Shown: one piece after another, positions 1-64,000 of the stretch | How positions within the stretch are numbered: the stretch's first letter is position 1 | Layout: the number at the start of each line of letters is the position of its first letter | Assembly (NCBI GenBank): GCA_950295325.1 | Contig: OX485808.1 | Location: 44,164,527-44,228,526 of the forward strand | Source of the DNA: Polytrichum commune | Taxonomy: Eukaryota > Streptophyta > Polytrichopsida > Polytrichales > Polytrichaceae | Direction: 5' to 3' | DNA length: 64,000 nt | Notes under the pieces: generated by a model | The model's database searches: none | Told to the model about the DNA's origin: nothing | The model's input: only the letters and a program-made list of their open reading frames with translations | Translations under genes and position numbers: made by a program

Positions 1-745
1 GAGTAACCTAAACCAAATACAAAATTCTAGATAATATCTACGGTGCAATTATTGTGCTTCATAACATTCTTAATTAACCCATTTAGGTTCCAGCCCAAAT
101 GGAACAATTCTTAGGTAATCCCAATGTCTTCTCAAGAATGATAACATCCATCCTCTTCAACTGAAACTTGGTAGATAGTAGAAGGCTTTGTGCCTGAAGA
201 GAGGCAACAATTAAGGGGGGTGTTGAATCTTGACTAATGAGAGCTTGCCACTTGACTATGCTCGACATTGATTCTTGGAAATTTATTCTTGAAGCTAGAA
301 TAGAAAGAGAGAATCCTTACACATGCTTAACCCCTACAGCGACTAAGCGTCCCAATATAGGCCTCTTCATGCACAAAAACGTGCATTTGAGCTAGGTAAT
401 TCCATCCATTTGTAACCAATTGTGTCTAAAGTGGCCGTATCTGATATTAAATCATTCTTCCAATGCACTTTTCAAATAGGTTGAATACCTTAATGTTTGT
501 TGTAGATTTGGGTTGAAATTCATAGCCTGCTTGTCCTTGGATGCAACATGTCAGTATACTTTTATTTACTTCTTTACATAAAAATAATGTATATGACAAA
601 GTTTTAAACTCAGAAGCAAAAGAACGAAATGTTTTCTAGTAATTGGTGAGGCTCGTAGAAGTTGTGTATATGCCCGTACCTTGAGCCCCTTTAAGGGTTA
701 AGAATGCTATAAGTTTGAGTTGAAGAGAATAATACTGTTTGTGCA
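1..745. other. No gene recognised at left edge
   Basis: AT-rich sequence without a convincing ORF. A plausible splice acceptor (TTTGTGCAATGCAG, ending at 751) lies just before the conserved part of the next gene, so the 3' end of an intron may occupy this stretch, with upstream exons outside the window. Confidence 0.4.
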
Positions 746-3370
746 ATGCAGATGAGGCACCCTAAGCATCACACTATCATGAGTCGACAAATTGAAGCCG
801 AGGTGACGATTTTGAGAAGTGTGGAGGATCCCATGCACTCACCCCGATTTTCGATCCTGGGCTCCTCTCCGGATGCCAAAGTGTATGAATTTCACCTGGA
901 GATACCTGAGTTACTAGCCAGCGACAATATCATTCAGACCATTGATGACAATGCACCGAAATCCGTAACCTTGGCTGGCCCGGAACAGCTCAAGAAGTAT
1001 CTGGAATCTCCTGGACAGCACCGCTGGGTGATTGCTGTGTTCGAATCATCGACGGAACAGAGCTTGATCCAATCACAGGGGAAAGTCCAAATAGGGCCAT
1101 TCCATCTCGCACAAATCCAGCCTCGAAAAGACCATGTTGTTTACGGAGTCCGTGTGCATATGGACTTCCAAGGTGTTTTATGTCGACCGAACACTCTTGT
1201 CGGCTCCAAATCAATGCTGGTCAGTGCACTTATGCACATCTTATTTGTTGTGGAGCAATCATCGCCACATGGTACGTTGGAGAGTTCGAGTACCAATGTG
1301 CAACAGATTTTCAGTATGGAAGGCGAGTGGAACCCGGTGTCGGGCGAACTCTGCATGTTAGGTTGTGGAGAGATGTTGAGTCGAAATATCTCAAACACAA
1401 CTTATATGTCCAACAATTACCAACAGATGATCAATGTGTCCAAATTCCTTGGTGCTGGCTGTAACTGGAAAATCTGCCTGCAATCCGTGCTCCGAAACTA
1501 TGTCGACATCGATAGCCCTCAAGGTGCACTACTAAGCAGCCTTCGTGAAGCTGGTCACCCGGATTACTTCGCGCCCCTCAAAATGACGCAAAGCATATTC
1601 TCCTTCCAGACAGATGATTCCAGATATCCTACCGAGTATCAGTACACACGAATTTCGCAAGCAATCGAGCTCGCGGACACAAATCGGGCCGCGGAAGGTA
1701 ATCTCGTGAAGTTCATTGATGATCACAGGTTGATATTTCCGACAACGAAAGAAGGAGACTTGTGCTCACACATCATGGAGCTGACAATGGACTTGCGTCT
1801 GGCTCAAGACTTTTCTTGGGGCTACTCCAGCACAACGTACATGGTCGTCCTCGACATAACAAACATCGAGTCGTGTACTTTATCATCAATAAGGAAGCCA
1901 TATGGTTACATGGGTGATCATAACCGTCCAATAAATGCGCCCAAAGTGCACGCGGTGGGTGCATATTTGAATGTGGCTGCTCGTTTTCGTACATTTTACT
2001 TAAGCTCTATCCGTGGTTCTTGGATGCTTCCGTGGGAAAATATACACGGGGGCGGATATCCTGCGGAGGGCGTTTACGAGCCGCACGCAGGTTTGATGCA
2101 CTTGGTAGTGAATTATCCGCTTGTAGATGAAGAAGGTGATTTTGGACTGAACCGGTTGGGTAATGTTTATCACACCACAGTGGGGACGCTGGATCGTGAA
2201 ATTTATGTGAAAATTCAGTATCCCCCTTACAATCCCATGTCATCCAGGCAGAGAGTAGTGCAAGTGCAAGTGGAAAGCCTTCAGAATTCGTCTGATTCTC
2301 TCTACTTTCCAACTTTGAAGTTCAAAGGCGCGAGTAGTAACTTTTACTCGTCCGAAGTGTGGGACATGCGAGGAGTGCATTTCAAGAGAGACATGGAGGG
2401 GATATTGGTGGAGACCATCATACTCGTTTCTGTGATGCGACAAATCACATATAACCGACGAAACAACGATAATTCAGCACCGTATGTGTCAATCGCGATG
2501 CTGGGATTGCAAGCGATATGTCGATTAGGTCGAAGCCTCACCTTCACCTTCACAGTCGACATGTTTGAAAGACACTCTTGGACACGGTTCCGCGAGCTTC
2601 GGCTTGTGGTGAAGGCCCTGACCCTAGTCGAGTCATCACTGTTGGGGGTTCTTGTCTACCGAGTCCTGGAAGCCAGGGCGGCTCGGCTTAAAATCAATAG
2701 AACGAATGGTTATAGAAAACAAATGGTGCAACCTGCGAGTGAACGGAGAACGCTTGCACTCTCGACTGTTGCATTCGGAGTCGCCTTTGTTGTCGTGGTT
2801 TTCAATCAGTGGGTTGCATACGAACTCTGGGAGTTCAAGCAACCAATGGTCTTTTGGGATGACGAACAGATTTGGGTTTTCCAACTTCTACCGCTCTCTC
2901 GGTGGTGGATTGTTCGTGGGTTAACCAGGTGTGTGAATCTGGTGCAACAGTTCTACCTTGTGCCTCAAGTGATTGCCAACATCTTGTGCGATCTGAAAGC
3001 AAAGCCGTTGAGCCCTGTTTTCATCCTGGGCCCGAGTCTTGGGTACATGATTTCTTACCTCGTTGATATTTACACCCATTTCCATGTGGGGCCTGAGCTT
3101 GTGGCAGAGACCATATCGAGGTCTTTTATTTTCACCTCCATTAGCTATGCTGATATTCTCCCTCCAATTGCGAAGTTGGGAGCTGTAACATGTATTTTCA
3201 TTTTAGCTGTCATCGTCCACATCCAACAGAAGCATGGTGGACGGCTGGGTTTTTTTCGTAGTCTAACTGGGACGCCAGTGGACTGTGAAGCAGATGATCT
3301 TATTATCAAAGGTGCAGTCAATGTGCAACATGAGGATGAAGCCTTGGATTATAAAGTTCCATATAATTGA
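746..3370 (+). CDS. DUF2921-family plant membrane protein
   Basis: Uninterrupted 874-codon frame. Around residue 192 it has GEWNPVSGELCMLGCG, typical of plant DUF2921 proteins, followed by the region with YPTEYQYTRI. The C-terminal third (about residues 630-850) has several hydrophobic segments, for example LSTVAFGVAFVVVVFNQWV and AVTCIFILAVIVHI, so it is probably an integral membrane protein. Arabidopsis relatives include the FLYING SAUCER E3 ligases, which add a C-terminal RING; no RING is visible here. The frame opens at ATG 746, but ATGCAG|ATGAGG also makes a good splice acceptor at 751/752 and no signal peptide is visible, so an N-terminal exon may be missing. The gene looks intact and is the only clear host gene left of the transposon nest. 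The family call is by motif; the function is unknown. Confidence 0.8.
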   Translation: MQMRHPKHHTIMSRQIEAEVTILRSVEDPMHSPRFSILGSSPDAKVYEFHLEIPELLASDNIIQTIDDNAPKSVTLAGPEQLKKYLESPGQHRWVIAVFESSTEQSLIQSQGKVQIGPFHLAQIQPRKDHVVYGVRVHMDFQGVLCRPNTLVGSKSMLVSALMHILFVVEQSSPHGTLESSSTNVQQIFSMEGEWNPVSGELCMLGCGEMLSRNISNTTYMSNNYQQMINVSKFLGAGCNWKICLQSVLRNYVDIDSPQGALLSSLREAGHPDYFAPLKMTQSIFSFQTDDSRYPTEYQYTRISQAIELADTNRAAEGNLVKFIDDHRLIFPTTKEGDLCSHIMELTMDLRLAQDFSWGYSSTTYMVVLDITNIESCTLSSIRKPYGYMGDHNRPINAPKVHAVGAYLNVAARFRTFYLSSIRGSWMLPWENIHGGGYPAEGVYEPHAGLMHLVVNYPLVDEEGDFGLNRLGNVYHTTVGTLDREIYVKIQYPPYNPMSSRQRVVQVQVESLQNSSDSLYFPTLKFKGASSNFYSSEVWDMRGVHFKRDMEGILVETIILVSVMRQITYNRRNNDNSAPYVSIAMLGLQAICRLGRSLTFTFTVDMFERHSWTRFRELRLVVKALTLVESSLLGVLVYRVLEARAARLKINRTNGYRKQMVQPASERRTLALSTVAFGVAFVVVVFNQWVAYELWEFKQPMVFWDDEQIWVFQLLPLSRWWIVRGLTRCVNLVQQFYLVPQVIANILCDLKAKPLSPVFILGPSLGYMISYLVDIYTHFHVGPELVAETISRSFIFTSISYADILPPIAKLGAVTCIFILAVIVHIQQKHGGRLGFFRSLTGTPVDCEADDLIIKGAVNVQHEDEALDYKVPYN

Positions 3371-3757
3371 TACCAGTATCCTGTTTTTAAGTAGATTATA
3401 TGATGCATGCTTCTGACGCATATGCTGTCAAAGAGTGGATGGGATCATATCTTCATCTTCAAAACTCTGAGGTTCCTCATGAGGAAAGATGTATTTTAGT
3501 TTCAGAAAAGGGAGTGACTGGTGAATAGTATTGTGTATATAGATTTACGTAATTTGTGATACTCGGACTCAATTGCATTCATAAGCTTCATTGATAAATG
3601 TTCATATGATAAGTGTTAAAGTGCAAAATCTGGATCATGCCACAGATTATTGCCACCTTCTTGTGCAACTTCAACACAATTTCGGAGTGTTCCTTAGTTG
3701 TTCCTTAGTTGTTCTTCTATATCAATTTTTCATACTAAGTTATAAACATAACACTAT

Positions 3758-3964
3758 ACTAAATATGACATTTAGTGTCACTTACTATATGGAACTACAC
3801 AATGTTATAATTGGTTATTGTACATCTCATTTTTTACCAAGAAAGGTCAAATTAATTGTTTGGATATTATAGAACATTAACATATTAAAACAATACATCA
3901 GTAATAAGAAGATATAGGGATGTGTAACTCCGAATAGTAATTGACACTAAATATCATATTTAGT
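3758..3964. mobile_element. MITE-like element, 207 bp
   Basis: About 30-bp terminal inverted repeats: left ACTAAATATGACATTTAGTG..., right ...CACTAAATATCATATTTAGT, matching at about 28 of 30 positions. The interior is AT-rich and non-coding. CACTA follows the right end and occurs one base before the left end, so a 5-bp target duplication is possible but not clean. The termini resemble those of the element at 39241-39638. Confidence 0.6.
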
Positions 3965-4850
3965 CACTAGAGCAAAACCTGCCCAAATGAACCCTGCAGG
4001 GTTGCACAAATAACAGTGGATGCGGTCACCGGTGGCTGGTGGTTGCCAATACTGGGTGCAGTCCCCATGGCCAGGTCAAAGGGCGGGTGCTGGCTCAAAT
4101 GTCGTTGTTGGGTGCCACGTGAGTAATGTATGGGTGGGGGTTGCCCACTTGGGGTGATGCACACCCAATGGGTGTTATAGGGTTTAGGGTGCCGAGTATG
4201 GGTGTCGGCTTTAGTCGCCTCGGAACCCTCCTTGGTGATGTGGTCCGCGGAATGGGTTTTAGGGTGTGCGCATGTGTCACCCTCAAGGGTGTAGTCGTTT
4301 GCCGGTGACCTCGCACGGTGATGACGAATCGGATGAGGCCACGTTGTTGCAATTATGGGTGGGGTGGGTTGGGTCACCCGTTTGGCGGTGACCTCGCACG
4401 GTGGCCACGAATCGGTTGAGGCCACGTTTGGCAATTTTGGGTGGGGTGGGGTGGGTCACCCTCGTAGGATGGGACCGCGGTGTCTGAGGTGACCTCGCAC
4501 GGTGGCGACGAATCGGTTGAGGCCACGTTTGGCAATTCTGGGTGGGGTGGGGTGGGTCACCCTCGTAGGGTGGGACCGCAGTGTCTGATGGTTTGGGGAC
4601 AGTATCGGTGGCCCCGGTGCACAGCAGGTGTGTGGCCGAGTGTATGTGCGGTGCGGCTGTACCGAAGATCGGGTCGAGGTTGGGTAGCTTGGGTGGGGTT
4701 TGGGTCGGGTGTGTGTCACTGGGTTGGGTGGCGATTGGGTTTAGGGGTGTGTTTGGGGTGTGGGTGAGTTTCGGGTACACCTGCATTGGGTTTGGGGTCA
4801 ACCTACGGTGGGTTCAGGTGTCGGTAGGGTGTCATTAGTGTGGAACTTTA
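3965..4850. repeat. G-rich minisatellite region
   Basis: GT/GGGT-rich sequence. A core (GTGACCTCGCACGGTG, then GACGAATCGGNTGAGGCCACG) recurs at about 4303, 4389 and 4490, giving 85-100-bp tandem units. Open frames here on both strands come from the biased composition and do not look like genes. Confidence 0.6.
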
Positions 4851-5228
4851 TGATTGTTTAATACCATACAGTATTTTATGTTGGATTTGAGTTCTGTTGT
4901 GTATGTTTATGCATTGAAGGGTGCACTTTGGAGTCTTTTGGGTGCGATTCGAATAACATCTGGCAGTTTGGAGTGTTCACGTTGTGTTTCAGCATTTCTG
5001 TTGAATTTTTTTGGGGAGTTTAACTCAATGAAAGCATCAATAAACCTTTATGGGCACATACAACAACTATTAACAAGCCGATTGACTATAAGGTATTTAG
5101 AAGTTGCTTAACTATAAGATATGTACAAGCCTTGTCAGATGGCCGAAGATGCGAAGAAAAAATGTTCAACAATTGCAATGTGAGTTCCAACGCCAAGTCC
5201 GTGTATGTGGAGTCAATTACATTTCCAA

Positions 5229-5729
5229 CTACCCCCTATCGGCCGGGCATGTCCAATATGGCGCTGTTGGATGAAAACTCATGCTGTAAAACTCCACTGC
5301 ATAGAATGACATCTCCAGTACTTCCCTCAGCCCATCCAGCTCCGGCAATGTCAAATCCTCTAGCCTCACTCGAAGAATCCTCCGTGAAACTCGTGTAGTC
5401 AGATGCCGGCTCCTAGAAAACCACATCATATTCTCCCGAAATTGTGTCACAATGTTGTATTCACGTGACATATACCTCCTTCCCCAGTCATTGGGCCACA
5501 TTGCGCAATCGTATTCAGCCAGGCGTAGTGCATTGTACTCGGTGCTTTTGTCAACCACTGCTTTCCATGTTTTACATGAAAGCCTCATCTTGTGCATTGC
5601 CTGCAAACGAAGTAGCGTTTGTGCTGCTGGTTCTGCACCCAAATTCACTTTCGAGGCACCCACCAGCAGGTTTGGAACAAGCACCTCCAACTGCGCATTT
5701 TCATCGAGATCCAATACAATTGCCTCCAT
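5229..5729 (-). pseudogene. Possible F-box-like protein fragment
   Basis: Minus-strand frame of about 166 residues. A central stretch (LLRLQAMHKMRLSCKTWKAV, then VDKSTEYNALRLAEYD) recalls the second half of F-box domains (hydrophobic..R.VCK.W). No complete F-box or C-terminal repeat is seen and the flanks have no continuing exons I can define. It lies among transposon debris. It could equally be part of a transposon gene. The family assignment is weak. Confidence 0.3.
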
Positions 5730-8469
5730 TGTATATGCTTGGCCTGGGCATTCCCCACCCTGGTTAGCCACACCCAGCCACAAACAATGGCTCCTACAAT
5801 TCAAATGCTCATGGAGGTTAGCACAAACAAAACTTCACCAATCATTTGGGTAGGATGCATGTCTTTTACTTCAACACATGTTTTAAAGCAATGTGCACAA
5901 CCATCCTCCTGCCAATATAGTCTACAGTCAATAACATATAAGATGCAAATGCCCACATAAAACACCTATTCAACATTTGTGTGATCCCATCTTCCGTGTG
6001 TGGCAATCCCTCCATAATTGCAATACACCCAGGAAGACAACTAGAACCCCTGTTATGTGCAGCCCACACGGCACAACAAACTTCCAGCAATCTGTGTCTA
6101 GAAAAGCAGAGAAAAACAAGGTGTGGGTTTCAGCACGTACCAGCTCGGGGCACCAGAATGCATCCACCAATTGCACATATGCCTTGCATATGTGATTGGA
6201 AGGCTTCCTATCAAAGGAGGTTCCGGACATTGCCACCTCATCATTTGGCGACCACACCTCTGATGTGGCATATAATGCCCATGCGCAACTATTTTGCAAT
6301 AAGTACCTTCTGTTATATCTGTGTGCAATGTAGATTGGACCTTGCCATCATCGGCATAGATTTTATTGTAATAACATATGTGAATCGATTGCATATAACA
6401 TGATGTGCAATATTGCAATCCAAAACCCCGTCCATTCCCATTTGCGCAACATACATTATGGCTGCCATTATTTGATTTGGGGAACCTGCATGGCATTATG
6501 GTGGGGAACTCACCATAATACTGTTGTGATGGGCGACATCGTCCATAATGACATTAAGATAGCGATCCTTCCAGTATGATCCTGTCCTCGATGGTTGGTG
6601 CTCGTAGCCATCTGCAAGTACATGGAGTGAACCACTACTAAGAATGCCAACTTCTGCAGCAAGCAATGCCCATAGTTAATTACTAGTTCCTAAACGGTCA
6701 TGTGATTGATGCAAAACTTCTCCCTCTGCATATTATTGTCCACTTGTTATATCAGAACACATTGTCTGTGGATGATAGATTAAACACTATTTTACTGCAA
6801 AAGTCTTCCTTGCAAGACGAATCAACATATGTTGGCTATCCTTTTCGGAGTACTCTCGATGTAAAAAACCTGTCATGGAGCATTTGTCTACTGAATGGCA
6901 TCAATGCCTCATGGGCCTCCTCAATTCCATGTGTATGATCTACACAGCACACACAATCTTCTCAGTTGGCCCAACATACACACAACACCTCGTACATTGA
7001 TAGAATCCAGCAATTTTGATGTACATGTACATCACTCGGCTAAAAATCGCACCAAATGAGGTGGCTACTAAACTAACTGTATGCATTGGAAGAGGATACT
7101 CACTTGTGCAATACAATAGCCCACTAACACATGTGCATAATCCGTCTAAGTCTCACCGATTCAGTAGGCAAATGGACCCACAGTAGGCATCAGAAGAGGA
7201 TACCGATTGATGCAATAAAACAACCTGCACATACATGTACATAACTCGGTTAAAACTCACACCAAATAAGGTGGCAACCAAACTCACTGTATGCAACAAA
7301 GCAACCCGCTTTCACATGCGCAGAACGTGACATTTCTTTTCGAGTAGGCGAGGTTAGCATCCTTGTTCTCCACCAGAAACAAAGTGGTCCTTCCTGCATC
7401 GGGCTTGTGGCCCTGATGTGGGCACTTCCAACTCCACGTGCACTCTCACTGTTGGAACAGCGTGGGAATTAGTCTCGTCCAGGTAGCACTTGCGAATCTC
7501 GCAGGCTATCACTTCGAGTTTCAACAATCACAGTACCGATGCAAAAGGTGGGAGTAAAAAAAGCAGGTATTCTTTCTCTCTAAATATTAGAGTGTTTTGA
7601 GATTGTGTACCTTGTCATGTAGGAGTTGCCTCATAGGCCTCCTCAGTTCCGTGTGGAGGGTCACCACCCCACATTCAATGTTCTAAGTGGGCCCAACATA
7701 CGCAAAACACCTCATACCTTAATGAAATACAACAATCTTGATTTGCATGTGCATAAATCGGCCAGAACTCACGCCAAAACAGGTGGCAACTATAAACACT
7801 ATGTGCACCGCAAGAGGACTGCCCTATGGAACAAACCAGCCCGCCAACACATGCGCATAACCCGCATCAAAATCACACCAAATCAGGTGGCAACTAAACT
7901 GACTGCATGCAACACAAGAGGACACTAGCCTAAGCAATAACCCAGCCCGATAGAAAATGTGCATAACTCGGCCAAAACTCACAGCACATTAGGTGGCAAC
8001 TAAACTCCCTGTACGCGTCAGAATATGACACTAACCTATGCAATAAGCCAGCCCGGTGACACGTGCGCATAACCCAACTCTAACACACACGAAATCAGGT
8101 GTCAACTAATCCCACTGTGTGCATCAGAACATGATACTAACCTATGCAATAAACCAACCCAACCAACTCATTTGCATGCCATGTGATCGTTCCCGCAACA
8201 CCACAGAACAAAGGACATATCCGTATATTGTCGAATTCAGCATCCAAAAATGGTGCAGTGCCCAGATGTGCTACATGTACGGATTGACAGCAAATACCCT
8301 TGCACAAAAACCATGTAATCTTGCTATATAATACTCCTGAATACCTTCCGCAACAACAATTTGCACTGTCAAAATTGCCCCTTTGTTGTAACTACTCCTC
8401 AAAGCCTAGAGGGAGCGCTCTTTCCCTTCCATATACGAGAGTTATTTGAAATTATTCTTGTTTCAACGC
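5730..8469. repeat. Transposon debris with diverged ~107-bp repeats
   Basis: No gene recognised. From about 7050 to 8170 the sequence is built of degenerate tandem units with the pattern CACACCAAAT-AGGTGGCAACTAAAC, then GCA-CAGAAGAGGA-ACTA-CCTATGCAATAA, then CACATGTGCATAACTCGGCC. Similar units recur at 23.0-23.35, 25.55-25.8, 29.2-29.6 and 54.7-55.6 kb. They appear to be older relatives of the main satellite of this window. Confidence 0.55.
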
Positions 8470-8781
8470 TCACTTGGAGCTTTTTTCGAATGCACGTAGA
8501 TAGGATCCCGGCCACACAGTCACCCCGCGTTTAACATTATGAAGGGTGAGTTGGGGAGGCATGTCGTCCTCGACTGTGACAAATAGCGGGCATGTATCGT
8601 TGAATACACGCCCGACGTTTACTTTGACCATGCCCTCAGCAATATTCAACCCGTGGAATGGCTCCTCGGGGTACCCAGATACCGTGCAGCATTCGGCAAC
8701 TTTGGAATCAGGGTCATCGGGGTGGTACAGATCTACTAGCTGCCCTTTCGTCCATGTCCCATGCGTGCATAAGCAAGCCAA
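8470..8781 (-). CDS. En/Spm-type C-terminal domain (DUF8039-like) exon
   Basis: Minus-strand frame of 103 residues. It begins near HGTWTKGQLVDLYHPDDPDS and continues through VAECCTV, HGLNIAEGMVKVNVGRVF, CPLFVTVEDD and VTVWPGSYL. This succession resembles the DUF8039 domain found C-terminal in plant CACTA transposon proteins (conserved hydrophobic strands ending in a V-WP-xxL motif). It lies downstream, on the same strand, of the exons at 9198-9998 and 24071-25237, and I infer it is the last part of the same TnpA-like gene. Splice sites were not resolved. Confidence 0.4.
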   Translation of the reverse strand: MACLCTHGTWTKGQLVDLYHPDDPDSKVAECCTVSGYPEEPFHGLNIAEGMVKVNVGRVFNDTCPLFVTVEDDMPPQLTLHNVKRGVTVWPGSYLRAFEKSSK

Positions 8782-9197
8782 ACATAGTCAATGTTGGATT
8801 CAACTTGGATTGCTATGTGGACATCATCCAATAGGTGGAGGAATGTAGTTGTAATTCTTACGTAAAGAGCTTTCTTTGGGGGGAGATTTGCCATGTTTGA
8901 GGCTACCTTTGCTGTTGGCTTGCATGCGCGGCCAGAAGACCTGACGGCGCCCCTTCCTCTCCCTTCTGCAATATTCTGCGCACAAAAATATATGTGTCAT
9001 CTCGAGTAGTTGCCAATTGAGAGTGCACACCAGTATCATAAACACCACATGTGCAACCCTCCCAGAATGTGTTGCACCAATTCAACAGTCTGGAAATTGG
9101 GTCGGCCCTGACCTTCATGAACATGCTTGCCCCCACTCCAGCTACGGACATCCGCGGGACTCTCACCTGCAAGTGTTTTCAGTGCTCAACCGTATTA

Positions 9198-9998
9198 CTA
9201 GTGTTCTATGTACCGCTCAATGGTTTTATGGACTATGGGGATGGGTTGGTCACGGTGACAATTTGTGGACGACCCATGCTGCCCATCTCGACATACCTTT
9301 TTTGATGGAGTTGTGGTCATGCCCAATGCGGCTTCCCTGGCAGCTCTTTTTTCTGCGTTCAATGCTGCCTCCTTTGCTATAGCTTTCCCTTGGGCGTTTG
9401 AGGGTGCTCTTTTTCTTGGTTTCTGTGTTGGCTTCGGCTTCGCGTGTGTTGGTGCAAAAACACCATCTGAACCGGGTGACTTAGAGCCGTGCCTCCTTTC
9501 CTCCAGCGTAGTTGCATCCTCGTCATCCTCAGTGGATGAAGATGGCACATTGATGGGCACCATTGCTTGCACATGAATGATGCCACGCGGAGGGCTCCGT
9601 GGCCTAACTATCTCTTTGCTGCGGGTTTGAGATTGGTGCCGGGAGTTCGACCGTGTGCGCTCTGATACTTGCGGTCCAGCCTCGCAGCTCCCATTTCCCT
9701 TGTGCGATCCAGGTTTTTTTGTGCATGGACTGAGTGAGCCACTTGGAACTTCCTTGCCTATCTTCCCATTTGGTGTACTGGATGCAAGAGTCTTCTCTCC
9801 ATCTTGCTTTGATTTCTGTTGGATTGCATCTTGAGTTTGTTTCCAGTTGATTATCAATGCGTCTGTCAAAGCTTTAACATTTGAGTTCAACACAGACATT
9901 TCTTGCAACAGAGCAGCAAAATCCACCCCCAACGACCCCTTGTCGAGCTTGTTCTCTTCAAGTGCTTCTAGGCGTGTCGCCACGCTTGCAGACAAATT
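9198..9998 (-). CDS. TnpA-like exon, coiled coil plus basic/Ser-rich tail
   Basis: Minus-strand exon entered through a good acceptor (TTTGTGCAG|AATTTGTCTG) and closed by TAG at 9198. The first ~70 residues form a probable coiled coil (NLSASVATRLEALEENKLDK and following heptads). The rest is rich in Ser, Arg, Lys and Pro, with RS-like and KPRKRAP stretches that may serve in nuclear targeting or DNA binding. The arrangement fits the non-catalytic DNA-binding protein of En/Spm elements. A further minus-strand frame at 8903-9172 may be another exon. No enzymatic motif is seen. Confidence 0.4.
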   Translation of the reverse strand, partial: NLSASVATRLEALEENKLDKGSLGVDFAALLQEMSVLNSNVKALTDALIINWKQTQDAIQQKSKQDGEKTLASSTPNGKIGKEVPSGSLSPCTKKPGSHKGNGSCEAGPQVSERTRSNSRHQSQTRSKEIVRPRSPPRGIIHVQAMVPINVPSSSTEDDEDATTLEERRHGSKSPGSDGVFAPTHAKPKPTQKPRKRAPSNAQGKAIAKEAALNAEKRAAREAALGMTTTPSKKVCRDGQHGSSTNCHRDQPIPIVHKTIERYIEH

Positions 9999-10239
9999 CT
10001 GCACAAAGTGGTTCCAGATTCAGAGACAAATACCTCCCTTTGCACATGTGCACACATGAATCCACCACATGCATTCACATACATAAACATGTCGTTCCAG
10101 CAATGCACAACAACATTGACAATCCAACGCATGTTTTGTCTACGGGGAATTGAATGCCCCAAACAATCTGTCCACATCACCACATGGGAAGGTATGGATT
10201 GATTCACATAACAACATGTTGCATAGGCTACTGACCCAA

Positions 10240-12386
10240 CTTCAACTTGCCCATTCATGTCCACACTTATGCTCTAAGCCCACCCTACTCAGAATTCACC
10301 TATACGAATTGGCTGCCTAAGAACACTACACTAACATATCTAAGAAGCCAACATGCCCATACACATACACAAATATGCTCTAAACCCACACAATTCAGAA
10401 TTCAACTAAACTAACAAGCTGCCTAAGAAGCCTAGACTCACATATCCAAGGACCCAACCTGCCCATTCATGTCCCCAGTTATGCTCTAAGCCCACCCAAA
10501 TCAGAAATCACCTACACTAACAAGTTGCCTAAGAAGCCTACACTAACATATCTAAGAAGCCAACCTTCCCATTCATGTCCACACTCATGCTCTAAGCCCA
10601 CCCACTTCAGAATTCACCTATACGAATTGGCTGCCTAATAACACTACACTAACATATCTAAGAAGCCAACCTGCCCATACACATACACAGTTATGCTCTA
10701 AACCCACACAATTTCAGAATTCAACTAAACTAACAAGCTGCCCAAGAAGCCTACACTAACATATCTAAGAAGCCAGCCTGCCCATACACATACACAGTTC
10801 TCCTCTAAACCCACCCAATTCAGAATTCACCTAAACTAACAATCTGCCTAATAACAGTACACTAACATATCTAAGCAGCCAACCTGCCCATACACATACA
10901 CCATTATGCTCTACACCCACACAATTCAGAATTCAACTAAAGTAACAAGCTGCCCAAGAAGCCTACACTAACATATCTAAGAAGCCAGCCTGCCCATACA
11001 CATGCACAGTTCTCCTCTAAACCCACCCACTTCAGAATTCGCCTAAACTAACAAACTGCCTAATAACACTACACTAACATTTCTAAGAAGCCAACCTGCC
11101 CATTCATGTCCACATTTATGCTGTAAGCCCACCCAAGTCAGAATTCACCTATACTAACAAGCTGCCTAAGAAGCCTACACTAACATATCTAAGAAGCCAG
11201 CCTGCCCATGCAAATACACAGTTCTCCTCTAAACCCACCCACTTCAGAATTCACCTAAACTAACAAGCTCCCCAAGAAGCCTACAACAACATATCCAAGA
11301 AGCCAACCTGCCCATACACATACACAGTTCTCCTCTAAACCCACACAATTCAGAATTCACCTAAACTAACAAGCTGCCCAAGAAGCCTACACTAACATAT
11401 CCAAGAAGCCAACCTGCCCATACACATACACATTTATGCTGTAAGCCCACCCAAGTCAGAATTCACCTATACTAACAAGCTACCTAATAACACTACACTA
11501 ACATATGTAAGAAGCCAACCTGCCCATTCATGTCCACATTTATGCTCTAAGCCCACCCAAGTCAGAATTCACCTATACTAACAAGCTGCCTAAGAAGCCT
11601 ACACTAACATATCTAAGAAGCCAGCCTGCACATACACATACACAGTTCTCCTCTAAACCCACCCACTTCAGAATTCACCTAAACTAACAAGCTGCCTAAT
11701 AACACTACGCTAACATATCTAAGAAGCCAACCTGCCCATTCATGTCCACATTTATGCTCTAAGCCCACCCAAATCAGAATTCACCTATACTAACTAGCTG
11801 CCTAAGAAGCCTACACTAACATATCTAAGAAGCCAACCTGCCCATACACATACACAGTTATGTTCTAAACCCACACAATTCAGAATTCACCTAAACTAAC
11901 AATCTGCCTAAGAAGCCTAGACTCACATATCCAAGGACCCGGCCTGCCCATTCATGTCCACAGTTATGCTCTAAACCTACAGAATTCATAATTCACCTAA
12001 ACTAACAAGCTGCCTAATAACACTACACTAACATATCCAAGAAGCCAACCTGCCCATACACAGACACAGTTATGCTCTAAACCCACACACTTCAGAATTC
12101 ATCTAAAGTAACAAGCTGCCCAAGAAGCCTACACTAACATATCTAAGAAGCCAACCTGCCCATACACATACACAGTTATGTTCTAAACCCACACAATTCA
12201 GAATTCACCTAAACTAACAATCTGCCTAAGAAGCCTAGACTCACATATCCAAGGACCCGGCCTGCCCATTCATGTCCACAGTTATGCTCTAAACCTACAG
12301 AATTCATAATTCACCTAAACTAACAAGCTGCCTAATAACACTACACTAACATATCCAAGAAGCCAACCAGCCCATACACAGACACA
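10240..12386. repeat. ~107-bp satellite array, block 1
   Basis: About 20 tandem copies of a ~107-bp unit containing AACATATCTAAGAAGCC, then CCTGCCCATACACATACACA, GTTATGCTCTAAACCCACCC and AATTCAGAATTCACC. The phase marker AACATATCTAAGAAGCC recurs near 10542, 10650, 10757, 10863, 10970, 11077 and 11184. Two spacer variants alternate irregularly (ACACATACACAG and TTCATGTCCACA). The block is interrupted at 12392 by the copia element. Confidence 0.9.
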
Positions 12387-12391
12387 GTTAT
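12387..12391. repeat. Copia target-site duplication, left
   Basis: GTTAT, repeated at 17791-17795. It comes from the satellite sequence CACAGTTATGCTC, which reads on after the right copy. Confidence 0.9.
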
Positions 12392-12583
12392 TATTGGAAG
12401 GTAGTGTTAGGTTGCATTGGTGACATTGTCCCATATGGGTTGTCAAGGCTGGTCCTAACCTACACATATAAATAAAGGCATAAGGGGAGGAGCTAACCCT
12501 CTCTCTCCATTGTATGCAATCCTTGTGTATTGTGTTCTTGCTTCCACGCTGATCTCTTAGCTTCTTCCTCTCATATCCCAATA
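12392..12583 (+). repeat. Copia 5' LTR (192 bp)
   Basis: Runs from TATTGGAAGG to ATCCCAATA, ends forming an inverted repeat TATTGG/CCAATA. A TATA box (TATAAATA) lies at 12467-12474, the likely promoter of the genomic RNA. I see no difference from the copy at 17599-17790. Confidence 0.92.
12467..12474 (+). promoter_or_regulatory. LTR TATA box
   Basis: TATAAATA in the middle of the 5' LTR, with the repeated pyrimidine tract CTCTCTCTCC about 35 bp downstream. This is a good candidate for the U3/R start of transcription. Confidence 0.6.
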
Positions 12584-12596
12584 GGTTATGGGCCCA
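12584..12596 (+). promoter_or_regulatory. Primer-binding site, tRNA-iMet anticodon type
   Basis: GGTTATGGGCCCA follows the LTR directly. It is the complement of the anticodon stem-loop of eukaryotic initiator tRNA-Met (TGGGCCCATAACC), not of its 3' end (the usual plant TGGTATCAGAGC). This suggests priming by a tRNA fragment, as known for Drosophila copia. Confidence 0.65.
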
Positions 12597-12839
12597 CTTT
12601 GCTTTAGAGGTAGGAGATCGACTTAGGAAGAGTTTGGAGAGGGCCGGATCTGATTGGAGGTGCTTTAGAGTTGTTCTAGGACTTGTGGAGGAGTCTTGAA
12701 GCTTTTGAACCGCCTTAGAGCATTCTTGGAGGAGTGGACCAGCGTGAGGGACCTTAGAGGAGTGTTTCTACATTCTAGATCTCTTTAGATATATGTCCAC
12801 ACCATTTCGAATGCTTAAGTGTACATCAGATCCGTATTT

Positions 12840-13440
12840 GAGTTGTTGAAGGCCATTTGAGTGCCAAAGGGCTTAGAATTAGCTCTTTGATGTGTTTTGA
12901 AGTCTTGTGCATCTAACCGGATCATTTAGGTGCTGATTTGAGTGTTTACTTCATTTCTACACTAGATTGAGGGCATTCAAGTGCCAAAGGGCTTAGATAA
13001 GCTCTTTGATGTGTTTTGGAGTTTTGTGCATCTAACCGGATCATTTAGGTGCTGACTTGAGTGTTTAGTTCATTTCTACACTAGATTGAGGACATTCAAG
13101 TGCCAAAGGGCTTAGATAAGCTCTTTGATGTGTTTTGGAGATATTTTGCATATAACTTGAGAGGAAAGGTGCTGACTTGACATATTGGTTGATTTCTACA
13201 CTAGATTGAGGACATTCAAGTGCCAAAGGGCTTAGATAAGCTCTTTGATGTGTTTTAGAGATATTTTGCATCTAACTTGAGAGGAAAGGTGCTGACTTGA
13301 CATATTGGTTCATTTCTACACTAGATTGAGCACATTCAAGTGCCAAAGGGGTTAGATTAGCTCTTTGATGTGTTTTGGAGATATTTTGGATCTACCTTGA
13401 GAGGAAACGTGCTGACTTGAGTGTTGGAGAACATTGGGTG
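12840..13440 (+). repeat. Tandem repeats in copia leader
   Basis: About five units of 117-120 bp containing CTAGATTGAGGACATTCAAG, then TGCCAAAGGGCTTAGAT and AGCTCTTTGATGTGTTTTGG. Unit starts are near 12846, 12964, 13081, 13201 and 13321. The array lies between the primer-binding site and the gag start, so it is part of the 5' leader of the genomic RNA. Confidence 0.85.
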
Positions 13441-13546
13441 ATAAAATACGTCCATTCTACTTTGTTTTGGCCATTTCTAACTTCCTTGAGGGTTTCTAAG
13501 CCCTTGGGCTACATTGAGTGAGTGGGAGCTTGCATTCGGTTTGAAA

Positions 13547-16500
13547 ATGGCTTCTAGGGAAAACAATGGACTTATATCGGTTGACAAGTTCGGTGGCGAG
13601 AACTTCAACCTCTATAAGTTCAAATTGGAGATGGCCATGTCCACCAAAGATCTTTGGGAGATCGTGGATGGTTCGGAGTTGCCACCACCTTCTACGGCGA
13701 GCGACGAAGTCAAGAAGGCGTACGAGCGACGATGCAAGAAAGCCTTCGCCATCATTGCCATGAGTTTGGTGGACAAGGAGTTGGCGCACATCAAAGGATG
13801 CAAGAGACCCGCGGAAGCGTGGAAGACCTTGTGCAACATCCACGAAACCAAAAGCTTGTCCAACATCTTGTTCATAAGGCGCAAGTTCTTCACCATCAAG
13901 ATGGACGAGGGCGACGACATCCTCACGCACATCAACAAGGTAAAATCTCTTGCGGACCAACTCACGTGCTTGGAGGTGCCTATGAAGGACGAGGACGTGG
14001 TCATGACCTTGCTCGATAGCCTACCACCCTCGTTCGAGCATTTGATCACCGCATTGGAGACGCGCCCCATTTCGGAGCTCAAGTTGGACTTCATCACCGC
14101 ACGTCTCATGCACGAGGTGTCCAAGAGGAAGGAGAAGGAGCCTCAAGGCGACGATGCGGCCATGTTGTCCCGCCAACATCGAGCGTTCGACAACAACGAG
14201 AGGCGCGGCGACGGCCCGAGGTGCTACAATTGTGGTAAGTTGGGCCACATTGCTCGTAATTGTCGAATGAAACGCAAGGTGAACGCAAACATGGCAAGGG
14301 CGAGTGATGATTTTGCATTTGTAGCGAGAGATGGGGCGTCTAAAACGTCCCCCACTAGATGGATCGTGGATTCGGGGGCCTCGCAACACATGACACCACA
14401 TAAGCATTTTTTTGACACTTACGAACCCGTCACGGGTCGCAAAGTGTTTATGGGTGATAACGGCATGGTAGAGGCCGTAGGCAAAGGCTCTATACTAGTG
14501 GAAACGCGCGTGAAAGGCCGTGTGCGGAGCATTCGAATGCACGACGTGCTTCATGTGCCGAAAATGCATTCCAACTTGCTTTCGGTGAGCAAGCTCATTT
14601 CGAGGGGTTTGAAAGTGCATTTCAACTCGTTGGGATGCGTGGTGAGGGCGAGCAACGGCGAGATGTTGGCCGTGGCGTCGTTGGAGTCCAATTTGTACCA
14701 ATTGGACACCAACGTGTTGAATGGGGCCGAAACGAGTTCTTTGGCGCATTCCGAGGCCAACTCGCATCCTTTGGAGCTTTGGCACAAGAGGTTGGGGCAT
14801 CTCAACGCCAATAGCGTGAAAATGCTCCAAAGCATGGTGAGCGGGATGGACGTGGGAGCGGCGCAAGGCGACGTGCATTCCTTCGCATGCGAAGGATGTG
14901 TGGAGGGCAAACAAGCGAGGCGACCATTCCCCACGGACGGAGGCACCTGCGCCACCAAGATCTTGGAGCTCGTGCATTCCGACGTATGCGGGCCGATGAA
15001 AACGGCGTCCATTGGAGGCGCAAGGTATTTTCTCACCTTCATTGACGATTTCTCACGCAAGATTTGGGTGTACGTGCTCAAGTCAAAGAAGGAGGTGTTG
15101 GCAAGGTTCAAAGAATGGAAAACCTTGGTGGAGAGGCAATCGGAGCACGTAGTGAAGGTTCTTAGGTCGGATAACGGGGGGGAATACATTTCAAAGGCAT
15201 TTGATGATTTCTTGAGCAAACATGGCATTGCACGGCAAACCTCCTCACCTTACACGCCGCAACAAAACGGCGTGGCGGAGCGAGCCAACCGGACCATTGT
15301 GGAGATGGCACGGTCCATGATTCATGCCCAACGCCTCGGCCATGAATTTTGGGCGGAGGCGGTGTGCAATGCGGCGTACGTACGCAACCGGTGTCCGACC
15401 AAGGCGGTTGAAGGAATGACACCCGAGGAGGCGTGGAGCGGGAGGATGCCGCACGTGTCGCACATGCGGGTGTTCGGATGTGTGGCTTACGCGAAGGTGC
15501 CGGATCAAAGGCGAACGAAGTTGGATGCGAAGGGCGTCAAGTGTTTATTCCTCGGATATTGCGAAGGCACGAAGGCGTATCGCCTCATTTGCTTGGAGAC
15601 GAAGAAAATCATCAAGAGTCCGGACGTGGTATTTTTCGAAGACAAAACGCATTTGGAGGATTGTCCAAGTGGGAGCATTGACGAAACACCGGCGGTGAAG
15701 GTGAACATATCCCCCAAATCGGAAGTGGAGGAGTTGGATGCGAGCGGCGACGTTTCGGAGCCGGAGGAGGAGGAGCCGAACATTGAGGACGAGTCGGAGG
15801 CCGAAGTACCGGCCGCGAAATCCACTCGTAGCGCGGAGGCATCGAAACCTAACGCCGGTAAGAAAACCGCAACCAAACCACCTCCACCACCGCAAGATGG
15901 CAATGAGACCATAGGCAATTCTAGGTATCCGGATAGGCCACGTAAACCTCTTGGGGAATGGTGGAAGAACCACATTCCGCAACCCGAAGATAATGAGCAC
16001 GCAAACATGGCAATGGTTGGGGAACCTAGAAACTTGAGAAAAGCATTTGAATCGAGTGATGCGAGCGAGTGGGAGTCGGCTATGCAAGAGGAGTACGAAT
16101 CTCTCATAGCCAACGCCACGTGGGAGTTGGTTCCATTGCCGAAGGGCCGCAAGGCCGTGAAGTGCAAGTGGGTGTTTCGCACGAAGAAGGATGCCAACGG
16201 CGTGGTGGTGCGTTTCAAAGCGAGGTTGGTGGCCAAGGGGTGCTCGCAAGTGGAAGGTGTGGATTTCGGCGAGACTTTCGCACCCGTGGCCAAATTCAAC
16301 ACCATTAGGGTCATCCTCGCAATGGCGGCGGCCATGGGCTTGGAGATACATCAAATGGACGTCAAGACCGCATTCTTGAACGGCGAATTGCACGTGGTCA
16401 TCTACATGGAGCAACCGGAGGGGTTTGTCCAAAAAGGCCGAGAGCACCTCGTATGCAAGTTGGGGAAATCGCTCTACGGATTAAAGCAATCCGGACGAGC

Positions 16501-17494
16501 GTGGTACGAGTGCATTCACATATTCTTTGTGAACAAAGGCTTTACGAGGAGCCATGCGGACCACTCGTTGTATGTTCTACAAACTTGCCACTACATTGTG
16601 ATTGTAATCATATATGTAGACGACCTCATCATCTTGGCAAGCAATGTGGACGTGATCAACGAGTTGAAATCTAGCCTCGAGAAGGAGTTCGAGATGAGCG
16701 ACCTCGGCGAGTTGCATTTCTTCCTCGGAGTCCATTTCGAGCGGGATAGGAGGACGCGCACCATCACCATGCATCAACGAAGCTACATCGAAACCATTTT
16801 GGAGCGATTCGGCATGAGTAATTGCAAGCCCATCTCAACCCCGCTCGACACCAAGACCTCATTGGCCAAGCTTTCGGAGGAGGAATACGAGAAGCATTCA
16901 CACGAAATGAAGGACATTCCGTACCAAAGGGCGGTGGGGTCGTTGATGTACGCAATGGTGGCCACAAGACCGGACATCGCATTTGCGGTAAGCGTGGTAA
17001 GTCGGTTTATGTCGAAACCGGGTCCGATGCATTGGATGGCCGTGAAACGAATTATGCGATACTTGAAAGGCACCATTGATATGAGGTTGCGCATCGGAGG
17101 ACAACACATAAACCTTAAAGGTTATTCGGATGCGGATTGGGCCGGCGATGTGGAAAACCGAAGGTCTACCTCCGGATACGTTTTCTTCGTTGGAGACGGG
17201 GCCGTGACGTGGAATAGCAAACGACAACAAACGGTGGCTCAATCCACAATGGAGGCGGAGTACATGGCCATGAACCGATGCACGAGGGAGGCCATTTGGC
17301 TAAGGCAACTAATGGAGGATGTAGGTTGTGCACAAGAGGAGGCGACAACCATGATGTGCGACAACCAAGGTTCTATGGCATTAGCTAAGAACCCAACCAA
17401 CCATGATAGGTCAAAACATATAGATGTGCAACATCATTTTATTAGAGAGAAAATTGAAAACAATGTTGTAGAGCTAGAATATTGTCCAACGTAA
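13547..17494 (+). CDS. Copia gag-pol polyprotein, prematurely stopped
   Basis: Single frame from ATG 13547. In order it has a UBN2-type gag; a CCHC zinc knuckle CYNCGKLGHIARNC (about residue 225); an aspartic protease WIVDSGASQHMT (about 271); the GAG-pre-integrase motif LWHKRLGHLNANSVKML (about 410); an integrase core with HSDVCGPM, FIDDFSRKIWVYVLKSK, RSDNGGEY and TPQQNGVAERANRT (about 480-590); reverse transcriptase from WELVPLPKGRKAVKCKWVFR (about 860) with YVDD (about 1025); and RNase H with SDADWAGD (about 1190) and STMEAEYMA. Family members normally continue after CPT with VADILTKAL. Here TAA at 17492 interrupts, and the same frame then reads MVADILTKAL and ends inside the 3' LTR. About 36 C-terminal residues are lost. 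Confidence 0.95.
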   Translation: MASRENNGLISVDKFGGENFNLYKFKLEMAMSTKDLWEIVDGSELPPPSTASDEVKKAYERRCKKAFAIIAMSLVDKELAHIKGCKRPAEAWKTLCNIHETKSLSNILFIRRKFFTIKMDEGDDILTHINKVKSLADQLTCLEVPMKDEDVVMTLLDSLPPSFEHLITALETRPISELKLDFITARLMHEVSKRKEKEPQGDDAAMLSRQHRAFDNNERRGDGPRCYNCGKLGHIARNCRMKRKVNANMARASDDFAFVARDGASKTSPTRWIVDSGASQHMTPHKHFFDTYEPVTGRKVFMGDNGMVEAVGKGSILVETRVKGRVRSIRMHDVLHVPKMHSNLLSVSKLISRGLKVHFNSLGCVVRASNGEMLAVASLESNLYQLDTNVLNGAETSSLAHSEANSHPLELWHKRLGHLNANSVKMLQSMVSGMDVGAAQGDVHSFACEGCVEGKQARRPFPTDGGTCATKILELVHSDVCGPMKTASIGGARYFLTFIDDFSRKIWVYVLKSKKEVLARFKEWKTLVERQSEHVVKVLRSDNGGEYISKAFDDFLSKHGIARQTSSPYTPQQNGVAERANRTIVEMARSMIHAQRLGHEFWAEAVCNAAYVRNRCPTKAVEGMTPEEAWSGRMPHVSHMRVFGCVAYAKVPDQRRTKLDAKGVKCLFLGYCEGTKAYRLICLETKKIIKSPDVVFFEDKTHLEDCPSGSIDETPAVKVNISPKSEVEELDASGDVSEPEEEEPNIEDESEAEVPAAKSTRSAEASKPNAGKKTATKPPPPPQDGNETIGNSRYPDRPRKPLGEWWKNHIPQPEDNEHANMAMVGEPRNLRKAFESSDASEWESAMQEEYESLIANATWELVPLPKGRKAVKCKWVFRTKKDANGVVVRFKARLVAKGCSQVEGVDFGETFAPVAKFNTIRVILAMAAAMGLEIHQMDVKTAFLNGELHVVIYMEQPEGFVQKGREHLVCKLGKSLYGLKQSGRAWYECIHIFFVNKGFTRSHADHSLYVLQTCHYIVIVIIYVDDLIILASNVDVINELKSSLEKEFEMSDLGELHFFLGVHFERDRRTRTITMHQRSYIETILERFGMSNCKPISTPLDTKTSLAKLSEEEYEKHSHEMKDIPYQRAVGSLMYAMVATRPDIAFAVSVVSRFMSKPGPMHWMAVKRIMRYLKGTIDMRLRIGGQHINLKGYSDADWAGDVENRRSTSGYVFFVGDGAVTWNSKRQQTVAQSTMEAEYMAMNRCTREAIWLRQLMEDVGCAQEEATTMMCDNQGSMALAKNPTNHDRSKHIDVQHHFIREKIENNVVELEYCPT

Positions 17495-17585
17495 TATATG
17501 GTAGCGGATATTCTTACAAAGGCTTTAGCGAGGGATAGGCATGAGATGTTAAGTGAAATAATGGGGTTGGATTACAATGCCACCT

Positions 17586-17598
17586 CGCAAAGTGGGAG
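17586..17598 (+). promoter_or_regulatory. Polypurine tract of copia element
   Basis: CGCAAAGTGGGAG directly abuts the 3' LTR, the expected position of the plus-strand primer. Confidence 0.7.
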
Positions 17599-17790
17599 TA
17601 TTGGAAGGTAGTGTTAGGTTGCATTGGTGACATTGTCCCATATGGGTTGTCAAGGCTGGTCCTAACCTACACATATAAATAAAGGCATAAGGGGAGGAGC
17701 TAACCCTCTCTCTCCATTGTATGCAATCCTTGTGTATTGTGTTCTTGCTTCCACGCTGATCTCTTAGCTTCTTCCTCTCATATCCCAATA
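17599..17790 (+). repeat. Copia 3' LTR (192 bp)
   Basis: Same sequence as the 5' LTR by eye. It is followed by the target duplication GTTAT (17791-17795) and resumed satellite. Confidence 0.92.
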
Positions 17791-17795
17791 GTTAT

Positions 17796-18449
17796 GCTCT
17801 AAACCCACACACTTCAGAATTCAACTAAACTAACAAGCTGCCCAAGAAGCCTACACTAACATATCTAAGAAGCCAACCTGCCCATACACATACACCATTA
17901 TGCTCTACACCCACACAATTCAGAATTCAACTAAAGTAACAAGCTGCCCAAGAAGCCTATACTAACATATCTAAGAAGCCAGCCTGCCCATACACATACA
18001 CAGTTCTCCTCTAAACCCACCCACTTCAGAATTCGCCTAAACTAACAAGCTGCCTAATAACACTACACTAACATTTCTAAGAAGCCAACATGCCCATTCA
18101 TGTCCACATTTATGTTGTAAGCCCACCCAAGTTAGAATTCACCTATACTAACAAGCTGCCTAAGAAGCCTACACTAATATATCTAAGAAGCCAGCCTGCC
18201 TATGCACATACACAATTCTCCTCTAAACCCACCCACTTCAGAATTCACCTAAACTAACAAGCTGCCTAATAACACTACACTAACATATCTAAGAAGCCAA
18301 CCTGCCTATATACATACACAGTTATGTTCTAAACCCACCCAATTCAAAATTCACCTAAACTCACAACCTGCCTAAGAAGCCTATACTCACATATCCAAGG
18401 ACCCAGCCTGCCCATTCATGTCCACATTTATGTTGTAAGCCCACCCAAG
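17796..18449. repeat. ~107-bp satellite array, block 2
   Basis: Continuation of the satellite after the copia element, about six units, interrupted at 18450 by the solo-LTR-like element. Confidence 0.9.
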
Positions 18450-19717
18450 TGTCACAAAAAAACCTCCACCCTTGAATTTCGTCCTAGCCCGAATGAAGAA
18501 GTTTATAATGACATGTAGAGATTTCTTTCTTTGTAACACAATGTATGATTCCAATCTATCGTTGGAATATACGCAACTTAGCCAAGTCTATACTATGTCT
18601 TCTTACACTCCTTAATCTCGAGGTTTGGAAGTTTAGAAGTTTGGACATAGTCTCGGTTTTTTGGCTCTCAAAAATTCATATGAAGTCCAAAAAATGAGTT
18701 CTTGGTATCCATGGATAGGTAATGAAGTCCTCTACATGAGTATGCAATAATATTTCTACTGCCACAAAGTATATGGTCGCAATTCTACGCTGTTCCCTTT
18801 GAACCTACATTTTTTCACTAGTTTTTGGAAGTTTGGACATAGTCTCGGTTTTTTGGCTCTCAAAAATTCATATGAAGTCCAACAAATGAGTTCTTGGTAT
18901 CCATGGATAGGTAATGAAGTCCTCTACATGAATATGCAATAATATTTCTACTGCCACAAAGTATATGATCGCAATTCTACGCTGTTCCCTTTGAATCTAC
19001 ATTTTTTCACTAGTTTTTGGAAGTTTGGACATAGTCTCGGTTTTTTGGCTCTCAAAAATTCATATGAAGTCCAACAAAACTAAATGCTCCAATAAGAGAC
19101 TTTGCACATCCGCATAAGTATAAGGCTAATCAATGTAAATCCAAATATTCAAACAAAGCCATAAATTGAACTTTAAATCATTCACGCCCAACTATTACTA
19201 ACAAGAGGTCAAGCCCTCTTCAAGGCCAACTAGCCTTGGCTCCTAACCTTACATCCATGCACACACACATGCTCCTATCTTGCTTCCCACGCACCCACAC
19301 TTATAACACGTGGAGTGCCAAGGAGCACGAAGGAAAGAAAGGATGAGTGAGGGAAGAATGAGGGATTATATAGTGAATTTGAGGGGGTGAGCACCCTCAA
19401 GGCTCACGATAAGCCCTCGAGATTTCCTCCTACTTTGTAGGCTCTTATCCTATCTCCTAAGCCTTCCTCCCTCAAATGATCAACAAGGATCCTAATTCAA
19501 ACATTTAACTAACCTTGGCTTTCTACCTACCACACTTTACCAAGGTTTGTCCTTCTCCTACTTAAATCCACTCCACAAAAGCCTAATGCTTCAAACTAAG
19601 CTTTCTTTAAGCTTCACTCTTTTTATATTTTTGTGAATAATTATAAATCACCAAAACACCACTTGTAATGTTTTACAAGTGTTAACAACTAATGTGGGCA
19701 TCAATTTTGGGCTCACA
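18450..19717. mobile_element. Solo-LTR-like element, 1268 bp
   Basis: Begins TGTCACAAAA, ends GGGCTCACA and is flanked by CCAAG (18445-18449 and 19718-19722), so it has TG...CA ends with a 5-bp target duplication. It has no coding capacity. Inside, a ~185-bp segment (TTTTTGGAAGTTTGGACATA, then GTCTCGGTTTTTTGGCTCTC) is repeated about 2.3 times between 18620 and 19080. The 3' part (CTCTTTTTATATTTTTGTGA to TTTTGGGCTCACA) matches the end of the element at 58668-60518, so they belong to one family. Confidence 0.7.
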
Positions 19718-19722
19718 CCAAG

Positions 19723-22700
19723 TCAGAATTCACCTATACTAACAAGCTGCCTAAGAAGCCTACACTAACATATCTAAGAAGCCTGCCTGCCCATATACAT
19801 ACACAGTTATGTTCTAAACCCACCCAATTCAGATTTCACCTAAACTAACAACCTGCCTAACAAGCCTGTACTTACATATCCAAGGACCCAACCTGCCTAT
19901 ACACATACACAGTTATGCTCTAAACCCACTCAAGTCAAAATTCACCTTAACTAACAAGCTGCCTAATAACACTACACTAACGTATCTAAGAAGCCAACCT
20001 GCCCATACACATTAACCATTATGCTCTACACCCACACAATTCAGAATTCACCTAAACTAACAAGATGCCTAAGAAGCCTACACTAACATATCTAAGAAGC
20101 CAACCTGCCCATACACATACACAGTTATGTTCTAAACCCACACAATTCAGAATTCACCTAAACTAACAAGCTGCCTAAAAAGCCTAGACTCACATATCCA
20201 AGGACCCGGCCTGCCCATTCATGTCCACAGTTATGCTCTAAACCTACACAATTCAGAACTAAACTAAACTAACAAGTTGCCTAAGAAGCCCACACTCACA
20301 TGTCCAAGGACCCAACCTGCCCATTCATGTCCACATTTATGCTTAAGCCCACCCAAGTCAGAATTCACCTATAGTAACAAGCTCCCTAAGAAGACTACAC
20401 TAACATATCTAAGAAGCCGGCCTTCCCATTCATGTCCACACTCATGCTCTAAGCCCATGCAATTCAGAATTCACATATACGAATTGGCTGCCTAATAACA
20501 CTACACTAACATATCTAAGAAGCCATCTTGCCCATACACATACACAGTTATGCTCTAAACCCACCCAATTTAGAATTCACCTAAACTAACAACCTCCCCA
20601 CGAAGCCTATACTCACATATCCAAGAACCCAGCCTGCCCATTCATGTCCACATTTATGCTGTAAGCCCACCCAAGTCAGAATTCACCTATACTAACAAGC
20701 TGCCTAAGAAGACTACACTAACATATCTAAGAAGCCAGCCTTCCCATTCATGTCCACACTCATGCTCTAAGCCCACCCAATTCAGAATTCACATATATGA
20801 ATTGGCTGCCTAATAACACTACAGTAACATATCTAAGAAGCCAACCTGCCCATACACATACACAATTATGCTCTAAACCCACCCAATTTAGAATTCACCT
20901 AAACTAACAACCTGCCCAAGAAGCCTATACTCACATATCCAAGGACCCAGCCTGCCCATGCATGTCCACATTTATGCTGTAAGCCCACCCAATTCAGAAT
21001 TCACCTAAACTAACAAGCTGCCTAATAACACTACACTAACATATCTAAGAAGCCAACCTGCCCATACACATACACCATTATGCCCTACACCCACACAATT
21101 CAGAATTCAACTAAACTAACAAGCTGCCCAACAAGCCTACACTAACATATCTAAGAAGCCAGCATGCCCATACACATACACAGTTATGCTCTAAGCCCAC
21201 CCAAGTCAGAATTCACCTATACTAACAAGCTGCCTAAGAAGCCTACACTAACATATCTAAGAAGCTAGCCTGCCCATACACATACACAGTTCTCCTCTAA
21301 ACCCACCCACTTCAGACTTCACCTAAACTAAGAAGCTGCCTAATAACACTACACTAACATATCTAAGAAGCCAACCTGCCCATACACATACAGTTATGTT
21401 CTAAACCCACACAATTCAGAATTCAACTAAAGTAACAAGCCGCCCAAGAAGCCTTTACTAACATATCCAAGGACCCAGCCTGCCCATTCATGTCCACATT
21501 TATGCTGTAAGCCCACCCAAGTCAGAATTCACCTACACTAACAAGCTGCCTAAGAAGCCTGCCTGCCCATACACATACACAGTTATGTTCTAAACCCACC
21601 CACTTCAGAATTCACCAAAACTAACAACCAGCCTAATAACACTACACTAACATATCTAAGAAGCCAACCTGCCCATTCATGTCCACATTTATGTTGTAAG
21701 CCCACCCAAGTCAGAATTCACCTATACTATCAAGCTGCCTAAGAAGCCTACACTCACATATCTAAGAAGCCAGCCTGCCCATACACATACACAATTCTCC
21801 TCTAAACCCACCCACTTCAGAATTCACCTAAACTAACAAGCTGCCTAATAACACTACACTAACATTTCTAAGAGCCGACCTGGCCATACACATACACAGT
21901 TATGTTCTAAACCCACCAAATTCATAATTCACCTAAACTAACAACCTGCCTAAGAAGCCTATACTCACATATCCAAGGACCCAGCCTGCCCATACACATA
22001 CACAGTTCTCCTCTAAACCCACCCAAGTCAGAATTCACCTAAACTAACAAGCTGCCTAATAACACTACACTAACATATCTAAGAAGCCAACCTGCCCATA
22101 TACATACACAGTTATGCTCTAAACCCACCCAATTTAGAATTCACCTAAACTAACAACCTGCCCAAGAAGCCTATACTCACATATCCAAGGACCCAGCCTG
22201 CCCATTCATGTCCACATGTATGCTGTAAACCCACACAATTCAGAATTCACCTAAACTAACAAGCTGCCCAAGAAGCCTACACTAACATATCCAAGAAGCC
22301 AACCTGCCCATACACATACACATTTATGCTGTAAGCCCACCCAAGTCAGAATTCACCTATACTAACAAGCTACCTAATAACACTACACTAACATATGTAA
22401 GAAGCCAACCTGCCCATTCATGTCCACATTTATGCTCTAAGCCCACCCAAGTCAGAATTCACCTATACTAACAAGCTGCCTAAGAAGCCTACACTAACAT
22501 ATCTAAGAAACTTGCCTGCCCATACACATACACAGTTATGTTCTAAACCCACCCAATTCAGAATTCACCTAAACTAACAACCTGCCTAACAAGCCTATAC
22601 TCACATATCCAAGGACCCAGCCTGCCCATTCATGTCCACATTTATGCTCTAAGCCCACCCAAGTCAGAATTCACCTCAACTAACAACTTGCCTAAGAAGC

Positions 22701-22995
22701 CTAGACTCACATGTCCAAGGACCCAGCCTTCCCATTCATGTCCACAGTCATGCTCTAAGCCCACCCACTTCAGAATTCACCTATACGAATTGGCTGCCTA
22801 AGAACACTACACTAACATATCCAAGAAGCCAACCTGCCCATCCACATACAAAGTTATGCTCTAAACCTACAGAATTCAAAATTCAACTATACTAACAAGC
22901 TGCCTAATAACACTACACTAACATATCTAAGAAGCCAACCTGCCCATTCATGTCCACACTTATGCTCTTAGCCCAGCCTATTCAGAATTCACCTA
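19723..22995. repeat. ~107-bp satellite array, block 3
   Basis: About 30 further copies of the satellite, giving way near 23000 to diverged older units (to about 23350). Confidence 0.9.
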
Positions 22996-24070
22996 TAGGA
23001 ATTGGTACCATGTGCATAAGCAGGCCACGCACAACTCCCAATACTCGCACCAAATCGGGTGCCAACTAAACTGACTGCATACATCAATTAAGGATACTAA
23101 CCTATCACATCAAGCAGACCGTTCACTCGGGCTGCACAACCTGGCCACAACTCACACCAAAACAGGTGGCAACTAAACTAACTGTACACAACAGAAATGG
23201 ACACTAACCTTTGCAATAAGTCAACCCGCTCACACATGTGCATACCCAAACCAGAACCCATAAAACTCACACGACACCGGGTGGGAACTAAACGACTTGT
23301 CTGCATGAGAAAAGGACACTAGCCTATGCAATAAATCAGACCGCCAACAAATATGCAAATTTAAGTGACTAGCAAATTCTCTAAACTAGTGTCCTTTAGT
23401 TTGATTGAGGGCATTGCAATTGTTTCCTTCAGTATATATCACCCAACCAACGAACCAAAACACAATTCTGCCAATACACATGTTTTCTATATTGTTCCTG
23501 TCGATCCTGGCCTTGGGTTGCCACTTTATGTGGCTGTTCATTCTGCAATGTTGGACATGCAGGTAGAAGACATATATTTTTGTAATTTGTTGCGTCAAAG
23601 CATTTGTAGCAAACTAGGATGACATAACAAGGAGTGGGTGTAAAAAACATGCCGATTTGTCCTCGACCATTGATGCATTGTGTGTGCCGATCTCTGCCAA
23701 TGTGGGGTCTCGCATCAAGTTTTTCCTCTGCGATTGCAATAATTGAACAACATGTTATAATATTTCTGCCAAATCACAAACCAGACATATGCAAAAAAAA
23801 TTGTGTTCATGGGATATGCAACATTGTTGAGGCATTGCAATACCAAGGAAGCTGTTGTACCAGCCTTCCCATATCTTCCGTGGTGGGAGAGTGTTTTAAC
23901 GCACCCCCTTGCAATTGTCATCTCCTGGATTCACCCACCTCCCTTCAGTGCAATGTGTCACATTGGGTGTGGAACACCATCCTAACCCTCATGTCATTTG
24001 TTGTTGTTCCTGCAAATAATGGAATTGCGTAATCAAAACTGCAGCCCAAAATAAAATCGGATGTGCCTAC

Positions 24071-25237
24071 CTTTGAGACCTTCTCAAATTCAGGTGACTG
24101 CCAATATGTCTTCAACCTCTCCCATACACGGGGCTCTTCTCTAGGGGGGCACTCGCGGTCTGGGTTCGTGATGTACAATTTATGTAAGCGTGACCTTTCA
24201 GCTTTCATGCATTTGGAGACAACCTTCTTAAACCCGTAATCTGATATGGGGTGGCTGGTGAACTCAAATTCAGAATTGACTTCTTCACGCAAACTGGCAT
24301 AGTCAATGGGATCCTGTGCCATAACCTTGATGATGGATACATCAAGATATATTGTGCAAAGGGCCTTCAACACCTCTAAAAACCTTGATCCATGTCTACC
24401 AGTTTCATCTGGCTCCCTTACACTATTGCACTCAATCACATGAGGCTTGAGCCCCCTAGCCTTTCTGTCCGCCTCCTCGGCCTCGTACACATGTTGTGCA
24501 TCTCGTCGTTGCTTTCTCGCGGATGAATTGCTCTTTGCAGCCTCGAAGGTGTGCGAGCTCTCTTCTGGACGTGCGGAATCGCGCATTGTAGCCTTCTCCT
24601 GGTTGAGAGACTCGCTCCTGGGAGCATTTTGGGCAGAAGTGGCTGCAAGGGGGGTTGGGACCTGCACACTAGCGGCAGCCACCAACATTTGTCCTGGAGC
24701 AGCCATGGAGTATGACCCCACCAGATTGGGCGCCACAACCTGCAAGGGAGCAATGCCACCGCCACTGGGTTGGGAATTGGTATACCTAGGATTCGGTCTT
24801 TCGTAACCACAATGTTCACCTTCGTCGTAGAAACCCCTCCGTTGCAATGGCTGCACTTGATATCCATCGCGATCCATGTACACATTTTCTCTCATATTGT
24901 CAAAATCCATAGGGTGCCGTCTTCGCGGAGGACCGGGCCTCCCAGCAGGTGGCCTTGTAGGGTGCGATGGGTACCCACCTGATGGAATGCGCGCAGAGGA
25001 CTGCCCACCTCTCCAGCCCCCAGCACGATGAGCTGGATACCCAATACTATCATGCTCCCAATGTGCTGTATTCCAAGCCCCTTCTTGCCAGTTTTGCGAG
25101 CGGGCACCTACAACATACCCACCTTCGTCATACTCTTGACTCTCATCTTGGCTCCAAGGCACATGTGGTTGACTCGCTGGATAGGGTTGTGCCCGGGTTT
25201 GTTGATGCACATTGGGGATATATGATTGATCCCCCAT
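24071..25237 (-). CDS. En/Spm TnpA-like protein exon (Transposase_24-like)
   Basis: Minus-strand frame from ATG 25237 (MGDQSYIPNVHQQ). The N-terminal half is Gly/Pro/Arg/Gln-rich and disordered. The C-terminal half has RFLEVLKALCTIYLDVSI and, near the end, PRVWERLKTYWQSPEFEKVS, which fits the plant Ptta/En/Spm transposase family (Pfam Transposase_24: VW..L..YW.S.EF...S). A good donor (TCAAAG|GTAGGC) at 24070 ends the exon just where the family would continue into an NR-rich segment. A possible acceptor with an in-frame TAG lies near 25352, so an upstream extension is uncertain. Downstream exons are probably at 9998-9198 and 8781-8470, across the satellite-filled intron. In En/Spm elements this protein binds subterminal DNA. 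Confidence 0.6.
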
Positions 25238-25799
25238 ATTTGCATATGCCGGGTCCCCAATTGTCGCATCTGGTATGGACTCCCTGTAAGCAATTTGCCC
25301 CGTCGCTTGCCAGGGTGGACACGAAGGTGGTCCCTACGAGAGGTGGGGGTCTGGAGTCCATGTTTCCATACCATCTCCCTGTGCCTCGTGGGGCCGAGGC
25401 ACTCTCTCAGCCCGTGCATGTTCTCGGTGCACAATTTGAGCACCTGCCCCTGCCCCGGTCTCGTGTGCATGCAATACTTCCCCCCGTGAGCGTTTCTCCG
25501 GCGGTCCCTGCAAAAATGTTCAGGGCCAGCAATGTGCAAATTACATCGGAAGAGGATATTATCTCCTGCAATAAAACAACCCGCTAACACATGTACACAA
25601 CTCAACCCAAAATCACACGAATCCATCAGCCACATAAACTAAATGTGTGCATCAAAAGATGACACTAACTTGTGCAACATGTGCATGTACACAATTATGC
25701 TCGAACCCACACCAATTCAGAAGCCAACTAAACTAACTGTTTACATCAGAAAAACTATACCAACATATGCCCTAAACCACCCCTGCCCATACACGTAGA

Positions 25800-26283
25800 C
25801 CCAAACTAATTGGTTGCATAAGAAGCCTACACTCGCATATCCAAGGACCCAGCCTGCCCATTCATGTCCACAGTTATGCTCTGAGCCCACCCAATTCAGA
25901 ATCCACCTATACGAATTGGCTGCCTAGGAACACTACACTAACATATCTAAGAAGCCAACCTGCCCATACACATACACCATTATGCTCTACACCTACACAA
26001 TTCACAATTCACCTAAACTAACAAGCTGCCTAAGAAGCCTACACTCACATATCCAAGGACCCTGCCTGCCCATACACATACACAGTTCTCCTCTAAACCC
26101 ACCCAATTCAGAATTCACCTAAACTAACAAGCTGCCTAATAACACTACACTAACATATCTAAGAAGCCAACCTGCCCATACACATACACAGTTCTCCTCT
26201 AAACTTGCACAATTCAGAATTCAGCCAAACTAAGTGGCTGCATAAGAAGCCTAGACTCACATATCCAAGGACCCAGCCTGCCC

Positions 26284-26314
<31 letters not shown>

Positions 26315-29215
26315 GGTATGCTCTAAACCTGCACAATTCAGAATTCACCTAAACTAACTGTATGCATCAGAAGACTACACTAACATATCCAAGAAGCCAA
26401 CCTGCCCATTCATGAACACAATTATGCTCAAAACTTGCCCAATTCAGAATTCACCTAAACTAACTGTATGCATCAGAAGACTAGACTCACATATCTTTGA
26501 AGCCAACCTGCCCATACACATACACAAATATGCTCTAAACTTGCCCAATTCAGAATTCACCTATACTAACAAGCTGCCTAAGGAGACTAGACTAACATAT
26601 CCAAGGACCCACCCTTGCCATTCATGTCCACACTTCTGCTCTAAGCCCACCCAATTCAGAATTCACCTATACTAATTGGCTGCCCAAGAACACTACACTA
26701 GCATATCTAAGAAGCCAATCTGCCCATACACATACACAGGTATGCTCTACACCTGCACAAATCAGAATTCACCTAAACTTACTGTATGCATCACAAGACT
26801 ACACTCACATATCCAAGAAGCCAACCTGCCCATTCATGCACACAATTATGCTCTAAACTTGCCCAATTCAGAATTCACCTAAACTAACTGTATGCATCAG
26901 AAGACTAGACTCACATATCTTTGAAGCCAACCTGCCCATACACATACACAAATATGCTCTAAACTTGCCCAAATCAGAATTCACCTATACTAACAAGCTG
27001 CCTAAGGAGACTAAACTAACATATCCAAGGACCCACCCTTGCCATTCATGTCGACACTTCTGCTCTAAGCCCACCCAATTCAGAATTCACCTATACTAAC
27101 TGTATGCATCCGAAGACTAGACTTACATATTCGTGAAGCCAACCTGCCCATACACATACAGTGATACACAGTTATGCTCTAAACCTTCCCAATTCAGAAT
27201 TCAGCAAAACTAATTGGCTGCATAAGGAGACTAGACTCACATAGCCAAGGACCCAGCCTGCCCATTCATGTCGACACTTATGCTCTAAGGCCACCCAATT
27301 CAGAATTCACCTATACTAATTGGCTGCCCAAGAACACTACACTACCATATCTAAGAAGCCGGCCTGCCCATACACATACATAGTTCTCCTCTAAACTTGC
27401 ACAATTCAGAATTCAGCCAAACTAAGTGGCTGCATAAGAAGCCTAGACTCACATATCTAAGCAGCCAACCTGCCCATCCATGTACACACTTATGCTCTAA
27501 ACTTGCCCAATTCAGATTTCAACTAAACTAACTGTATGCTTCATAAGACTAGACTCACATAACCCTAAACCCAACCTGCCCATTCATGTACACAGTTATG
27601 CTCTAAACTTGCCCAATTCAGAATTCACCTAAACCAATTGGCTGCATAAGGAGACTAGACTCACATATCCAAGGACCCAACCTGCCCATTCATGTTGACA
27701 CTTATGCTCTAAGGCCACCCAATTCCGAATTCACCTATACTAATTGGCTGCCCAAGAACACTACACTGCCATATCTAAGATGCCAGCCTGCCCATACACA
27801 TACACAGTTCTCCTCTAAACTTGCACAATTCAGAATTCAGCCAAACTAAGTGGCTGCATAAGAAGCCTAGACTCACATATCCAAGGACCCAGCCTGCCCA
27901 TTCATGTACACACTTATGCTCTAAACTTGCCCAATTCAGATTTCACCTAAACTAACTGTATGCATGAGAAGACTAGACTCACATAACCCTAAACCCAACC
28001 TGCCCATTCATGTACACACTTATGCTCTAAACCTGCCCAATTCAGAATTCACCTAAACTAATTGGCTGCATAAGGAGACTAGACTCACATATCCGAGGAC
28101 CCAGCCTGCCCATTCATGTACACAGTTATGCTCCAAACCTACACAATTCAGAATTCAGCCAAACTAACAAGCTGCCTATGAAGACTACACTCACATATAC
28201 AAGGACCCAACCTGCCCATACACATACACAGGTATGCTCTAAACCTACACAATTCAGAATTCACCTAAACTAACTGTATGCATCACAAGACTACACTCAC
28301 ATAACCCTAAACCCAACCTGCCCATCCATGCACACAATTATGCTCTAAACATGCCCAATTCATAATTCACCTAAACTAACTGTATGCATCAGAAGACTAG
28401 ACTCACATAACCCTAAACCCAGCCTGCCCATTCATGTACACACTTATGCTCTAAACTTGCCCAATTCAGATTTCACCTAAACTAACTGTATGCATGAGAA
28501 GACTAGACTCACATAACCCTAAACCCAACCTGCCCATTCATGTACACACTTATGCTCTAAACCTGCCCAATTCAGAATTCACCTAAACTAATTGGCTGCA
28601 TGAGAAGACTAGACTCACATAACCCTAAACCCAACCTGCCCATTCATGTACACAGTTATGCTCCAAACCTACACAATTCAGAATTCAGCCAAACTAACAA
28701 GCTGCCTATGAAGACTACACTCACATATACAAGGACCCAACCTGCCCATACACATACACAGTTATGCTCTAAACTTGCCCAATTCAGATTTCACCTATAC
28801 TAATTGGTTGCCCAAGAACACTAGACTAACATATCTAAGAAGCCAATCTGCCCATTCATGTCGACACTTATGCTCTAAGCCCACCCAATTCAGAATTCAC
28901 CTATACTAATTGGCTGCCCAAGAACACTACACTAACATATCCAAGAAGCCAATCTGCACATACACATACACAGTTCTCCAAAAAACTTGCACAATTCAGA
29001 ATTCAGCCAAACCAAGTGGCTGCATAAGAAGCCTAGACTAACATATCCAGGGACCCAACCTGCCCCATACACATACACAGTTTTGCTCTAAACCTACACA
29101 ATTCAGAATTCAACTAAACTAATTGTATGCAAAAGAAGACTAGACTAACCTATATAAGAAGCCAACCTGCCCATACACACACACAATTCTGCTCTAAACT
29201 TGCCCAATTCAGAAT
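25800..29215. repeat. ~107-bp satellite array, block 4
   Basis: About 32 more diverse copies of the satellite. They carry variants not common in blocks 1-3 (CTGTATGCATCAGAAGACTA, AATTGGCTGCATAAGGAGAC, CATAACCCTAAACCCAACC). It lies between the minus-strand exons at 29724-30005 and 24071-25237, so it fills another intron of the TnpA-like gene. Confidence 0.88.
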
Positions 29216-29723
29216 GTGATGGACTTGAACTCTGGATTCAACATAACACCCTGCCAATACATGTAGAAATTTCCACACAGAGTCCACACCGAATCAGAAT
29301 GCAACTACACCCACTATAGGTATTGGAAGTGGATGCTGACTTATGCCCTAAACCCTACAGAAACATGTACAAAACCCTTCTCAAAATCCACACCAAATCA
29401 TAGCGCAAGTATGCAACCCTACAACCAGAATATAGAAGTCCACACCAAATCACAATGCAACTACACCCACTATAGGTATTAGAAGAGGATGTTGCTTTAT
29501 GCCCTAAACCCTAAACCCATACATGTACATAACCTTGCTCAACATCCACACCAAACCATAGCGCAAGTATGCAACCCTAAAATCAGACTATAGAAGAGCG
29601 CAACAAATTGCCACAAAGCATACTCACTGGCCCATCCACCAACACCCCAAACCTGAACGTAACCAACACTGACAGGTGGCCCATTTCCAGGTATTTGAAA
29701 GAGATGCACATGCAGGTTCGTAC

Positions 29724-30005
29724 CTTTGTTGGCGATGTTGCATGTGGGCGTTTGCGAGTATCCGTGGTTGTGTCCCCAGCAGGATTTGTGGCGGAGTTTC
29801 CAACCCCACCATGCAATTGGTCATCCCCTGCACCGTATTGCGAGGATGCACATGCGTTTTTGTGTGTGTTGTCCACCACATTATCTGCGGCATCTGCCAT
29901 GTTTGTGTTTTCTGGTCGAGCAAGTCTCAAACTTCGTCGCAGGGGTGAATGGGAAGTGGGAAGGGATTTAGTATTCGGCTTCTTCTTTGTCAGGCAAACC
30001 GGCAC
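29724..30005 (-). CDS. Possible N-terminal exon of TnpA-like gene
   Basis: Minus-strand frame with a basic start (LTKKKPNTKSLPTSHSPLRR, then SLRLARPE) and a Gly/Asp/Thr-rich middle, ending KRPHATSPTK at a good donor (ACAAAG|GTACGA, 29723). No ATG at the exact start, so it may be an internal exon. It is upstream of the TnpA-like exon on the same strand and could supply its N-terminus. No domain recognised. Confidence 0.35.
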
Positions 30006-30059
30006 ACCAAATATGCAATTCCACCAGTCATGTGCATATCAGAACATTGAGGATGAACT

Positions 30060-31289
30060 AGCAATTTGAGTAAACCCCACTCTACAAAGTGGCGTGTTTT
30101 GTCGACCACAATGTCCTCATGGACAATGTTTGAATAGGCATAGCCACCTCCAAACCTGTGCAGAATTTTCTGCCAAATTGAAACCCCAATCTGTCTCCGA
30201 ACTCTGCGTGTGTGGAATGGCTAGCCATACCGTGTTCCAGACAGACCAGAAACCCTTAACTTGGCACTACGAGTTGTTGACCACACTGCAACTCCAACCA
30301 CTTGAAACAGAACTACCCCCACGACACGGCCCACATACGACTAATATGTAATGGTTACATATTGTTCTAACAACTAGTGTAGAGGCCAAGGAGGAAGGCA
30401 CATGTGCAGGAGTAAGGTGGTATTAGGTAGAGAGCAATATTCAATAGGGACCAGGGTGGTAAATGTGTTTGGTATTGTGCAACATTCGGGATATCGAGAG
30501 CAAAACATTGTGATCCAATAACAAATATCCAAGGATGGCCACATAATAGCTTGTATAAACCTGCACCCAAAATTTAAATATGACCAATATTGTGCCGTGT
30601 GGAAACGTGGATGTAAAATTTGATGTTTTCTACGAGTTCCCTTGGGATGCCACCTACATCAACCCAATAGATGTTAGGTGATAAGATTTCTGCAACATTT
30701 GGCCTTGCCCGGACGGTCAATAGTTTGGTACAAAGGACGGTGAGGTATAGCTTACTGTTGGTATTACCTGAAAGTTCAAAACCTTTGTTGCTATAGAGGG
30801 TTCTATGGAAGGCAATGCACGTCTGCAGCTACCTTTGCAAGGATGAAGTTTAGTAACAAATGAAGACAACATATGCATTATGTATGGTGCCTTACAAGGC
30901 AAGGGCCAGGATGCGATTCTTGGATGAACGACGACATGCTCCATCCGCAGCTAGCACGTGGACAATAAGATGAAGGAAAAAATCCACTTTCCAAGGTTTG
31001 TATTGCAATACGAAGGAAAAAAAAAACAAGCGGAGGCTCCAACGCCCAAGCCGCGTCCCCCTTCAGAAGGGTTGGGGACATGAGTGATGCTACAATTCAC
31101 ATTGGAACCACCTAAAGCTCAAGTAGCAATATGAAAGGTCCATTGAAGATATCAAAATATCACAACCATTCGCTAGCCGCTGAATGTGCACTACTCCGTG
31201 TAGGCAAGCAAGGCAGTTCATGGCCGGAGTGCATTAAATTAACAATATGTGCGCCCAGCCACTGAAAGATGGAATCCTCATGCGATGCA
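30060..31289. other. No gene recognised
   Basis: Unique-looking AT-rich sequence without satellite units or a convincing frame. Short frames on both strands look like chance. Confidence 0.4.
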
Positions 31290-31747
31290 TTATTCTGGAA
31301 ACTTGGGAACAGGTGGGGTCATGTGTGTCACTTCTGGGCAGCATTTGGTGACTGCACAAAGTTGGGCCTGCATTGATTTGTAGAAGGTATGCAACATTGG
31401 GTGTTTGGTCTTCAAACAACATTCTCTTCCTGTGCGCACAATAACTCGATGCAAGTTTTCCCACAAAACATAGGGCATGTCTACCTCCTTTCCTGCTAGT
31501 ACAGCGACTGGCACGTGATGGAACCCTCTTTGTTTGTAAAGGAGGTTGGTATGAGTGTAGGCATGTCTGGGTTTTTTGCCAATTTTTGGGTAAATTTCGT
31601 GGTTTCTCCAAGAAAATTTATCGTAGACCAACAAAGGGGCTATGGCAGACTGAAGGCTTGGCATTACAGCGGGAACAACAACTACTGCCCCAGAGGAGGA
31701 AGGGCCAATCCTTGGCTGAGTGGGGCGAAGAGTTTTCACTGGGTCCA
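31290..31747 (-). pseudogene. 3' part of interrupted transposon-type ORF
   Basis: Minus-strand frame of 152 codons starting MDPVKTLRPTQPRIGPSSSG and ending TPPVPKFPE. It begins exactly at the target duplication of the 16.6-kb element. Joined across one copy of the duplication it continues, in the same phase, the frame at 48347-48700 (...PFSLGSSR). I do not recognise the protein; the setting suggests an accessory ORF of an En/Spm-type element. Confidence 0.55.
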
Positions 31748-31757
31748 TCCTGGAAGA
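31748..31757. repeat. 10-bp target-site duplication, left copy
   Basis: TCCTGGAAGA, repeated at 48337-48346. Length fits MULE target duplications (8-11 bp). Merging the two copies restores a continuous minus-strand frame. Confidence 0.75.
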
Positions 31758-31770
31758 GAGCGTTGCTAGG

Positions 31771-31795
31771 GCATGAGCGTAGAGCGTAGAGCGTA
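31771..31795 (+). repeat. Terminal inverted repeat, left
   Basis: GCATGAGCG followed by two TAGAGCG units and TA. It is identical to the reverse complement of 48299-48323. The AGAGCGT heptamer is itself repeated, with one more unit at the right end. Confidence 0.85.
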
Positions 31796-32210
31796 CATTT
31801 TCTGAATTTTGAGCGGAGAGGAATTATTTTTAGTAATTCTTTTGTCCAAAAATAGAAAATTTATTTTGGAAAACGTATATTCCTCAGAATATTCGAATAT
31901 TATAGTCTTATGACCGTGGAATTCAGTACCCATAACCGTGCAAAATGGGCTTGACATGGAATAAATTTATCTGTGACCGAGTTTTGGAGGAAATAGAAGA
32001 CTTCATTGAATAGAACTAAAAGGACACATGTTCACGGATCAACACAAGTGAAGGACAAGTACAAGTGATTCATAAATTTAACATAGCGAACAAATAATAT
32101 ATATTTATATATACGTATTCACTAAATTGTGAAATACATAGAGTGACGTGTGTCATACACGTTTATGAAAAAGAACATATATATGAGACTAATAAATAAA
32201 TCTGCTGAAT

Positions 32211-35200
32211 TTAAACTGTAGCATGGGCTAAGATCCCCCTTTCAAGAATTGTTTTCACCTCCTTGAAACTGAGGGTAGGCGCATGCATGAAGAGGTCATG
32301 GTCGGCCTCTAGTTTGCAGACTTGTACGTAGAGATAGTAAAGATGCTTACAAGGTCGGAATGGACACCCGCGTCTACCCAGCTTAGCCATTGTCTCTTTG
32401 AACGCCGGGCAATTGCAGTCTGGGTAGGCACTGATTGAGAGATGGTAAACTGACTCCGTGGGAGCTGGTTTAGATTGCAAAGTTACAACGCATCCAAAAC
32501 CGGGTTGAGGTATCATTACTACCTTCAGAATACTTGCCTTCATTGCTCTAGCGGAATCAATGTTCTGCATGTGCTTCGAACTGGCACAAGTGATTGAGCG
32601 GCGCATGTTCTTTGACTTTCGTGTTTTTGGATAAACGTCCGCATTATCTGGCATTGGAACCTGTGACAGATCCGGTGGCGGTGCTACATTGTTGAACGTG
32701 CGGCTCATAGGAACGCTTTGCTTTTGGGGAAGTTGAAATCCCGCATTCTCCAACGCCTCAATCTCGGAACGTGTGAGATTGGTCCCTATCTTCACAGGCC
32801 AAACCGACGGGATGGGAGGTCGTTCCTCGTAATCCGAAAATGGCTCTATCCATCGTCGACGATGCCCCTTCACACACCTCTCAATATCGTCAGCACAGAA
32901 AAAAAACTGCTCCACCACCTTATGGTTACCTTTTTGAGGGTGGGTCCAAAGGCCAGTGTATGTGGGAGCTGGGGTGCTCTTCCCGTTTTGGACGATACGG
33001 GATGTACACTTTTTTCGAGTGACAGCCATCTGCGCCCAACAAGCCTTCGCAGAAACCTTATTAAGTCGGGCAATGTGCCATAGCTTCTCATTCACACGAG
33101 TCTCCTCCACGGCCGTCACCCGTCCAATATCTATGCCAGTTGAGGCAGGGGGCTGTGTTGGGCGTTCCACTTCCACTTGAACTTCCTCCTGGATGGTACT
33201 CAGATTTTGAGCACGAGCACGTGTCACCCTCCGACCCACTCGAGGACGTGAAAAATTAACAGTGTCTGGCCTATGAGTTTCTTCTTCGGCGCCAAGGGGA
33301 AGATCCGGCTTCCGTTTCCTTGACCCAAAAACCTCAGCTCCTTCGAGGTGTGCGTCTCGAGTACAGAAATCTTCGGCTCCGGGCATGTTCAAGACGGCTG
33401 CGTTCAGGGTAGTCGGATCCCCGGTTCGGTGAGCTCGGCGTTGGGCTGTCCGAAGTCGAAGTTCTTCTCTCGAGGGTCCAGAGCCTACCGCTCCACCTTT
33501 GAGGTATTGATAGTACCCCACCACTTGCAGGAATGCTCTAACGTAATCGTCGACGGCTGCTACGTAGAGATCGCCACCCCTATTGCCGGACACTTGCAAC
33601 CATTTGTTGTGAACGGTCTCAGCAAAGTTGCAAGAGGGCATTTCAGCTAGTTCATCCGGAGAAAGTTTCTTCTCCTGTACGAAGGCAACTGGTTAAGAAA
33701 TGTTCGGAAACTCAAGTGAGCAAGGAGGAGTCGTGGTGGGCCATGCCATTTAAAAGCAAAAGATTTAATATTGTTTAGATACTACATTAGACGCAGAGAA
33801 AAAAATGCAAACTTAAAGAATTGAATAATTTGAATGAAAGAGTGTATACTTACCAGTTCCATGAAACCACCCCACTGCCTGTATCAGAAATGCCAAAACG
33901 CAAGCCAATGGTTCAAATGGTGGAGGCATGCGTCAGAGGTGGCACCCGAAGATGTCCACCAGGCTTTGATTGCCAAATAACGTGTTTCAGCCTCTGCCAC
34001 AGACTGTGCATCTTTGTACTGCATACACAATTTCTTGTGTTGATCTTGCAATTCGTGCACGATGTATTGTTTGGTGTGTTTTTGTAGGGATTGCGCCCAA
34101 TGGAAATAACACGTTCGCTCGCGGCCTTCCATGGGTATCTTTGGGTCTCCGGATCCGTATATGATACGCACAGCGTTCCAATTGGCTAGAGCACTATCCG
34201 CCATGAAACCTTTGAACTGTGGCTTGTGTATTCCATGCCTACCCATGACGTGGTTAAGGTTCTTCCAGAACACGAGTTGAGCATCTTTGTCCTCAGACTG
34301 GAAATCACAACAAGCAATGGTGAGTACACGTTGGTAAGAGGAGTCATACACGTGGCAGGCCATGGTGGTCCAGTTGGCAACTCGTTTGACGTGGTCAAAC
34401 ATCATCCATGAGTGCTCTAAATCGCCGCTAGGTTGCATTCGGCGGACAAGGTCAACACCGCTGCCAGGTCCCACCTCGGACATCTTGAATATGAAGACCT
34501 TGTCGGAGTCGTCACCTTGGCCTGGAAACATGTTTCGTTGCACGTAGGCCCAGTTGCTAAGCCCTCTGAGCTTAGTGATGCCATCAAGAACGCCATATCT
34601 GCGTAGATACTTGAAACTGTAGACACGGTTTTTTAAGTTAGGGGAGTTGAGCTCCTTGCAGCATTGGAAGATAGGCTCTAGCTGTTCCAGAGAAAGTAAG
34701 GTGGGAGGGTCGTCTTCTTCGCGGAGCAAGACGTTACCTAAAACATCATTGCTAGTTTCCAAGACTATTTTGGAAATGGTAGCTTGCGGGTTGCGCTCAA
34801 CATGTTGTTCGATCAAATCGTCTATTATCTTCCGCGTGCCCCTATAGTCTCCTACCTTGACATGATGTTTATGGTTGCCTACATGGACGCAAGCACGCTC
34901 TTGCGTATCATCTCCAAAAACGTAGAAGATTTTTGCATCACAAGAGGCTACACAAAAAGGAGGTTCTTTACAGATCTTACAGACTATTGTTGAAGTTGGA
35001 GGTGGAGCGTCTGCAACAGGGAAGGCATCTTTGGAAGAACCTTCGAACTCGACCTCGTTCAATCCAGATGCGCGTTCAGGCCGCTGCAGAAACCCACATT
35101 TGGGATTGTGGCATTGAAGATGACCTACACAGTTAGACGACCGGAATGACAGCCCCAACGTGTTACTGATGTTAGTAGTCATAGTCTTTGTCCACATATG

Positions 35201-35965
35201 GCCATCGTAACGTTTGTCCATACCTTCCATACATTTAGCATTCTTCTGGACGGCAGATGGAAGGGTGGGAGGAAGAATGAAGATTATATCCCCATTGAAC
35301 GACGGTGGCAAGAAATCTACGTACTCAATACGGATGGAATCATAGTTCAGTTTTTTAAGGACTGACTTGCTTCCAGGCATACTACCCAGGGAACGAAGGG
35401 AGGGAAGAATGTTTATCAGTTTAGTAGTTTGCGAAGGTATAAGGAAAGGAGTAGTCCTACGTGAATCTTGAGAAGAGGAGGGAGATGGACGCTTAGCACT
35501 CGACCGGATTGATGGATGGGAAGGCCTCCCCTCATCATCAGAAGAATCGGACAAATCGATGCTAACGCGGAGACCTGGTTCGATCTTGACACGAGACAGT
35601 AAGGGGGCTTCAGTGCACAGTGTGGAGGAACTGCGAGGAGTGAGTAGGACTGTAGAAGCGTTCATGGACTCCGACAAGCCAAAGACGCGATACCTTCCGG
35701 GCTTGAGTTTCCAAACGCGAGCATTATTGTCTAACGTTACGGGCTGGACGTATAAGGAATAAAGGACATTTCGAGTTTCTGGATCGACAACATCTGTCTC
35801 TAACCACAAGCTATCAGCATCGAAACCATAACGAATGGATAGCCACTGGGGAGTGAGATCAGCGGTTCCATCAGGGCCAGTAGGTATGCATGTAGGGATA
35901 AGAGATCCAAGAGAAACAAATTCGATGGCATCGAAGAGTGGAGCTTGGACAGCAGCGGAAGACAT
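32211..35965 (-). pseudogene. MULE transposase with SWIM zinc finger (one in-frame UGA)
   Basis: Two exons. Exon 1 runs 35965-33854 from ATG (MSSAAVQAPLF); exon 2 runs 33674-32211 after a 179-bp intron (donor AACTG|GTAAGT, acceptor CGTACAG|GAGAAG, phase 0). Exon 1 has a disordered N-terminus, a Cys/His cluster (CHNPKCGF about residue 280; CKICKEPPFC and HVGNHKHH about 325-370) recalling the zinc modules of MULE proteins, then an MULE-type DDE core with MMFDHVKRVANW, GFMADSALANWNAV and CYFHWAQSL. Exon 2 ends with a SWIM finger (CNCPAF...RPCKHLYYLY). A TGA at 33886-33884 breaks the frame 10 codons before the splice site; the frame reads on as YRQWGGFMEL into exon 2. A TATATA lies 68 bp upstream of ATG. 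No other lesion is obvious. Confidence 0.8.
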
Positions 35966-36032
35966 TGAGAAACAATTTGACAAAGCTATGTGAATGCAAT
36001 TGCAAAAGGGAGATTGAAAAAACATAATGGGA

Positions 36033-36038
36033 TATATA
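36033..36038 (-). promoter_or_regulatory. Putative TATA box of MULE transposase
   Basis: TATATA within TGTATATATC on the minus strand, 68 bp upstream of ATG 35965 and downstream of the neighbouring small gene. The two genes may therefore have separate promoters. Confidence 0.4.
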
Positions 36039-36127
36039 CATGAGAGGTTGATGAAATCGTTGGACATCCCAGACATGTACAGGATGTAGTCAGAAAATGT
36101 TTGGTTAATTATGGGAAATATTAAGAA

Positions 36128-36565
36128 TCATGGAGTGCCAGACGAAAATGGGGCATTTTCCATATGGGGCCCTTTGCCATATTTCTCACCGTCATGTTTA
36201 TGACAATGGTCAATCCCTAAACTACGAACTGCAGTGCATCCTGCGCAATCGAGTTTGTGACCTTTGGCACTCCTTAATATGGATCTAGAGTAAGTGCCAG
36301 GTTTAATAACCCCAGCTCTAGAATAGGCATGAATCTTGAAAGTAGACTTGTTCTGTATTAGTGTTGCATCAACTGCCCGCAAAGATGGAGTCTGTGGTTT
36401 AGGAGTGTGAACGACGACCACCGGAGTAACTGAGCAATCAGGTGGGTTGGCAATCTTCATGTTGTTGACGTCTGCAGAACCATCGATGGACAACGTGGTG
36501 TGAAGTTGACATGAACTAGAAGCACCTAATGGAGCAAGGCTTGGGAGACGTGAGACAGTACCCAT
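36128..36565 (-). CDS. Small protein with endonuclease VII/HNH-like motif
   Basis: 145 codons from ATG 36565 (MGTVSRLPSL); a TATA-like ATATAATA lies about 52 bp upstream, which decides this start. The N-terminal two thirds are Ser/Thr/Pro-rich. The C-terminal part has LDCAGCTAVRSLGIDHCHKH: C-x2-C, then a hydrophobic-IDHCHKH block. This resembles the first half of the treble-clef/HNH motif of recombination endonuclease VII (C-x2-C...L-x-DHCH). The usual second C-x2-CN pair is not visible, so it may be truncated, divergent or a chance likeness. It sits 163 bp upstream of the MULE transposase on the same strand inside the giant element. Function unknown. Confidence 0.5.
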   Translation of the reverse strand: MGTVSRLPSLAPLGASSSCQLHTTLSIDGSADVNNMKIANPPDCSVTPVVVVHTPKPQTPSLRAVDATLIQNKSTFKIHAYSRAGVIKPGTYSRSILRSAKGHKLDCAGCTAVRSLGIDHCHKHDGEKYGKGPHMENAPFSSGTP

Positions 36566-36616
36566 TGGAGAAGAATATGATGAGATGACATGAAGGAAAG
36601 GGTACCAATAATTGGG

Positions 36617-36626
36617 TATTATATAC
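36617..36626 (-). promoter_or_regulatory. Putative TATA box of small gene
   Basis: GTATATAATA on the minus strand, about 52 bp upstream of ATG 36565. Confidence 0.4.
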
Positions 36627-37226
36627 ACCTTGGGTAGACACCAATACCCAAATATATGACAACCTCTTAGATCAATTAATAGTCAATATTTATTCATGTC
36701 AATTCTAGACAACCTGTTTCATGTAGGATTAGAATGTACTCCAGTAATAGTCATTATTTTTTGACCACCAAATATGATACATGTCAGTATAGACTAATTT
36801 TCCTATGCACTAAAAAATAACTCATTCTTGATAACCTAATATATGCTATGCCGAAATGATGAAGTTAAACCCTAAAGGTGTATGTACATTTTATGGAAAA
36901 ATAATAAATTTGAAAATTTGTGGAGGCCGTCATTGTCAGGAGAGATGCGTAAATATATCGACAAATTCGAAATAGATTAGTAACTGATGTTAGTGTTGTC
37001 AGTGATCTAATCTCGGATACCGCGTTTTATTAAACGTGGGAATATAATTCGATGACATAGCTTGATAGAAATTAAATACAAAGGAAAGGGATACAGAGGA
37101 CTAGCTTGGGAGACATGAATGTACGATTAGTTCCGGGAGGAGCATCTCGTGAGAGTAGCTAGTGTGCATGAGAGTTTGTGTAGGAGCAGAGAAGTTCGGG
37201 CATTGGTGGGGCATCGAGACGCACAC

Positions 37227-40200
37227 ATGAAGGAAACAGGGCACACAACAGTCTCTTTAGCGGAGCCGTCACGGAAGCCTAGGAAGAGGAGGGGCAGGAC
37301 GAACTTCAGCAACTCGAAGCAGAAGAGGCGCGCTGCGAGGGATCTGAAGAAGAAGGACACCCCGAGCATTGAGGGTCGTGGAACTCCATCGAACTTGAGC
37401 GACGAAGCGGAAGAGGATCAGGGAGGAACTTGGAGAGGGAGATGTAAAATACGGTCGTTACACCTAGAGTCGATAGCAGAAGCTGAGGACGCGGGCAAGA
37501 TTCACGGGACCTCAGTTGCAACAGCGATGGACGAGAGCGAACAAGAGAAGGAATCGAGTAGCAGAGCGAGTGATGCTAGTAAGATGGATTCACCTCAGCA
37601 GACAAGTGATCCTCCCGCGGACGATGTAAGTGTTTTCCTTGGAGGCTTAAGCTTCTGTTGAAACCCTAATCATTGCAATAGTTTGAACTAACGCGAGATA
37701 TGTTTGTGATTCATTAGCGAGAAGATAGCCCTGATAGAGGGCATATCTATAGGGACACGGATGATATAGAATTTCCAGATCACGAAGTGATAGCTTTAGA
37801 GGGAGAAGAGAAGCGCGCAAACTGTATTACACCGGCTATGCGGGGAGGCGCGGGACATCTGATGGAAGCAAGAGCGCCAAACAAAGAGGCCTCGAGGGAG
37901 CAACCGAAAAAGGCTCGATCGGAGACACTCGATGATTCATAAGTAAGGCAATCATTCCATTTGCATCTAGACTTCTCATTGCTGACTGAACATGAAACTG
38001 CATTCAGCTAAATTCCCCAGCTTTTGATAGAGGTGAGAAATTCACCAATCCCACAGATCCGTGGGATTGGAGAATGTATTTCTTGTTGGGAACAACAATT
38101 TACTCCCCATTCGTCACATTAAATTTTGCCTACCACATCAAGCAACGATACCGACATTCATCAATCCCACGGATCCGTGGGATTGATGCATGCGCATACA
38201 TTTTTACATCGGAGCTAACATTCACCAATCCCAAGGATCCGTGGGATTGATGCATGTGCATACATTTTTACATCGGAGCTAACATTCACCAATTCCATAG
38301 ATCCGTGGGATTGGCAAGTGTTTACGCAGTTGAGCAACGATGCCGACATTCATCAATCCCACGGATCCTTGGGATTGGCAAGTGTTTACGCAGTTGAGCA
38401 ACGATGCCAACATGCATCAATCCTACAGATCCGTGGGATTAATGCATGTGCATACATTTTTACATCGGAGCTAATATTCATCAATCCCAAGGATCCGTGG
38501 GATTGGCAAGTGTTTACGCTGTTGAGCAACGATGCCGACATGCATCAATCCCACGGATCCGTGGGATTGACAAGTGTTTACGCAGTTGAGCAACGATGCC
38601 GACATGCATCAATCCCACAGATCCGTGGGATTAATGCATGTGCATACATTTTTACATCGGAGCTAACATTCATCAATCCCACGGATCCGTGGAATTGGCA
38701 AGTGTTTACGCTGTTGAGCAACGATGCCGACATGCATCAATCCCACGGATCCGTGGGATTAATGCATGTGCATACATTTTTACATCGGAGCTAACATTCA
38801 TCAATCCCACGGATCCGTGGGATTGATACATGTGCATATATTTTTACATCGGAGCTAACATTCATCAATCCCACGGATCCGTGGGATTGATACATGTGCA
38901 TACATTTTTACATCGGAGCTAACATTCATCAATCCCACGGATCTGTGGGATTGAATAGTATGCACATTGTCATGCAACAAGACAAACATTAATCACACGG
39001 ATCCGTGGGATAGGAGAATGTCTACACTCATGGGCAGCGGGGCCCACGTCTTGCAATCCCACGGATCCGTGGAATTGATGAATGTGCATAAAATCTCACA
39101 GAAGAGGCTATAGTCTTCAATCTTACATGACATTTTTCATGAATTTTTCCTATTTTTTTCATGATAAGTCAGTAAACTTTATGAATTACGAGAATCTATA
39201 CACCATTTTCTTGAAAATAATCTAGTCTGTTTGGAACTACACTAAATAGGTTGATTAGTGTTGGATGGAGATTAGTGTTAGAGCCAATAGTTACCCAAAA
39301 CACTAAATGTTACTTGAAATTACAATTAGTGTTAGAATTTCCTTTGTCTTTATTTTGCATTATCTGAGTTGGGTTCCATTAAGTTTAAATTTTTGTAATA
39401 TCAAATTCCTAACATATTACATTTTATATGAGGCTCACATATCCTACCTCCAATTCTTCATTTGAAGATCTACAAAAAAATCATCTAACACTAAATGCGC
39501 TTATGTAAATATTCAAAGTTACTAATTGGTACAAATAGTGTTGGAGTTGACATTTGATGTTCTAACACTATGAAGACAATTGACATTTAGCGTTTTCGTC
39601 GACTATTAGTGTTTCCAACACTAATCAACATATTTAGTGAAGTCCGCCGACTGGAAGGAAGGGGAATCTTTTGAGCTGCCCGAGGGTGAGAGGCGGGCAG
39701 CGGAAAAATAGGAGGCCTTGAGGGGGGTCTGGGGAGAGCTGGGGCTTCTCTTTCATTTCTCTCTCTCTCCCCCTCAGGCTGGCTGAGAAACTCTGAGGGC
39801 TAAGCCTTGCCGGTTTTGGAAGCCGGGAAGAGGGTGCAGTCACGGGATGTGAGAGGAAGGTCTGCGGGCAAGGGGGCACCAAGAGCAGTGCTGCTAGCTG
39901 CGAAGATGGGGAGTGGAGAATGAGAGGACTGTCGAATCCACAACGCTGCACAGAAAAGTTCGAGAGGAGCAAGAGGGCTTCTCAAGATAGATAGATAGAT
40001 AGATAGATCAGGGGAGAGAGTCATCACACATGAGCTTCATGGTGAAGTAGCCTGCCTCCACTCAAATCACTTCACATGCTTTCCATTTCGCCTTCCTGCT
40101 ATATTTTGGATTTTTGCATTTCGCTACAACCAGGAACCTCATCTCTAATTTACCAGGACCCATCTGTTGAGTTGGTGCAGCCCTGAGCTGAATCATCTTC

Positions 40201-43200
40201 TTCCCGCACTCATCAACATCAGTTGGGCATGCATGCACTGATCAAATTAGGTTTTAGTGGTGTTGGGTCCGTGCGACTTAATAGATGCAAAAATGAATTA
40301 GGTGTTTTAGCAGACGGAGTGTGCGAGCTGAATCCCTCCTCTAAGGTGCTCCAAGTTATTGGCCAACGCTCAGGGTTACATACGGCCATATGCTTAGCCT
40401 GAAGCAATGTGAAGAATCATGCTTCAGATTGGCAGACATTGCTACCCTTACATGCTACAAAAAAATCATCTAACACTAAATGCGCTTATGTAAATATTCA
40501 AAGTTATTAATTGGTACAAATAGTGTTAGAGTGACATTTGATGTTCTAACACTATGAAGACAATTGACATTTAGCGTTTTCGTCGACTATTAGTGTTTCC
40601 AACACTAATCAACATATTTAGTCAGTCCATTAAGGCCGGGCTGCCTTTGGGTTAGGGAAAGGCTAGGATCTCAGATTTGACAGATGTTCTACAACTATCA
40701 TTCTGGATGAGGGCGAAGAGTCAAAAGCATAGATGGTTGGACATACGAAAGGTCATCTCTATAGGAGTAGCTTGCGTATGGATTCATTATTCCAGTATGA
40801 AACTTGTTTATATCCTTGTGAGGTTTCAGAACCTTTGTAGCCAGTTCCAAATAAACTCTGCTTTTGCAATTGATGCGAAATATGGCCTCCATGCCTAGCT
40901 ATGGTGGTGTAATGATTCTTGTGACTCATTTGAACTCTCCACATGCAGATTGCAATGATATGAATGACCACACTGGGGTTGTTGAAAGGACGAGTCCATG
41001 ATCATCCATAGTAGATTGGGAAAGGATGATAAATTTAATGAGGACTTTGTTTATCATATCTTGTCATCCAATCATAAAATTTTGGGGTTTCTTTATCGGT
41101 TTTGATTAAAATTATTGTTATCAATTAGGTAAGGTCAGAAGGAATTACTAAATGCCAGTTCGAATTTTACTTGTAATGTGGGAGCAAGCAGGAGGCGAAT
41201 TCATGAGGTGGCGTCAACAGGCGAAGAGTCGCAGAGGATGCACAGACTACAATGTCAGAGCAATAACCAATCAGCCAGGCGTCAACAGATTTCAAGGTGA
41301 TTTTAGTTACCCTATCTGAGTAGATAAGGACTGCTGCTTATGGCTATGGTTTATCATCTTAGATCTTCACAAAGAGTACACAGGCGCTGGTTGTAATAGA
41401 TGTACTTCATAACAGAAATAACTTATATACTATTCAGGTTGCAATACTCTCTCTAGTTTTCTGTGGAAGGAAGGTACATAAACCTTGGTAAGGTATTAAT
41501 TTCATGTAAGTACCTGACATAGGTTGTGTGCCATGTAGACATATATACTTCTTTCCCCCAGATAATGTCAGTTAGCGCTTTCTGTGAGTACAGGCCTTTA
41601 TCTACATTGCTTCTTTCTCTCGATTCTGTGATCTGAAAGACCGTCCTCGCGAAGTTGATCGATAGGGGAATGCACAGGTTTCTGATATGCGGTGGAGCGG
41701 TTGTTGGATTAGGTTCCTCGTGGTTCAATCTTGTGAATTGGCTCAAATTGGTGATGTCTTGGACTAATCCGGCTGCTGCTTGAATGACTACAGAGCTTGC
41801 TGGAAGAAGGTGAGGAGATGACTGTTGTTGGGCACGTCAAGGAGAAGAAATTCCTTCGTCTCAGGCGCTCCTTGTGAGGGCCACAGGGAAATTGCCTAGT
41901 ATTATTCTAGTAATTAGGATAAGTGGTGCAAGGCTGCAGCTGCATGAAGCTTAATTCCAGTAGAATGTTACTTTAGAGATGCACATGATCATGTTTGGCT
42001 ACCTGTAGAAGGGATTGTTGTCACAGTGGTATTAAAGGTGGGGATGCAAAAAGCAAACTCTATGTATGAGCAAAGCATTTGTAAATGCTCTTGAGAAAGT
42101 GAAAATCAATAAAGAAAAGGTGTTTTACACACCACTTGTGATCAAGTCAGCTGAGAAATGGAGGTAAGGGGTGACCAATTGAAGTTTAGTTGGTGAGGGA
42201 GGACGCCCCCCACCCAGCAGATTTTCACTCGTCAGGCACCTCGGTTGCGGCTTCGTGGACAATTTGCTCCAATCCCACGGATCCGTGGGATTAAGAGATA
42301 TGGTCAAATTTTCACAATTTCTTTGCTGCTTCATCTCATTAGTCTTTCATTTTGTTAATGCCATTTGTTTCTCTCTATGTAGGAGTTGGAGGGAATAGAT
42401 CTCTCCGATGATCTTGTGGTCTTGGAGCCCTCTGTGGAGGAGGAGCAAGCGGAGGATGCTGTGGACTTGAACAACGTCGAAGAGCTAGAGGATATTGAGG
42501 AGGTCGTTCCAGAACAACTCGAGCAAGTTGACCGGGTGAACACCGACGTGCAGGAGGTAGTTGATTTAGACACTTATGTCTTCCGTTCTTGCACCTGCAC
42601 TCCTTTAGAGTCGGTGGTTGAGTTATTCTCGTGTGTACTAAATTGAATCGGATGTTTGTAGACTCCCTCTAGACTTCCCGAGGAACCTCCCGAGTCAGCT
42701 AACCCCGAGGAAAGTGAGGTCAATCTTCGAGCGAAGCAGAAACAAGATTCGACAGCAGTCATCAATCGCCTCCGCATTCGGCCTCTTGAGAAGTCTCGAC
42801 TTTGCATCCCCCTCTGCCGCTTGCGGGATTTGCCACTCGTTCGGCCCATCAACGAGTTGGATGTCCAGAGGTTGGAGAACGAATTCGTTACGGGGTACCG
42901 AGATGGTGACCGTGTTCTCTATGTTTCCATCTACAACAACAAGGACGACATCTTGGAGGTCACGGAGGACATCTCGTCCACCTGGAGTCCGTTGTGGAAG
43001 CTTGAGAGTGAAAGATTCGATGCACGGATGGCCGCCGACCCCGATCTTGTCCACTTTGTGGGCAAGATGTTCTACGTGTGGGAGGGGAACCACCGGTTGA
43101 CCGCTTGGTGGCGCCACGTGAACAGGTTCCATCCTACGGAAGAGGAGTGGCATATCTCTCCCTATTGTATTGCCTTGGATTCGCGGAAGCATAGTGGCGT

Positions 43201-46200
43201 TCTCATGAATGCCATGAACGACGTGAATTGGTATGTCTCTCTCTATTCTTTGCTACTTCATTCTTTGTTTGTGAGTGTCTTCTCATCTTGTCTTCTTCAA
43301 TTTTTTGTAGGTCTATCGAGAACAACCACGTCAAGTCCAGCCTCCCTGTCGCGCACCTCTCCATGAGGAGTGCCCGAAACACCATGGGCACAAGGGGGAC
43401 CCCGGAGTGACACCCGGGACTTGTGGCGCCGTTGGTGAGAGGGCCCAAGTGATCCTAGTGTGGGTGAGGGCCCCGGGCGTTGGGAACGCCTCCCACCCAC
43501 GAAGACTAGGAGGCACAAGGGCAAGGCCATGAGCTATGCGTAGCTCATGGCGTGGTGATTCTAGAATGCTCAAGAACACCTCAATCGGAGGTGTGAGCTA
43601 GGAGTTATGGCCATTTGAGTGGGGCGCTGTCCCGGGACAGCGCCCTGGTACAGCAGTGCCTGGGAGGGATTCCCGGGACTGCCAAGGTTCAAACAGGCAT
43701 AACTTCCTCAAGACTTGCTCGAATGGAGCAAGTGAGGAGTCCATCGGCATCTACGTGAAGCGTAGATGAGGATGGAGTGGTTGGTGGTTATGATCAGACA
43801 TCATACAAGGAAGTTATGATGGTCTGAAGCTGCTGGGGGGTTCTAGGCCCAGCAGCTAAAGGAAAATGTCCACTTGGCCCCAACTCTTGGTAGAGAGACA
43901 AGAGGTTGGTTGACGGTGGGGTAGGGGCCCCGCGTGAAGTCCTAGAGGCTTATATGGGTGAGGTGGTGTGGCCTCACCCACCCGAGGCCGAACGGCAAGG
44001 CCTCCATGGGCTTTGGCCTATTGTGAGGCCATAGTTGCCTAGTATGGTTCGGGTTGTTGTAGTGTTGCTCCGGCAATGCGATGATCAACATAGGATTGGA
44101 CTTCCATGAATGGAAGTCCACATTGGGGAAATGGGTTACCGATTAAGGGGTGAGTCCCGAAAGCAAAGTAGGAGGGTTGGTTCCCTCCTATGAACTATTG
44201 GTCCGGGGTAAGAGGAGCTATCCATTAGCATGGCGGAATGCGAAGGGTTAGCGACTCGTAACCTTTGCTAGAATTGAAAATTGGCAAGATTATTAAGGGA
44301 CCTAGCAAGGGTTGCGACACTCCCCTCCAAGCTTCACCGCATCCGCTACTTTGGGACCTTGGAGTTTGAGGACTTCAAGGACCTCATTTCCAAGGAGGAT
44401 TACTTGGCTTGTATCAATGCCAAGAGGAAGCACAACACTTGGTACCCCTTGACCATCGACGTCTTCGTCTCCTTTCTCTACAAGGTAATCACTTCCCCAC
44501 ACTTTGATTTCTCTCCTTTCAATTTCCATCTTCTTCGTTGGCTTACCTTTGCTTGCAACCAGAGAGAGATCTCCGCCGCCTCCGACGCTGCAGCTAGAGC
44601 TTACAAGGATGAAACTCCGGCCGATCAGAGGACCGCTCTCGGTGTTTGGAGGGCCATGACACTTGCTGAGGAGAAGGCCAGAAAGTCCATTCTCTCCAAG
44701 AGCTTCGAGAAGTATGTGGCCGTTGCCAACTCCGAGAATACCGACGCCTTCTTTGATGAGGTGCTCCTCTTCATCTTCTTTTCTCCTTTGATTTGTCCTT
44801 CATGATTTCTTCTCGATTTTGCTAACTCACCTCCAATTTCCTCATCTAGATCAATCGGCACTTCTCGGTGAACACGGTCCCGGACATGACCATCGAGAAG
44901 CTTTCTAAGGTGGCCAACACTCATGTCCCGTGTCATTTCAAGGCGAAATGGCTCCGTTGGTGGAATTCCACCATGACTATCCGAACCGGCAACAAATTCC
45001 CTTCCATTGTGCCCCTTAAGGAGAGGGTCCTCGAATCCTGGCTTCATAAGGCCTCTTTCTGGGCTCAGGTGAATCTCTCCCCTCCTTTGGATTGATTGTT
45101 TTCTCTACGGTTGTCTATCCTCATTTCTTGTTTTTCATTCTATGACTACAGTTGGAGGACAGGGTTGATTTGGAGTTCAAGTCCTTAGAGGCTAGCCTTG
45201 GTCGCGCCATCAATTGGGATGTGCAAGGGGGTGTGTTACGTCCACCAAAGTTCGTGGATGGATGGAGGATCCTTCTCTGGGACCACGCCTTCCCGCATTA
45301 CTTTGAGGAGAAGTCAAACACGAAGTTCCTCAAGGGCACGAACCTCACTGAGATTGAAGATGGTATCAAGATCATTCACCGTGTCCTTCATAGGTATTTC
45401 TTCCTCCTCTCCACTTGTCCTTCATTTTCTTTGCAACACTCGAACTTCTCTCATTTTTTTCCATGTCTTTTGCTTTAGGTACATCTATCACGAGCTTATT
45501 CCGAAAGAAGCTCTTTCTGCCTCCTTTCTACCGGTCTATGTCGAGGAGTGGGTTCTGGACTCCTCCCCGAATTTCATGTACACTGACGAGCACGATGTTT
45601 ACCCATTTGCTCACCTCAAGCATGCAGGGTGGTATTTGGACTGTTCGAAGGGGTTCGTTCCTCCCTCGGAGGTTCATTTGTTCACCTCTTTGAATGCTGA
45701 GGCACCCGCTGATGTTGTCTTTCACGAGCCCGTGGTCCCCGAGGAGTCGGTGAAGGGTACGAAGGCATCGAAGGTTGTTAAGGAAATCAAAAGCAAGAAG
45801 GTGAAGGCGGTCTCGGGTACTCAAGCTTCCCAAGCCACTGTGTCTACTCGTTCTACTACGAAGGCCGCCGCCGAAGCTTCCGCTGCACCTGCTGCCACCT
45901 TTGTAGGTAGCCCATCCCTCCCTCTTGCCTTGCATGCCCCCGCTTCTTCTCACAGCACAGCCACTGCCCCCTCTTTGACTCGCAAGAGGAAGGCATTCGC
46001 AGCAGCAACGAGTGCTACATCCTCTGAGACTGCTTCTACCTACAGTCTCATTGAGAATGTAGACATCGGAGTGCTCATGGACCACTACACGAAGACCAAC
46101 TCCCATCAAGCGGCCTACCTTCGCATCGAAGAATTCCTTGTCAAGGTAGGAGTCCACTTCTTTTTTCATTCTTGCATTCATTTCTATCTTGTGAAGCATT

Positions 46201-47530
46201 CCTCTTCTCTTCTCAACCTTCTTCTTTGCTCTACAGGTTGGTGTCGGTCGGACTCGCCTTAACAGGAATCCCAAGTCCCATACCGGTATCGACCTTCTCT
46301 TTGTCGATGTACCGGACAATCTCCCGGTGCCCGCCATCTCGACTTCGCCATCCGACATTCCAGCGTGGAACCGCCGGGGTCCGAGTTTCTTTGATGATGT
46401 CTTTACTTTCGCAGAGGACAACCTCCATGACAACGGTGTCCTCGTCATCATGCACCCCGATGCCCCCAAGATGCACGACGACATTCGCGATTGGGCCTTG
46501 GAATGTCACTTTACTATCGCCAGGGACTGGTGGGGCGTGAATGATCTTCACCTTACGTCCGCACAAGATCCCAAGATGTTTGTAAGTATTTCTTCTCCTC
46601 CTCTTCATTTACTTCAAGTTGTACATTTTTCTTTTTGTCACTAACTATGCAATTTTCTTTGTAGACAAAACGCTTCTTCATCAAGGTTCTTGTGCCCCTC
46701 GGCTCCACTCTCTCCGTTTACGAGGCGGAGGACTATTCGAAGTTGGGCTTCTCATTGGAGAAGGATTCCCTTCTCCACAATTTCACGAATGAGGAGAGCC
46801 AGCTCATGAAGGATGGCAAGGTGCCATGGAGAGGGGCTCGAGAGAAGAGCATGGAATTCTTAAGCATTGTTATCCAGACGCTCACGAGGAAGCACGACAT
46901 TGTCATGGATTGGCAATGTGGCACAGGTTTCTCTTTGCCCTCCTATACTTTGTTTTTGAGTTTCATTTCTTGCTTTTGCATTTTTAATTTTTTTCTCTAC
47001 CTCACTCAATTTCTTTTCATTTAGGTGCATCCATCACTGCGTGTCGTATGGCTGAGCGCCACATTGTGGCGCTCGAGCGAGACTCGGAGATCTTCGAGGC
47101 TGTCCTGCTGCCTATGCGGGACTCTGTACCTCCGGCCGAACCCGTTGTCGCACATCCGGACCCCTCTTCTACTGAACCTCGGCAAAAGCTCCTGAGGCGT
47201 CACAGAAAGTGTGCGTAAGTCTGATTTCTAACTTAGCACCTCTTTCATTGGTTTTTTTTTCATTTCTTTTCTTGCTTTAGCTTATGCATTCTAGTATGTT
47301 GCTTTGTGTGTAGAGTTCCACGGGAGAGCCCTATCCGTGTCCTCAACCCGGACATGTTTCGAAGCCCTCCGCGGGCGTTCGAACTACCTTCGTATGCTGG
47401 TGGGCTTGCCCATCAGTTCGCGGTCGCACCATCTCCACCTATTACTCGCGCTCGTCCTGTTGATAGGCGTGTGTTGGAATATTTAGATGTAGAGGCCAGG
47501 CAGGGAATGGAAAGTGATAGAGATGACTAG
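37227..47530 (+). CDS. ParB-like / beta-class DNA amino-methyltransferase-like fusion gene
   Basis: Exons: 37227-37625, 37718-37942, 42383-42556, 42662-43230, 43311-44484 (with a 915-bp insertion), 44563-44760, 44850-45068, 45152-45393, 45479-46145, 46237-46581, 46665-46926, 47025-47214 and 47314-47530; all junctions are GT-AG and phases agree. The N-terminus is basic (KPRKRRGRTNF), then acidic. Exon 4 has GKMFYVWEGNHRLTAWW, like the G-(N/x)-x-R core of ParB/sulfiredoxin folds. Exons 46237-47214 carry methyltransferase motifs in permuted order: IDLLFVDVPDNLP (motif IV position), then REKSMEFLSIVI and MDWQCGTGASITACRM (motif I, DxxxGTG) with HIVALERDSEIF. TAA ends exon 2 right at its donor; exons 1-2 may be a separate 207-residue product. 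Probably decayed in this copy. Confidence 0.65.
38047..39076. repeat. Array of 22-bp palindromes at 64-bp spacing
   Basis: Sixteen copies of a 22-bp perfect or near-perfect palindrome: AATCCCACGGA followed by its reverse complement, with GGATCC at the centre. Starts are 38047, 38163, 38227, 38291, 38355, 38419, 38483, 38547, 38611, 38675, 38739, 38803, 38867, 38931, 38991 and 39055: thirteen intervals of exactly 64 bp, one of 60 and one of 116. The 42-bp spacers are of two kinds (TGCATACATTTTTACATCGG and GTTTACGCAGTTGAGCAACG). The array begins 105 bp after the donor of exon 2 of the cargo gene. Confidence 0.95.
39241..39638. mobile_element. MITE-like element, 398 bp
   Basis: Terminal inverted repeats of 24 bp (ACTAAATAGGTTGATTAG... 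and ...CTAATCAACATATTTAGT, 23 of 24 matching). Interior AT-rich with repeated TTAGTGTT. It is inside the large intron of the cargo gene. The ends resemble the MITE at 3758-3964. Confidence 0.65.
39985..40008. repeat. (AGAT)6 microsatellite
   Basis: Six perfect AGAT units. Confidence 0.9.
40455..40622. repeat. Partial second copy of the 398-bp MITE
   Basis: About 168 bp nearly identical to 39470-39638 (from CTACAAAAAAATCATC to ATATTTAGT), in the same orientation 985 bp downstream. The left half of the element is missing. Confidence 0.85.
40623..42270. other. Intron sequence, no gene recognised
   Basis: Remainder of the long intron between cargo-gene exons 2 and 3. No transposon termini or coding frame were identified. 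Together with 39077-40622 it separates the palindrome array from its lone downstream copy. Confidence 0.5.
42271..42292. repeat. Lone copy of the 22-bp palindrome
   Basis: A perfect copy of the array palindrome, 90 bp upstream of the acceptor of exon 3 (42383) and about 3.2 kb from the end of the array. Confidence 0.95.
43397..44311. mobile_element. ~0.9-kb insertion in cargo-gene exon 5 (LTR-like)
   Basis: CAAGGG occurs at 43391-43396 and 44306-44311, flanking about 910 bp of GC-rich non-coding sequence. Removing 915 bp (a multiple of three) joins ...RNTMGTR to VATLPSKLHR... in frame, in the middle of an otherwise open exon. The insert includes TGACACCCGGG near its left end and GCGACA at its right, and a TATAT-containing block, recalling a Ty3-type solo LTR, but the ends at the duplication are not TG...CA. 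The family is undetermined. The insert introduces a TGA at 43408. Confidence 0.55.
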
Positions 47531-48298
47531 GCGTTTTATAAACTATGAATAGCATTATAACACAAAAAAAATATGTTTTCTTGCCTCCAAACACCCATGG
47601 GGCGTTTGGTTATGTTAAAGGGCACATGCGTCTCTAAAGTGATGCTTGGAATGGTTGGAGCTCGATGTTCTTCCTTTGTCATATAATTTCTTATATGAAG
47701 TAATAAAAGCCCTTGACATAGTAATTGTTTCCATTCCCCACACATCATATAAGCTTTATATCTAGGTGGGGGAGGGAATTATTGCATACGAACGTATCTA
47801 TCACTCGTCCACCGTGAAAACCCTAGAATAGTATGTAACTTTGAGTACTATTGTTTCTTATTAATTTGACATCAAAATTTGAGGCCAATCAACCTAAAGA
47901 ATATTCACTTGTTGGATTGTATAAACTTCGCCATTTAAATTATTGTTTCGAGGATGCCCGCATCTAAATGATGAAGCCAGCCCTAATTACGCCCTTAGCC
48001 TTAAACACTAAAACAAATTTGTGAATTAATTAAAACACAATTTCATTTCAACCTTGAACGGTCCTCATTTAAATCACCCTTTCATTTAAATGATGACGTC
48101 AGCCCTAATTTCACTATATATATAATAACAAAAATTTGCAGTAGGACCCCCTTCCACGGATTTGCGGTACTCTTTTCCCTAAAAATATACATTTACAATT
48201 TTGTCCGGACAAAATTCAGTGGTAATAGGATCCTTATGTTTCAATAAATTTTTGAAAAACGAGCGGAGAAATTCACGAAAACATGACGCTCACCGCTC
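47531..48298. other. 3' flank of cargo gene within giant element
   Basis: AT-rich, with no gene recognised. It ends at the right inverted repeat. Confidence 0.5.
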
Positions 48299-48323
48299 TA
48301 CGCTCTACGCTCTACGCTCATGC
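48299..48323 (-). repeat. Terminal inverted repeat, right
   Basis: Reverse complement identical to 31771-31795. An additional CGCTCTA/CGCTC unit precedes it on the inner side. Confidence 0.85.
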
Positions 48324-48336
48324 TGTAACTTTCCCC

Positions 48337-48346
48337 TCCTGGAAGA
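48337..48346. repeat. 10-bp target-site duplication, right copy
   Basis: TCCTGGAAGA, as at 31748-31757. Confidence 0.75.
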
Positions 48347-48700
48347 CCCCAACGAAAATGGGTAGCCAATGCAATCCAACATCTCTTCAACCACCATAGA
48401 AGCTTCATACTCATGCAACAGTGCCTGCATGGCTTTCAATTGGGTGTGGAGCTTTTTGTTAACATGCGCCAGGTCACGCCCAACCGCGACCAACTCACGC
48501 TCAAGCTCATCACCCTCCAATGTTGACATTCCAATGTCAACAAGTAACTACAAAACAGACTTAGGAAGTGTGCAATGAATCTCATCCATAAACCCAGAAG
48601 CCAGAATGTGTTGCTTCTAAATGAGTTCTGAAACCTCGACCTCGCTCACAAACAATCCAACCTTCTGGGTGTTGAGCGCCAGGATGGGCGGCTCCAACAT
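48347..48700 (-). pseudogene. 5' part of interrupted transposon-type ORF
   Basis: Minus-strand frame from ATG 48700 (MLEPPILALNTQKVGLFVSE), with two in-frame TAG codons (after SEVEVSELI and after LPKSVL), then an open stretch with a heptad-rich helix (ELERELVAVGRDLAHVNKKL). It ends at the target duplication of the giant element (PFSLGSSR) and continues in phase at 31747. Both TAGs could be CAG (Gln) mutated by C-to-T change. Not recognised; probably an old accessory protein of a transposon. Confidence 0.5.
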
Positions 48701-48889
48701 TGCTTCTCTCTTTAAACTTGGCCAACTTAGGTTTTCAAAATGAATAGGTTAGAAGATTTAGGGTTTGGATGGGCACAAGGGTAGGTGTGACTGTGTGGGC
48801 AACCACCAACTCCAGACCACTCCCACAGTTGAAGGCAACGGACCCAAATATGCCCCAACTAAAAAATGGAATTATAACCCAACTTACAT

Positions 48890-49336
48890 GTCAGATTTTT
48901 GCTGCAATAGGAGCTGAAATCGTTTGTGGACCTTCTCTACTTGACGATCACGCTGGGCCTCGTAGCTTTCCTCCCCTCCCACAATCCCCCCCTGTTCCCT
49001 ACAACTAGCCCCTTCCTGCATGTCCCAGCTCCTTCCTCCCTCTCCGTAGTTCCCGCTCTGTGTTGCTTCCTCCTCGTACTTGCTCCCCTCATGTGATGAG
49101 GACGACGTGCCTGCCGCGGCAACCAAGCTGTCTGCACATGGCGACCTTCGATCAGTGCTGATGTCCAGCAACACACGATTATGTCGGCCTGCTGCTCCCT
49201 GCTCCACGCCGCCTGCGCTCTCCCTTACTCCGACCTTTTTCCTATTTCCGCCGTGTTGGCTACCACCTAAACCCGCATTCTCCCTACCTCTCCCTTCAGC
49301 CTCCTCTCTCCCGACCCCCCTACTCTTGCATTGCAT
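48890..49336 (-). CDS. Possible exon of unknown transposon-type protein
   Basis: Minus-strand frame of ~149 residues, Gly/Glu/Arg-rich (GREEAEGRGRENAG), closing with VEKVHKRFQLLLQQK at a good donor (CTGACAT|GTAAGT). It lies upstream of the pseudogene at 48347-48700 on the same strand. The composition makes chance openness possible. Confidence 0.25.
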
Positions 49337-50432
49337 TGCCGACTCTAGAGTCCATCCATCGAACTATGCTGAAGCCAGATCCCCTTTTCAAAATGGGTTG
49401 ACAGTCCATTAGCAAACCAGCGAGCGCAGCGAAACTAGCCATACCCAACACACCCACTCCTAACGCAGGAGACCTAAACCAACAACGCGGCCTAGCACAT
49501 GGTTGAGGTGGGTAACACTCTCACTGTGCACTGGTGACTGTTACTGGCATGTGCAACCCTATGGGTAGACGTCCGCTACCCATGGGTTCCAGCACGACAG
49601 GCCTCCTGCAATGCGAGAAAAAAGTGGGGAGACGGCATGTCAAATAGCAATCATTGTCCAAATACAAATACACCCTAATGAATGTGAGAACATGAAAATG
49701 AGCTCAGATTTGTGACAAACCAATGTCACGACCATACTTGGACTACCTGGCCTATTTGCATAAGATGTGGACTTCATCATTGATTGCATAAGTGTGTTTG
49801 AAGTGGTTAGTGTTGACGACCATGTGCATATTTAGATGTTTTGGGTGTAGGCTCTCCCCACCAATCTGCCCATCAATTAACTTGCCACAATCCCCATATG
49901 GGCATTAATTCAAGAACATTGGAGCCACCAACAGGCTTCATGTAATTGCTATACATGCAGAATGAGGTTGAATTCTGTTTTGGAAATCTTCTGTGAAGTT
50001 TATGATGTTCAACGATAGGACTCATCATGTACATGGAGTTGCCACAATTGGTGTTAATGTGTTCACGTTCGGAGCTTAACCGTGAGGCCCAACAACCAAA
50101 TACAAGCATATTGAAACCTATATAAAATGCATGATTTCATTTGAAAATGCCAACGTACGTAGATGTTGTGAACAAGGATATTCGCGCCACATGCCCCTAC
50201 CACTTCACACATGCCAAAGGATGGGGCTAGTGTAAACTGCATTTGGTTATTCACATCTAGCAACACGCAACCAGAAGGCATTATTTGCAGATACCGCGTG
50301 TATAGCAAGAACTCAATAGATGTCCAGAGGTGAATTGTAATTGGGCTATACTGTCTAATACAACATGCATCAGATTGCAGAGGCATCCAGTAGACACGTA
50401 CCACAACCCTCTGCACGGAGCTGGAGACCAAT

Positions 50433-53400
50433 ATGGGGGACCCAACAGCCCGACCACACCTGAGGGATCCCATACGGATAGCAATGCGGGATGAAAAGTT
50501 GTGGCGACGAGAGGCGGCAATGTATGCAGCCCACCGCATAAAATTGGTGCCTTGCCCTTGCAAAGTTTGCAAAGGGAGCAAGAAACACATGGCAACAAAC
50601 AAAGTAGAAAGCCACCTTATGACAAATGGGAGACACCACTCATTTAGAAAATGGAGAGGCCCTGGTCCACGGGACGACTCCGACAATGAATGGGATAACC
50701 ATATTCGCGGAGGCGGAGCTCTGCCTCCACCACTCCCAATAGATGAAAATGTTGGATTGCAAAAGCTGTTTCATAATGTGAATGTTGTCCATGCAAATGT
50801 TGTTCCCCCACCCCAAGAACCTAATGCTCCACCTCCAACAGAACAAGATAACCTCCCAGATATGATGGCAAACTGTGAAGACCCTGGGTTCGCTAACCAT
50901 GTAATGGATGTTGTGCAGCAAGCTCAGACTATGGTAGAGGATGTGCAGGCATAACCAGACTCCATAGCAGAGCACGACAATGTGGTTGCAGATAATGATG
51001 GAAATGAACCCCTCTCTGCACCTGGCACACCCGAAATGGCGGACGAAGGGACGGGCCCAGGAGACATACCAATGGATGCAGTGGAGGATTTAAATCTAAC
51101 GGAGGTGCTGTTGTCGTGCCACCCTTTGTTCCCGGGTGCATCTGTAACGAAGCTTGCTGCCACCATGCTCATCATGACAATATGCACAATTCATGGTGTA
51201 AACAACAAATTTGTGGATGAATTACTATATCTTTTGAGCAAGTACATTCTGCCCCATCCGAATTCGTTGCCTTTGAACATGTACCATGCTAGAGTGCTTG
51301 TGGAGAAGGTCAGTCTAGCTATGAGAGCATACACGCATGCAAAAATGGATGTGTGTTGTTCCAAGGGGATGCATACAATGATTTAACAGAATGTCCAGTG
51401 TGTAATGCAAATCGATTCAAAGCATGTGGAAGGTCACAAGTGCCGGTGAGCGTTCTGAGACACTTCCCTCTGATACCCCGACTAGTCAGATGGTACAAGT
51501 CACCGAGAATAGCAAAAATGTTGAGGTGGGCTCACCTGAACAAATCCAGCGATGGCAAAATGCACGGTGTCCACGACTCCCCAGCGTGGCGTGCAATCGA
51601 TACAAAGTTTCCTTCCTTTGCTAGAGGTTTCCGGAACATCCGCATGGCATTGTCAGCAGATGGTTTCAACCCATTTTCATCCCTTCTATGCCAATGGTCC
51701 ACTTGGCCTGTATTTGTATTCATATACAATTTGCCTCCTTGGATGACCACAAAACGTTTTTTTGTCATCCCTGTCTTACTCATTCCGGGAAAACATTCAC
51801 CCAATGGAGGTAACATTGATGTGTACATGAAACCTGTTATAGATCAATTGAAACAACTTTGGTGGCCTGGTGTGTGGGCAGACGACCACAGCATATCCCC
51901 AGAACTTACGCGCAGGTTTAGACTCCGAGGATGTTTGATGTGGACAATCAATGATTGGCCAGGCTATGGCCTCCTATCTGGTATGGCGCATGCCGGCTAC
52001 GCTGGCTGCCCCCCCTGCGGGCCAGAGGTGACCTCAAGATACTCGAGGGAGTTGCATAAGTGTTTGTACACTGGCTCACGACGCTGGTTGCGATCAAGGC
52101 AACACCCTTACAGAAGACCAAACTACAGTGCAGCGTTTGGAAACGAAACAGAATCGCGGGCGCAGCCCAAAAGGCCAACAACGACAGAGATACTGGAAAG
52201 GGCAGAAGAGTGTAAGAAATGGCTAGAGTCTGGCAATGTGGCGGGAGGAGAGCTTGATCCCTCGAGGTGGCACGGTGTGAAGAGAAGATCGTGTTTCTTT
52301 GACTTACCCTATTTCAAGGTAAGTCCACTGCACACTACGTAAGCATCAGATTCCAGGGTGAACTAACAGGGGCTGCACATTAAGAGAGGTTGTGAAAAAA
52401 TAGCATAGAGTTCATATTAACTTGCGACAGGATGTATGTGCAGCATTTTCTTGTGCGGCATTGCACAGACGTTATGCACGTCGAGAAGAATGTTTGCGAA
52501 AATGTGGTGAAGACAATCCTCGGAGAGAAAGACACAATTGCATGCAGACGAGATATGGAGGCAACAGGAGTCCGCGAAGAACTATGGCTGGTTAAGACGA
52601 CCAATGCCCGAGGGAAGACGAAGGTTATAAAGCCTGCCGCACCGTACGTACTGAATGATGTGGACCTCCCCATCTTCATGTCCAGACTAGCAGCCCTTCA
52701 GGTGCCTTCAGGATATTGCGGTGCCGTTGCAAAGCATATAACACTCAGGAAGCTGAGCGGGATGAAGGCGCATGACTGGCACGTTGTCATGCAACAGTTA
52801 CTGCCATTGTGCACAAGGGGTCTCCTGGACCGCGGGCCTCGCACAGCAATCATGAGACTGTCGCGCGTTTTTAGAAGAATTTGCGCTAAAGTCATAGACC
52901 CCACCGACATGGTCAACCTCAAAGAGGACGTTGCTGTTACAATGTCAATGCTCGAGATTCACATGCCTCCGAGTTTTTTCGACGTGATGTCACACCTGGT
53001 GATACACCTCGTGGAGGAGCTAGAGCTGTGTGGGCCCGTACACACACGCTGGATGTACAGTGTTGAGCGAATGAACAAGGTTTTAAAAAGGTACGTCAAC
53101 AATATGGCCAGGCCAGAGGCATGCATGGCAAAATCGCATGTGCTGGAAGAGGCAATTGGACTGGTGGCCGAGTTTATGACTGACTATGAGCCACTACATC
53201 GCAATGTGTGGACAGAGGAGGCTAGCGCAGGGATTACCGGGGAGGTTCTGGAAGGAGCTGGAACCACATCTGTTATCACACCCTATATGAGAGACATTGC
53301 ACACGAGTACCTGCTTCTAAATCGCACATCATTCCAGCCACTGTGCAGGTATGAGAGAAACATAATCCTAAACTCCATTACCGGTTCATCTAAAAGAATG

Positions 53401-54337
53401 CACTAGAAGTGGTAATGTCAGACGGGAACGAAGGCAACATTGATGGCAGATTTTTTGCCCACTGCCAGTATGTCTTGCACATATTTTTGTTGTGATGTAA
53501 GCTTCAATTGCCATATTGTAGTCCTGCAACAGAGAATATGTTGTAGCCCGCGCAGAGTTCGAGGGTGCAGTTCCCCTGGATACACCCCTTGGTGCGTTTC
53601 CTAGTCTGGCCGTGTGGATAAGAGAGGTTGTGCGGAAGCTAGCAGGTCGGGAAGAAGGTCTGGGAGATGCAGACATGAGAAAACTATCAGTGCCCCCTAA
53701 GCTGGTGTCAAAATTGTACTCAAGGATGCAGGCGTACGGTAACCATTACCGCTGCGATGATGGATCATCAGCTGGAATGGTAAGCTATGCCTGTGGTGTG
53801 GCGTCAATCTTGAAAACGCAAGGTTCTACAATAGGAGGTGTGATGGGCCAAATACACTACGTAGGTGTTTTGAAACACATTCGAGTTATGGACTATGGGA
53901 AAGTTATCACACCTATTACCTTAATGGAATGCGATTGGGTTCGCCATGGTGTGGACGAAATGGGAGAGCCCACGTACAAAAGAGATGAATTTGGTTTCCT
54001 CTTGGCCAACTTTTCATGCGTGCTGGAGCATCCAGATGACCCATTTGTATTGCCGTCCCAGGTCCAGCAGGTTTTCTACGCCGATGCAGAGAGCAGTGGA
54101 CCCTGGCGTGTTGTACTAAACAGCGAGGCAAGGTCCAGGAGGTCTCTAGCGTCCGACTACGAGGAGTTTATAAATACTCGAGTGTGTGTTCCAACACTAG
54201 AGGCCGAAACCTTGCTGGCCCCCACATCCCACATTCCGAACATGGTGGGTGGTATAACATTGTCTGAAAGAGACGCAGAGCTCGCATTAGCACCTTTGCT
54301 GAGGGGAGAATTTGGCAACATATCCGATGAGGACTGA
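50433..54337 (+). pseudogene. CACTA (En/Spm) TNP2-type transposase, broken
   Basis: Parts in order: a transposase-associated N-terminal domain (50433-50954) with CPCKVC, VESHLMTNG and RKWRG; a linker; the TNP2 catalytic region (51340-52318) with LTECPVC, VLRHFPLIPRL, DGFNPFSS, IPVLLIPGKHSPNG and TINDWPGYGLLSG; after a ~113-bp intron, HCTDVMHVEKNVCENVV and a DUF4218-like domain (52432-53406) with MPPSFFDVMSHLVIHLVEE; and a DUF4216-like domain (53522-54337, after acceptor ATTGTAG) with VGVLKHIRVMDYG and VFYADAESSGPWRVV. Lesions: TAA at 50952, a 1-base loss in the A-run at 51341-51345 that separates ...AYTHA from KNGCVLFQGD, and an apparent phase mismatch at the 52318/52431 splice. It would cut and paste CACTA elements if intact. 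Confidence 0.85.
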
Positions 54338-54719
54338 AGGTTTCCATGCGTCGTGGAATGGAGGACTTGTGGCAATGTATGTTGTATATCCGACAGAGGG
54401 TGAGTGCCAAAAATTGCAAACACACGCTATGTGGATTGACTCTTGACCATGGAATCCCTTCAGGCTGGACCGCTGGCAACTGGAAGCAGAAAGTGAAGAG
54501 GAAGATATCACGGGCAGGAGGCTCCTACACACAAACAACATTGCATGCACACATTGATGTGCACACTGACTCCAACCCTCTTGTGGGCAGTAGAAGTTGC
54601 AAAATCTAGGACAATTAGGCTTGTAAGGCCCAATTCTGGGAGTTTTGACAGAACACATATTAAGCATGGCCCCCTACATGAATACGTATTCAAATTTCCA
54701 GACACATGTACAAAACCCG

Positions 54720-55640
54720 CCTCAAAATTGCACCAATTCAGAAGGCAACTAAACTCTTTGTATGCATGAGAAGATTATACTAACTTGTACAATAAACTAC
54801 CCTGCCCACACATGTACATAAGCTGGCCCTAAACCATACAAATTTAGAAGGCAAACAAACCCGATGTATGCATCAGAGGAGGATACTTTCACATCCAATA
54901 AGAGGGTGTGCGAATACACAATAGAACCTGGTCCAAAATCACACCAATTCAGAAGGCAGAATAAACCCACAGTATGCAACAGAAGATGAGACTGTTGTGT
55001 GCTGAAAAATAGCCCGCTCACATGGCACACAACCGGACTCAAAATCACACCGATAAAGTAGGCCCATAAACCCACAGTAGGCATCAGAAGAAGATACCAA
55101 CTTATGTAACAAGCCACCTTGCCGATACATGCACATGATTCGCCTCAACACCACGCCAATTCAGAAGGCAACTAAAACCGTTGTGCGCATTAGAAGAGGA
55201 CACTAACATATCCAACAAACCACCCTGCCAATACATGTACATTACTCGGGCCAAAACCACACCAATTCATAAGGCATGCAAACCCGCCGTATGCATCAGA
55301 AGAACATACTTTCATATCCAATAAAACAATGTGCCGATACACATACACAACTCGGCTCCAAACCACACTATTTCATCAGGCACCCAACCCCACTGTGTGC
55401 ATGAGAAGAGGATACTCACCTATCCAGTAAAACAACTTGCGATCACATGTACATAACCCGACCCAAATTTGTGCCAATTCAGAAGGCAACTAAGTAAACC
55501 CACTATAGGCATCAGAGGAGGCAACTAAACCCACCATGCGCATAAGAAGAGGACACCAACTTATGCAATAAAACAACCCCCTAACACATGTACATAACTA
55601 CACTTGAAATCCGCACCAATCTAGAAGGCGATCACAAGTT
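54720..55640. repeat. Diverged ~107-bp repeats, 3' of TNP2 gene
   Basis: About eight degenerate units (CACACCAATTCAGAAGGCAA, CATCAGAAGAGGATACT, CACATGTACATAACTCG). They are relatives of those at 7.05-8.17, 23.0, 25.6 and 29.3 kb, linking this CACTA coding region to the TnpA-like region on the left. Confidence 0.7.
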
Positions 55641-57533
55641 CCAAAATTGCAGAATGCTACAAAAAAACCAACAACGACTGTCTACCAACCAAGCTAAGCG
55701 AGCTGGAGGCTAGATGACTAAGCGAACGAACAAGTCACCAGGTCCTAAGTACGAGGGGTTCCAGAGTCTGAGCATGAAGTGGCCAGTAGTATGCAGCAAT
55801 GACCACTCCCAAGTGTCCGTAACAATGTTGGCCATAGTCTGTGCATCAAGTAGCAGTCCAAGTGTATTCGAGAGGAAAGGTGTAAGACTCTGACTATATA
55901 CGTGCTTCTAAGCCCCGACCCAAACGATATGGGTTAAAGCCGCCAGTCACTGCCACATTTTTCACCTATGAGTGCTCACTCATTTCGCCCATCCCTTCCA
56001 TTTCATACTGAGAAGGTCTCAGCAAGTTATGCACTATACTAGATCACACAGGACTATTCTATTGACATAGAGGAATTTTCTATTCAAGAAGTTCCAACCT
56101 CGCCCAACTAACTGGAAGGGGGGCGGTTATAACATGAAGTTTGAGGCACATGCTCAGCTATTGCCCCCAACTTCTATGAAAGAGTCGCTCTCCCGCACGC
56201 AGAGGAACACCCAATAATTTGCCCACACCCCCCTCAATTAGGCTGCACTACTAAAATACAGGGCATGCGACAGCATGCGACTGAACCATGTTATTGCGCA
56301 TGTTCCACCTAGTGCACCACAGTGGAACACGTGTAACGCGAGGTTGTTGGCAACCACTTGACGATAACCAGAAACGTAATTGCAGCTGTCGTGTACACGT
56401 GTTTGTATGTATGTACAGCGCACAATCAGAAACAAAGATTTGTGGCTGCGTTTCAGGATGTTGTACATGCATGCAGGCCAGTAACAGCAGAGCTTATGTG
56501 ACTGCATTGGTGCAGTGCAACCCAAAATGCGCATACACCGTTAATGCGCAATCGTTGGAACTGCGTGTGCATGATTTGTGCGCACAGACATCATTTCAAC
56601 AACACTGGTGCGCCGACTCGGCCATATGCAACAATTCTGCACACAATTTGCTGCGTTCATTCCATCATACATAAGTGATCAAAAGACGTCTATGAATTCA
56701 CGGATCGCAGCTGCCAATGCTCTTAGCACTGTAGAATGCCACCATGTGCACAAGGTGCTTCGAGCGCAATCACATACACGGCCATTGCTCGTACAATGTG
56801 AATGCCGATCACACATCAACGCCCACATACACACATATAGGACATGTGTTCACACAATTCCCGCACAATTTACTGGCACCATTCCTTACGAACATTGAGA
56901 GACATGCACAAACCGCGGCTAAAAGCTCCTACTTGATGTCATCCATCCTCAACAATGGCAGAACACACAGGTTTTGTATGCCCTTCATAGTGCACAATGC
57001 CGCAATGTGCAGAATTCGCTCCATACGCGATCGCATCCACGACTATTGTACACGGAAAGCTTATGGCACACACTGAACCGGAGATTGAGGACATGGAATG
57101 TTTTACATCATTGTTGCAAACTATCAGTGGAATGTGGACAAAATTCTGCAGTGATGCAGACGTTGTATTGTAGCAATGCTGACAACTCAAATGGGCAAGA
57201 AAACAATGCATATAGATAGACGCCATCATGGAACCCCATATTGGACAACCAATCAGAAACCTCCCGTCGAATGTAAAAGAATGTCCCCCCAAAAAAACCT
57301 TTTGGTCTACAGGTATGCAGGCGAAAAACCTCGAGGGCGAGAAGCAGAGGCATGGAAATCCCGAGACACTGCAAGCATACATGTGGACAGCAACATTAGT
57401 GCAAATTTTGACATTTACCATATAGAATACATGCACTTCCTAGAGGTATGCCATGCCAAACAATATAAATGGGAGAGTGCACACACAAAAGCACAACGCA
57501 TATAAAAACAGGAGTGCGATACACACCGCACAA
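55641..57533. other. No gene recognised
   Basis: Contains short overlapping frames on both strands without recognisable domains; probably internal or terminal sequence of CACTA elements. Confidence 0.35.
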
Positions 57534-58667
57534 TCAATGTCCATCGGCGAGTGGTGGTGTGCCGTGGCTTGCAAAACCCAATTTAGGGAAGGTCATGTCA
57601 TCACCCTCAAGGGCACCTTGCACAAAGGGTTGCAAAACAGTGTCAGAGCAATGGAGGTGTTCTTCCCCATCGCACACTAGTTCGCAATCGCAAACAAGAA
57701 CGGTTTGGTTACCATACGGAACCCCAAACTCCACATCATAGAGGTCTCTCCCGGACGACAAACAAGTGTAGTTTTCCAAAACATACCCAACTGCCCAAGT
57801 CTCCACAACTGTGCCCATAACAAGTTCATTCACACACACAAGTTTAATGGACGGTATCCTGATAGCCTTCAAGCCACCTAGCCAAGGCTGGTGAAATTTT
57901 ACACACACTGGGTCTGCCCCATCATTGTCATCACCATGTGAGCATGTTTGTGGTGGATGAACTACCACAAGTGCACAACAACCATGTAATGCAACAAATC
58001 CAAGGGATGGGCAGAGACTGGCATGCCCTCCTGCAGATGCCAAATCAGCAACAAGCTGAGTTTTTGGGTGAGAAACAGGTATTTGCGACCCAAAGCATTG
58101 CAAGGATGCAAAGCAATCTTCTGGACCGCTATCATCATTGCCCCCTCCTGCATGCAACAGAGGGTACTGAGCAACAGTCCGCCCCACTGGAATTGTTGCA
58201 GATGAAACCTGTACCAAATGACCAGCAAGTGGTTGCACACGCGACCCTACACCATGTGCCAAGGAACCGTGGGTGGGCTGGTCGTCATCGTGAAGACACT
58301 TGCTCCCTTCGCCCACCAACAAAGGTCGTCCTTGCCGAGGGAGCTCCACGAATTTAGACTTGGCATCCGCAAACACCACTGCGGGGATGCGTCCAAGTTG
58401 TCCCTTCAATAATTGCCCACCGCATTGCATTGGCCGCGGACCAGAAACCGAAAAATTCGCACCTTCTGGACAATTATTGGCATTTGTGGTTTCATTCCCA
58501 ATGAAACCTTCATAGAGAAAGTGGGTAACGTGCTTCGATATTGTTGTGCGAGCACGACGACCTGGACTGGCCGCAATAATTGCATATGTTGGCTTGGAGG
58601 ACACACTGCCCCAGTTGAAACGCCGTTTACTATGGGAAATTATTCGTGGTAGGGGCACATTGGGTGG
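57534..58667 (-). CDS. Unrecognised minus-strand ORF cut by solo LTR
   Basis: An open minus-strand frame of nearly 380 codons up to the right-hand LTR boundary (stop at 57534). It contains Gly-rich stretches and a C-terminal part with FHQPWLGGLKAIRIPSIKLV and ETWAVGYVLENYTCLSSGRD. No domain recognised. The frame's nominal start lies inside the LTR-like element at 58668-60518, so any original N-terminus was displaced by that insertion. It may be another accessory ORF of a CACTA element, or chance openness. Confidence 0.3.
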   Translation of the reverse strand, partial: PPNVPLPRIISHSKRRFNWGSVSSKPTYAIIAASPGRRARTTISKHVTHFLYEGFIGNETTNANNCPEGANFSVSGPRPMQCGGQLLKGQLGRIPAVVFADAKSKFVELPRQGRPLLVGEGSKCLHDDDQPTHGSLAHGVGSRVQPLAGHLVQVSSATIPVGRTVAQYPLLHAGGGNDDSGPEDCFASLQCFGSQIPVSHPKTQLVADLASAGGHASLCPSLGFVALHGCCALVVVHPPQTCSHGDDNDGADPVCVKFHQPWLGGLKAIRIPSIKLVCVNELVMGTVVETWAVGYVLENYTCLSSGRDLYDVEFGVPYGNQTVLVCDCELVCDGEEHLHCSDTVLQPFVQGALEGDDMTFPKLGFASHGTPPLADGH

Positions 58668-60518
58668 TGTGAGGCCAAATCCACCACCCTTAAGCGTCCT
58701 AGTCCGGGTGATGGCTTTGAGAATCACATTCAATTCCTAATACCATAACATGAATTGCTATATGGTTCTCATGTTCAAGGCACTAACTTCATCTTAACTC
58801 CTTTGCTTTATTATTGTGAGCATCGTTGCTCGTAGTGGAATTCAATTTTTCAAGGGTCCAACCCGCGGCCTTGGCCACGCATGCCCTTAAAGAGATCCCT
58901 CTAGACTTCTTGATTTTTACTTCCTTAATCTCGTCCCTGCTAGGATCCTCCATAGTTCCCATTGGTGGTGCACGTATTATATTCCAACCAAAGGTACGAG
59001 TGTTTAGAAACACTTGCTTCAATGGGTAACCATCCACACATTTGAAAGTCCCACACACGTCTACTTTCCTAGTAAATCCAGCTCTACCTAAAACCAAGAT
59101 GGCATGCAATAATCTATCATGTCTATCAATCCTAAAAGGATTATCCTAACTACCACCCCCCTAGTAGTTTAACTAATTAGAGCTAATGAAATACTTAGGA
59201 CCAAGCCAAATTATCTAACCGCAGCCAAGCTGGTTGGCCTTAGGCCAGCCGAATCCCTCGAGCAGTTAAATCTTCGCCTAGTCCAGCAGCTAAGCTGGTT
59301 GGTGGCCTTAGGCCCAGCCGAATCCCTCAACAGTTAAATCCTCCCTTAGCCCAGTAGCTCAGCTGGTTGGTGGCCTTAAGCCCAGCCGAAACCCTCAGCA
59401 GTTAAATCCTCCTTTAGTCCAGCAGCTCAGCTGGTTGGCCTTAGGCCCAGCCGAATCCCTCCAGCAGTTAAATCTTCGCTTAGTCCAGCAGCTCAGCTGG
59501 TTGTTGGCCTTAGGCCCAGCCGAATCCCTCAACAGTTAAATCCTCCCTTAGCCCAGCAGCTCAGCTGGTTGGTGGCCTTAAGCCCAGCCGAAACCCTCAG
59601 CAGTTAAATCCTCCTTTAGTCCAGCAGCTCAGCTGGTTGGCCTTAGGCCCAGCCGAATCCCTCCAGCAGTTAAATCTTCGCTTAGTCCAGCAGCTCAGCT
59701 GGTTGTTGGCCTTAGGCCCAGCCGAAGCCATCAGCAGTTAAATCCTCCCTTAGTCCAGCAGCTCAGCTGGTTGGCCTTAGGCCCAGCCGAATCCCTCCAG
59801 CAGTTAAATCTTTGCCTTGGTCCTAGCTACTCTCAATACAACCTCTCCCATCCCATCATCAAGGTTCTAATTCTTCCTCTCTTTTCTTCCTTTTGATGCT
59901 AAGTCATGCGCTAATCTAACACACTACTTTAACTAACTAACACCTAATCACTACATGCAAACTTAAGCTCAAGAACTCCCTCACTTGGGGCCTTGAGAGA
60001 GAGCTTAATTAATCAACTCTACTAAAAACTAATGTCACACACACGTGCTCAAGCTCTTTAAGAGCTTGCTCCCCTTGAGAGCGCTTGATGGAGAGAGTCG
60101 CAAATGAGAGAAAGAACACCTTAAGTAGCAAAGAGGGAGAGAGGGAGAGAGAGGTGAGGATAGGGTGGGAGGATTAGCACCTCCAATCACAATCCCTTAA
60201 CCTTCACCTTCAAAGTAGGGACTAATCCCCTTCCACCAAGCTTCCTTCTTCCTAAACTAACAAAGTGGATCCAAAAGTGGGCATTTAACCCGCGGAGCTC
60301 ACCTTGCCTCACCTTACCCTTTACTCACATAATCAAGGCATCCTCTTATTGAAATCAAACCTTGAAATAACTACACAACACATTCTAATGCCTAAACTTA
60401 AATCCAAACCACACTTCACTCTTTTTATGTTTTGTGAATAATCATAACACATCAAAGTCAAACTAAAATTGGTTTCGAAGAGTTAATCACCACATGTGGG
60501 CACCATTTTGGGCTCACA
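58668..60518. mobile_element. Solo-LTR-like element, 1851 bp, family of 18450-19717
   Basis: Starts TGTGAGGCCAAATCCACCAC and ends TTTTGGGCTCACA. The first ~50 bp and the last ~110 bp align with the 18450 element. The flanks GGTGG and TGTGG differ at one base, so a decayed 5-bp duplication is possible. It contains a tandem array at 59220-59820 that the other copy lacks, while the other copy has its own unrelated repeats. Confidence 0.6.
59220..59820. repeat. ~62-66-bp tandem repeats inside solo LTR
   Basis: About nine copies of a unit containing CAGCTCAGCTGGTTGG, CCTTAGGCCCAGCCGAA and CAGCAGTTAAATC. Longer and shorter variants (with or without GTGG) alternate in a higher-order pattern. Confidence 0.9.
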
Positions 60519-62150
60519 TGTGGCGACACTGTGGGCCATCCATGGCGATGTGAGGAGGCTACAGGATGTGCGTGGCACATGAGTGAAGCCAAGTCACAAA
60601 CCCAACAAAATTCCGCGAACTCATTTGCAGGGCTAAAATGATTGACAATTAAAAACCCTAAACCCGAAATGGCCACAGTTCAAACTTAATTTGTTGATTC
60701 CGGACAATTGAATGTAGCTGGTGGTACATGCAAAAATTACTAGACTCCTACACAATCGCAGAAGATGAATGCAACTAACCCACAATTGGAGGACAATGCA
60801 AGCTGCACAACCAATCAGCAAGTTGTCGTGGGTCAAATATGGATGCCACATTGCAGTGTGCCCAAATGAATGCTAAAGAACCACGGAAAATCCCACCTGC
60901 CACAGCCAAGCCCGGAGGGGGAGCATTCCCATATGCCACGATTTTACATGTCCCACTCAAGAGAGGAACTGTACGAACGGCCGTTTTCTGCATTGGGAAC
61001 GCCTTGGTACCACTTCCATGCGCAGACAGGCTGGTCCTCAAAGTCGCAGACGACAACTGTGCATCTGAATCCCCCACATGTTTATGGCGGTGGCAGTTAC
61101 CATCAGGCCCATGGTCGCCATTTCCCATCGCGCCCTAAACCCACAATTCAGAGGGCAACGTAGGCCACAAACAAAGCTATTGCGGCTGAAGGCGATGTTG
61201 ACTCTTGGCACACTGAGGGTTTTGCAGAAAGCAACACTTACTGTGCACTCATAATATCAGGGTTGCATGAAAAACAGTTCATATCTGGGGCAACAACAAG
61301 TACTAGAACAGTAAACAAACTCAAGGATGCAACTTCGCTCCTCGTATCCTCATGTGCACCAAACCCCACATCGTCCACAGACGGAGTGCATTGTGTCGGA
61401 GAACAGGACGACCAGGAATCGCACCGCTGAGGTCTCAGTAAGGGTCCCCACCCCGTGCCACCCATGGGTAGCTCAAAACCATACACGGAAAAGCCCCGAA
61501 GTGTCCCTAACACGTAGTGCCAAGGGGTGCAAACGACACCGGCATTGGTGCCAGTGGACCCATGCATGGTAGCCACCAACGTGGGTACCTTATGCAACCC
61601 ACTTTCAGCAACCCGGAAGCGACCCGCAAGCAACCCTTTGCACAAAATCTATACCCAAGACACCAAAAGTGCAACCCACAGGCTACCAAAATGGTGTCAG
61701 TCAGCCAGAAGGGTTGGCATCGCAACCGTCACCCACCCAACCCAGGTCAACCCTGGCAGGTGCCGACATATACCAGAAATGCAGTCGCAGCGGCAGTGAA
61801 ATTCTGGGTTTTAGTCAGAATGGCAGTGGACACAGAGGCTGCCATCACCGATGGCCAGGGTTCATTTGGACACGTTTTCCTCTAGTGAGTGTAGTCAACG
61901 TGTACCTACATGTTGGTGGACCGTGGAATTGGGGGAGGATAATGGAAGCAACTTCCAGCTTGTTACACTTGTTGCTACAATGTCAACATGAAGAGCATGA
62001 AAGATGCTAACCATGATGACTGTTGTAATGAATCCTTTTATCAAGGATGTTCTCTTAATCTATTTGTGTTCCTTAGTGGCACTGGAATAGCCCACACCTT
62101 CCAAAAAATAATTAGAACAGAAATTACATAAAGTAATTGAACAAATCAAC
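60519..62150. other. Transposon debris, no confident gene
   Basis: A minus-strand frame at 60775-61128 (with VAYGNAPPPGLAVAGGIF) is open for 117 codons but I recognise no domain. Other frames in 61.2-62.0 kb look like chance. Confidence 0.35.
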
Positions 62151-62167
62151 ACAAAACATTTTGGATT

Positions 62168-62283
62168 GTTTTTTTTTTTTTGAGACAGAAGGCCAACTGC
62201 CAACGCCAAAATGAATAAACCAAGAAAAAAGAACACCCCGACGCCCACACCGAGGGGGGCCGGGCGGCCCGGGCCCCTCGGGC
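62168..62283 (-). mobile_element. SINE-like insertion with poly(A) and target duplication
   Basis: About 115 bp flanked by ACAAAACATTTTGGATT (62151-62167) and ACAACATTTTGGATT (62284-62298). On the minus strand it runs from a GC-rich head (GGGCCCGGGCCGCCCGGCC) to GGCCTTCTGTCTC and a 13-base A tail. This is retroposition with a ~15-bp duplication. A similar tail (GGTGTTCTGTCTCAAAAAAA) on the plus strand at about 62378-62406 suggests a second, truncated copy nearby. Confidence 0.65.
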
Positions 62284-62611
62284 ACAACATTTTGGATTCT
62301 TAACGTCACAAAGTGTTGGAAAACATTCCAATGAAACATTCTTTTCTGTTCTTAATGTATTTTGGGGTTGGCTTGGTTGGTGTTCTGTCTCAAAAAAAGA
62401 AAAAAAGTAAAGAAACTTCCTTTGTTGTTTTGGAATATCGGTTTACAAATTTATCAGACTTGGTCCAAATTTTGTTCAACTATTTATGAATCCTGACCCG
62501 AACGCAGGGAATTCATTTACTGACTCATGTTGTCTACCGACAGTGGAACTCACCTTCTCCGAATCTCCTGTCTCCGAGGAGATGCATGGACACGAGGTAG
62601 GCAAAACCGCC

Positions 62612-62633
62612 ATATATATATATATATATATAT
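62612..62633. repeat. (AT)11 microsatellite
   Basis: Eleven AT units. Confidence 0.9.
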
Positions 62634-62972
62634 GCAGGATTAAGTGGTTGACTTCGTTTCACATAGGTGTTACCTGCACATAATTTACAGGTGTTTTAAT
62701 GAAGAGGTACAGTCTTGTACACGGTGTCTCACCCCACGGAGTGCATCCGTCATCATGCTTATATGGACATGTACGATCTTGACTTTCGGAGTGCATCCAA
62801 CCTAGCCTTGGCGATGCGGAGTCACATTTCAATTACATCCAAGCATCTGTTTAGTCGATTTCCCTCTTCCCTTCAATTCCAAGAAAACATTGTTAAGAAC
62901 CTCACATCGTGCCGCTGAGCTTAAGAATCTGCACAAGAGCTACACGGGAACCAGAACAGCATCTGGCTGACA

Positions 62973-64000
62973 ATGGAGGCAAGACGGGTTATTGCAGTGC
63001 TGTTGGTGATGTTGTGTATGTGTGATCTGCCTATTCAAGCTCGGAATCGAAGTACAGGATTTCCACTTACGTCTGAAGGCATGACACCTGCAGTTGATGA
63101 CAAACCTCGACTGCGACATCCAGACGTCTTCAACCTTCTCAAGTACCCGAGCTGCGCAGACTTCCTGTTGAACGGTGTGTTTCAATTGGCTTTTCCATCT
63201 GTGTTTCTAAGAGCACAAGGGATTTCTAATTAATGGATTCCTTAAACAGTTTTCCCAGGAAGATGAAAAGGTTTCCTGTGCAATAATGTCCAACACCTTC
63301 ATTGCATCAACTGTCCCCCAACATAATTCAGAAATCAATCAACTCTAAACTCGTCATGGGACTGTAACCTCATCAACGATTGCGATCGAGAACCCTTTGT
63401 CAGCGTTCTTGTGACTAAAGAAAAGGAAAGGGATTGGTCACTAATGTGTAAAAATCAGGAAAGAACATCTCATCCTTAGTACGTCCGATTCAGGAATACT
63501 ATACGAGAAATTAATGGAGGACAGATGTCCTTCAACTTGCATGATGATGTTGGCCCACTTCATGCAGCTTTATGCCATTTTATGGTTGGGTTGGATTAAC
63601 ATTGATTTATCAAGCAATGTCCTTTCCTGGTTTTATGTCCTAACATTGCTTGTGGGGAGAAGGGCTATAAGATCCTATGGCAGGGTTTTTTTTTGGGTCT
63701 TAAAAAATTTATGAGTGTATAGAGAATTCCGTCACAAGACTCAGGCCAATTCGACATAAGCAACCCCATGACATGTCTTTTACAGGAGAGACACAAACGT
63801 CAGAAGTCTTGGATGGCGGAACATTCGGATGGCTCAATGGAGAGTGGTTTGTTCCACAGGAGGCTGCTGATCCTGCTGCAGAATGTTGGGTGCGAGTCCT
63901 ACAGGGCGATACTGTAAACGAATTTCATTTAGGTAATGGGATTGCGGACTTTGAGGTCACTCAATCTTCTGATAAATGGGAAGGCTGGAGACCACCTTCA
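62973..64000 (+). CDS. 5' part of secreted or membrane protein gene (runs off edge)
   Basis: Exon 1 is 62973-63174; exon 2 begins at 63786 and is open to the window end. Donor GAACG|GTGTGT and acceptor TTTTACAG|GAGAGA join in phase as ...DFLLNG-ETQTSEVLDGG. ATG 62973 starts a clear signal peptide (RRVIAVLLVMLCMCDLPIQA). The mature part has two early Cys (YPSCADFL, AAECWVRVL) and Trp-rich segments (FGWLNGEWF, KWEGW). No family recognised with confidence. DUF2921 proteins also begin with a signal peptide and a Cys-containing ectodomain, so this could be a relative of the gene at 746, but I see no decisive motif before the edge. Confidence 0.6.

Follow-up and report, generated by a model that had tools for sequence, protein, structure and literature searches.

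Transposons can escape silencing without the entire genome being opened, and how they do so is an open question; among plants, VANC is the example found. A large insertion in the genome of Polytrichum commune carries a long gene and an array of palindromes beside its transposase. The insertion lies in a stretch of 64,000 nucleotides (the window; assembly GCA_950295325.1, contig OX485808.1, positions 44,164,527 to 44,228,526), to which all coordinates below refer. The original prediction described it as a transposon of 16.6 kb bounded by inverted repeats, and its limits were confirmed: the window copy occupies positions 31758-48336 and is flanked by a 10-bp target site duplication, the direct repeat TCCTGGAAGA, which occurs exactly twice in the window, immediately outside the element at 31748-31757 and 48337-48346. 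The left end (31758-31795, plus strand) and the right end (48299-48336, minus strand) contain the expected 25-bp identical inverted repeats at 31771-31795 and 48299-48323, with an only partial match over the outermost 13 bp of both ends. Deletion in silico of the element and one copy of the duplication rejoined in phase the minus-strand reading frame said to be split by the insertion, giving a 222-aa frame across the junction. The search for empty sites that had been proposed as a check found six other genomic places that match the joined site over its full 256 bp, at 97-98% identity in four cases and 84% in two, and these six empty paralogous sites span the junction.

Other copies, which had likewise been proposed as a check, were found by their end sequences. 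The right-end 20-mer has 31 exact genome matches and the left-end 20-mer 28 matches at <=2 mismatches (reversed-pattern control 0 in both searches), together forming 26 convergent, correctly oriented end pairs, the window's own included. Duplications are exact or near-exact at 24 of the 26 pairs: 21 have a perfect 10-bp duplication, one an exact 9-bp duplication, one a duplication with one mismatch and one a duplication with a one-base indel (read from printed flanks), and the two remaining pairs have none. Both of the two copies of subfamily C also show a 10-bp duplication. The transposase has 1,656 candidate places in the genome and the ParB-like exon of the long gene 1,238; in each case 150 were scored and all 150 matched. 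Ninety of the 150 listed ParB-exon places have a listed transposase within 40 kb in the expected divergent arrangement, against a mean of 1.19 and a maximum of 5 in 200 trials of random placement; five have a transposase otherwise arranged, and 55 are without one among the 150 listed. The window copy is a member of a large transposon family present in high number in the genome.

The cargo that had been called unusual is present, but it recurs within a very large family and is not peculiar to this copy. Among the matches listed are ten ParB-like genes of the window's type, at 95-100% identity; for nine of them the distance to a right end is 4.1-5.5 kb (with an unpaired right end in one case), and the tenth lies within a 43-kb end pair. 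As all ten listed genes are near or inside family ends, a cargo gene independent of the ends, the finding that would have told against the original prediction, was rejected. Nor is the element a one-off collection of unrelated host genes, a reading dismissed because the same gene pair recurs genome-wide.

The transposase is encoded on the minus strand by exon 1 (33854-35965), which has an in-frame stop at 33884-33886 in the window copy, and exon 2 (32211-33674), near whose end lies a SWIM-like CxC...CxH pattern; another copy has an open frame of 1,191 aa. The pattern reads CNC...CKH in the window copy and the C family, and CNC...CKR in the open-frame copy. A Pfam search with the open 1,191-aa frame returned no family at E<=5, MULE and SWIM included, and alignment A2 (14 members, exon-1 core only) gave no MULE or SWIM match, its best match to FERM_M (E=0.0029) being taken as chance. 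A Pfam search exon by exon gave, apart from Tnp2 of a neighbouring element, a single sub-threshold match. A PDB profile search with the transposase core returned 0 matches, the fold model of the core reached a pLDDT of 33, and hhalign comparison of the transposases with frames taken from four loci of the genome that hold canonical MULEs gave a probability of 0.4% with very shallow alignments. The Pfam MULE domain PF10551 occurs at 142 other places in the same genome, all of them more than 3.5 kb away from any of the 150 transposase places listed (the nearest at 3.6 kb). MULE duplications are given as 8-11 bp in PMC6446971, and the family has in common with MULEs a duplication in this range and terminal inverted repeats, and resembles them in a SWIM-like cysteine pattern whose last residue varies between copies; unlike MULEs, its transposase is unmatched by PF10551 and its elements are 10.8-16.6 kb long (11 whole elements measured). 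The predicted MULE/SWIM assignment is only partly supported, by duplication length, inverted repeats and a SWIM-like cysteine pattern, and the Pfam MULE model does not recognise the transposase.

Comparison of subfamily A, to which the window copy belongs, with subfamily B separated two parts of the element. Both flanks match by blastn at 84-97%, and between them lies a differing cassette (37105-47896) across which no match longer than 80 bp at E<=1e-10 was found except about 100 bp at 47531-47629, present in three of seven B copies. The A and B transposases are nearly identical, and the A and B cassette proteins share 38% identity, the A protein being closer to that of C (51%). The small HNH-like protein of the original prediction exists as a minus-strand ORF (36128-36565, CxxC...IDHCHK), which tblastn detected in copies of A and B and in no other group; its likeness to Endonuclease VII/HNH proteins is weak (Pfam Endonuclease_7, E=0.064). 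A small basic plus-strand ORF in two pieces (37131-37625 and 37718-37939, start codon unset) has related sequence in C and D loci and was not found in B.

The palindrome array that had been predicted was located at 38046-39077, where 16 sites of CAATCCCACGGATCCGTGGGATTG stand mostly 64 bp apart with two spacer types; a single palindrome with one mismatch at 42270-42293 lies just upstream of the cassette gene. The array is placed between the divergent genes, in the window copy 6.3 kb from the nearer end. Genome searches with the palindromes gave 194, 159, 1,347 and 2,678 matches per strand (reversed-pattern control 0). Five protein lineages correspond to five palindromes of 20-24 bp, all centred on CG-N4-CG: 21 of the 22 loci compared have one, and only one, of palindromes A-D, no locus combines two of these, and the remaining locus, L063, has four copies of a fifth palindrome, recognized post hoc.

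Such repeats could be passive products of slippage, their match with the gene reflecting simple linkage, as tandem repeats spread by slippage and neighbouring gene and array would travel together. In the two B arrays tested, conservation of the palindrome does not clearly exceed that of the flanks (0.945 vs 0.958 and 0.932 vs 0.912). Against this, eight of ten arrays show higher conservation in the palindrome columns than in the flanks (0.95-0.98 vs 0.64-0.86, for sites chosen by their likeness to the palindrome), and the CG-N4-CG centre is common to five lineages. Moreover, one palindrome persists between unlike spacers, which counts against slippage: in type D, the spacers of L058, L062, L068 and L067 match at about the shuffled level, none or hardly better (best 25.6-27.4 bits in the four pairs tested vs 23.8-29.2 for shuffled sequences), and spacers of near relatives match at 98-99%. 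We regard the slippage explanation as very improbable. As a footprint of silencing, CpG content gave a mixed picture with no clear signal in the ten arrays, which are richer in CpG than the rest of the element in three A copies and poorer in two B, four D and one C.

On the ParB-exon tree the five palindrome types need four changes, the minimum possible, with a support of 91/94 for group D, below the starred level; on the transposase tree type D needs two changes, and the share of bootstrap trees that recover D as a single group is 0%. The types of palindrome agree exactly with the ParB-exon tree and not with the transposase tree, which indicates that gene and array are exchanged together as a unit, the transposase and ends staying in place; the array belongs with the cargo gene. 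Since gene and array are swapped as a pair and diverge as a pair, the cassette protein is quite likely to bind the palindrome of its own lineage. Cofactors of the TnpA kind are known from Spm, and a protein of this type, with the array as assembly site, would account for a cassette gene lying within the element beside the transposase; a second protein binding a repeated motif would resemble two-protein transposons. The array, however, has an internal position, several kb away from either end, and the transposase and ends of A and B are near-identical although their cassettes differ deeply, which argues against a match between cassette and ends; a role as transposition cofactor is therefore judged improbable.

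The cassette gene (42383-47530, plus strand) has 11 exons set by eye, and its frame of 1,088 aa is open in three other A copies. It had been taken for a ParB/methyltransferase fusion, of which the methyltransferase part is recovered by profiles and the ParB part weakly, by fold. The exon at 42662-43230 contains the motif EGNHR, invariant in 19 of 19 members. Its sequence profile gave no ParB match in PDB, PHROGs or NCBIfam; DUF6551 was matched in 3 of 19 members (best E=0.00081). With a low-confidence model of the domain (pLDDT 55.1), ten of the top 11 Foldseek rows (all E>=1) and nine of 13 VIA rows (Z<=4.3) are ParB, Noc or sulfiredoxin, so that a ParB/sulfiredoxin-like domain is weakly indicated by modelling.

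The second domain, encoded by three exons (46237-47214), resembles beta-class amino-methyltransferases and has the same motif order, IV (DVPDN) then I (DWQCGTGAS), with the profile match in the right order. An active enzyme methylating the palindromes, as a self mark or a chromatin change, would agree with the profile matches to the adenine methyltransferases DpnA (E=6.4e-6, motif I part) and CcrM (E=0.011 over the whole domain), both of which share this motif order, and with the methyltransferase families of PHROGs matched in all three lineages scanned (best E 6.4e-6 to 0.0018); the matches to NCBIfam CcrM (1.1e-4) and Pfam N6_N4_Mtase (lineage A, E=0.0023; no match in B) are below their cut-offs. 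The catalytic motif IV is normally of the DPPY/SPPW kind. Here it reads D[VAI]P[DE][ND] in all four lineages sampled (A, B, C and L076), as compared with DPPYNL, an acid replacing the usual aromatic residue, and lineage B has also lost the first glycine of motif I (DWSPSTGAS). Of eight further regions examined for the domain, four ended too early, two were without a match and two contained it, namely the C copy L075 and L076, which neighbours L063. The motif IV pattern D-x-P-[DE] in four of four lineages makes catalysis doubtful, and a working modification enzyme appears quite unlikely. Scans with short conserved peptides (A1 and A3 against viral contigs, A1 alone against genome contigs), for which absence is weak evidence, confirmed 0 viral, bacterial or archaeal relatives.

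Many family copies are decaying. The presumed start codon of the window's cassette gene is lost, and the gene is interrupted by a solo-LTR-like insertion of 973 bp (43347-44319; TGTCGC...GCGACA, 5-bp duplication CTCCC) that is absent from three other A copies compared; given these lesions and the stop in the transposase, the window copy is dead. Five of six B copies checked have 1-3 stops in the cassette frame (a seventh B copy is outside this count), and dN/dS within sublineages is 0.48-0.86. Between B sublineages dN/dS is 0.28-0.35, which speaks for the explanation proposed below.

Overall, the family is best explained, with somewhat more than even confidence, as a two-module transposon with a self-recognising, anti-silencing cassette. 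One module would be the transposase with the inverted-repeat ends, and the other the long protein, ParB/sulfiredoxin-like and degenerate amino-methyltransferase-like, together with its own palindrome array between the divergent genes; both lie inside one precisely inserted unit bounded by the inverted repeats and the target site duplication. Binding at many sites in the shared promoter region would prevent host silencing from closing the element's genes, acting through occupancy or ParB-like loading and not through base methylation, and for such anti-silencing through the array, modelled on the action of VANC proteins for VANDAL, we put the chances at about even. In A copies the single site beside the cassette gene would make expression of that gene depend on the same protein. 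That site, found just upstream of the gene in all four A copies, and the position of the array between divergent genes would equally suit autoregulation alone, in which the protein represses or balances the two promoters with no effect on silencing; one B element, however, has 57 exact sites among the matches listed, and simple autoregulation rarely calls for tens of sites, so that we find this explanation unlikely. In its most specific form, which we advance tentatively, the anti-silencing cassette is parS-ParB-like: a catalytically retired DNA methyltransferase fused to a ParB-like domain would load on lineage-specific palindromes and block silencing of its own element, and gene and array together would pass from one transposon lineage to another as a swappable specificity unit. 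Bacterial ParB-parS systems combine a ParB domain with short palindromic sites in clusters, and ParB/methyltransferase fusions exist in phages; the putative ParB-like domain and clustered palindromes are shared with these systems, the present case differing in that it is a transposon in a plant chromosome.

The closest known parallel is VANDAL/VANC of Arabidopsis, where, as described in PMC5735166 and PMC10398659, a transposon-encoded protein is accompanied by short motifs, specific to each family, that lie in tandem repeats within non-coding regions (PMC5735166), and related families differ in motif and protein alike. An element protein with a family-matched repeated motif in non-coding DNA is what the present sequences also contain. 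The differences are that the VANC21 motif is the 9-base YAGTATTAY and the palindromes here are of 20-24 bp, that the duplication is 10 bp here and listed as 9 bp for VANDAL (PMC6446971), and that the protein here appears to be ParB-like and methyltransferase-like. The cassette has the look of an anti-silencing system analogous to VANDAL/VANC but of separate origin. A DNA transposon is also joined to a gene of the DNA-modification type in fungal elements with TET/JBP dioxygenases, for which a possible counter to silencing is discussed in PMC12730594; the enzyme family differs, and the terms "tandem repeat" and "ParB" have 0 occurrences in that text. Among open-licence PMC articles, no title or abstract opening listed describes palindrome arrays together with a ParB or methyltransferase gene in a DNA transposon of plants.

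These results show that large DNA transposons, which span 11-17 kb in the elements measured, are numerous in a plant genome, and suggest that the transposon recognises and probably protects its own DNA. With five natural protein-palindrome pairs and pair-only recombinants, specificity and its evolution are directly testable. If the parS-ParB-like reading is true, the strategy of VANC would have been invented a second time in this family, independently, and escape from silencing would be traceable through many protein-palindrome pairs in one genome.

The large MULE-like transposon with a 10-bp target-site duplication, originally predicted at 31758-48336, was borne out: TCCTGGAAGA lies on both sides of it and occurs nowhere else within the window. 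Across the 407.8 Mb searched (seven large contigs of 42-78 Mb), the right-end 20-mer has 31 exact matches and the left-end 20-mer 28 matches at ≤2 mismatches, with 0 for either reversed pattern. In this genome four places score above the cut-off for the LEAFY SAM domain, against none in 14 control genomes, which indicates a host among the land plants or their close relatives. The further copies sought by end sequence were recovered: counting the window's own, there are 26 convergent end pairs. The 10-bp duplication is exact in 21 of them; one pair each shows 9 bp, a single mismatch or a one-base indel, and the last two have none. The seven unpaired end matches (five right, two left) include a left and a right end (L054 and L055; C4:9051225 and C4:9078627), which have nine flank bases in common although the left end is turned round, a layout as would be expected if an internal inversion had moved the left end together with its duplication. 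The eleven elements compared over their whole length measure 10.8-16.6 kb; the remaining 15 end pairs, measured by end coordinates, span up to 43 kb and in one case 91 kb, probably with nested insertions. The window element's joined flanks, for which empty sites had been anticipated, match six other genomic places along all 256 bp, at 97-98% in four and 84% in two; these are empty sites within a dispersed repeat.

The transposase frame is open over 1,191 aa in one copy and includes the stretches HVYD, MADSAQ and CYFHW, which we take to resemble the D, D and C-x2-H motifs of the MULE/hAT group. Pfam, PDB profiles, shallow hhalign and fold comparison gave no family assignment, and 'MULE-like' is therefore a label by anatomy; of the MULE transposase initially predicted inside the element, the anatomy stood and the family assignment found no support in these comparisons. 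To the right of the element, another element contains a Tnp2-type transposase fragment (CACTA, Pfam PF02992, E=1.1e-61; 51293-52339).

The window copy belongs to subfamily A. Over its left 5.4 kb it matches seven B copies at 84-97%, the match being a single block in three of them and split into two or three blocks, with parts missing, in the other four; across the last 440 bp the match is 89-93%. Between 37105 and 47896, blastn (E≤1e-10, same strand) found no match longer than 80 bp to the seven B copies, the exception being a stretch of about 100 bp near 47531 shared by three of them. Despite this blank, the middle parts of A and B code for homologous cassette proteins, of 1,088 aa in A (frame open in the three copies without the window's LTR) and 1,135 aa in B (open in one copy; five further B copies have 1-3 in-frame stops, C6_36.3 being outside this check). 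Protein identity is 38% for A/B, 51% for A/C and 39% for B/C, with a C sequence that lacks part of each terminus. A, which has the same engine as B, is thus a recombinant with a cassette nearer C's than B's. Consistent with this, relatives of the small basic A-cassette ORF at 37131-37939 occur in both C loci and all eight D loci, but the search found none in the seven B copies and none in L063, the locus of a fifth type.

The subfamilies differ in their palindromes. Sites of CAATCCCACGGATCCGTGGGATTG number 8-23 in the four A copies, those of GACCCCTGCGNNNNCGCAGGGGTC 2-28 in the seven B copies, and the two never occur together (0/11 copies). Eleven more loci on the ParB-exon list were selected so as to be diverse and, for the most part, to have a transposase place close by: eight D loci with 7-46 sites of CACCCTCTCGGNNCCGAGAGGGTG, two C loci with 22-33 sites of the GAGGCCTCGGATCCGAGGCCTC type, and L063 with four copies of GGGTGCCGTAAACGACACCC, a post hoc fit sought after the common centre had been noticed. 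This centre, CG-N4-CG, is found in all five types. At the C-family loci L060/L061 and L066 another palindrome, GCCCACGGGTGNNCACCCGTGGGC, is present in 3-4 copies beside the main type. Genome counts per strand are 194 for A (≤2 mismatches), 159 for B, 1,347 for D and 2,678 for C (≤1 mismatch), with 0 for each reversed-pattern control. Among the matches listed (about 100 each), all A and B palindromes, compared by eye, lie within end pairs or beside unpaired ends, and two single palindromes among those listed in the C/D searches (C1:13839475 and C1:9750565) lack a partner gene among those listed. A B-palindrome array of 13.5 kb (G000 C2:69440179-69453723) has at least 57 exact sites in steps of mostly ~169 bp. 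In the L068 element, D-type palindromes are also present toward the cassette gene (G000 C1:16459010-16460518); they may be intronic, like some VANC motifs. In the window, near-identical direct repeats of ~169 bp (39470-39638 and 40455-40622, ~0.8 kb between them) lie between array and cassette gene; since part of 39470-40622 has no match in copy C5_25.3, this stretch may be a separate small insertion.

In the ParB-exon tree (n=22) every palindrome type forms one group, with the minimum of four changes, reached in 0 of 200 shuffles; support is 100/100 for B apart from all others and 91/94 for D together. The transposase-core tree comprises 19 sequences; it leaves out L063 and the two B copies in which the core match is broken. 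Here the near-identical A and B form sister groups and C falls among D loci (100/100 for the fork joining C with five D), so that type D requires two changes, and the share of bootstrap trees that recover it as one group is 0%. Palindrome types follow the ParB-exon tree while D is split on the transposase tree, which is most simply read as the outcome of two or more exchanges that replaced cassette and palindrome jointly, with the transposase retained.

Linkage alone would account for neighbours moving together, but does not explain a palindrome kept while its spacer changes. Repeat units are 95/108, 107 and 139 bp long for the D palindrome, and 127 and 167 bp for that of B. With the palindrome removed, the D spacers of L058, L062, L068 and L067 (four pairs) are no or hardly more alike than shuffled ones (25.6-27.4 vs 23.8-29.2 bits), those of L068 and L064 slightly more (25.6 vs 19.3 bits) and those of the two B units hardly more (24.7 vs 22.9 bits); spacers of close relatives are 98-99% alike. 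Of ten arrays, eight (three of type A, four of D and one of C) show higher conservation in the palindrome columns than in the 22-bp flanks, and the other two, both B, show no clear excess; the comparison leans toward the palindrome, its sites being chosen by likeness to it.

Of the ParB/methyltransferase fusion proposed in the original prediction, the methyltransferase part held: the C-terminal domain gave profile matches to the adenine methyltransferases DpnA (E=6.4e-6) and CcrM (E=0.011, with motif IV ahead of motif I; E=1.1e-4 in NCBIfam) and to phage methyltransferase families. For the ParB part, a low-confidence model of the N-terminal exon, in which EGNHR is invariant (19/19), returned ParB, Noc or sulfiredoxin in ten of the top 11 Foldseek rows, none significant alone. 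Motif IV, where DPPYN is usual, reads DVPDN in A, DAPED in B, DIPEN in C and L076, and DAPEY in one B copy with stops; in our reading, the protein would not methylate. Among six B copies, two of them without three exons, dN/dS is 0.28-0.35 between sublineages (all nine cross comparisons) and 0.48-0.86 within them (six comparisons).

The window copy is dead, because its transposase has an in-frame stop, its cassette gene lacks Met where three other A frames start, and that gene contains a solo LTR-like insertion of 973 bp (43347-44319; TGTCGC...GCGACA, 5-bp duplication CTCCC) not present in the three other A copies. The wider family was active recently: at least ten transposase places among the matches listed, the C element's included, are identical in score and in the length of the open frame, and a pair of C copies, both flanked by separate 10-bp duplications, are 99.4-99.8% alike where their ends were compared. 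A CpG footprint test for silencing had a mixed outcome. In the VANC/VANDAL system, related families carry other motifs (PMC5735166, PMC10398659), and the anatomy of the moss element is similar in logic and different in parts. Because of this common logic, we propose that the cassette protein would act in sequence-specific anti-silencing by occupancy, which we consider likelier than active methylation, a role as transposition cofactor or plain autoregulation.

What the first reader, a model, noticed from the sequence alone, without database searches (positions are those of the whole stretch)
42662..47530. ParB-like domain fused to a permuted DNA amino-methyltransferase in a plant mobile element
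Phase-consistent exons encode a GNHR-type ParB/sulfiredoxin-like segment followed by a domain with motif IV position before motif I (DWQCGTGASITACRM), the order of beta-class N4/N6 methyltransferases. Prokaryotic mobile elements and phages carry ParB-methyltransferase combinations. N4-cytosine methylation by a related class of enzyme has been reported in Marchantia sperm. A version spread as MULE cargo could link DNA modification to transposon control. The link to activity is inference.
Basis: partly seen in the sequence, partly recalled or inferred. Interest (0 to 1): 0.88.

Follow-up and report, generated by a model that had tools for sequence, protein, structure and literature searches.

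The report
Plant mobile ParB–methyltransferase-like fusion gene
A repeated, probably mobile plant gene family joins a bacterial-type ParB nucleotide-switch domain to a DNA-methyltransferase-like domain whose catalytic motif looks changed; the copy in this window is itself interrupted by an inserted sequence.

Summary
Exons at 42158-47530 (+) splice to a 1,094-aa protein if a 973-bp solo-LTR-like insert in exon 3 (43347-44319) is left out.

The N-terminal domain has the ParB/sulfiredoxin fold: AlphaFold with 121 sequences gave pLDDT 92; 29 of 31 listed structural matches are named as that superfamily, the other two are hypothetical proteins. The C-terminal domain is beta-class amino-methyltransferase-like over motif I. 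Motif IV reads DVPD, not DPPY, and DVPK in the only relative covering it, so catalysis is doubtful.

The family is large: 203 exon-2 homologues, one from the moss Ceratodon. A rearranged copy, P0133, supports mobility. "MULE cargo" is not supported: no element ends were found, and a CACTA transposase lies nearby.

ParB-methyltransferase proteins in algal DNA transposons are already in print (PMC12477816), so this is a variant of a known kind. Seventeen copies of a 24-bp palindrome, 16 upstream and one in intron 1, give a testable target-site idea.

The parts
42158..42163 (+). proposed first coding exon (ATG GAG), followed by donor GTAAGG; in-frame TGA just upstream
   Evidence: sequence read directly, phase-0 join to next exon; inference, no transcript data
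42270..42293 (.). 24-bp palindrome (1 mismatch to CAATCCCACGGATCCGTGGGATTG) in proposed intron 1, 89 bp before the next exon
   Evidence: the peptide read through it is the same in the rearranged copy P0133
42383..42556 (+). exon: acidic N-terminal region
   Evidence: open, GT-AG, phase 0
42662..43230 (+). exon with the ParB/sulfiredoxin-fold domain (GNHR at residues 202-205 of the spliced protein); 42743-43230 was folded
43311..43346 (+). exon 3, 5' part, ending with CTCCC (43342-43346)
43347..44319 (.). 973-bp solo-LTR-like insert (TGTCGC...GCGACA between two CTCCC) that interrupts exon 3
   Evidence: reading on from exon 3, a stop follows after 20 residues
44325..44484 (+). exon 3, 3' part (44320-44324 is the second CTCCC)
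44563..44760 (+). exon: middle region, no known domain
   Evidence: no Pfam match and no PHROG match
44850..45068 (+). exon: middle region
45152..45393 (+). exon: middle region
45479..46145 (+). exon: end of middle region, Lys/Ala/Ser-rich hinge and start of the C-terminal domain
46237..46581 (+). exon with degenerate motif IV (DVPDN) of the methyltransferase-like domain
   Evidence: P0121 is 52.5% identical over 46231-46584 and reads DVPKN
46665..46926 (+). exon with GAREK (in place of HPTQKP) and the start of motif I (DWQCGT)
   Evidence: P0123-P0126 at 89-96% identity over 41-47% of the query; alignment to phage MTases
47025..47214 (+). exon completing motif I and what follows it (GASITACRMAERHIVALERDSEIFE)
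   Evidence: profile matches
47314..47530 (+). last exon, TAG stop at 47528-47530
38046..39077 (.). array of 16 copies of the same 24-bp palindrome, mostly 64 bp apart; that it belongs to the element is not shown
   Evidence: 17 matches in the window including 42270, 0 in 100 shuffles; tandem repeat

Best explanation
The gene is a member of a large, repeated, probably transposon-borne plant family. Its product is an accessory protein of about 1,100 aa: an acidic N-terminus, a ParB-type nucleotide-binding domain (fold shown by prediction), a middle region of about 500 residues of unknown fold, and a C-terminal beta-class amino-methyltransferase-like domain (shown by profiles over motif I). Inferred working: the ParB domain loads on or recognises DNA under control of an NTP, and the SAM-binding domain marks or shields the element's own DNA. 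Because motif IV reads DVPx rather than DPPY, this branch more probably acts as a SAM- and DNA-binding pseudo-enzyme, or with an active partner, than as a stand-alone methylase. The window copy is interrupted by a solo-LTR-like insert and is probably not functional.
Confidence: 0.65

Rival explanations
1. The encoded enzyme is catalytically active and deposits N4-methylcytosine or N6-methyladenine on its own element; DVPx is a working variant of motif IV.
For: Motif I is largely kept among relatives; one phage methylase in the same alignment has DIPYNL where the window has DVPDNL; the brown-algal protein was predicted to be an N4/N6 methyltransferase (PMC12477816).
Against: The aromatic residue of motif IV, which stacks on the target base (recalled), is D in the window and K in P0121, the only 2 sequences that cover it; 2 of the 10 sequences aligned have Ser or Ala for the first Gly of motif I.
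Confidence: 0.2
2. ParB-type nickase plus SAM-binding domain: the protein nicks DNA at or near the element and helps transposition or replication.
For: PMC5512222 (passages seen) reports nonspecific nicking by the ParB domain of Bacillus cereus Bce_0392, which is fused to an adenine methylase; the GNHR arginine is kept in 107 of 121; that it equals the pocket arginine named there is my inference.
Against: Nuclease activity of a ParB domain cannot be read from sequence; canonical ParB uses this fold as a CTP switch (PMC12704722, passages seen).
Confidence: 0.2
3. A domesticated or ordinary host gene family, not a transposon gene.
For: Strong conservation (median pairwise identity 0.59 among 121); member counts may be the same locus in many samples, so copies per genome are not shown by them.
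Against: Many diverged clusters (203), near-identical partial copies P0123-P0126, the rearranged copy P0133, a window copy broken by an insert; two pairs of clusters (P0033/P0035 and P0024/P0119) list the same longest-contig length, which suggests two copies on one contig (inference).
Confidence: 0.08
4. MULE cargo.
For: Opposite-strand ORFs at 32211-36682 hold a CxC...CxH stretch that looks like a SWIM finger (read by eye).
Against: No Pfam match at E 1 in the two larger ORFs and only a sub-threshold Endonuclease_7 match (E 0.095) in the third; none at E 10 in two pieces; no convincing TIR/TSD pair; an EnSpm/CACTA transposase downstream is an equal candidate.
Confidence: 0.1

Closest known systems
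Sola1-1_Ec32 accessory protein of Ectocarpus, with similar proteins cited for green and red algal transposons (PMC12477816, passages seen; the two works it cites were not held)
   Same: One polypeptide of about 1,100 aa (1,104 there, 1,094 here) with a ParB-like and an N4/N6-methyltransferase-like domain, tied to mobile DNA.
   Different: Here: a family with a moss member, an interrupted copy, a degenerate motif IV, carrier transposon not identified. The algal sequence could not be compared, so its motif IV is unknown to me.
Phage ParB-CTPase fold fused to N6_N4 methyltransferase PF01555 (PMC12704722, passages seen)
   Same: Same two kinds of domain joined; mobile setting; the ParB fold can bind CTP, ATP or GTP.
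   Different: Prokaryotic. The window's ParB domain found only 3 weak phage matches by tblastn (E about 1).
[quoted passage not shown]
   Same: ParB domain fused to an adenine methylase.
   Different: Bacterial; reported to nick DNA; not compared by sequence.
Marchantia sperm N4-cytosine methyltransferase (PMC8885841, passage seen)
   Same: Plant methyltransferase of bacterial origin.
   Different: Said to lack additional N- or C-terminal domains and to act genome-wide; no sequence comparison done.

Membership tests
ParB-CTPase/sulfiredoxin fold | ParB/Srx fold | tested here: met
ParB-CTPase/sulfiredoxin fold | conserved P-motif arginine | tested here: met
   GNHR in the window and in 102 of 121; R in 107 of 121. 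PMC12704722 (passage): changing the P-motif R to A abolished nucleotide binding; that GNHR is that motif is inferred
ParB partition protein (ParABS) | HTH DNA-binding domain | tested here: inconclusive
   no Pfam or PHROG match in the middle region
ParB partition protein (ParABS) | ParA partner | not tested
   not looked for
ParB-CTPase/sulfiredoxin fold | NTP binding | not testable with these tools
   needs biochemistry
beta-class N4/N6 amino-methyltransferase (PF01555) | SAM motif I placed after motif IV | tested here: met
   motif I matches; DVPDN at 781, DWQCGTG at 954
beta-class N4/N6 amino-methyltransferase (PF01555) | motif IV [DNS]PP[YFW] | tested here: not met
   DVPD in the window, DVPK in P0121: 2 of 2 that cover it; placement of the motif is of low confidence
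beta-class N4/N6 amino-methyltransferase (PF01555) | Pfam gathering score | tested here: not met
   18.7 and 21.6 against 26.7 bits
beta-class N4/N6 amino-methyltransferase (PF01555) | DNA methylation activity | not testable with these tools
   needs assay or modification-aware reads
transposon-borne ParB-MTase accessory proteins (as in Ectocarpus) | both domains in one protein of about 1,100 aa | tested here: met
   spliced model of 1,094 aa with the insert left out; MTase domain only as methyltransferase-like
transposon-borne ParB-MTase accessory proteins (as in Ectocarpus) | lies between the ends of a DNA transposon | tested here: inconclusive
   no convincing ends; rearranged copy P0133
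transposon-borne ParB-MTase accessory proteins (as in Ectocarpus) | sequence kinship with the algal proteins | not tested
MULE cargo | inverted ends with 8-11 bp target duplication around the gene | tested here: inconclusive
   9 candidate pairs against 4, 0 and 1 in three shuffles; 7 share the start 4899 and end in the 106-bp satellite, 1 is the palindrome itself, the best (13 of 16) equals the best shuffled pair
MULE cargo | MULE transposase nearby | tested here: inconclusive
   suspected ORFs have no Pfam transposase match

The most novel reading that the evidence does not exclude
A plant transposon carries its own ParB-like DNA clamp fused to a SAM-binding domain, and the 24-bp palindrome (16 in an array at 38046-39077, one in the proposed first intron at 42270) is its parS-like landing site, so that the element tags or shelters its own copies from host silencing without the plant 5-methylcytosine machinery.
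Probability: 0.1. Interest if true: 0.85.

Novelty: new variant of a known kind. Interest (0 to 1): 0.55.

Why it matters
Public sequence data hold about two hundred exon-sized relatives of this gene, almost all unnamed, so plants appear to host a big family of mobile ParB-methyltransferase-like proteins of a sort reported for algae. If such proteins act on their own elements, they are a second, bacterial-type layer of DNA marking in plants. The change in motif IV offers a sharp test: active enzyme, or pseudo-enzyme that binds DNA and SAM.

Tried and rejected
Chance or mis-joined exons: rejected for exon 2 and the MTase exons, where relatives match; for the middle exons only frame and splice phase speak. 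A second copy of the gene's exons in the window: none in a self-comparison at E 1e-8 that left out satellite-against-satellite pairs. Sequence-only proof of ParB: Pfam (1 member, 32), NCBIfam, PHROGs and a PDB profile search all failed; phmmer against PDB gave unrelated chains. A first fold from a single sequence was useless (pLDDT 32). Relatives in viral contigs: no pattern match for the MTase; 66 stretches matched a ParB pattern, none confirmed; the palindrome, 0. Bacterial/archaeal genomes: 385 stretches matched a pattern, none confirmed. The full-length protein search gave nothing among 7995 scored candidates; its query carried 14 residues that I later recognised as read from the insert. 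Ends of the element: the scan covered elements of 3-40 kb with duplications of 8-10 bp, or 3 bp with CACT ends; 4-5 bp duplications (Sola and others) were not tested there. One search showed an inverted pair 41970/47640 (15 of 18 bases) close around the gene, but 7 more rows scored 15 and none of the 8 had a duplication longer than 2 bp, so I do not use it. That the insert is a long intron was rejected for want of good splice signals (by eye); 7 pairs with TG..CA ends and 5-bp duplications occur in the window in all, so the solo-LTR reading rests on position and on the open frame across the empty site, not on homology. The window's organism was not identified; that it is a plant or streptophyte alga is inference.
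Full report
What is in the sequence. On the + strand, GT-AG exons run from 42383, and probably from 42158, to a TAG at 47528-47530. The start at 42158 is inferred: an ATG two codons before a perfect donor (GAG|GTAAGG), an in-frame TGA just upstream, and a phase-0 join to the exon at 42383. Exon 3 is interrupted between 43347 and 44319 by 973 bp that begin TGTCGC, end GCGACA and are flanked by CTCCC on both sides, as a solo LTR would be. Across the empty site the frame is open and the product is 1,094 aa; as the sequence stands, reading on from exon 3 meets a stop after 20 residues of the insert. Seven pairs with TG..CA ends and 5-bp duplications occur in the 64-kb window, so the signature alone is no proof. 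The window copy is probably not functional. The middle exons (44325-46145) rest on frame and splice phase alone.

Methyltransferase-like domain. The spliced C-terminal 270 residues match Pfam N6_N4_Mtase (E 2.3e-4; 21.6 bits, below the 26.7 cut-off), CcrM of NCBIfam (E 1.1e-4, far below its cut-off), DpnA in the PDB (E 0.0016), PHROG methyltransferases (best E 5.4e-6) and phage methylases by tblastn (E down to 1e-5; 250 records at E <= 10, most of them weak). Against a profile of 8 methyltransferases, 8 of the 20 listed hits, it scores 31.2 bits; of 1000 shuffles 198 were reported, the best at 3.1. As the 8 were picked from the domain's own hits, this is support for the alignment rather than an independent test. 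hhalign of the window with nine relatives against them gives probability 93 and E 4.1e-7 for one comparison. The profile matches are confined to the motif I region. MAFFT and a forced global hhalign alignment, of low confidence there, put DVPDNL of the window on DPPY; one phage sequence reads DIPYNL. P0121, the only relative that covers the motif, reads DVPKNL. The aromatic residue of motif IV is thus missing in 2 of 2. In motif I, 2 of the 10 sequences aligned (P0122, P0127) have Ser or Ala for the first Gly. The exon ends inside motif I, so the last residue read in several relatives is not reliable.

Mobility and neighbours. Thirteen relatives of the MTase exons were found among 46 candidates; P0123-P0126 are 89-96% identical over 41-47% of the query. 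P0133 joins sequence like 42207-42428, before the ParB exon, to sequence like 46827-47172: a rearranged or internally deleted copy, unless it is an assembly error. With the family's size this points to a mobile element, though copies per genome cannot be read. Its ends were not found: a scan for inverted ends with 8-10 bp duplications, or CACT ends with 3 bp, gave 9 pairs in the window, 7 of them from one start (4899) into the 106-bp satellite, against 4, 0 and 1 in three shuffles; the best (13 of 16) equals the best shuffled pair. A CACTA transposase (Transposase_21, E 1.1e-61) lies on the gene's own strand at 50394-54337. Which element carries the gene is open.

A palindrome. CAATCCCACGGATCCGTGGGATTG occurs 17 times with up to 3 mismatches, none in 100 shuffles: 16 times at 38046-39077, mostly 64 bp apart, and once at 42270-42293, in the proposed first intron. 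The peptide read through the single copy is the same in P0133, so that copy of the palindrome belongs to the repeated unit. A landing site for the ParB domain or for a transposase is possible; nothing here tests it. For the array, an ordinary satellite is the duller reading.

Known before. PMC12477816 (passages seen) describes a 1,104-aa protein with a ParB-like domain and a methyltransferase domain predicted to make N4-methylcytosine or N6-methyladenine, in the Ectocarpus Sola1-1 transposon and on the strand opposite to the transposase; [quoted passage not shown] The two works it cites were not held. PMC12704722 (passages) finds the ParB fold often fused to N6_N4 methyltransferases in phages and shows that it can bind various NTPs. 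PMC5512222 (passages) reports nicking by a bacterial ParB-methylase. [quoted passage not shown] Searches of the held library for a plant member listed none: ParB with Chara braunii (0 papers), mosses and ferns (20 of 885 listed, ParB in none of the 20), algae (4 of 4, 1 of 1), bryophytes (10 of 376 listed), and the broader (20 of 59; 10 of 43). Most subscription papers are not in that library.

Verdict. The architecture is not new; a large plant family of it, a window copy broken by an insert and a changed catalytic motif are what this adds. I rate it a new variant of a known kind.

Noticed in passing
38046-39077 and 42270-42293: 17 copies of a 24-bp palindrome with a GGATCC centre, 16 of them in an array of about 64-bp period.
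   Followed up: partly
12392-17796: Copia-type LTR retrotransposon with one long ORF (1,334 aa, stop to stop) and 199-bp terminal repeats 99.5% identical, so probably a young insertion.
   Followed up: partly
50394-54337: EnSpm/CACTA transposase ORFs on the + strand (Transpos_assoc, Transposase_21, DUF4218, DUF4216).
   Followed up: partly
32211-36682: Opposite-strand ORFs with a SWIM-like CxC...CxH stretch, suspected MULE transposase, without a Pfam transposase match.
   Followed up: partly
37131-37944: Reading frame of two exons on the + strand (exon 2 read by eye), charged, of unknown kind, between the suspected transposase and the palindrome array; no Pfam match for the first exon.
   Followed up: no
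39470-39638 and 40455-40622: Direct repeats of 169 bp, 98% identical, possibly a short LTR-type element.
   Followed up: no
10243-29215: Large arrays of a 106-bp satellite.
   Followed up: no
719-3370: Long ORF with DUF2921 domains; that this is an ordinary plant gene family is recalled.
   Followed up: no
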